Shown piece after piece: positions 1 to 33,786 of a stretch of 33,786 nucleotides of DNA. Under the pieces are notes generated by a model, which made no database searches, had not been told where the DNA came from, and saw only the letters and a program-made list of their open reading frames with translations. Made by a program: the position numbers and the translations under genes. Every line of letters begins with the position of its first letter. Within the stretch, counting starts at the first letter, position 1. The DNA is from Solirubrobacterales bacterium (GTDB lineage Bacteria; Actinomycetota; Thermoleophilia; Solirubrobacterales; 70-9), in assembly GCA_019456285.1 (NCBI GenBank), contig VRUE01000008.1, positions 15,171-48,956 on the forward strand. The letters run 5' to 3'.

Positions 1-42
1 CTTAGGGTATCCTAAGACTGCGTTTCCGACGGACGACCGTCG
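1..42. promoter_or_regulatory. Two perfect 6-N4-6 inverted repeats upstream of the LuxR-type gene (CTTAGG-GTAT-CCTAAG at 1-16; CGACGG-ACGA-CCGTCG at 27-42)
   Basis: Read directly from sequence; both arms perfectly complementary with 4-nt spacers, ~85-130 bp upstream of ATG 129. Confidence 0.45.
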
Positions 43-128
43 TCGAGAGCGGTCAGACAGAGAAGGAGGATCCGCGAGGGCGAGGGCGGCGGAACGCGGC
101 GCTCACCGAGGAACGAGGCGAACATGAG

Positions 129-956
129 ATGGACGGCACGCGGAGCGTGAGCAGCATCACCCCCTTGGCCCGTGCGCCCTCGGCACGGAGCGGGCCGCCT
201 GCCGGTGCTCCTCGCTCCGGGCCGGCGTTCAGCGACGAGTTCGCCTGGCGCCTGGACAGGTTCAACAAGTTTCTGCTGGCCGCCTCGCCCGTGGTGCGCG
301 TCACGGCTGGTGTCGGGAGGGAGGTGTGTCGCGCGCTCGGCTTTTCGCGGGTGGCGTTCCTGCACGCCGACTTCAACGTCCGGCGGGTCAGGGGCGGCGC
401 CGGCTACGGACTGGACTCGTCGCTTCTCCGCCGCGTCAGCGAGCCGTTCGAGTCGAGCCCCTGGATCGAGGACTGCGCGGCCAACGGACGGCCGGGGTTC
501 ACGCTGAACGTGAGGCATGGTCCGGCGATTCCGATGAAGTACGTCGAGCTCTTCAAGCTCGGCCCGCTGCTTTGCGTTCCGGTGATCGACAACACCGGTC
601 CCGTGGCTGTGATGCTGCTCGACCGTCGCGGCGCGTTCTTCGGGGTCACCGGCGAGCTGCTGAGCGCAGCTGCGTCCGTGGGCGAGAGCCTCGGCTTGGC
701 GCTCGAGGCGGCGAGGCACTACGGCGGCCGAGGCGCGGGATGGGAGGAGGCCCCGGTCCTATCCCCGCGGCAGCGCCAGGTGCTGACCCTTCTGAGCCGG
801 GGCCTGTCGAACAAGGAGATGGCCACGGCCACCGGCCTGAGCGTGTTCACGGTCCGCGACTACGTGTCGAGCCTGTTGCGCTGCCTCGACGTCGGCAACC
901 GCTCGGCCGCGGTCGCCCGGGGCTGGGAGCTGGGGCTGCTCGGCGTCGATCCATGA
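129..956 (+). CDS. LuxR-family transcriptional regulator (GAF-like N-terminal region plus C-terminal HTH)
   Basis: C-terminal LSPRQRQVLTLLSRGLSNKEMATATGLSVFTVRDYVSSLLRCLDVGNRSAAVARGWELGLL is a typical LuxR HTH; N-terminal region reads like a GAF sensor. Confidence 0.85.
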   Translation: MDGTRSVSSITPLARAPSARSGPPAGAPRSGPAFSDEFAWRLDRFNKFLLAASPVVRVTAGVGREVCRALGFSRVAFLHADFNVRRVRGGAGYGLDSSLLRRVSEPFESSPWIEDCAANGRPGFTLNVRHGPAIPMKYVELFKLGPLLCVPVIDNTGPVAVMLLDRRGAFFGVTGELLSAAASVGESLGLALEAARHYGGRGAGWEEAPVLSPRQRQVLTLLSRGLSNKEMATATGLSVFTVRDYVSSLLRCLDVGNRSAAVARGWELGLLGVDP

Positions 957-1000
957 CCGAGGGGCGGCCCCTGCGGCAACGCGGGTCCTGCGATGCCGGC

Positions 1001-1014
1001 CCTACAAATGTCGG
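1001..1014. promoter_or_regulatory. Candidate operator CCTAC-AAAT-GTCGG upstream of the first alpha subunit
   Basis: Imperfect 5-N4-5 inverted repeat; near-identical element recurs at 3991-4004. Confidence 0.35.
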
Positions 1015-1119
1015 ATTCAAAAGCAGGCTCGCGTGCTCTTGTATCTGTGGCAGCAGCGGGGCCCGGGCGATGGTCGCTGCGGGCAACGGTGACCAAGCCA
1101 GTACACGGAGGTGACGCGG

Positions 1120-3972
1120 ATGAGCTCCAAGGCGACCAGCTCTCGCTCACGCCGCTCGCGCCGAGCGGTGAGGGCCGAGGACTCCTACTCGGGTGTCGCG
1201 GATCTCTACAAGGAGAAGTGGACCTGGGACAAGGTCGCCTGGGGCACGCACTGCGTCGACTGCTATCCGGGCAACTGCCCCTTCTTCGTCTACGTCAAAG
1301 ACGGCATCGTCTGGCGCGAGGAGCAGGCGGGGACCTTCACCCAGATCGAGGAGGGGATCCCCGACAACAACCCGATGGGCTGCCAGAAGGGGGCCGCCTG
1401 GAGCCAGCAGCTCTACAGCCCCGACCGCCTGATGCACCCGCTCAAACGCGCCGGCGAGCGCGGCTCCGGCAAGTGGAAGCAGATCTCGTGGGACGAGGCG
1501 CTGACCGAGGTCGCCGACGCCCTCATCGACACGATCCGCGAGGACGGCCCGGAGTCGATCATCCGCGAGGGAACCCCCGAGATCGCGGCGGTGACCGAGG
1601 CCCAGCGGTTCCTGGACATGATCGGCGCCGTCACCACCGACCTCAACGGCTCGATCAACGACTTCGCCTCGGGCCTGTACGAGACCTACGGGAAGTTCAA
1701 CGGGGTGTCGGAGATCGGTGACTGGTTCAACTCCGAGCTGGTCCTGATCTGGCACATGAACCCGGCGTACACGCGCATTCCCCACTTCCACTTCGTGGCC
1801 GAGGCCCGGTACCACGGCGCCGAGGTGGTGTCGATCGCGCCCGACTACAACGCCTCCGCGATCCACGCCGACGCCTTCATGCCCGTCCGCCCCGGCACCG
1901 ACGCCGCACTGGCGCTGGCGGCCTGCCAGACGATCATCGAGGAGGGGCTCCTCGACCGCGGGTTCGTCGTCGAGCAGACCGACCTGCCCCTGCTCGTGCG
2001 CGCCGACACCAAGCGCTTCCTGTGCGCCAGCGATCTCGACGCGGACGGGCTCGAGGACCAGTTCTACTGGTGGGACAGCGGCGAGGGCGCCCTCGCCGAG
2101 GCCGGGCGCGGCAGCCTCGACCTCGGCGGCGTCGACCCCGCGCTCGAGGGCGCCTTCGAGGTCGAGCTGCCCGGCGGCGAGCGGGTCGAGGTCACACCCG
2201 TCTTCGAGCTGCTGAAGGCGCGCCTGAACGAGCACTACACGCCCGAGCAGGCAGCCGACATCTGCGGCATCGACGCGAACGACATCCGCTGGCTTGCACG
2301 AAAGGTCGCCCAGCGGCGCACGAACATCATGATGGGCTACAACTCGATGAAGAACTACCACGGCGACCTGATGGAGCGCTCGATGGCGCTGCTGCTGGGC
2401 CTGACCGGCAACTGGGGCAAGCACGGCACGGGCACGCGGTGCTGGTCGACCGGCCTGCTCGACGGCATCGCGATCGCGATGGCGAAGGAGCAGCCCGGGC
2501 TCGAGGGCGCCCAGCAGGTGATGGTGTCGGCGCTGGGCACGATCGAGGAGACGCTCGCCGAGGACCCATCCCTGACGCCGGAGCTGGCCATGATCGAGTT
2601 TCAGAAGCAGGTCGCGCAGGGTCTCGGCGGATTCTCGGGGGGCATGGGGGAGAACGTCGTGCCGGCGGCCTTCTTCTGGTACTACCACTGCGGCTACCGC
2701 GAGGTCTGGAACCGGCGGGAGTGGAGCGACCCGGCGATGAGCCGGCCGTTCGACGATTACGTCGAGGAAGCGTTCGACAAGGGCTGGTGGGGCGAGCTGC
2801 CCGAGCTCGCCGAGCGCGCCGAGCCGCGGGTTCTGATCGAGTGCGGCGGGAACATCCTGCGCCGCACGCGCGGCGGCACGACGATGCTGCTCGAGCACCT
2901 CTGGCCGAAGCTGAAGATGATCGTGACCGTGGACCTCCGCATGAGCATGACGGCGATGCACGCCGACATCGTGCTTCCCGCGGCCAACCATTACGAGAAG
3001 ATCGGCTTCCACATCCCGACCCCGCACCTGATGAACGCGACCTTCTCCGACAAGGCGGTGGAGCCCGCCGGCGAGGCCAAACCGGAGTGGGAGATCTTCC
3101 AGCTCCTCGCGCGCAAGGTGAGCGAGCGCGCCAAACAGCGGGGGCTCACCGAGTACCGCGACTGGAGGGGGAACAAGCTCGACCTCGGCACGCTCGGCGA
3201 TCGCTACACGCTGGACGGGGCGCTGGAGGACGAAGAGACCCTGTTCGACGACATACTGCGCGACACGGGGCTCTCCGGCGCGCTGCCGGCCGGCACCAAC
3301 CTCGAGACGATGCGGGAGCACGGCCACGTCCGCTTCGTCGACTGGGGGCTCTCGCCGATGGCGCTGGCCCAGGCATCGGACGTGAAGGCCGACGAGGTGC
3401 ACGTGCCGTTCCGCCGCCACACCGAGCAGAAGGACCCCTACCCGACGCTGACGCGTCGCGCCCAGTTCTACCTCGAGCACCCGTGGTTCTTCGAGGCGGA
3501 CGAGGCGCTGCCGCGGCACAAGGAGCCACCGAAGATGGGTGGCAACTACCCGCTGCATGTCACCTCGGGACACATCCGCCACTCGATCCACGCGATGAAC
3601 ATGACCAACCCGGTCCTCCTGCAGACGCACCGCGGCCACCCCTTCTGCTTCCTCAACCCGCAGGACGCCGCCACACGCGGCATCGACGACGACGAGGAAG
3701 TCAAGGTCTTCAACGACTTCGGCTCCTACCAGGTGCCGGTGAAGATCGCTTCGTCGGTGAGGCCCGGCCAGATAATCCTCTACAACGGCTGGGAGCCGTT
3801 CATGCACAAGGGCTGGAAGGGCGGCAGCGACGTCGAGCCCGGGATGGTCAAGTGGCTTCACTTCGTCTCCTACGGCCACCTGAGCTTCTGGCCGGCGCAG
3901 TGGCAGCCGGTGCCGTTCGACCGCGGCGTGTACGTCGAGGCCGAGAAGGTCGTCGAGCCGGTCGAGGCCTGA
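1120..3972 (+). CDS. Molybdopterin oxidoreductase alpha subunit, class II DMSO reductase family (ethylbenzene dehydrogenase / nitrate reductase-like)
   Basis: N-terminal WGTHCVDCYPGNCPF..MGCQKGAAW Fe-S motif; NarG-like DWFNSELVLIWHMNPAYTRIPHFHFVAEARYHGAEVVSIAPDYN; C-terminal molydopterin-binding region. ATG 1120 preferred over GTG 1111 because GGAGG lies at 1107-1111. Confidence 0.9.
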   Translation: MSSKATSSRSRRSRRAVRAEDSYSGVADLYKEKWTWDKVAWGTHCVDCYPGNCPFFVYVKDGIVWREEQAGTFTQIEEGIPDNNPMGCQKGAAWSQQLYSPDRLMHPLKRAGERGSGKWKQISWDEALTEVADALIDTIREDGPESIIREGTPEIAAVTEAQRFLDMIGAVTTDLNGSINDFASGLYETYGKFNGVSEIGDWFNSELVLIWHMNPAYTRIPHFHFVAEARYHGAEVVSIAPDYNASAIHADAFMPVRPGTDAALALAACQTIIEEGLLDRGFVVEQTDLPLLVRADTKRFLCASDLDADGLEDQFYWWDSGEGALAEAGRGSLDLGGVDPALEGAFEVELPGGERVEVTPVFELLKARLNEHYTPEQAADICGIDANDIRWLARKVAQRRTNIMMGYNSMKNYHGDLMERSMALLLGLTGNWGKHGTGTRCWSTGLLDGIAIAMAKEQPGLEGAQQVMVSALGTIEETLAEDPSLTPELAMIEFQKQVAQGLGGFSGGMGENVVPAAFFWYYHCGYREVWNRREWSDPAMSRPFDDYVEEAFDKGWWGELPELAERAEPRVLIECGGNILRRTRGGTTMLLEHLWPKLKMIVTVDLRMSMTAMHADIVLPAANHYEKIGFHIPTPHLMNATFSDKAVEPAGEAKPEWEIFQLLARKVSERAKQRGLTEYRDWRGNKLDLGTLGDRYTLDGALEDEETLFDDILRDTGLSGALPAGTNLETMREHGHVRFVDWGLSPMALAQASDVKADEVHVPFRRHTEQKDPYPTLTRRAQFYLEHPWFFEADEALPRHKEPPKMGGNYPLHVTSGHIRHSIHAMNMTNPVLLQTHRGHPFCFLNPQDAATRGIDDDEEVKVFNDFGSYQVPVKIASSVRPGQIILYNGWEPFMHKGWKGGSDVEPGMVKWLHFVSYGHLSFWPAQWQPVPFDRGVYVEAEKVVEPVEA

Positions 3973-3990
3973 GCCGGATCGGCGGTTGCC

Positions 3991-4004
3991 CCTACGGATG
4001 TCGG
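3991..4004. promoter_or_regulatory. Candidate operator CCTAC-GGAT-GTCGG upstream of the gamma subunit
   Basis: Shares CCTAC-N4-GTCGG architecture with 1001-1014; extended arms CCCTAC/GTCGGG match 5 of 6. Confidence 0.35.
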
Positions 4005-4061
4005 GTGGTCGATGCGCCGTGCCGCTGGTACGACTTAAAGGGTCCGAGACGAAGGAGTCCA

Positions 4062-4745
4062 ATGGAGGCGAAACGACTCACAGGGGCGCTGTCCGAACCA
4101 GGCGCAAGCGTCTGGGAGGAGGCGCCGGTGGAGCATGTGGCACTTGCCGCGGCCCCGCTGGCCGAGCAGCCGTCCCGCTACGTAAGAACGGCTTGGGCCG
4201 AGCGGCCCTACGGTTTCGTGCGCGACCTGCGGGCCCACGCGGCCCATGACGGCGAGCGCTTCTATCTGCGGCTGGAGTGGTCGAGCCCGACCCTCGAGGC
4301 CCGCGAGGCGGAGGAGGATCCGTTCTCGAACCCGATCGAGGGCCCGGACGCGTTCCCGGACTCCGTCGCGGTGATGTTCCCGTCGGGCGAGGGGGCTGAG
4401 CTCGACACGAAGGGCTCCGACGAGGCTCCGGTCGGGATCTGGCGCTGGGCGGAGGGTATGCCGGAGGCGGTCGAGGACCTCCTGGCCACCGGCCTGGGCA
4501 CGCTCCGCCCGGCCAATGGCGATGGCGGCGGCGGTGATGATCTGCGGGCGCGCTCGGGCGCCGACGGGTCGCGGTGGCAGGTCGTCTTCGGACGGTCGCT
4601 CGCCTCCGAGCGGGACGCGACGCCGCAACTCGCGCCCGGCGAGACGATCCGGGTCGCCTTCGCCGCATGGGCGGGGGCGAACCAGGAGAGGGGCGGCATC
4701 AAGTCCTACTCACAGCGCTGGATCGACCTGGCGCTCGAGCAATAA
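4062..4745 (+). CDS. Heme-b-type gamma subunit (EbdC / DMSO reductase class II gamma-like)
   Basis: Lies between alpha and beta genes; contains FPDSVAVMFPSG and C-terminal GGIKSYSQRW regions as expected for an EbdC-like heme b subunit; AAGGAG ribosome-binding site upstream of ATG 4062. Confidence 0.75.
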   Translation: MEAKRLTGALSEPGASVWEEAPVEHVALAAAPLAEQPSRYVRTAWAERPYGFVRDLRAHAAHDGERFYLRLEWSSPTLEAREAEEDPFSNPIEGPDAFPDSVAVMFPSGEGAELDTKGSDEAPVGIWRWAEGMPEAVEDLLATGLGTLRPANGDGGGGDDLRARSGADGSRWQVVFGRSLASERDATPQLAPGETIRVAFAAWAGANQERGGIKSYSQRWIDLALEQ

Positions 4746-4756
4746 GGAGCGATCGC

Positions 4757-5815
4757 GTGAATGCACCGGAGAAAGCCAAGCTCGAGCACCAGCTCGCGAT
4801 GGTGTTCGACCTCAACAAGTGCATCGGCTGCCAGACGTGCTCGGTCGCGTGCAAGGTTCTGTGGACGCGCGACGAGGGGATGGAGCATCAGTGGTGGGCC
4901 ACCGTCAACACGCAGCCGGGCAAAGGCACCCCGAAAAACTGGGAAGAGATGGGCGGCGGTGAGCGCGGGGGCGCCCCCGTGGCCGGCCATCTTCCGACCA
5001 AGGAGGAGTTCGGCGGCGGCTGGGAGTACGACTTCGACCGGCTCTTCTACGGAGGCAAGGGCTCAGCGGAGACGCTGCGGCCGACGAAGGGCGCGCCGGA
5101 GTGGGGGCCGAACTGGGACGAGGATCAGGGCGCGGGCGAGTACCCCAACTCCTACTACTTCTACCTGCCCCGGATCTGCAACCACTGCACGAACCCGGTC
5201 TGCATGGAGGCCTGTCCGCGTGGGGTCATGCACAAGCGGCCCGAGGACGGAATCGTCCTGCGCGACGAGGATCGCTGTCGCGGCTACCGGTTCTGCATGG
5301 AGGCCTGCCCTTACAAGAAGATCTATTACAACCACGTCCGCAACATCGGGCAGCAGTGCATCTTCTGCCTGCCGCGGATCGAGCAGGGAGTCGCGCCGGC
5401 GTGCGCGCGCCAGTGCCCGTCGCGCCTGGTGTTCGTCGGCTTCCTGGACGACAAGAGCGGACCGATCCACAAGCTCGTCAACGAGTGGAAAGTCGCACTG
5501 CCCCTCCACCCGGAGTACGGCACGAGCCCGAACGTGTTCTACGTCCCGCCGCTGTCTCCCCACCGGCTCAAGCCGGACGGCTCGATGGACACGTCAGCGC
5601 CCCGGATCCCGATCGAGTACCTGGAAACGCTGTTCGGCCCGCGCGTCGGCGCGACGCTCGACAAGCTGAAAGCCGAGCTGGACGGGGTGCGCAACGGAGG
5701 CAGCTCGGAGATGCTCGACACGCTGATCGCCTATCAGTGGCAGTCGCTGTTCGGCCCGTTCACGGAGGATCCGGCCGAGCTGGCGAAAGCCGAGTCGGCG
5801 AACGGAGGCGAGTGA
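4757..5815 (+). CDS. Fe-S beta subunit of class II DMSO reductase family (NarH/EbdB-like)
   Basis: KCIGCQTCSVACKVLW, CNHCTNPVCMEACP, DRCRGYRFCMEACPYKK, CIFCLPRIEQGVAPACARQCP cluster motifs; GTG start at 4757 after AAGGAG. Confidence 0.9.
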   Translation: MNAPEKAKLEHQLAMVFDLNKCIGCQTCSVACKVLWTRDEGMEHQWWATVNTQPGKGTPKNWEEMGGGERGGAPVAGHLPTKEEFGGGWEYDFDRLFYGGKGSAETLRPTKGAPEWGPNWDEDQGAGEYPNSYYFYLPRICNHCTNPVCMEACPRGVMHKRPEDGIVLRDEDRCRGYRFCMEACPYKKIYYNHVRNIGQQCIFCLPRIEQGVAPACARQCPSRLVFVGFLDDKSGPIHKLVNEWKVALPLHPEYGTSPNVFYVPPLSPHRLKPDGSMDTSAPRIPIEYLETLFGPRVGATLDKLKAELDGVRNGGSSEMLDTLIAYQWQSLFGPFTEDPAELAKAESANGGE

Positions 5816-5816
5816 G

Positions 5817-6527
5817 ATGTTCGGGTTCTCGCTGCGCGGGCTGGACATCGAGGAAGCGGGCGTCGACGGGCTCAAGGAGCCGGAGGGCGGGCCGGACGTC
5901 GCGCGCAGCAAGTGCTACGCGCTGCTCGCCTCCGGGTACAACGTGCCCGACGAGGAGCGCTTCCGCGAGCTCGTCGGCGGGGAATTCGCGGCAGCGCTGG
6001 GCGAGCAGCGCGGCGAGCTGCCCTACGAGCTCGAGCTGGCGATCGACCCGGTCCCGGCCGAGCAGTCGCACGATGACTTCCAGGCCGAGTTCCTGGGGCT
6101 GTTCGAGGTGGGGGCGGGCGGGCCGCCCTGTCCGCTCTACGGCGGCGTCTGGGGCGCGGACCGGATGAAATCGATGGAGGAGGTCGCTCGCTTCTACAAC
6201 TACTTCGGGCTGAAGCTCGCCGACGATCGCCGGATCCCGCCCGATCACCTCGCGACCGAGCTGGAGTTCCTGCACTACCTGACCTTTCGCCAGGCCGCCT
6301 CGCCACTGGAGCAGCTGGCGGCGCCGTACCGCAGGGCGCAGCTCGACTTCATCGAGCGGCAGCCCGGCGCCTGGGTGCCGAAGCTCAAGGAGCGCCTCGA
6401 CGGGCTCGAGGCCGCCGCCTTCTTCACCAGCCTGGTCGATGCCACCGCACGCTTTCTCGAGGCTGACCACAGGCACCTGACCGAGGAAGCCGGGTCTTCC
6501 AGCGCGCCGGCGTCGGCGGGGCGTTGA
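5817..6527 (+). CDS. TorD/DmsD-like molybdoenzyme assembly chaperone
   Basis: Helical protein with Y..LA.GYN.P and DDFQAEFLGLFEVG..GPPCPLYGGVWG region; sits between beta and second alpha. Confidence 0.75.
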   Translation: MFGFSLRGLDIEEAGVDGLKEPEGGPDVARSKCYALLASGYNVPDEERFRELVGGEFAAALGEQRGELPYELELAIDPVPAEQSHDDFQAEFLGLFEVGAGGPPCPLYGGVWGADRMKSMEEVARFYNYFGLKLADDRRIPPDHLATELEFLHYLTFRQAASPLEQLAAPYRRAQLDFIERQPGAWVPKLKERLDGLEAAAFFTSLVDATARFLEADHRHLTEEAGSSSAPASAGR

Positions 6528-6544
6528 GACGCTAGCCCGCGAGC

Positions 6545-9349
6545 ATGGAGCGCTACCGAGAGCGGCTTCGATTCGAGAAGGTCTCGTGGGGTACGCACTG
6601 CACCAACTGCCTGGCGATGTGCCCGTACAGGGTGTTCACAAAGGACGGGAAGGTCGTCTACGAGGAGCCCGCGGGCGGCTTCGAGCAGGTCGAGGAGGGC
6701 GTCCCCGACATGAGCCCGATGAGCTGCCAGAAGGGCGCCGCCTGGAGCGCGAAGCTCGACGCACCCGATCGGCTGCTGTACCCGCTGGTCCGCGAGGGCG
6801 AGCGCGGCTCGGGCCGCTGGAGGCGGGTCAGCTGGGACGAGGCTCTCACCACCGTCGCCGACGCGGTCATCGACACGATCAAGGAGGAGGGCTCGGAGTC
6901 GGTCGTGTTCGAGGAGACGACCGAGGGCGGGCTCATCTGCTGGGCTTCCTACCTGCGCTTCGCCTCGATGATCGGCGCGATCAGCCTGGACGGCAACGGC
7001 CTCATCAACGACTTCTTGATCGGCCAGTACCTCACCTTTGGCAAGTACAGCATGGCCTCTTCGGTCGATGACACGTTCCACTCGAAGCTGATCCTGATCT
7101 GGCACTCGAACCCGGCCATGACCAACATCCCGTATCACCACTACATCAGCGAGGCGCGCTATCACGGCGCCGAGGTCGTCAACATCGCACCGGACTACAA
7201 CCCCTCTTCGCTGCAGGCCGACCTCTACGTGCCGGTCGAGCCCGGGACGGACGCGGCGCTGGCGCTCGGCATGTGTCAGGTGATAGTCGAAGAGGGGCTT
7301 GCCAACCTCGAGTTCGTCAAGGAGCAGACCGACCTGTCGCTGCTCGTTCGCACCGACAACGGCCGCTTCCTGCGGGCGGCGGACGTGCAGGAGGACGGCT
7401 CCCAGGAGCAGTTCTACTGGTGGGATGCCGAGGGTGGCCTGGTGGAGGCCGGGCGCGCGACGCTTGAGCTTGGCGGCGTGGACCCGGTTCTCTCGGGCGC
7501 CTTCGCGGTCGAGTTGAAGAACGATGGCCGAGGCGGCGACAGCGAGCCGGCGACGGTCGAGGTGACACCCGCGTTCGCCCTGCTGAAGGCGCGCCTCGAT
7601 GCCCGCTACAGACCCGAGCAGGCAGCCGAGGCCTGCGGCGTGCATCCCGAGGTGATTCGCGACCTCGGGCGCAAGGTGGCGCGCCTGCCCACCAAGATCC
7701 TGGCCGGCTACAACGCGCCGAAGTACTACCACGGCGACCTCATGGAACGAGCGATGGTCCTGCTGCTGGGGCTGACCGGCAACTGGGGCCGCAAGGGCTG
7801 CGGCATACATGGCCTGTGCGTCCTGGGCCCGGACGGTTACTTCCTCTTCCAGCTGAAGCAGAAGGCCGGACTGGCCGAAACGGAGCAGATCGTGGCCGGC
7901 CTCGGCGCGGCGATCGAGGCGGCCAGGGAGAAGAACCCGGGCATAGGCGAGGAGCAGGCCGGCCTGCAGTTCCTGCAGGCCGCCGCGCCGCAGGGCACCT
8001 CGACGCCGCCGATCTTCTTCTGGTACCACCACTGCGGCTACCGGGAGGTGTGGAACAACCGCGAGTGGAACGACCCGGAGATGCCCCGGCCCTTCGACGA
8101 CTACTTCCGCGAGGCGACCGAGAAGGGTTGGTGGGCCGGCCTCGCGCGTCCGGGGCCGGAGTCCGAGCCACGGGTGCTGTTCGGCGTCGGCACCAACACG
8201 CTGCGGCGCACCCGTGGCGGGCGGCGGATGCTGCTCGAGAACCTCTGGCCGAAGCTGCGCCTGATCGTGTCGGTCGACTGGCGGATGAGCTCAACCGGCG
8301 CTTGGTCGGACGTGGTGCTGCCCGCCGCGCCCCAGTTCGAGCGGCCGAATCTCCAGTACCCGCTGACGAACACGTTCCGCCTCAGCTTCTCCGACCAGTG
8401 CGCCGACAGGCAGGGCGAGTCCAAGTCGGAGTGGGAGATCTTCCGCATGCTGTCCGAGAAGGTGGCGGAGCGCGCCGTGGAGCGGGGCTTCACCGAGTTC
8501 CGCGATGGCCGTCGCCAGCCGCGAAGGCTGGACAACCTCGGTGAGCAGTTCACATCCGACGGCGCGTTCGTGGACGAAGAGGCTGTCCTGGACGAGTGGA
8601 TCCGCGATTCGAGCGTGACCGGCATGCTGCCCGCCGGCACCAGCCTCGACACCCTGCGGGAGAGCGGGTCGACCAGGTTGACGGGGCTCGGGATCTTCCC
8701 GATGGGCCTCGGGGCGGCCACCGACGTCGCCGAGGATCAGGTGCTGACCGCGTTCACCTGGCATACGCAGAAGAAGGTCCCCTACCCGACGCTCACGCAG
8801 CGCGCCCAGTTCTACATCGACCACCCCTGGTTCATCGAGGCCGACGAGGCGCTGCCGCGCCACAAGGACCCGCCGAAGATGGGGGGCGACTATCCGTTGC
8901 TGGTGACCTCCGGGCACAGCCGCTACTCGGTCCACTCGACCAACATGAGCAACCCGACGCTGCTCGAAACCCATCGCGGCAGCCCGGTCTGCATACTGAG
9001 CCCGCGCGACGCGGAGCGCCGCAAGATCCGCGATGGGGACAAGGTGCTCGTGCACAACGACTGCGGCTCCTACGAGGTGGCGGTGAAACTCTCGCCCTCG
9101 GTGAGGCCCGGGCAGCTGATCCTCTACAACGGCTGGGAGCCCTTCATGCACAAGGACTGGAAGGGCGGCAGCGAGGTCGAGCCCGGGATGATCAAGTGGC
9201 TGCACCTCGTCTCGCGCTACGGGCACCTGCGCTACATGCCCTTCAACTGGCAGCCGGTGCCGAGCGACCGCGCCGTGTATGTGGAGGTGGCGCTGGCGCA
9301 GCAGGGTGAATCCGCAACATCCAACGACCGTTTCAAGGAGGCCGTATGA
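6545..9349 (+). CDS. Second molybdopterin oxidoreductase alpha subunit, paralogue of 1120..3972
   Basis: WGTHCTNCLAMCPYRVFTKDGKVVYEE (H-x3-C-x3-C), collinear with first alpha throughout. Confidence 0.9.
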   Translation: MERYRERLRFEKVSWGTHCTNCLAMCPYRVFTKDGKVVYEEPAGGFEQVEEGVPDMSPMSCQKGAAWSAKLDAPDRLLYPLVREGERGSGRWRRVSWDEALTTVADAVIDTIKEEGSESVVFEETTEGGLICWASYLRFASMIGAISLDGNGLINDFLIGQYLTFGKYSMASSVDDTFHSKLILIWHSNPAMTNIPYHHYISEARYHGAEVVNIAPDYNPSSLQADLYVPVEPGTDAALALGMCQVIVEEGLANLEFVKEQTDLSLLVRTDNGRFLRAADVQEDGSQEQFYWWDAEGGLVEAGRATLELGGVDPVLSGAFAVELKNDGRGGDSEPATVEVTPAFALLKARLDARYRPEQAAEACGVHPEVIRDLGRKVARLPTKILAGYNAPKYYHGDLMERAMVLLLGLTGNWGRKGCGIHGLCVLGPDGYFLFQLKQKAGLAETEQIVAGLGAAIEAAREKNPGIGEEQAGLQFLQAAAPQGTSTPPIFFWYHHCGYREVWNNREWNDPEMPRPFDDYFREATEKGWWAGLARPGPESEPRVLFGVGTNTLRRTRGGRRMLLENLWPKLRLIVSVDWRMSSTGAWSDVVLPAAPQFERPNLQYPLTNTFRLSFSDQCADRQGESKSEWEIFRMLSEKVAERAVERGFTEFRDGRRQPRRLDNLGEQFTSDGAFVDEEAVLDEWIRDSSVTGMLPAGTSLDTLRESGSTRLTGLGIFPMGLGAATDVAEDQVLTAFTWHTQKKVPYPTLTQRAQFYIDHPWFIEADEALPRHKDPPKMGGDYPLLVTSGHSRYSVHSTNMSNPTLLETHRGSPVCILSPRDAERRKIRDGDKVLVHNDCGSYEVAVKLSPSVRPGQLILYNGWEPFMHKDWKGGSEVEPGMIKWLHLVSRYGHLRYMPFNWQPVPSDRAVYVEVALAQQGESATSNDRFKEAV

Positions 9350-10836
9350 ACGACCAGACCCAGGCCGCCACGGCGGGCAACGCGACGTCGATCTCCGAGT
9401 CGGAGCGCGATCAGCTGGGGTGCGCTTTCGATTCCACGCTGCCGTTCTTCAAACTGCTCTCGACGCTGCGCACGCGGCGCGTCGGACTCGGCTACCGCTG
9501 TGAGACCGGCGAGCCGGAGCTGCTGGAGTGGTCGAGCGGCAAGCTCGTCAAGCAGGCGAAGGGGCCGCTCTCATTCGCCTCGGCGCACGACCCGGTGCCG
9601 CTGTCGGAGCTGGAGGAGGCGCTGATCTGCTGGGCGGCCTGTGGGCCGAACGGGATCGCGCTTGCGGACATCCCGGTGCACGGCAACCTCTCGAGCCTGC
9701 TCAGCTGGGTGGGACGGACGGTGCCCGGCGGCGACTCCAACCCGTCGATCGACCTGTTCGTGGTCAACGACCGCGGCACGCACGTCTACCGCCCCGGGGA
9801 GGAGCGGAGCGGCCCGATCGAGATCCGCTCGCCCGAGGACTACCCCAAGGTGCTGGAGTGGTACCGGTCGGGTCTTGTGCAGGTCTCCGACCGCCGCCCG
9901 GACATCGGCTGGCATGCCGCGCCGGAGGACACTCGCTCGGTCGACATGATGAGCCCGGCCCAGTACAACGTCAACCGGCCCGGGAGCACCTGGCTGATCC
10001 CGGTCGGCGACGTCGGGCTGGAGTGGTTCAACCTGCTGTTCTCGTGCTATGAGTGGTGGGGCACATTCCTCGCCAAGCCCGAGGACTTCTCGCCCGCCGG
10101 CTGCGACATCTGGGTGAAGCCGGGGTTCCTGGAGACGGGCTGGCCGATCCCCTCGTTCGACGAGATGGTGTCGTCGGATCACGCCAGCCAGGCCGGCGCG
10201 CTGCTGCAGAACGTGCGGCTGGCGTGCGAGGCGCTCGGGCTGGGAGGCTGGCGGCTGGGGGTCTACTCCAGCGACATGGTGCTCGGGGGTTTCCCCGATG
10301 TCGCAAAGGGGCTCGGCTTCAACTACATGGAACGCGACGTCGAGCGTAACCCGGGCGCGGTGATGACAGCCACCGGCCTGCCGGGGGTGAAGGAGGCGGT
10401 GACGGTGCCCTCGGAGCGGTTCCCCACGGCGGAGAGCGCGGTTCACTACGTCAAGGAGCTGCGCTACCAGCCCGGCGGCCCCCTTGCCCAGGAGCACAAC
10501 TACGCGCTCGAGCACGGCGGGCCCTATAAGCCGGAGGTCATGGAGGAGCTGCTCGAGCACCCGCGCGCTCACATCTCGGCGGAGTGGGTCGAGACGGCCG
10601 TGCTCGAGACCGTGCAGTACATCGTCGACACCTACGGCTGCGCGCCGGCCTTCACGAACCCGTTGCACGCGCACGCCTCGATCCAGGTGCACCATCTCGA
10701 CGCCGACTTCTACCGTCGCTTCCAGGTGTCGGCGAACGGGGGCGGCGAGCCGTATGCGGTCACGCCGCAGATCCACGATCACTTCGCGACCTGGCATCCC
10801 GGCGAGCCGGATCCGTACGCGAAGCGCGAGGGCTGA
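9346..10836 (+). CDS. Uncharacterised 496-aa protein, possibly nitroreductase-fold related
   Basis: ATGA overlap with upstream alpha; segments ALICWAACGPNGIALADIPVHGN and HASQAGALLQNVRLACEALGLGGWRLG faintly resemble nitroreductase-family helices; no confident family. Confidence 0.6.
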   Translation: MNDQTQAATAGNATSISESERDQLGCAFDSTLPFFKLLSTLRTRRVGLGYRCETGEPELLEWSSGKLVKQAKGPLSFASAHDPVPLSELEEALICWAACGPNGIALADIPVHGNLSSLLSWVGRTVPGGDSNPSIDLFVVNDRGTHVYRPGEERSGPIEIRSPEDYPKVLEWYRSGLVQVSDRRPDIGWHAAPEDTRSVDMMSPAQYNVNRPGSTWLIPVGDVGLEWFNLLFSCYEWWGTFLAKPEDFSPAGCDIWVKPGFLETGWPIPSFDEMVSSDHASQAGALLQNVRLACEALGLGGWRLGVYSSDMVLGGFPDVAKGLGFNYMERDVERNPGAVMTATGLPGVKEAVTVPSERFPTAESAVHYVKELRYQPGGPLAQEHNYALEHGGPYKPEVMEELLEHPRAHISAEWVETAVLETVQYIVDTYGCAPAFTNPLHAHASIQVHHLDADFYRRFQVSANGGGEPYAVTPQIHDHFATWHPGEPDPYAKREG

Positions 10837-10837
10837 G

Positions 10838-11371
10838 GTGGACATAGACACCCTGTACGCCGCCCTTCACGACCTGGCCTTCGCCGTCTACATCGGCGGG
10901 CTGTTCTACGCGGAGTTCGTGCTGACGCCGGCGGCGAACGCCGTCGCGCCCGCGCAGGGAGTGGTGGTCAGGCGCAAAGCGGGCGACCGCCAGGCGATCA
11001 TCGCCTGGACCTCGCTGTTCGTGATCCTGATCACGGGAATCCTGAGGCTGGGCCAGCTGCAGATACTCGCCTTCCCGGGCACGTTCTTTCTCGAGCCCGC
11101 CATCGCCTCGACCGGGTACGGTCACACGATCTTCGCGATGTTCGGGCTCTGGTGCGTGCTCGTCGCGCTCGGCCTGGCGATGACGTTCGTGCTGAGGCCG
11201 CTGCTCGTCGGCAAGATCGACCCGACGCTCTCGCAGGAGAAGCGGGAGCAGCGCCAGGAGCGGATGATCGGCGCGGCGCGCTGGATGACGATCTCGCTGC
11301 GCGTCGATCTGCTCGTCGCCGTGGCGGTCGTTGTGCTCGGCGTCTCGCTGCGCTACGGGGGCCTGCTCTGA
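10838..11371 (+). CDS. Small integral membrane protein (about four TM segments, CopD/DUF2269-like)
   Basis: Hydrophobic segments AFAVYIGGLFYAEFVL, IIAWTSLFVILITGIL, TIFAMFGLWCVLVALGLAMTFVL, VDLLVAVAVVVLGVSL; GTG 10838 immediately after the preceding stop. Confidence 0.7.
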   Translation: MDIDTLYAALHDLAFAVYIGGLFYAEFVLTPAANAVAPAQGVVVRRKAGDRQAIIAWTSLFVILITGILRLGQLQILAFPGTFFLEPAIASTGYGHTIFAMFGLWCVLVALGLAMTFVLRPLLVGKIDPTLSQEKREQRQERMIGAARWMTISLRVDLLVAVAVVVLGVSLRYGGLL

Positions 11372-11384
11372 TGGAGGTTTTCCC

Positions 11385-12107
11385 ATGAGCGTCCTCGCGG
11401 TCCAGCTCGAGCGCCCCGGCGCGGGGATGATGGAGCTCTCGGCCGGGGCGCTTGCAAGCTACGCGGAGGCGCTCGCCCGCGCCTGGGGCGTGCTTGGCGT
11501 AGGCGGCGACGACCGTGTCGCGATCTACGACTACGGCTCGAGCCCGGCCGCCTACCTCGCCTCGCAGGCGTTCGCCCCCTACCTCGAGCGGGGCGCCGCG
11601 GAGCGTACGCTCGCCACCGCGCTCTGTGTGGACGGCCTGCCTGACAACGTCAAGCGGTTCACGCATGTCCTGCGCCACTTCCAGCCACACTTCGTCTTCG
11701 TTCGAGCCGACCTGGTCCCGCTGCTGGTCGCCGGGCCGACCGCGGTGCCCGTCGAGCAGCGCGCGGCGAGGCTCGTGGTCAGCGCCGACGGCGACGCCCC
11801 CGCGCCTGGAGAGCGTGCGTCCTGGGAGCGCGCCTGGCAAGGCGGCCTTTCGCTGCTCGCTCGCTGCGATGCCGCCGCGTTCGTCGCGGCGGAGTGCCCG
11901 CGCTGCCGGCTGCTGCGCGTGCCGGAGGAGCTCTACGAGGCGCAGATCGCGCCTGCCTCCCGCCCGGGATCGTCAGACGGGGACGAGCGGGGAACGCTCA
12001 CCGTCAGGCCCCGCTTCCTCGACCTGGGCGCCCTTCCCACGGAGCTGAGCGTGTCGCCGCCCGCGCCGGGCGGCCGCTGCTCGCACCAGGGCTTCGCGCT
12101 CGTATGA
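11385..12107 (+). CDS. Short protein resembling part of a phenylacetate-CoA ligase/AMP-binding enzyme, without the core motifs
   Basis: LGVGGDDRVAIYDYGSSPAAYLASQAF..ALCVDGLPDNVKRFTHVLRHFQPHFVFVRADLVPLL; no TSGTTG P-loop, no TE motif; ATGA overlap with next gene. Confidence 0.55.
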   Translation: MSVLAVQLERPGAGMMELSAGALASYAEALARAWGVLGVGGDDRVAIYDYGSSPAAYLASQAFAPYLERGAAERTLATALCVDGLPDNVKRFTHVLRHFQPHFVFVRADLVPLLVAGPTAVPVEQRAARLVVSADGDAPAPGERASWERAWQGGLSLLARCDAAAFVAAECPRCRLLRVPEELYEAQIAPASRPGSSDGDERGTLTVRPRFLDLGALPTELSVSPPAPGGRCSHQGFALV

Positions 12108-13456
12108 CAACGGCGGTGGACAGCATGCCCAGGCGGCGCCGCTACTTTGACGACGTCGAGACGGTGCCCGTCGAGCGCCTCGAGGCCGCGGCGCTGGAAC
12201 GCCTGCGGGAGGTCCTCGAGCGAGCCACACGACTGCCCTTCTACCGCGAGCGCCTCGCGCACCTGGATGCCGCGGCCATCGACAGCTTCGATCGCTTCGC
12301 CGCGACCGCCCCAACCTTCCGCAAGGCGGATCTGATCGCAGAGCTGAGGCGCAGCGGCGGATACACCACCGGCATCGAGGCGTTGGGCGAGGGGGGGGCG
12401 GCTGCGGTCGTGCTGACGTCGGGCACGCTCGGCTTTCCGACCTTCGCGGCGCTCGGCTGGGGCGAGTTCGATCACGGCTCTCCGCGGGAAGTGCTGCGCG
12501 AGTTCTGGATGAACGGCATGCGTCCCGGGATGCGCGTCATGTGCCAGTACCCGGCCTGGCACCACCTCAGCATGCTCGACAACCGGGCCCTGGAGTGGAT
12601 GGGGGCGGAGGTCGTATGTCCCTGGGGAACGTTTGTCCCTCGCTTCGTGGATCAGGCGATCGAGCTGATCGCCGCGCGCCGTCCCGAATACCTGCTCACC
12701 GTCACGACGATGCTGCACGCGATCGTCGAGGAGGCGATCGCGCGAGGCATGGACGTGCTCGATCTGTTCGAGCCGGTGCGCTACGCGATGGTGGCGGGAG
12801 AACCGATGAGCCCCGGCCAGCGCCGGCTGCTGGTCGAGCTGCTCGGCCTGGAGGATCTCTTCGAGCGCGCCGGCTCGAGCGACGGTCTGTGGGGCGGGGC
12901 GGACTGCCCGGCGCACACCGGGCACCATGTGTGGCTCGACCACCACCGGGTCGAAGTGCTCGAGCCGGACACCGGCCGGCCTCTGGAACCGGGCCAGCGG
13001 GGCACGGTGGTGGTGACCAACCTGACCCTGGACCGCTCGCTGTACGTGCGCTTCGACACCGAGGACCTCGGGGAGATAATCCCCGGGCCATGCCCGTGCG
13101 GCCGCACCCATCCACGGGTCGAGCTCTACGGCCGCCTGGCCGATTGCGTGCGCGTCGAGGGCCGCCTCGTCGCCCCCTACGACGTGCGCGCTCACCTGGA
13201 CGAGATTCCCGAGTTGATCGGGGTGCCGCTCGTCGTCGTACGCGAGGGAGCCGAGATGGCGTGTCTGCAGGTGCGCCTGGACGGCGGCAGCCGCACCGAT
13301 GGCCTCGCCGAGGCTGCCACCGAGCACCTCCGGGCGAGCCTGGACCTTCCGGTCGAGGTGCGCTGGGGCGGGCGGCTTCCCAGGCGCTGGAAGGCGCGCA
13401 TGGCCACTGACAACGCGCCCGACCCCATCGGAGGGGGCAAATGGCGAAGACGATAG
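12104..13456 (+). CDS. Phenylacetate-CoA ligase (PaaK-like) family protein
   Basis: VVLTSGTLGFPTF P-loop, AMVAGEPMSPGQRRLL, YVRFDTEDLGEIIPGPCPCGRTHPRVELYGRLADCVRVEGRLVAPYDV, C-terminal RRWKARM. Confidence 0.85.
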   Translation: MTTAVDSMPRRRRYFDDVETVPVERLEAAALERLREVLERATRLPFYRERLAHLDAAAIDSFDRFAATAPTFRKADLIAELRRSGGYTTGIEALGEGGAAAVVLTSGTLGFPTFAALGWGEFDHGSPREVLREFWMNGMRPGMRVMCQYPAWHHLSMLDNRALEWMGAEVVCPWGTFVPRFVDQAIELIAARRPEYLLTVTTMLHAIVEEAIARGMDVLDLFEPVRYAMVAGEPMSPGQRRLLVELLGLEDLFERAGSSDGLWGGADCPAHTGHHVWLDHHRVEVLEPDTGRPLEPGQRGTVVVTNLTLDRSLYVRFDTEDLGEIIPGPCPCGRTHPRVELYGRLADCVRVEGRLVAPYDVRAHLDEIPELIGVPLVVVREGAEMACLQVRLDGGSRTDGLAEAATEHLRASLDLPVEVRWGGRLPRRWKARMATDNAPDPIGGGKWRRR

Positions 13457-14691
13457 CCATCAACCCCTCGTGGTACTGGCCGGACGACGTGCCCCGCTTG
13501 CTGGGGGTGCCGCCGATGTTCTGCGACAAGCTGATGGCGGAGCGCTGGTCGCGCCGCCGGTCCGACGCGACGGCGGTTGCCGATGCCGACAGTGCTGTCA
13601 CATACGCCGAGTTCTGGTCTCGCGCGCAGGCGGTGGCGGCCGCACTTCGGGAGCGGAGCAGCGGCGAGGAGTGCGTGGCGCTGGTGGGACCCGGCGGCGT
13701 CGACGGGCTGGTCGCGCTGATCGGCACGCTCGCGGCGCGCCGGAGGTCGATCCTGCTGGACCCGCGGTCTGAGGCGGCCGGCGAGGCGGCTACGGCGGTG
13801 GGCGCGCATCTCGCCATCGTCCAGCCGCCCGCGCAGGCGCCTGACGGGATCGCGGCAGTCGAGCTCCGCGAGCTGGAAGAGGCCGGCGCCGACGGCGCCG
13901 ACGCTCTCGCGCAGGACGATGCCGGCGCCGTGCGCGACATCCACGAGCCGGCGGTGGACCTGGTGACCGCCGACGGCTGGGTCGCCAGCCAGTCGCACTA
14001 CTCGCTCGTCAGCGGGGCGCTCTCGATGGCGGCGTTCCTCGAGCTCGACCAGGCCGAGGCATGGCTGTGCGCGATGCCGCTGTGGACGTGGGAGGGCCTG
14101 TACAGCGCCTTGGTGGCGCTGTACCTGGGCGGCGCCGCCGTGGTCTGCGGCCCCGACGGCGCGACCGACGAGGTGGCGGACCTGATCGACGATCACAGCG
14201 TCGCCTACGCGCTGGCCCCGTTCGAGATCCTGCGAAACCTGTCGCGCGGTCGGCCGCGCAGACTGGCCGCCAGCCTGAAGCGCAACCTGGACGGCCTGAT
14301 GCTCTCCACAGACCGCCCGTTCGCGGCGATCGACCGGCGCAAGGCGCGCAAGGCGCTGGATGTGCCGATCCTGACCGTGTTCGGGCTCACCGAGACGGGC
14401 CCGATCCTGGCATCGCACCCGAGTTGGTACGTGGACGAGTCGGTCGGCATCCCGGTCACGAACGTCGAGGTGCAGCCCGTCAACCCCGAGACGGGCGAGC
14501 CTCTCGACACCAACTGGGAGCTGCTCGACTACGCCAGGATGGTGATCCGTGCACCGCAGCTGATGGCCGGGTACGAGGGGCCCGCGGCAGAGGACGAGCG
14601 CCTCTCCTCGCGGCTCGAGGATGGCTGGTTCAAGACGGGGGCGTTGGCGTCGTTCGACGCCAACGGCATGATGTACCTCGTGGAGGGCTAG
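13441..14691 (+). CDS. AMP-binding acyl-CoA synthetase-like protein, apparently degenerate and lacking the C-terminal lid domain
   Basis: TVFGLTETGPILASHPSWYVDESVGIPVTNVEVQPVNPETGEP is typical; P-loop replaced by TADGWVASQSHYSLVSG; TGD is TGA in GWFKTGALASFDANGMMYLVEG, where the protein ends. Confidence 0.75.
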   Translation: MAKTIAINPSWYWPDDVPRLLGVPPMFCDKLMAERWSRRRSDATAVADADSAVTYAEFWSRAQAVAAALRERSSGEECVALVGPGGVDGLVALIGTLAARRRSILLDPRSEAAGEAATAVGAHLAIVQPPAQAPDGIAAVELRELEEAGADGADALAQDDAGAVRDIHEPAVDLVTADGWVASQSHYSLVSGALSMAAFLELDQAEAWLCAMPLWTWEGLYSALVALYLGGAAVVCGPDGATDEVADLIDDHSVAYALAPFEILRNLSRGRPRRLAASLKRNLDGLMLSTDRPFAAIDRRKARKALDVPILTVFGLTETGPILASHPSWYVDESVGIPVTNVEVQPVNPETGEPLDTNWELLDYARMVIRAPQLMAGYEGPAAEDERLSSRLEDGWFKTGALASFDANGMMYLVEG

Positions 14692-14721
14692 CGTGCCCTT
14701 GGCGCCAGACAGCCCTCCACG
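14679..14721. promoter_or_regulatory. 11-bp perfect inverted repeat (CGTGGAGGGCT / AGCCCTCCACG) spanning the ligase-like stop codon
   Basis: Arms 14679-14689 and 14711-14721, 21-nt loop containing GGCGCC. Confidence 0.5.
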
Positions 14722-14739
14722 CCTTACAGGGGAGACGGC

Positions 14740-15921
14740 ATGATCAAGATCTGCGTTCCGAGCCGCTTCGAGCCCGAGCTGCTGGACATCCTCGAGCCGC
14801 TGCAGCGTGAGACCGGCCGCATCCACGAGATCTATGGCTCGCTGTCGCGCTCGGTGATCGGGAGCGGCCGCCCGGCGCGCCGGCTCGCCCAGCAGGGCGG
14901 CTCACCGACCTTCGCCGACGTGCGGCGCTTCACCGAGCGTGCCCACGACTCGGGCATCCGGGTCAACTACCTGCTCAACTCGGCGGTGCTCGACCACACC
15001 GAGTACACGCGCGCCGGTCGCGAACGGATCCTGGACTACGTCGGCGAGGTGACCGACGCGGGCGTGGACATGGTGACGATCGCCGTGCCCTACCTGATCG
15101 AGCTGGTGCGCAGCCGCTTTCCCGAGCTGCCGGTGAGCGTCTCCGTGATCTGCGAGGTGGCCGACACCCATAGCCTGCGTCTCTTCGAAGGCTTCGGCGT
15201 GCAGCGGGTGCAGCTCGCCGAGGAGTGCAACCGCGATCTGCCGCTGCTCGAGTCGCTGGCCGAGACCGCCGGCAGCGAGCTGTCGCTCGTGGTCAACAAC
15301 GGCTGCCTGCGCTTCTGCGCCCACCGCTCGTACCACCACACGTTGTGCACGCAGGGCTCCCGGAGCGACAGGCCCGACCACGGCTACATCGACTACCCCC
15401 TGCTCAAGTGCTCCGCCGAGCGGGCACGTCACCCGGTGGAGCTCCTGCGCTCACCCTGGATCCGCCCCGAGGACCTGCGTTACTACGGGGAGCACTTCGG
15501 CATCGAGCTGTTCAAGCTCGCCGGCCGGCAGCTGCCGCTGGCCAACATCGCGACGATGGCCACCGCCTACGCGCACCTGGGCTACGACGGCAACTTCCTC
15601 GATCTGCTGGCCACCCCGGCGGTCAACTTCGCGCGTCACCCGATGACGGCCGGCCTGGCCGCCGCACGCGGGCCCGACGGCTTCGAGACTCCGGACCTCC
15701 ACATCGACAACGCGCGGCTGGGCAAGCTGACGCGCGCTCTTCACGCCCGTGGAGGTTGCGGCGGGGCACGCGACTGTGAGGAGTGCCGCCTCTGCGACAC
15801 GATGATGCCGCAGGTGATCGGCGCTGACGATCCCGCCGCGCGGATCGAGCACGCAGAGGTGCTGGAGGGACTGATCGGAGAGCTCGCGGACGGATCCTGG
15901 TGCACGGCGGAGGAGCCCTAG
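14740..15921 (+). CDS. Peptidase U32-family protein (UbiU/UbiV-like Fe-S architecture)
   Basis: VQLAEECNRDLPLLESLAE, VNNGCLRFCAHRSYHHTLC, YPLLKCSAER; extra C-terminal CGGARDCEECRLC. Confidence 0.75.
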   Translation: MIKICVPSRFEPELLDILEPLQRETGRIHEIYGSLSRSVIGSGRPARRLAQQGGSPTFADVRRFTERAHDSGIRVNYLLNSAVLDHTEYTRAGRERILDYVGEVTDAGVDMVTIAVPYLIELVRSRFPELPVSVSVICEVADTHSLRLFEGFGVQRVQLAEECNRDLPLLESLAETAGSELSLVVNNGCLRFCAHRSYHHTLCTQGSRSDRPDHGYIDYPLLKCSAERARHPVELLRSPWIRPEDLRYYGEHFGIELFKLAGRQLPLANIATMATAYAHLGYDGNFLDLLATPAVNFARHPMTAGLAAARGPDGFETPDLHIDNARLGKLTRALHARGGCGGARDCEECRLCDTMMPQVIGADDPAARIEHAEVLEGLIGELADGSWCTAEEP

Positions 15922-15971
15922 AAGCTCGATGTGGGTTATCCAGGCGTGTTCTCGGCTATAGCCTGTCGGGC

Positions 15972-17102
15972 GTGAGCGAGGAGAGTTCACGGCTGCAGGA
16001 GACCTTCGTCCGGCTCTGCGAGATCCGCAGCCCGACCGGGGAGGAGCGCGAGGTCGCCGCCACGATCGCCGCCGAGCTGGGGGCGCTGGGTCTCGAGGTG
16101 GTCGAGGACGACGCGGCCGAGGCAGCGGACGCCGGGGCGGGGAACCTCCTCGCCCGCCTGCCCGGGCGCAGCGAGGAGTGGGTGATGTTCTGCGCTCACG
16201 TCGACACCGTCCCCCACGAGGGGCGGATCGAGGTGGTGCGCGAGGACGGCGTCTTCCGCAGCCGCGGCGAGACGATCCTCGGCGCCGACAACAAGGCGGC
16301 GGTGGCGGTCTTCATGGAGCTGGTCGCCCGCCACGCGGACCAGCCGCCGCCGGTCGGGATCGAGCTGCTGCTGACCGTCGCCGAGGAGCAGGGGCTGCGG
16401 GGCGCCAGGGCGTTCGACGTCGGAGCGCTGCGTTCGGGCTGCGGCTTCGTCGTCGACCACGCGAGCCCGATCGGCGAGGTGATCGTCACCTCGCCGACCC
16501 AGCAGCAGGTCGTCGCCGACTTCGCCGGGGTCGAGGCGCATGCCGGGATCCGGCCCGAGGACGGCAACAACGCGATCGCCGCCGCGGCGGCCGCCATATC
16601 CCGAATGGAGCTGGGGCGGCTCGACGAGGAGACGACGGCGAACGTCGGCGTGATCGCGGGCGGCACCTCGAGCAACGTGGTGCCTGGTCACTGCCGGGTC
16701 ACCGCCGAGGCCCGCAGCCTCGACGCCGAGCGGACCGCCGAGGTGGCGGGCGCGCTGACCGAGGCCTGCGCCTGGGGGGCCACCGAGCACGGCTGCGACG
16801 TCGACGTGCGGGTCGAGGAGCTGTTCCGCGGCTACGAGGTGCCGCCTTCGTCGCCCTCGCTGGCGCTTGCCGAGGCGGGGCTGCGCCGGGCCGGCTTCGA
16901 GCCGGAGCGGGCGGCGACCGGCGGCGGCAGCGACGCCAACGCGCTGATCGCCGCCGGGTTCGACTGCGTCCTGCTCGCCAACGGCACCGAGGCCAACCAC
17001 ACGCCGGATGAGAACGTCTCCGCAGGCAGCCTCGACGCGATGCTCGAGATCTGCGAGGGGATCGTCGCCGAGGCCGCCGAGGCCGCTGCGGGCACGGACT
17101 AG
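15972..17102 (+). CDS. M20-family metallopeptidase (tripeptidase T-like)
   Basis: MFCAHVDTVP, GADNKAAVAV, TVAEEQGLRGA, HAGIRPEDGNNAI, GGGSDANAL motifs. Confidence 0.85.
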   Translation: MSEESSRLQETFVRLCEIRSPTGEEREVAATIAAELGALGLEVVEDDAAEAADAGAGNLLARLPGRSEEWVMFCAHVDTVPHEGRIEVVREDGVFRSRGETILGADNKAAVAVFMELVARHADQPPPVGIELLLTVAEEQGLRGARAFDVGALRSGCGFVVDHASPIGEVIVTSPTQQQVVADFAGVEAHAGIRPEDGNNAIAAAAAAISRMELGRLDEETTANVGVIAGGTSSNVVPGHCRVTAEARSLDAERTAEVAGALTEACAWGATEHGCDVDVRVEELFRGYEVPPSSPSLALAEAGLRRAGFEPERAATGGGSDANALIAAGFDCVLLANGTEANHTPDENVSAGSLDAMLEICEGIVAEAAEAAAGTD

Positions 17103-18118
17103 TGTCCGGCCGCCTGAAGCTGCGGCGGGGCGTGGTCGTCGGCGAGGATCCGCTGGCGGTCGAGGTCGACGGTGAGCGGCGGGAGGCCTGGGCGGACACC
17201 GCGCTGCTGGGGGAGATGCGCGAGGGTGACGAGGTCGTCGTCAACGTCGCGGCTCGCGACCTCGGGCTCGGCTCCGGCGGCTTCGACGTCGTCCACGTCA
17301 ACCTGACCCGTGGGCTGGAGGGGGGAGGCGGGGACGGCGAGCGCGTGATCAAGCTCAACTACAGCTCGCTCCAGCACCCGATCGAGCCGGTGGAGCGCCC
17401 GGTCGGCGAGGCCGGGCGGGGAGCGTCGCCTCCGGTCCTGGTGCTGCCGCTGCACGGCCATCTGGCCCCGGCGGCCTGGGCGGCCGCCCAGGCGTCGCAG
17501 GGGATGAAGGTGGGCTACGTGCAGACCGGCGGCGGCGCGCTGCCGGGAACGCTCAGCCGCGACGTGGCCGAGCTGCGCGAGCGCGGCCTGCTCTGCGGCC
17601 ACCTCACCGCCGCCCCGGCCTACGGCGGCGAGCAGGAGGCGGTCTCGGTCGCCGGGGCACTCGACGCCGCCGCGGAGCGGCTCGGCTGGGACGCGGTCCT
17701 CGCCGGCCCCGGCCCGGGGGTCATCGGCTCGGAGACCCGGCTCGGGCACGGCGGGATCGCGGCGCTCGACACCGCGCACGCGGCGCTCGCCCTGGGGATG
17801 CCGACTCTGCTCTCGCCGCGCCTCTCGGCGGTGGACCCGCGTGAGCGCCACCGCGGCGTCAGCCACCACACGCTGACCGTGATGGAGCTGCTGCTCGGCG
17901 GGGTGGAGGTGCCGGTGCCGGCCGGGGAGGCGGTCGCGATCGCCGTGCTGGCGGGGGCAGCCGGCTGGCGGCACCGGCTGCGGCAGGAGGCGGTCGACCT
18001 CGGCGGCTACGCGGCCAGCGGGCTGCCCGCCCGCACGATGGGGCGCGGCCTCGACGAGGATCCGCTCTTCTTCGCCGCGGCGCTGGCCGCGGGCGCCGCC
18101 TTGCGCCGCAAGGGATGA
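17102..18118 (+). CDS. DUF3866-like family protein
   Basis: Recognised by overall pattern (GVVVGEDPLAVEVDGERREAWADTALLGEMREGDEVVVNV, GPGPGVIGSETRLGHGG..) and position upstream of xerD. Confidence 0.65.
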   Translation: MSGRLKLRRGVVVGEDPLAVEVDGERREAWADTALLGEMREGDEVVVNVAARDLGLGSGGFDVVHVNLTRGLEGGGGDGERVIKLNYSSLQHPIEPVERPVGEAGRGASPPVLVLPLHGHLAPAAWAAAQASQGMKVGYVQTGGGALPGTLSRDVAELRERGLLCGHLTAAPAYGGEQEAVSVAGALDAAAERLGWDAVLAGPGPGVIGSETRLGHGGIAALDTAHAALALGMPTLLSPRLSAVDPRERHRGVSHHTLTVMELLLGGVEVPVPAGEAVAIAVLAGAAGWRHRLRQEAVDLGGYAASGLPARTMGRGLDEDPLFFAAALAAGAALRRKG

Positions 18119-18143
18119 GGCTCGGCCGGGAGAACCAGCCCGC

Positions 18144-19109
18144 ATGGCGATCGCGGTCAAGCCCCCGTCCGCCCCGGAGCCCGCGAGCCCCGGGGCCGCC
18201 AGCCGCTTCGAGGGCCTCGTCCTCGACTTCCTCTCCTACCTGGAGCTGGAGCGCGGCCTTTCCCGCAACACGCTGAGCGCCTACCGGACCGACCTCCTCC
18301 AGTACGGCGAGTTCCTCGCCGACCGCGATGCCGATGCGCTCGCCGCGCGCCCTGCCGACATCGCCGACTTCCTCGCCAACCTGGCGGCCGGCAACGGCCG
18401 CCCGGCCTGCTCGGCCTCGACGGTGCACCGCAAGGCGGCCTGCCTGCGCTCCTTCTACAAGCACCTGCGCCGCGACGAGCTGATCGCCGACGACCCGACC
18501 GCGGCGCTCAGCACGCCGCGCCGCGCCAAGAAGCTGCCCCAGGTCCTCAACTACTCCGAGGTGCAGAAGCTGCTCGCCGCGCCGCGCGGGGACGAGCCGA
18601 CCGTGCTGCGCGACCGCGCCCTGCTCGAGGTGATGTACGCGTGCGGGCTGCGCGCCTCGGAGACGACCGGGCTGGAGATGGCCGACCTCGACCTGCGCCA
18701 GGGCTTCCTGCGCGCCCGCGGCAAGGGCTCCAAGGAGCGGCTGGTGCCGCTCGGCCGCAAGGCGATTGCCGCGATCGGCGCCTACCTGCGCGGCGGCCGG
18801 CCGAAGCTGGTCGGCGAGCGCCACGAGGCGAAGCTGTTCGTCAACTTTCGCGGCGGCCCGCTGAGCCGTCAGGGCCTCTACAAGATCGTCAAGCGCCACG
18901 CTCGCGCCGCCGGGCTGGCCGGGCAGATGAGCCCGCACACCCTGCGCCACAGCTTCGCCACCCACCTGCTGGCCGGCGGCTGCGACCTGCGCGCCGTGCA
19001 GGAGATGCTCGGCCACGCCGATATCTCGACCACCCAGATGTACACGCACCTCTCCGGCGAGCAGCTGAAGGAGGTCTACTTCCGCGCCCACCCGCGGGCG
19101 GTCGTCTAG
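18144..19109 (+). CDS. xerD: Tyrosine recombinase XerD
   Basis: YLELERGLSRNTLSAYRTDL, YACGLRASE, HTLRHSFATHLLAGGCDLRAVQEMLGHADISTTQMYTHLS. Confidence 0.88.
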   Translation: MAIAVKPPSAPEPASPGAASRFEGLVLDFLSYLELERGLSRNTLSAYRTDLLQYGEFLADRDADALAARPADIADFLANLAAGNGRPACSASTVHRKAACLRSFYKHLRRDELIADDPTAALSTPRRAKKLPQVLNYSEVQKLLAAPRGDEPTVLRDRALLEVMYACGLRASETTGLEMADLDLRQGFLRARGKGSKERLVPLGRKAIAAIGAYLRGGRPKLVGERHEAKLFVNFRGGPLSRQGLYKIVKRHARAAGLAGQMSPHTLRHSFATHLLAGGCDLRAVQEMLGHADISTTQMYTHLSGEQLKEVYFRAHPRAVV

Positions 19110-19111
19110 CG

Positions 19112-19162
19112 CACCGAGTGGCGCGTTAGTCGGGCTATGCGCGATTAACGCGCCACTCGGTG
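19112..19162. repeat. Long perfect inverted repeat (17-bp arms, extendable to ~21 bp with one G-U) between xerD and mutM
   Basis: CACCGAGTGGCGCGTTA (19112-19128) and TAACGCGCCACTCGGTG (19146-19162). Confidence 0.85.
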
Positions 19163-19179
19163 AGATAGAACAGGGGGCG

Positions 19180-20082
19180 ATGCCCGAGCTGCCCGAGGTC
19201 GAGACGGTCTGCCGCCAATTGGAGCCGGAGCTGGCAGGGCGGCGGATCGAGCGGCTGGAGGTGCTCGACGAGCGCTGGTCGCGCCCGGTGGCGCCCGCCG
19301 AGCTGGAGGCAGCGGTCGGCGGGCGGGCGATCGAGGGGCTGGGGCGGCGCGGCAAGTACCTGCTGCTGGCGCTGGACGGAGGGCGGACCCTGGTCATGCA
19401 CCTGCGGATGACGGGCAACCTGGTCCTGGTCGAGGGCGGTGCGAAGCTCGATCCCTCCGAGGGGCGGCGGCTCTACGAGGGGGAGCGCTCGACCTCGGAG
19501 CGCCACCTGCGCGCCCGCTTCGCGCTCGACGATGGTCGCGAGCTGTGGTTCACCGACCCGCGCCGCTTCGGCGAGGCGTTCCTCGTCGACGACGCGGAGC
19601 TGAAGGCCCGCTTCAAGCGGCTCGGGGTCGAGCCGCTCTCCGGCGAGTTCACGCCGGAGGCGTTGGGCGAGATCGCCGCCGGGCGCACCGTGCCGTTGAA
19701 GTCCTTCCTGCTCGACCAGTCGGGCGTTGCCGGGGTGGGGAACATCTACGCAGACGAGGCGCTGTTCCGGGCGCGGCTGCACCCGCTCTCACCCGCCGGC
19801 TCGATGCGGTTCGAGCACCACGAGGCGCTGCGCGACGCGGTCGTCGCCGCGCTGGAGGCGGGGATTGAGGGCGGCGGCGCCTCGATCGACGATTACCGCG
19901 ACGGGCACGGCGAGAAGGGCACGATGCAGGACGAGTTCCTCGTCCACACCCGGGAGGGCGAGCCGTGCCCGCGCTGCGGCGGCGCGATCGCGCGGATCGC
20001 CGTCGCCGGCCGCTCGACCTACTACTGCCCGAGCTGCCAGGTACGGCTGCCCCGCCGCCGTCCGGCCCGTCGGTCAGCTTAA
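19180..20082 (+). CDS. mutM: Formamidopyrimidine-DNA glycosylase
   Basis: MPELPEVETVCRQLEPEL, GVAGVGNIYADEALFRARLHP, C-terminal CPRCGGAI..YYCPSCQ zinc finger. Confidence 0.93.
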   Translation: MPELPEVETVCRQLEPELAGRRIERLEVLDERWSRPVAPAELEAAVGGRAIEGLGRRGKYLLLALDGGRTLVMHLRMTGNLVLVEGGAKLDPSEGRRLYEGERSTSERHLRARFALDDGRELWFTDPRRFGEAFLVDDAELKARFKRLGVEPLSGEFTPEALGEIAAGRTVPLKSFLLDQSGVAGVGNIYADEALFRARLHPLSPAGSMRFEHHEALRDAVVAALEAGIEGGGASIDDYRDGHGEKGTMQDEFLVHTREGEPCPRCGGAIARIAVAGRSTYYCPSCQVRLPRRRPARRSA

Positions 20083-20088
20083 GCTTCG

Positions 20089-20814
20089 ATGCGCGGCACG
20101 ACGGTGAAGACGGAGGTGGTGGTCCTGCGCAGCATCCGCTACGGCGAGGCCGACCGCATCCTCCACCTCTACTCGGCGACGCGGGGCCGGGTCGGAGCGA
20201 TCGCCAAGGGGGCGCGGCGGCCGAGGTCGCGCTTCGGCGGCCGGTTGGAGCCGTTCTTCCGGCTCGACTTGGTGCTGCACGAAGGCCGCGGCGAGCTGCT
20301 CACGGTCACCAGCGCCGCCACGGTCGACGGCTACCCGCGGCTGCGCTCCTCCGGCCCCGCCCTGAGCGCCGGCGCCCGCGCCTGCGACGCGGTGCTGCGC
20401 CTGCTCGACTCGGCCGAGCCCAACCCGCCCGCCTACAACCTGCTCTGCCGCTACCTGGCGATCCTCGACGACCAATCCCTGGAGCGGGCGGCGGGGATCG
20501 AGACGGCGCTCTCCTTCCGCTTCAAGCTGGCGCTGGCCGCCGGCTTCGCCCCCGAGCTGGCCTGCTGCGCGCGCTGTGGCGAGGCCGAGCGCCTCAGCGG
20601 CTTCTCGGGCGCCGCGGGCGGCGTCGTCTGCGCCGGCTGCGAGGCGGGCTCCTTCGAGCTGTCGGAGGAGGCGCACCGCTTCATGGTGGAGGCGGTCGCC
20701 CGGCCGCTGTCCGAGGCGCCGGACGCCGGGGAGCGGGCGCTGCGCCAGGTCGAGCGGGCGGTCGGGGAGACGCTGGAGCACCACGCGCACGTGCGCCTGC
20801 GCTCCGCGGCGTAG
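20089..20814 (+). CDS. recO: DNA repair protein RecO
   Basis: VLRSIRYGEADRILHLYSATRGRVGAIAKGARRPRSRFGGRLEPF; CARCGEAERLSGFSGAAGGVVCAGC. Confidence 0.9.
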   Translation: MRGTTVKTEVVVLRSIRYGEADRILHLYSATRGRVGAIAKGARRPRSRFGGRLEPFFRLDLVLHEGRGELLTVTSAATVDGYPRLRSSGPALSAGARACDAVLRLLDSAEPNPPAYNLLCRYLAILDDQSLERAAGIETALSFRFKLALAAGFAPELACCARCGEAERLSGFSGAAGGVVCAGCEAGSFELSEEAHRFMVEAVARPLSEAPDAGERALRQVERAVGETLEHHAHVRLRSAA

Positions 20815-20823
20815 GATCGGGCG

Positions 20824-21834
20824 GTGCCCGTCACCGCCAGCCTTGAGGACCGGGTCCGCGCCTGGGAGGCCGAGCTCCTCTCCGGCTCGGCGACCCCGTC
20901 CTATCCGGCCCACCGCCGCGCCGAAGAGCCGGACAGCCCGCTCCGCACCCCCTTCCAGCGCGACCGCGACCGGATCGTCCACTCGAAGGCGTTCCGGCGC
21001 CTCAAGCACAAGACCCAGGTCTTCGTCGCTCCCGAGGGCGACCACTACCGGACCCGCCTCACCCACACGCTGGAGGCCTGCGGGATCGCCCGCACCGTCG
21101 CCCGCGCGCTCGGCCTCAACGAGGACCTGACCGAGGCGATCGGGCTTGGCCACGACCTCGGCCACCCGCCCTTCGGCCACACCGGCGAGGCGGTCCTCGA
21201 CGAGGCGATGCGGGAACGCTGCGGCGGCGGCTTCAAGCACAACGTCCACTCGCTGCGGGTGGTCGACGTGTTGGAGCGCGACGGTCAGGGGCTGAACCTG
21301 ACCGAGCAGGTCCGCGACGGCATCCTCAACCACACCGGCTCGGACGGGCCGGTGACCCCGGAGGGGCGGATCGTGAAGCTGGTCGACCGGGTCGCCTACA
21401 TCAACCACGACATCGACGACGCGCTGCGGGCCGGGATCCTGCGGCCCGACGACCTGCCCGCCGCCGAGATCGAGCTGCTCGGGTCGACCGGGTCGGAGCG
21501 GATCGACAGGCTGGTCCGGGACATCGTCGCGCGCTCGGCCGGGGCCGACGACATCGTCCAGAGCGAGGAGGTCGGCGGCGCGATGCTGCGGTTGCGCGAG
21601 TTCATGTTCGACCGGGTCTACCTGGGCGAGGCGACGCGGCGCGAGCACGAGCGGGTGCACCGCACCCTGCGCGGCCTCATCGACCACTACATGGAGCATC
21701 CCGAGGAGGCGCCGGAGGGTGAGCCGGGGGCGAGCGACTGCCAGCGGGTCGCCGACTACGTCGCCGGGATGACCGACCGCTACTGCATCGCCAGGTTCAC
21801 GGAGTTGACGATCCCCGAGGCGGCGAGATTCTGA
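20824..21834 (+). CDS. dgt: Deoxyguanosinetriphosphate triphosphohydrolase-like HD protein
   Basis: FRRLKHKTQVFVAPEGDHYRTRLTHTLEACGIARTVARAL, GLGHDLGHPPFGHTGE, KLVDRVAYINHDIDDA. Confidence 0.9.
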   Translation: MPVTASLEDRVRAWEAELLSGSATPSYPAHRRAEEPDSPLRTPFQRDRDRIVHSKAFRRLKHKTQVFVAPEGDHYRTRLTHTLEACGIARTVARALGLNEDLTEAIGLGHDLGHPPFGHTGEAVLDEAMRERCGGGFKHNVHSLRVVDVLERDGQGLNLTEQVRDGILNHTGSDGPVTPEGRIVKLVDRVAYINHDIDDALRAGILRPDDLPAAEIELLGSTGSERIDRLVRDIVARSAGADDIVQSEEVGGAMLRLREFMFDRVYLGEATRREHERVHRTLRGLIDHYMEHPEEAPEGEPGASDCQRVADYVAGMTDRYCIARFTELTIPEAARF

Positions 21835-23606
21835 TGGCGCTGATCTCCACCGAGAGCCTGGAGCGGGTCAAGCAGGCGGCCGACATCGTCGAGGTGATCT
21901 CCGCCCACACCGACCTGCGGCGCCAGGGCGCTCGCTGGGTCGGCCTCTGCCCGTTCCACGAGGAGCGCACGCCGTCGTTCTCGGTCGAGCCCCAGGAGAA
22001 GCTCTACCACTGCTTCGGCTGCGGGGTCGGCGGCGACACGATCAAGTTCATCGAGGAGAAGGAGGGGCTCGGCTTCGCCGAGGCGGTGGAGCTGCTGGCC
22101 GACCGCTACGGGGTCGAGCTGGAGCGCGAGCGGGAGGACCCCCGTGCCGAGGCGAGGCGGCAGCAGCGCCGCCGCCTCGAGGAGCTGCTCGATCGCACCG
22201 CGGCCTTCTACGCGAGCTATCTCTGGGACTCGAAGGAGGCGGGCAGGGCGCGCGAGTACCTCGGGGGGCGCGGCCTGGGCGAGGAGGTGCTGCGGGCGTT
22301 CGGGGTCGGCTACGCGCCCAGCGCCTGGGACCAGGTGCTGCTGCGCGGACAGCGGGCCGGCTTCAAGGTCGACGAGCTGCGCGGGGTCGGGCTGGTGCAG
22401 CGGGGGCGGGGGGGAGGCGAGTACGACCGCTTCCGCTCCCGGATCATGTTCCCGATCCGCGATCGCCGCGGCCGCGCGTTCGGCTTCGGCGGTCGGGCGA
22501 TGCGCTCCGACCAGGGCGCCAAGTACGTCAACACCGCGGAGACCGACTTCTTCCACAAGAGCCGCATGCTCTACGGGATCGACCGGGCCAGGGGGGCGAT
22601 CGCCAAGGCGGGACGGGCGGTCGTGGTCGAGGGCTACACCGACGTGCTCGCCCTGCACCAGGCGGGGGTCGAGGAGGCGGTCGGGGTGATGGGCACGGCG
22701 ATCACCGAGGAGCAGGTGGCGGCGCTCTCGGGGATGGTCGAGGAGGTGGTGCTGGCGCTCGACGCCGACTCGGCCGGGCAGGAGGCGATGCTGCGCGCGC
22801 AGCGGGTCGCGGCGGGGCGGAAGATGCGGATCCGGGTGGCGGCGATGCCGGCCGGCGAGGACCCGGCCGAGATGATCGCCGAGGAGGGCGGCGCGGAGCG
22901 GTTCCGGGAGCTGGTCGAGGGGGCGGTGGAGCTGTCGGCGTTCCAGGTCGGGCTGGTGCTGGACGGCGCCGACGTCTCCTCCCCGGCCGAGCGTGACCGG
23001 GCGCTGGGCGAGGTGGCGCCGATCCTGGCCGGGATGGGGGAGACGGCGAGCCGCGACGACCTGGTGAGGCGGGTGTCGGAGCGGCTCGACCTGGAGCCGG
23101 CGATGGTGATGGGGCGGCTGACGGCGGCGCGGCCGCCGAGCGACGGTTCCGCGGAGCCGCCACGGCGGGGAAACGGCGCGCCCCGGCGCGGGGCCGGCGA
23201 GCTGACCTCGCGCGAGCGCCGCGAGCGGGCGTTGCTGGCGATGTGCATCGCGCTGCCGAAGGAGGGCGGGGACTACCTGGACCGCCTGACCGACGCCCAC
23301 CTCTCACCGACCGGCGCCAGCGTCCGCGCCTGGTTGCGCGAGCACCCCGAGGACCCGGCATCCAGCCTCCCCCACGACGACGACGAGCTGGCCGGCCTGA
23401 TCGCCGAGCTGGTCATCCTCGCCCACGACGAGCCCGCCTCCGCCGAGGCGATGGAGCTCAACTTCCTCCTCCTCGAGCAGCGCCGCATCGAGGCCGAGAT
23501 AGCCGCCGCCGGCGAGGCGGGCGACTACGAGCGCCGCGCCGCCCTCAGCCGCGAGCGTGCCGCCCTGGTCGAACGCATCGCCCACACCGAGCGCGTCGGC
23601 AGCTGA
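21834..23606 (+). CDS. dnaG: DNA primase
   Basis: CPFHEERTPSFSVEPQEKLYHCFGCGVGGDTIKFIEE, VVVEGYTDVLALHQAG, LALDADSAGQEA; ATG overlaps dgt stop. Confidence 0.93.
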   Translation: MALISTESLERVKQAADIVEVISAHTDLRRQGARWVGLCPFHEERTPSFSVEPQEKLYHCFGCGVGGDTIKFIEEKEGLGFAEAVELLADRYGVELEREREDPRAEARRQQRRRLEELLDRTAAFYASYLWDSKEAGRAREYLGGRGLGEEVLRAFGVGYAPSAWDQVLLRGQRAGFKVDELRGVGLVQRGRGGGEYDRFRSRIMFPIRDRRGRAFGFGGRAMRSDQGAKYVNTAETDFFHKSRMLYGIDRARGAIAKAGRAVVVEGYTDVLALHQAGVEEAVGVMGTAITEEQVAALSGMVEEVVLALDADSAGQEAMLRAQRVAAGRKMRIRVAAMPAGEDPAEMIAEEGGAERFRELVEGAVELSAFQVGLVLDGADVSSPAERDRALGEVAPILAGMGETASRDDLVRRVSERLDLEPAMVMGRLTAARPPSDGSAEPPRRGNGAPRRGAGELTSRERRERALLAMCIALPKEGGDYLDRLTDAHLSPTGASVRAWLREHPEDPASSLPHDDDELAGLIAELVILAHDEPASAEAMELNFLLLEQRRIEAEIAAAGEAGDYERRAALSRERAALVERIAHTERVGS

Positions 23607-23668
23607 CCCACACCCTCCCCGCCGCGTAGCGACTAGTCTTCCCTCGTTGGGATGCGGGAGGAGCCACG

Positions 23669-25060
23669 TTGGGAAACACAAGCTTGGAAAAGCAGGAGGA
23701 CTGGCTGTCGGCACGACTGCTGCCGACGGCTGGGATCAGGAGTCGGGAGCAGCAGGAGAGAAGGGCGGCGTCGGCATTGCTTGCGGTGATGAGCGCCGTC
23801 CCCGACTTCTGCCACGCGTTGCTGTCGGGGATGAAGGCTCCGAAGGGAACCATCTCCACCTATACCGAGGTGCACCTGGAAGACGGCAAGCGGAAAACGC
23901 ACATTCCCGACGGCGTGATGGTGATCGAACGAGGGAGGACTCGCTGGAGCTGTCTCGTGGAGATCAAAACGAGCGGGACGCCACTCGAGGCCGAGCAGGT
24001 GGCTCGCTACCTGGATATGGCTCGCCAGCACGGCTTCGACGGGCTCCTGACGATCTCCAATCAGATTCGTAGCGACCCCAAGGCGCTCCCCTACTCCGTC
24101 GACAGGCGAAAGATCCGCGGTCTGTCCGCCTACCACCTGTCCTGGTGGCGGGTGCTGACTGAGGCGATCGTTCAGCACCGTTTCCGCGGCATCGAAGATC
24201 CCGATCAGGCCTGGATTCTCGGTGAGCTGATCCGCTATCTCGACGACGAGCGGTCCGGGGCCAGCGGTTTCGAAGGGATGGGGCAGAAGTGGGTGCGCGT
24301 GCGCGAAAGCGCTCGCAACGGGACTCTGCGGGCAAGCGATCCCGAGGCAGGCGTGATCGCTGCCCGCTGGGAGCAGTTCGTCGAGTACTTGTGCCTTCAT
24401 TTGGGCCAGGAGCTTGGCGTCGATGTCAAACATCAGCGGCCGCGGCGGAAGAGCCCGGAAGAGCGAATCGATGCTGCGGCGAAGCAGCTCGCCGCAGATG
24501 GGGTGCTTCGGAGCTCGATTCGAGTCCCGGATGCCGTGGGCCCCATCGGTGTCGAAGCCGACCTCCGCACTCGGCGCGTGACTACGAGTGTCGAGATCCA
24601 GGCCCCGAAGGAGGGCCGGCCAAAGACGCGCGTCAGATGGCTGCTCCGGCAGCTGAAGGATGCGCCGGACGACCTTCGCATCGAGGTTCGCTTCAGTCAT
24701 GTGCGCGCTACTCGGTCTGAGCTTCTGCGGGACTGCCGCGAGTCTCCTGAGTGTCTTCTGCTGGAGGAGGATCCCAAGCGGGAGCCGCGCTCATTCGTGC
24801 TGGCCATGTCGAAGCCAATGGGCAAGAAACGCGGGCGAAAAGAGGGTTCGTTCGTGGCCGAGACGCGACGTCAGGCAACCGAGTTCTACCGCGACCTGCT
24901 TCAGGGGCTGATGTCTCCACGGACCAAGGCGCCGAAGCTTCGAGAAGACGACGACGATAAGCCTCAGGAAACGGCGCCCCCCGCCAGTGAAGGCCAGGTC
25001 CGCAGGGAGCACGAGTCAAGCCTTCAGGGGTTGGCAGAGGCTGCCTCCCCCTTGCCCTAG
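23669..25060 (+). CDS. Uncharacterised 463-aa protein with PD-(D/E)XK-like core
   Basis: TEVHLEDGKRKTHIPDGVMVIERGRTRWSCLVEIKTSGTPLEAEQVARYLDMARQHGFDGLLTISNQ fits PD-x(n)-ExK; TTG start after GGAGGAG. Confidence 0.65.
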   Translation: MGNTSLEKQEDWLSARLLPTAGIRSREQQERRAASALLAVMSAVPDFCHALLSGMKAPKGTISTYTEVHLEDGKRKTHIPDGVMVIERGRTRWSCLVEIKTSGTPLEAEQVARYLDMARQHGFDGLLTISNQIRSDPKALPYSVDRRKIRGLSAYHLSWWRVLTEAIVQHRFRGIEDPDQAWILGELIRYLDDERSGASGFEGMGQKWVRVRESARNGTLRASDPEAGVIAARWEQFVEYLCLHLGQELGVDVKHQRPRRKSPEERIDAAAKQLAADGVLRSSIRVPDAVGPIGVEADLRTRRVTTSVEIQAPKEGRPKTRVRWLLRQLKDAPDDLRIEVRFSHVRATRSELLRDCRESPECLLLEEDPKREPRSFVLAMSKPMGKKRGRKEGSFVAETRRQATEFYRDLLQGLMSPRTKAPKLREDDDDKPQETAPPASEGQVRREHESSLQGLAEAASPLP

Positions 25061-25112
25061 CACCGAACAGGTGTTCGTATTTTTCGTCCGACTCGATTGG
25101 CAGGATTCCCGC

Positions 25113-25820
25113 ATGGACAAGCGGTTTCTGGAGGATTGTCTGGCGAGAGGGATGTCGCTTGAAGCGACCGGAGAGCTGACCGGCAAGCACCCGTCGACGG
25201 TGAGCTATTGGCTCCAGAAGTACGGCCTCACTGCAAGTGGAGCCGAGAAGTACACGCGTCGCGGTCCTGTCTGCCGCGACGAGTTGAAAGCCCTCATCGA
25301 TAGCCGCGCAACTCTGGCGGAAATCGCCGAGAGGCTCGATCGAAGCATCTCGACGATCAGGTACTGGCTCATCCGATACGGGATCAGAGCCGTCAACCGT
25401 CGTGGACCGCGCCGGCGACGCGGCGATGGCTCCAAGACCGCCACCTTCGAATGTGGGCGGCACGGTGTCACCGAGTTCGTCCTTGAGGACCGGGGTTATT
25501 ACCGCTGCAAGCGCTGCCGTTCGGCGGCGGTGGCAAAGCGTCGCCGGACGGTCAAGCAAAAGCTCGTCGATGAGGTGGGGGGCGCGTGCATCCTTTGCGG
25601 CTACGACAGGTGGGTCGGTGCGCTGCAGTTCCATCACGTTGAGCCCGGCGCAAAGGAGTTCCATCTTGCCCACCGGGGTCACTCCAGATCCATCGCGAGG
25701 AGTCGAGCGGAGATGCGGAAGTGCGTCCTGCTCTGCGCCAATTGTCATGCCGAGGTCGGGGACGGGTTCGCTACGCTGCCGGGGAAGCTGCGCCAGCGTT
25801 CCGGGGCTGTATCTCGGTAG
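25113..25820 (+). CDS. HNH endonuclease with two tandem helix-turn-helix units
   Basis: LEATGELTGKHPSTVSYWLQKYG and LAEIAERLDRSISTIRYWLIRYG repeats; YRCKRC, CILCGY, LQFHHVEP, VLLCANCHAEV. Confidence 0.8.
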   Translation: MDKRFLEDCLARGMSLEATGELTGKHPSTVSYWLQKYGLTASGAEKYTRRGPVCRDELKALIDSRATLAEIAERLDRSISTIRYWLIRYGIRAVNRRGPRRRRGDGSKTATFECGRHGVTEFVLEDRGYYRCKRCRSAAVAKRRRTVKQKLVDEVGGACILCGYDRWVGALQFHHVEPGAKEFHLAHRGHSRSIARSRAEMRKCVLLCANCHAEVGDGFATLPGKLRQRSGAVSR

Positions 25821-25850
25821 TTCGGCGACAGTAGCTCAAGAAGTGCATGA

Positions 25851-25923
25851 TCGGGGGTAGCTCAATGGGTAGAGCACCGTCCTGTTAAGTCGGTGGTTGG
25901 CGGTTCGAGTCCGCCCCCCCGAG
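25851..25923 (+). tRNA. tRNA-Asn (GTT)
   Basis: TCGGGGG...CCCCCGA acceptor, anticodon loop CTGTTAA, T arm GGCGGTTCGAGTCCGCC. Confidence 0.9.
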
Positions 25924-27213
25924 TCAAGGAGGGTCGCGAGGGATCGCGGCCCTTTTCGCTGCGTGGGAACGCCGGCGGGCAAGCTGTTCGACCAGCTCGG
26001 CGCCGCGCGCCGCGCCGTCGTGCTCGCGGGCCCAGGCGGCCAGCTCGGCGGCGCGGTCGGCGAAGCAGCGGTCGCCGAGGATGCGCCGGGCCGCCCAGCG
26101 CAGCGGCGCTGGCCGGCAGAGCCGCCAGGGCACCGAGAGGCCGACCTTCGCCCAGGCGACCCGCATCGCCGTCTCGCGCATGTCGCCGACGATTGGGCTG
26201 AGCAGCACCGGCGTGCCGGTCCCCAGCGCCCGGGCGACCGTGCCGTGCCCGCCGTGGCTGATCACCAGCGAGGCGGCGGGCATCAGCTGGCTGTAGCTGA
26301 GCCAGTCGACCAGGACCGCGTTGGCCGGGACCTCGATCGGGCGCTGCGGGACCACCCGGTTCGTCGTCGCCACGATCCGCACCGGCTCGCCGGCGAGCGC
26401 CTTCAGCGCCGTGCGCACCAGGTGGTTGCCCGAGTCGTGCGAGGTGCTGGGGGCGACCAGCACCAGCGGCGCCTCGCCCGGCGGCAGCTCGATCTCGGGG
26501 TGGGGCAGCTCGAAGCTCATCGGCCCCGTCACCTCGACCCCGGTCGGCCAGCGCCGCGGGTACTCGAGCTGCGGGAAGGTGGCGACCAGCGCCAGGTCGG
26601 GGCTGATCCCACCGTGGAACCGCTCCACCGGCGCAAGCTCCAGCTGCGCCCGCTGCCGGTTGAGGTCCCGACGCCCGTGCTCGAGCCCGATGTTCAGCGC
26701 CCGCGTACCCGCCCGCCAGATGGCCCGCCCGAGCGGCGTACGCGGCGGCTGCAGCCCGATCGCGAAGTACGGCAGCCCCGGCTCGACCACCGGGTAGATG
26801 TGGGGGATCAGGGTCGCCAGCGGCACCCCGGCCGTCTCCGCGGCCAGCGCCGGCGCCGGGGTGAGGATGTCGCTGACTACGGCGTGCGGCCGCATCTCCT
26901 CCAGCAGCGGCAGCAGCGCCCGCGCCGCCTCGGCCGCGTGGGCGCCCTCGTCGGAGTCGGGGTCGGGCGGCGGGAACATCGTGTACTCCTCGGCCGCGGT
27001 GAAGCCGAGCCCGGCGCCCTCGACCGCCGCGCGCCGCTCCTCCCAGGTCTCGACCACGACCTCGTGGCCGCGGGCGGCCAGCGCCCGGCCCAACGAGACC
27101 GCCGGGAAGACGTGGCCGGGGTCGCCGAAGGCGGCGACCAGCAGCCGCAGGCGCTTGCCGGCTTCGCTCGCCGGCGCCCCCGCGCCTCGGTTAGGGAGTG
27201 TCGAGCCTCTCAC
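25924..27213 (-). CDS. Glycosyltransferase, GT1/MGT-like (UDP-glucuronosyltransferase fold)
   Basis: AAFGDPGHVFPAVSLGRALAARGHEVVVET; VDWLSYSQLMPAASLVISHGGHGTVARALGTGTPVLLSPIVGDMRETAMRVAW. Confidence 0.8.
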   Translation of the reverse strand: MRGSTLPNRGAGAPASEAGKRLRLLVAAFGDPGHVFPAVSLGRALAARGHEVVVETWEERRAAVEGAGLGFTAAEEYTMFPPPDPDSDEGAHAAEAARALLPLLEEMRPHAVVSDILTPAPALAAETAGVPLATLIPHIYPVVEPGLPYFAIGLQPPRTPLGRAIWRAGTRALNIGLEHGRRDLNRQRAQLELAPVERFHGGISPDLALVATFPQLEYPRRWPTGVEVTGPMSFELPHPEIELPPGEAPLVLVAPSTSHDSGNHLVRTALKALAGEPVRIVATTNRVVPQRPIEVPANAVLVDWLSYSQLMPAASLVISHGGHGTVARALGTGTPVLLSPIVGDMRETAMRVAWAKVGLSVPWRLCRPAPLRWAARRILGDRCFADRAAELAAWAREHDGAARGAELVEQLARRRSHAAKRAAIPRDPP

Positions 27214-27922
27214 CGGGCCGCGTGAAGACGATCTCCGGCACGTGGCAGTTGCGCGAGGTGCGCAGGAGGAACCGCACCGCCTCTCCCAGGTCCGCGGGCT
27301 GGATCATCTCCTCCGCGGGCACCTGGCCCTTCGCGAACTCGGTCATCGGGGTGTCGACGAAGCCCGGCGCCAGCGCCGTGCACTGGATCCCGGCGCTGCC
27401 CACCTCGTGGTGCGTCGACTGGGTGAAGTTGAGCACCGCCGCCTTGGTCGCGGCGTAGATCGAGAGCCACGCCTGCCCACCCTTGCCGGCGATCGAGGCG
27501 GTGTTGACGATCAGCGCCTTGCCGTGCTCGGCGCCCGCCTCGCGCAGCAGCGGCAGCCCCTCGCGGGTGCCGATGATCAGCGCCCGCAGGTTGACCTCGA
27601 GCTGCATGTCGAGGTGCTTGGTCTGGATCTCCTCCAGCGGCGCGCCGATCCCGACCCCGGCGTTGTTGACCAGCACGTCGAGCCGGCCGTAGGCCTCGCG
27701 GTGCCTGGCGAAAATGCCGACCACGTCCTCCTCGTCGGTCATGTTGGCGGTGACGCTCTGCACCTCGATGCCGTCGGTGCGCAGCCCCTCCGTGGCGCTC
27801 TCCAGCTTCCCCGGGCGGCGGGCGGAGACGGTCAGCGCGTAGCCGTCCCCGCCGAGCGCGCGGGCGATCGCCAGGCCGATGCCGCTCGAGGCCCCCGTGA
27901 TAAGCGCCGCTCGCTCCGCCAA
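27191..27922 (-). CDS. Short-chain dehydrogenase/reductase
   Basis: ALITGASSGIGLAIARAL, DVLVNNAGVG, SIAGKGGQAWLSIYAATKAAV. Confidence 0.9.
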   Translation of the reverse strand: MAERAALITGASSGIGLAIARALGGDGYALTVSARRPGKLESATEGLRTDGIEVQSVTANMTDEEDVVGIFARHREAYGRLDVLVNNAGVGIGAPLEEIQTKHLDMQLEVNLRALIIGTREGLPLLREAGAEHGKALIVNTASIAGKGGQAWLSIYAATKAAVLNFTQSTHHEVGSAGIQCTALAPGFVDTPMTEFAKGQVPAEEMIQPADLGEAVRFLLRTSRNCHVPEIVFTRPGERLDTP

Positions 27923-28029
27923 CCGAGTCTCCTTGTGCTCGCCTTCGGGTGGCGCGCACCCTATACGCAGCCACGCCGCCGTGCCCGAAGGGCGCGATAC
28001 CGTGCGTTCGCGCTCAATAACATGACCGT

Positions 28030-29091
28030 ATGCGCCCCGATCGAGCTTTCAGCGCCGGCGCCTGTCTGCTCGCGGCGATGGCCCTGGCGACCGGTTGCGG
28101 CGGCGGGTCGGATTCGACGACCTCCTCCGCGGACACGGCCGAGAGCCGCCCGGCACCGCCGAAGTCGGCGTTCCCCAGCGCCGCCGGCAAGACCCTCGCC
28201 GAGGTGCTGAAATCCGCTGACGGACCCGCCGAAGCGGTCGTCTCCCCGGCGGCGATGGTCTTCCGCAAGGGCGCGAACCGCTACCCGTTCGGCGTCTTCA
28301 ATCCGGACCGCAGCCCGATCCCCGACGCTCAGGTCGCCCTCTACTTCGCGAAGGTGCCGCCGGCGAGGAAGGCGAGTCGCGCCAGGGCCGGGAAATCGGC
28401 GAGGGCGAAGAGCAAAGCGGTGGACCAGCCGGCGGTGGGCCCCTTCCCCGCCGCGATCGAGAGCCTCGCCACCCGGCCGGCCTTCCGTGCCCAGACGACG
28501 ACGAGCGATCCCGACACCGCCTCGGTCGTCTACGTCACCGAGGTCGACTTCCCCAGCGACGGCGAGTGGCGGATCGCGGCGCTGATCAAGCAGGGCGACG
28601 AGCTCGCCGCGACCCTGCTGCCGAGTGCGGTCGTGGGCGAATTCTCGAAGCTGCCGCGGGTCGGCGAGAGGGCGCCGCTGATCCACACCCCGACCCCCGC
28701 GGACGTCGGCGGCGACCTCGCCAAGATCACCACCCGCGTTCCGCCGGACACGCAGAACAGGGTCGATTATGCGGTTGTTCTGGGCAAGGAGCCGATCGTC
28801 CTCTTGTTTGCGACCCCCCAGTTCTGCCAGAGTCGGGTCTGCGGCCCGGTCGTCGACGTCGCGGAGCAGGTCAAACGGCGCTACGGCGGCAGGGCGGCGT
28901 TCATCCACATGGAGATCTACAACGACAACGACCCGAGCAAGGGCGTGCGACCGCAGGTCAGGGCGTTCCACCTGCCGAGCGAGCCGTGGCTGTTCGTGAT
29001 CGACCGCCAGGGCACGATCGCCGCCGAGATCGAGGGCGCCTTCGGCGTCGACCAGTTGACCCGGGCCGTGAAGGAGGTAACGGGGGGATGA
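28030..29091 (+). CDS. Predicted lipoprotein with thioredoxin-like domain
   Basis: Signal/lipobox LLAAMALATGCGGG; C-terminal EPIVLLFATPQFCQSRVCGPVVDVAEQVKRRYG..WLFVIDRQGTIAAEIEGAFG. Confidence 0.7.
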   Translation: MRPDRAFSAGACLLAAMALATGCGGGSDSTTSSADTAESRPAPPKSAFPSAAGKTLAEVLKSADGPAEAVVSPAAMVFRKGANRYPFGVFNPDRSPIPDAQVALYFAKVPPARKASRARAGKSARAKSKAVDQPAVGPFPAAIESLATRPAFRAQTTTSDPDTASVVYVTEVDFPSDGEWRIAALIKQGDELAATLLPSAVVGEFSKLPRVGERAPLIHTPTPADVGGDLAKITTRVPPDTQNRVDYAVVLGKEPIVLLFATPQFCQSRVCGPVVDVAEQVKRRYGGRAAFIHMEIYNDNDPSKGVRPQVRAFHLPSEPWLFVIDRQGTIAAEIEGAFGVDQLTRAVKEVTGG

Positions 29092-29453
29092 GCAAGAAGA
29101 CGCCCCCCGATCCCGAGCTGCTGGAGTCCTTCGCCGCCGAGGCGCGCCGCCACTGCGACGTGATCGCCGCCGGGCTGGCGACCGAGACGACGGACTTCGA
29201 GACGATGCGAGTCGAGGCCCACGCGCTGAAGGGAACCGCGAGCGCGGTCGGCCTGCGCCGCCTCTCCGAGCTGGCCGGCCTGATGGAATCCGACCTCGCC
29301 GAAGCGAAGGAGACGGGCATCATCCGGGGGGGCCGCACCCACCAGATCGCCGATGCGGCCAAGGCCCTGGCAGAGGGAGCGGCCGCGGCGGCGGCAGGCC
29401 AGGAGGAGCCCCCGGACGTGGGCCGCTCGCTGGCCCAGCTCTTCAGCGTGTAG
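29088..29453 (+). CDS. Hpt-domain protein
   Basis: VEAHALKGTASAVGLRRLSELAGLMESDLAEAKE matches the HAxKGxA/S Hpt signature; ATGA overlap with upstream gene. Confidence 0.75.
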   Translation: MSKKTPPDPELLESFAAEARRHCDVIAAGLATETTDFETMRVEAHALKGTASAVGLRRLSELAGLMESDLAEAKETGIIRGGRTHQIADAAKALAEGAAAAAAGQEEPPDVGRSLAQLFSV

Positions 29454-29510
29454 GAGTCCGAGGGCATGACCGGCGGCGAGGGCTGAGAGAGCGCGCTACG
29501 CTCGCTCCGC

Positions 29511-29584
29511 GGGGCGGTAGCTCAGCTGGTCAGAGCAGCGGACTCATAATCCGTCGGTCGAAGGTTCGAGTCCTTCCCGCCCCA
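29511..29584 (+). tRNA. tRNA with CAT anticodon, probably elongator tRNA-Met (Ile2 not excluded)
   Basis: GGGGCGG...CCGCCCC acceptor, anticodon loop CTCATAA, T arm GAAGGTTCGAGTCCTTC. Confidence 0.88.
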
Positions 29585-29595
29585 CTAGCAAAACC

Positions 29596-29607
29596 GCTCT
29601 ATAGAGC
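29596..29607. repeat. 12-bp perfect palindrome GCTCTATAGAGC just downstream of tRNA-Met
   Basis: Direct reading; a related TAGAGCG half-site follows ~10 nt downstream. Confidence 0.6.
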
Positions 29608-29642
29608 CAAGTAGTTTAGAGCGATTCGGCACGAACTACCGA

Positions 29643-29666
29643 AATTGGTCCCGAATTGGTCCCGAA
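29643..29666. repeat. 11-bp tandem repeat (AATTGGTCCCG)x2 between tRNA-Met and integrase
   Basis: AATTGGTCCCGAATTGGTCCCGAA, read directly. Confidence 0.7.
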
Positions 29667-29688
29667 ACGCGCTAGAATTCGGGGACCG

Positions 29689-30855
29689 ATGCGACAGCCA
29701 GCGCCCCGCCCGATCTCCGGTCACGTCTTCAAGCGCAAGGGAAAGCGCGGCGCTGTCTGGTACGCCAAGTTCCGCCTGCCCGATGGTGGGCAGCAGAAGA
29801 AGCGCCTCGGGCTGACCTGGACGGAGAAGACCGCACCGCCCGATGGCTACTTCACGAAAGGCAAGGCTCAGGCCCACCTCGACGAGTTGCTGCGACAGAC
29901 GCGAGAGGGAACACTGCCAGGGCTGGTCAAGACCGGCAAGACCTTCACGGACGCCGCCGAGGAGTGGCTCTCCTACAGCGAGAACGTCCGCGACTGCAAG
30001 CCCTCCACGTTGCGCGACTACCGCAACATGGCCCGCGTCCTCGTCCGCGAGTTCGGCAGGCGCAAGATCGAGTCGATCACGACCCAGGACATCGACCTGT
30101 GGATCAGCGGCTACGGCGGCTCCAACCGGACGCGGCAGAAGTACCTCGTCTGCCTTGGCTCGATCTTCAAGCGGGCGATGAAGGTCTACGGCCTGCCGCG
30201 CAACCCCGCCGATCTCGTCGAGCGCCCGCGAGTGCGCCGGGCGGCGAAGATCGACGTGCTGCGCCCGGAGGAGGTTCTGGCGTTCGTCCGGGCCGCGGAG
30301 TCCGACCAGGACGCGGCGATCTTCCACACGGCCGCCTTTGCCGGTCTGCGGATGGGTGAGCTGCTCGCCCTCCGCTGGCGCGACGTGGATTTCACCCGCC
30401 GCACGATCCACGTCCGCGAGAACTGGACCCAGGGCGAGACGACGACGCCGAAGGGCGGGACCGAGCGCGCCGTGCCGATGGCAGAGGAGGTCGCCGAGCG
30501 ACTCGCGCGGCTCGGCCAGCGCCCGCACTTCACCGCCGAGGACGATCTTGTCTTCTGCACGGCGCGCGGCCGACATGTCGGCTACAAGTCCCTGAAGGAG
30601 CGCTACCGCGCCGCCCTCAAAGCGGCGGGCTTGCGCGAGGACTTCCGCTTCCACAACCTCCGCCATACCTTCGGCAGCACCGTGATCCGTCACGCCGACT
30701 CGCGCGAGGTCATGGAGTGGATGGGCCACGCCGACCTGACGACGACCAGGCGCTACCTCGCCTTCGTGGACCGCGAGGACGCCGCCAAGCGGGTCTCGGA
30801 AGCCTTCCGCTTGGAGGAGCCGCAGGAGTCGCCGGCACCGGCCCCCGCAGCGTGA
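29689..30855 (+). CDS. Tyrosine-type site-specific integrase of an integrative element
   Basis: TAAFAGLRMGELLALRWRDVDF, HNLRHTFGSTVIRHADSREVMEWMGHADLTTTRRYL; located 3' of a tRNA gene. In-frame upstream start at 29656 possible. Confidence 0.9.
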   Translation: MRQPAPRPISGHVFKRKGKRGAVWYAKFRLPDGGQQKKRLGLTWTEKTAPPDGYFTKGKAQAHLDELLRQTREGTLPGLVKTGKTFTDAAEEWLSYSENVRDCKPSTLRDYRNMARVLVREFGRRKIESITTQDIDLWISGYGGSNRTRQKYLVCLGSIFKRAMKVYGLPRNPADLVERPRVRRAAKIDVLRPEEVLAFVRAAESDQDAAIFHTAAFAGLRMGELLALRWRDVDFTRRTIHVRENWTQGETTTPKGGTERAVPMAEEVAERLARLGQRPHFTAEDDLVFCTARGRHVGYKSLKERYRAALKAAGLREDFRFHNLRHTFGSTVIRHADSREVMEWMGHADLTTTRRYLAFVDREDAAKRVSEAFRLEEPQESPAPAPAA

Positions 30856-30862
30856 CGCCGGC

Positions 30863-31072
30863 CTAGCGGCGGCGTCGCGTCCCATAGGTGTTCTCGGCGA
30901 TCCAGCCCCTTAGATCGGAGCGGGTGAACCTCAGCCCGCGCTCACCGATCCGAACGTGCGGCAGACCCCGCGAGCGGACCAGCTCGTAAACCGTGCTGCG
31001 AGGGATGTGAAGAAGCTGCGCCGCCTCGTCGGCGGTCAGCAAGGACTCGGTGGGGGCCGCAGCGTTTGGCAT
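30863..31072 (-). CDS. Excisionase-family helix-turn-helix protein
   Basis: SLLTADEAAQLLHIPRSTVYELVRSRGLPHVRIGERGLRFTRSDLRGWIAEN. Confidence 0.85.
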   Translation of the reverse strand: MPNAAAPTESLLTADEAAQLLHIPRSTVYELVRSRGLPHVRIGERGLRFTRSDLRGWIAENTYGTRRRR

Positions 31073-31233
31073 ATGTCTCTGCTCCTGCTGTCCACTGAGA
31101 GCGCCCATTGCAACGGATACGTCAGAAAAGCGCGGCCAACGCCCCCGCTTTTTCGGTGGCGCGCGGGGAGGCGGCGGGGAACCTAGCGAGGCCAAGAGCC
31201 AGAGCCAGTCAGAGACAAAGCCACCGAATCGCT

Positions 31234-31306
31234 CAGCGAAAAGCAGCCTGAAAGGCAAGAAGCACCCAGCCACGCAGCAATCCCTCACGGCAGCGAAAAG
31301 CAGCCT
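31234..31306. repeat. 16-bp direct repeat CAGCGAAAAGCAGCCT in A-rich non-coding region upstream of the relaxase
   Basis: Copies at 31234-31249 and 31291-31306. Confidence 0.75.
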
Positions 31307-31480
31307 TGAGCCACCCCCCAAGGCCCCACAGCAACAGCCAACAGCACCACCCCTCACGCACTATCACTGAAGTGAATCTCCGGGGGCGTTTGCGCCTCCA
31401 GCCTGACGTCTCTGGCGATGCGCTCTCCATCGCCGCCGCCCACCGATGCCCGCCGCCCCCCAGACAGGCGGGGGGGCTAG

Positions 31481-33763
31481 ATGCTGACCATCGGCAAGCT
31501 GGGCAAAGGCCAGGAGCGCTACTACATCGAGAAGGTCGCCGAAGGCGCGGAGGACTACTACTCCGGCGAGGGCGAGGCACCCGGAGAGTGGATCGGCGAT
31601 GCCGCCGCCCGCCTGGGTCTCGATGGCGAGATCGAAGCCGACCAGCTCGAAGCGATGCTCACCGCCCGCAACCCCGCCGACGGCGAGCCGCTGCTGGGGA
31701 CGCGCGGCGTCGCGGCGAGCGGATCGGTCCCCGGCTTCGACCTCACCTTCTCCGCGCCGAAGTCCGTCTCTTTGCTCTGGGGCCTCGGCGGCCCCCTCGC
31801 GGCCATCGAAGTCTCAGAGGCCCACGGCGAAGCCGTAGGAGCCGCCCTCTCCTACATGCAGCGCGAGGCTTGCTGGACCCGCAGGGGCGCGGGCGGATCG
31901 GAATTCCTCAAGGGAGATGGCTACCTCGCCGCCGCCTACCGCCACCGCAGCTCGCGCAACGGGGACCCCCAGCTCCACACCCACGTCCTGATCGCCAACG
32001 CGACCAGGGCCGAAGGCCGCTGGACCCGCCTCTACCACCCGGCGATCTATGACCACGCCAAGACCGCCGGTTACATCTACGAGGCCCACCTTCGCCACGA
32101 GCTGACCCGCCGTCTCGGCGTCGAGTGGCAGCAGACCCGCAACGGCATCGCCGAGATCGAGGGCTTCGCCGACGAGCACCTACGCGCCTTCTCCACCCGC
32201 CGCGCGGAAATCCTCAAGGCCGCCGGGCCGGATGCCTCCGCTCGCTCGCTCCAGGTCGCGACTCTCGCCACCCGCACCCCCAAGGAGGCCGACCTCAGCC
32301 GCGTCGAGTTGATCGAGCGCTGGCGAGCCAAAGCACAGGAGATCGGCCTCGATCCCGAGAGGGTCGCGCGCACCTTCGATTCCGAGGCCCGCCATGCGAT
32401 CCCCGAGCCAGCCGAGCGGGCGAAGGTGCTCCCCGAGCAGATGCTTGCCCGCACCGTCACAGCCTCGGCCTCGCACTTCGACCGCCGCGACGCGATTCAG
32501 GCCGTCGCAGACCACGCACGCCAGGGAGCCACGCGAGAGGAGGTCGAGCGCTGGGCCGACGCCTTCCTCGCATCTGACTCCGTGATCCAGATCGCCGAGG
32601 GCGGCAAAGGCCCGCGCTTCACCACGCAGCGCATCTGGAAGCTTGAGCGCGAGGCGCTGGCCGCAGTCGAGCGGATGAAGGCCCACGGCCCGGCCCCGGC
32701 GGGCGAGCTGGCGAGGCAGCAGGTTCTCGCTGCCCGGCCGACCCTGAAGGCCGACCAGCGCGAGATGGTCCGCCGCCTGCTCACAAGCCCAGAGGGAGTC
32801 GCGGTCGTGATCGGCGAGGCGGGCACCGGCAAGACCTACGCGATTGCCGCAGCCGCGGAGGGCTGGGCGCAGGCGGGGACCCGGCTGCGTGCAGCGGCCC
32901 CCACCTGGCGGGCGGCGAACGTGATGCGCTCAGACGGGCTGCCCGCGACCAGCATCGCCAGCCTGCTCGCCGAGCTTGACCGCGCCCAGCAGGAGGGCGG
33001 CGAGGGCTTGGCGCAGAGATCGGTGCTGCTCATAGATGAGGCCGGGATGGTCCACTCGGCAGACATGGCCCGCCTCGTCTCCCACGCCGAGGCTGCCGAG
33101 GCCAAGCTCGTCCTGGTCGGCGATCCCGAGCAGCTCGGCGAGATCGAGGCGGGCGGGCTGTTTCGGGCAATCGCGGATCGCAGCGAGCCGATCTACCTCG
33201 ATCAGGTGATCCGCCACGAGCACGAGCTTGACCGCGAGGCGGCGAAGCGCATCCGCGAGGGCGAGGGACGCGAGGCGCTGGGTCTCTACCAGTCGGGAGA
33301 GCGGGTTACGGTCGCCCCGAACGCCGATGCATGCCGCGAGGCGATGGTCGCCGACTGGCACAAGGCATACGAGCAAGGTCAGGACGCGGTGATGATCGCC
33401 AAGCGAAACGTCGATGTCGAGAAGTTGAACGCGATGGCGCGGGAGGTCCGCCAGGACGCGGGCAGGCTCGGGTCAAAGGAGATCGAGATCGGAGGCGCGA
33501 GGTTCGCCGCCGGCGATCAGGTCATCACCCGCGTCAACGACCAGGCAGCCGGCATCTACAACCGCGAGCGCTGGCAGGTAGCCGAGGTCGACCCCGAGAA
33601 CGGCAGCGCGGTCCTCCAGGGCATCGACCAGCCCCGCATGGTCGAGGTCGGAGCCGACTACCTGGCCCGCACCAACCCCTACTCAGAAGCTCCAGCGCTC
33701 GAACACGCCTGTAGGGCGACACGCACTTTGAACACGCCTGCGACACCGAACGTGAGCACGTAG
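31481..33763 (+). CDS. MobF-type conjugative relaxase/helicase (TraA/TrwC-like), apparently C-terminally truncated
   Basis: Relaxase SGSVPGFDLTFSAPKSVSLLWGL and DPQLHTHVLIAN (HxHxH-like); helicase VVIGEAGTGKTYAIAAAAEGW, VLLIDEAGMV, LVLVGDPEQLGEIEAGGLF; ends abruptly after PALEHAC. Confidence 0.85.
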   Translation: MLTIGKLGKGQERYYIEKVAEGAEDYYSGEGEAPGEWIGDAAARLGLDGEIEADQLEAMLTARNPADGEPLLGTRGVAASGSVPGFDLTFSAPKSVSLLWGLGGPLAAIEVSEAHGEAVGAALSYMQREACWTRRGAGGSEFLKGDGYLAAAYRHRSSRNGDPQLHTHVLIANATRAEGRWTRLYHPAIYDHAKTAGYIYEAHLRHELTRRLGVEWQQTRNGIAEIEGFADEHLRAFSTRRAEILKAAGPDASARSLQVATLATRTPKEADLSRVELIERWRAKAQEIGLDPERVARTFDSEARHAIPEPAERAKVLPEQMLARTVTASASHFDRRDAIQAVADHARQGATREEVERWADAFLASDSVIQIAEGGKGPRFTTQRIWKLEREALAAVERMKAHGPAPAGELARQQVLAARPTLKADQREMVRRLLTSPEGVAVVIGEAGTGKTYAIAAAAEGWAQAGTRLRAAAPTWRAANVMRSDGLPATSIASLLAELDRAQQEGGEGLAQRSVLLIDEAGMVHSADMARLVSHAEAAEAKLVLVGDPEQLGEIEAGGLFRAIADRSEPIYLDQVIRHEHELDREAAKRIREGEGREALGLYQSGERVTVAPNADACREAMVADWHKAYEQGQDAVMIAKRNVDVEKLNAMAREVRQDAGRLGSKEIEIGGARFAAGDQVITRVNDQAAGIYNRERWQVAEVDPENGSAVLQGIDQPRMVEVGADYLARTNPYSEAPALEHACRATRTLNTPATPNVST

Positions 33764-33786
33764 CGCCACGAGAAAGCCCGGCCAAA

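Follow-up and report, generated by a model that had tools for sequence, protein, structure and literature searches.

At positions 129–15921 of the window (the whole stretch of 33,786 nucleotides that was analysed), reading of the open reading frames gave twelve genes, all on the + strand; the earlier note had claimed such a co-directional run, and every gene of it was present. The order is luxR-GAF, alpha1, gamma, beta, chaperone, alpha2, a 496-amino-acid protein (U496), a membrane protein, a 240-amino-acid protein (A240), a PaaK-type ligase, an AMP-binding protein and a U32 protein:

129–956, + strand: LuxR-type regulator with a GAF domain, 275 aa (Pfam GerE 42.9 bits, GAF_2 29.7 bits)
1120–3972, + strand: alpha1, class II DMSO-reductase-family catalytic subunit, 950 aa (TIGR03479 923.9 bits)
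4062–4745, + strand: gamma, heme b subunit, 227 aa (TIGR03477 144.7 bits)
4757–5815, + strand: beta, multi-cluster Fe-S subunit, 352 aa (TIGR03478 475.7 bits; EbdB 2ivf_B 411.9 bits)
5817–6527, + strand: delta, dedicated chaperone, 236 aa (TIGR03482 151.2 bits; Pfam Nitrate_red_del)
6545–9349, + strand: alpha2, second class II catalytic subunit, 934 aa (TIGR03479 842.7 bits)
9346–10836, + strand: U496, nitroreductase-like protein, 496 aa (PF00881 matches of relatives, Foldseek)
10838–11371, + strand: small membrane protein, CopD/DUF2269-like, 177 aa (Pfam CopD E 3.7e-6, below cut-off)
11385–12107, + strand: A240, PaaK-like core, 240 aa (hhalign, Foldseek, conservation)
12104–13456, + strand: PaaK-type adenylate-forming ligase, 450 aa (Pfam AMP-binding; PDB PaaK-like ligases E 1e-43)
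13441–14691, + strand: degenerate AMP-binding protein, 416 aa (Pfam 102.5 bits; alignment; PDB matches)
14740–15921, + strand: U32-family protein, 393 aa (Pfam PF01136 44 bits; 5d88 E 2e-12)

The positions given for gamma and beta amend earlier ones. A GTG at 1111 is an alternative start for alpha1. Overlaps of a few bases, claimed previously, were found at three junctions (alpha2/U496, 4 bp; A240/PaaK, 4 bp; PaaK/AMP-binding, 16 bp); luxR and alpha1 are separated by 163 bp, and the other intergenic gaps are 1–89 bp, the widest being alpha1–gamma. Scans of the window for promoters and terminators gave nothing convincing to split the operon, and an Rfam search returned tRNAs only.

The operon was acquired horizontally as a single unit, because two genomes of the same genus (G001 and G002) have an empty equivalent site. 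The acquired segment is approximately 16.2 kb, its limits match those of the operon as a clean insertion, the sequence on either side belongs to the host genus, and at the empty site the two flanks lie only 150–200 bp apart. The gene set was missing from the sampled host genus and family. That two or more unrelated units merely came to lie side by side in a single MAG, or were joined by faulty assembly, is largely refuted and very improbable: the window represents one draft genome only and contains the 89- and 163-bp gaps, but the same set occurs in several genera and phyla, and host-genus sequence flanks it on both sides of a site that is empty in G001 and G002.

TIGR03479, TIGR03477, TIGR03478 and TIGR03482 were the top models for the two alphas, gamma, beta and delta, respectively, with scores that are all 1–142 bits short of the curated cut-offs. 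The closest solved enzyme for both alphas (57% identical to each other), beta and gamma was ethylbenzene dehydrogenase (EbDH; alpha1 to EbdA 2ivf, 756 bits by phmmer). Membership of the EbDH equivalog was rejected, as NF042978 scored 801.4 and 719.4 with the alphas against a cut-off of 2000 bits. In alignments with EbdA, which were read and numbered by eye, the Mo-ligand Asp (EbdA Asp223) is matched by Asp in both alphas, and the FS0 region close to each N-terminus contains His and Cys; EbdA His192 is conserved in neither and Trp481 in alpha1 only, which counts against the leading reading given below. Gamma retains the Met of MFP and the Lys of K-SYS of EbdC, and Met and Lys ligate heme b in gamma subunits of this enzyme type (PMC8840923). 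Alpha2 presumably shares beta and gamma with alpha1. No signal peptide was seen at the N-terminus of gamma, and no Tat signal at those of alpha1, alpha2 and close orthologues; the alpha of locus L055, a more distant relative, does carry one.

For the phylogeny of both alphas that the earlier note proposed, a tree built without S25DH, p-cymene, AhyA, DdhA, SerA and NarG sequences placed them with EbdA, apart from ClrA/PcrA (support 88/86). A respiratory reductase of chlorate, perchlorate, selenate or nitrate followed by unrelated downstream genes would belong to the same enzyme class, and alpha1 and ClrA share about 36% identity, but the position in the tree, the conservation of the downstream set and the lack of a chlorite dismutase or cytochrome c gene within the island make this quite improbable.

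U496, previously listed as an unknown, is not featureless: although the protein of the window by itself had no Pfam match, 7 of 12 relatives matched PF00881 (Nitroreductase), and profile and fold searches led to nitroreductases again (AF2 model, pTM 0.74; top Foldseek matches, prob 0.99 and E 6e-3, which is above 1e-3, with low TM-scores). By sequence and model, U496 appears to be nitroreductase-like, a putative flavoprotein. It was rejected as a hallmark of the system: distant copies occur in many unrelated contexts, including Rhizobium and Haladaptatus plasmids and, with several per genome, another family of the class, and A240 is therefore the better marker. In the membrane protein, His11 is near-invariant and Trp105 invariant over 42 rows.

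The earlier note described three adenylate-forming-related proteins; the kinship held for all three, but only the PaaK-type protein keeps the adenylate-forming motifs. Its P-loop, Arg302, Asp307 and Arg330 (numbering of the aligned stretch) are invariant in 36 rows, and the adenylation-site residues are also supported by PDB alignment; as a member of the PaaK equivalog it was rejected (64.7 versus 646 bits). A240 matched the PaaK family by hhalign (E 1.8e-6) and PaaK1 2y27 by Foldseek (E 4.5e-9), lacks the catalytic motifs and contains DYGSSP and a conserved Cys; to judge from sequence and model, it is a PaaK fold stripped of catalytic motifs. The 416-amino-acid AMP-binding protein lacks both the P-loop and the C-terminal domain, and it and A240 look catalytically dead.

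The U32 protein scored 44 bits with PF01136 (cut-off 22.4), while identity with UbiU or TrhP was rejected at NCBIfam scores of 18.6 and 25.5 bits, far under the cut-offs. Seven Cys (189, 193, 224, 340, 346, 349 and 352) are invariant in 18 of 18 rows and suggest Fe-S binding. Their pattern, CX3CX30C plus CX5CX2CX2C, does not match the four-Cys motif described for U32 hydroxylases (CX6CX15CX3/4C or CX6CX16CX38C; PMC6747719, PMC11574389), which counts against a hydroxylase role.

Gene content and near order were found again in other genera, families and phyla. A cassette of the membrane protein, A240, the PaaK ligase and the AMP-binding protein, often with U32, recurs in Chloroflexota and 'Deltaproteobacteria' MAGs and adjoins class II alphas that fall into at least three lineages. 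Among 399 genomes of the class Thermoleophilia, all five carrying A240 have an adjacent class II alpha. The recurrent association of the alphas with U496, U32 and degenerate ligases that the earlier note had set as a test was seen; the outcome named there as refuting the system, with the downstream genes missing beside the alphas almost everywhere, was not. The recurring set speaks for a system, but the cassette does not belong to this molybdoenzyme alone, as it accompanies other alpha lineages or has none nearby. Alphas of 39% in G042 and G051 were rejected as cassette-free controls, since one of the two alphas in each genome has the cassette. A plasmid search for the U32 protein and A240 gave no match.

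The downstream genes might instead mature or anchor molybdoenzymes as a chaperone and membrane-docking set, with the dead ligases as binding proteins. In favour, A240 is tightly linked to class II alphas in all five of the class's genomes that carry it, L117–L120 add MoaA and NarM-like genes, and the alphas, having no Tat signal, may require an unusual partner. However, the cassette often has no class II alpha nearby (L052, L053, L057, L105, L107, L109–L113, L115, L116), the PaaK member retains its catalytic motifs and a dedicated delta chaperone is already encoded, and we consider such a role distinctly unlikely.

At other loci the cassette is accompanied by genes for a CoA-transferase, a thiolase, a nitroreductase and FixC/FixX-like proteins, in a setting that resembles beta-oxidation. 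The CoA-transferase-like protein was nearest to glutaconate CoA-transferase, then to 5mzw (glutaconate CoA-transferase family) and then to the 6co6 type; an IpdAB-type ring-opening hydrolase was therefore rejected as a clue, and nothing is concluded about a steroid substrate. In some loci bc-complex genes lie next to the cassette and no catabolic gene was recognised nearby, which argues against a catabolic reading.

The main rival, which we regard as rather unlikely, is that the cassette produces or modifies a lipid-soluble, quinone-like redox carrier or cofactor for neighbouring redox enzymes, the molybdoenzyme being one client. The cassette is constant and its neighbours vary (three alpha lineages, the CoA-transferase set, the bc complex), Rieske/cytochrome b genes adjoin it in L107–L112 and L114, L112 has UbiD copies and an O-methyltransferase, and the U32 proteins UbiU/UbiV hydroxylate quinone precursors (PMC6747719). 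CofH/MqnC-family radical SAM genes are in or near L085, L115–L122, L144 and L147; all score under the MqnC cut-off, and a true MqnC (menaquinone) was rejected. Against this role, no prenyltransferase was noticed in the cassettes, an FbiC-sized protein is the only CofH-family match in the window's genome, and no lineage-essential carrier depends on a gene set that the sampled members of the genus and family lack.

A literature search found no description of this gene set, in agreement with the earlier claim of an undescribed system, and because the set nevertheless recurs together in several distant bacterial groups, the operon is probably a genuine pathway. Our leading reading, still tentative and somewhat short of even, is that the acquired operon carries out O2-independent hydroxylation of a hydrophobic substrate followed by acyl-adenylate/CoA activation. 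It draws on EbDH being the nearest solved enzyme, the grouping of the alphas with EbdA, the alpha lineages and beta-oxidation-like setting beside the cassette, the SCP2 (sterol carrier family) and DUF1329 genes that accompany the alphas in L117, L118 and L120, the retained PaaK motifs, and the characterised U32 relatives, which are O2-independent hydroxylases (PMC11574389, PMC6747719). Counting against it, the island lacks genes for a transporter, for beta-oxidation and for an aldehyde or alcohol dehydrogenase.

In such a pathway, two EbDH-like alphas sharing one beta/gamma pair and one chaperone would hydroxylate C–H bonds with water in the cytoplasm; the steroid C25/C26 pathway has two Mo hydroxylations in succession (PMC7411048). 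Electrons would run along the Fe-S chain to heme b and on to a carrier, possibly by way of the small membrane protein, and the nitroreductase-like flavoprotein could provide a further redox step. The PaaK-type enzyme, complexed with its two dead relatives, would adenylate the resulting acid and form the CoA ester, and the U32 protein may perform a second O2-independent, Fe-S-dependent hydroxylation. The cassette would be the constant part, and the first attacking enzyme would differ between organisms.

With EbdABCD (Aromatoleum aromaticum, 2IVF) and the steroid C25/C26 dehydrogenases, the operon shares the alpha/beta/gamma/delta set, the Mo-ligand Asp, the FS0 region and the heme-b Met and Lys; it differs in having two alphas per beta/gamma, a downstream cassette undescribed for those enzymes and alphas without a Tat signal, whereas described EbDH-type members are periplasmic (PMC8840923). 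The U32 protein has the domain and conserved Cys of UbiU/UbiV, TrhP and RlhA but a different Cys pattern, and the 450-amino-acid protein has the fold and adenylation motifs of PaaK-type phenylacetate-CoA ligases and 2-hydroxyisobutyryl-CoA synthetase but two motif-less relatives alongside. The 'Magic' and 'Nanopod' clusters, which have been put forward for the anaerobic activation of benzene, likewise pair redox proteins of anaerobes with an AMP-binding protein not described before and contain DUF1329, as do L117–L120, but consist of other gene families, with no class II molybdoenzyme or U32 named (PMC13101534). Deletion of one DUF1329 gene in another system impaired growth on phenanthrene (PMC13101534).

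An anonymous neighbourhood thus becomes a defined, transferable unit with clear boundaries. If the hydroxylation reading is true, a version of the class II hydroxylase without export signals, linked to a conserved cassette, exists in actinobacteria, Chloroflexota and other groups; to our knowledge, few enzymes hydroxylate C–H bonds independently of O2. A broader proposal, more doubtful, is a mobile system in which one active and two inactive adenylate-forming proteins would assemble with the membrane protein and with a U32 protein of a new type, probably carrying two Fe-S sites, into a single machine that processes the products of different O2-independent oxidations, by chemistry unlike described pathways. 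The oxidations in question would be those of several molybdoenzyme lineages and of the CoA-transferase/nitroreductase sets. The LuxR-GAF regulator gene holds the same position in loci L050 and L066.

The window is the right-hand portion of contig C137 from a draft genome of 2.1 Mb. Twelve genes, all on the + strand, lie between 129 and 15921 and were assigned by domain searches, in order, as:
1, LuxR-GAF regulator
2, class II DMSO-reductase alpha subunit (alpha1)
3, heme-b gamma subunit
4, Fe-S beta subunit
5, chaperone
6, second alpha subunit (alpha2)
7, 496-aa protein
8, CopD-like membrane protein
9, 240-aa protein
10, PaaK-type ligase
11, 416-aa AMP-binding protein
12, U32 protein

Three junctions overlap, by 4, 4 and 16 bp; elsewhere among the structural genes, neighbours are separated by 1-89 bp. 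The sequence left of the window and from ~15958 onward was ~80-88% identical to same-genus genomes G001 and G002. Without the island, the flanks are about 150-190 bp apart in these genomes and about 140-190 bp apart in same-family G010, placing the insertion at approximately -221 to 15958 of the window (C137:14950-31128). The operon is a single inserted unit spanning almost exactly luxR to U32, and the limits proposed in the earlier note, 129-15921, agree with these natural boundaries. The empty site is clean between conserved flanking genes in G001, G002, G010 and G345, which, with the matching flanks, removes the concern of an assembly artefact. GC content is 68-72% in the island vs 72-76% in the adjoining 8 kb. 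The island contains no tRNA, and neither an integrase nor any obvious direct repeat was noted at either end. No orthologue of the 496-aa protein was present in any sampled genus or family member, two of which gave 28-29% matches. At the contig end (29511-33763), a tRNA-Met, an integrase-like ORF (29656-30855) and a 760-aa relaxase-like ORF (31481-33763), read by eye, are possibly a second integrative element unrelated to the island.

Of 399 genomes from the class, five encode the 240-aa protein (G000, G042, G232, G345, G369) and six, these five plus G127, have an alpha at E <= 1e-140; full overlap would occur by chance at ~7e-11 for independent genomes, which the actual genomes are not. Orthologous operons in Solirubrobacteraceae and related MAGs (loci L048-L051; the L048 contig stops inside the AMP gene) keep the order alpha2, 496-aa, membrane, 240-aa, PaaK, AMP, U32. 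The order is beta-alpha-AMP-240aa-PaaK-U32-membrane-CofH/MqnC-like in G042 and G051, alpha-membrane-240aa-PaaK-AMP in Chloroflexota (L081, L139), with U32 adjoining on the opposite strand, and alpha-AMP-240aa-PaaK-U32-membrane in six genomes belonging to the class of a 'Deltaproteobacteria' MAG (L117-L122), with alphas in tandem wherever the contig permits. At L117-L120, alphas and cassette (membrane, 240-aa, PaaK and AMP-binding genes, often with U32) are followed by MoaA, DUF1329, NarM-like and CofH/MqnC-family radical SAM genes; SCP2 and FAD oxidoreductase genes lie upstream at L117, L118 and L120. Two FAD-dependent phytoene-desaturase/amine-oxidase-like genes occupy the opposite strand upstream of gamma (L048:23-3943, L049:685-4519, L066:7230-11064); at L066, which has an extra alpha1-like paralogue, the pair sits between alpha1-type genes and gamma.

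A maximum-likelihood tree was built with EbdA (ethylbenzene dehydrogenase, EbDH), PcrA and ClrA as references, thinly sampled and with several long branches; in it, the window alphas, in an alpha1 and an alpha2 clade, neighbour EbdA (support 88/86). The G042/G051 and 'delta' alphas form a separate clade on a long stem, and one Chloroflexota alpha type is placed elsewhere; the cassette thus either became linked to, or remained with, three or more alpha lineages. In alignments read by eye, the Mo-ligand Asp and Lys450 of EbdA have counterparts in alpha1 and alpha2, His192 is missing from both, and Trp481 is missing from alpha2; the roles of these residues come from the EbDH structure. Neither alpha1 nor alpha2 has a Tat signal, whereas the EbDH-type enzymes described so far are periplasmic (PMC8840923); the complex is therefore likely cytoplasmic, with export by a non-Tat route possible. 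A Tat signal is present in a more distant relative at L055, where the alpha and a 496-aa homologue are arranged back to back (5958-11386) and the rest of the cassette is not adjacent.

The 496-aa family was nitroreductase-like in family, profile and fold searches (model pLDDT 69, modest). Distant relatives occur on Haladaptatus, Rhizobium and Rhodobacter plasmids (L014, L015, L016, L018) beside unrelated peroxidase, tyrosinase and arsenic genes. The 240-aa protein has a PaaK core fold (pLDDT 81; Foldseek to PaaK1, E 4.5e-9), its profile matches the cassette's own PaaK (E 1.8e-6), and it lacks adenylation motifs, which the 450-aa PaaK-type protein retains; neither the P-loop nor the C-terminal domain is present in the 416-aa protein. 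In the membrane protein, a His close to the N-terminus is near-invariant and one Trp is invariant. U32 residues C189, C193, C224 and C340, C346, C349, C352 were invariant in 18/18 aligned relatives, a pattern unlike those of UbiU, UbiV, TrhP and RlhA (PMC6747719, PMC11574389), and two Fe-S sites are predicted. U32 group 6 (reference D5MIQ1), with poorly conserved Cys (PMC6747719), may include this type. No paper matching the gene combination was found in the open literature, most subscription journals being outside the search, and the set is provisionally undescribed; the molybdoenzyme is a new version of a known kind, and the cassette may go beyond that.

SCP2 and DUF1329 genes at the L117-L120 operons (for DUF1329, see PMC13101534), together with the thiolase, CoA-transferase and FixC-like genes found at other loci, suggest lipophilic substrates and CoA esters. 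Judged from sequence, the favoured, tentative reading is that the operon oxidises a hydrophobic compound without O2 and then activates the acyl product. The cassette also occurs with no class II alpha nearby, in nitroreductase/CoA-transferase/496-aa/thiolase clusters (L057, L085, L105, L115, L116, L142; partial at L084) and, in seven genomes (L107-L112, L114), as membrane-240aa-PaaK-AMP genes adjoining Rieske/cytochrome b genes, the set being incomplete on short contigs. A less likely rival reading is that the cassette makes a redox carrier, as suggested by the bc-complex and radical-SAM genes beside it and by the relatedness of U32 proteins to quinone hydroxylases. At L112 (2322-8925), the cassette's neighbours include an O-methyltransferase gene and three genes for UbiD-family decarboxylases. 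Genome G434 holds both versions, one with alphas and the other with CoA-transferase/nitroreductase genes (L105, L121).
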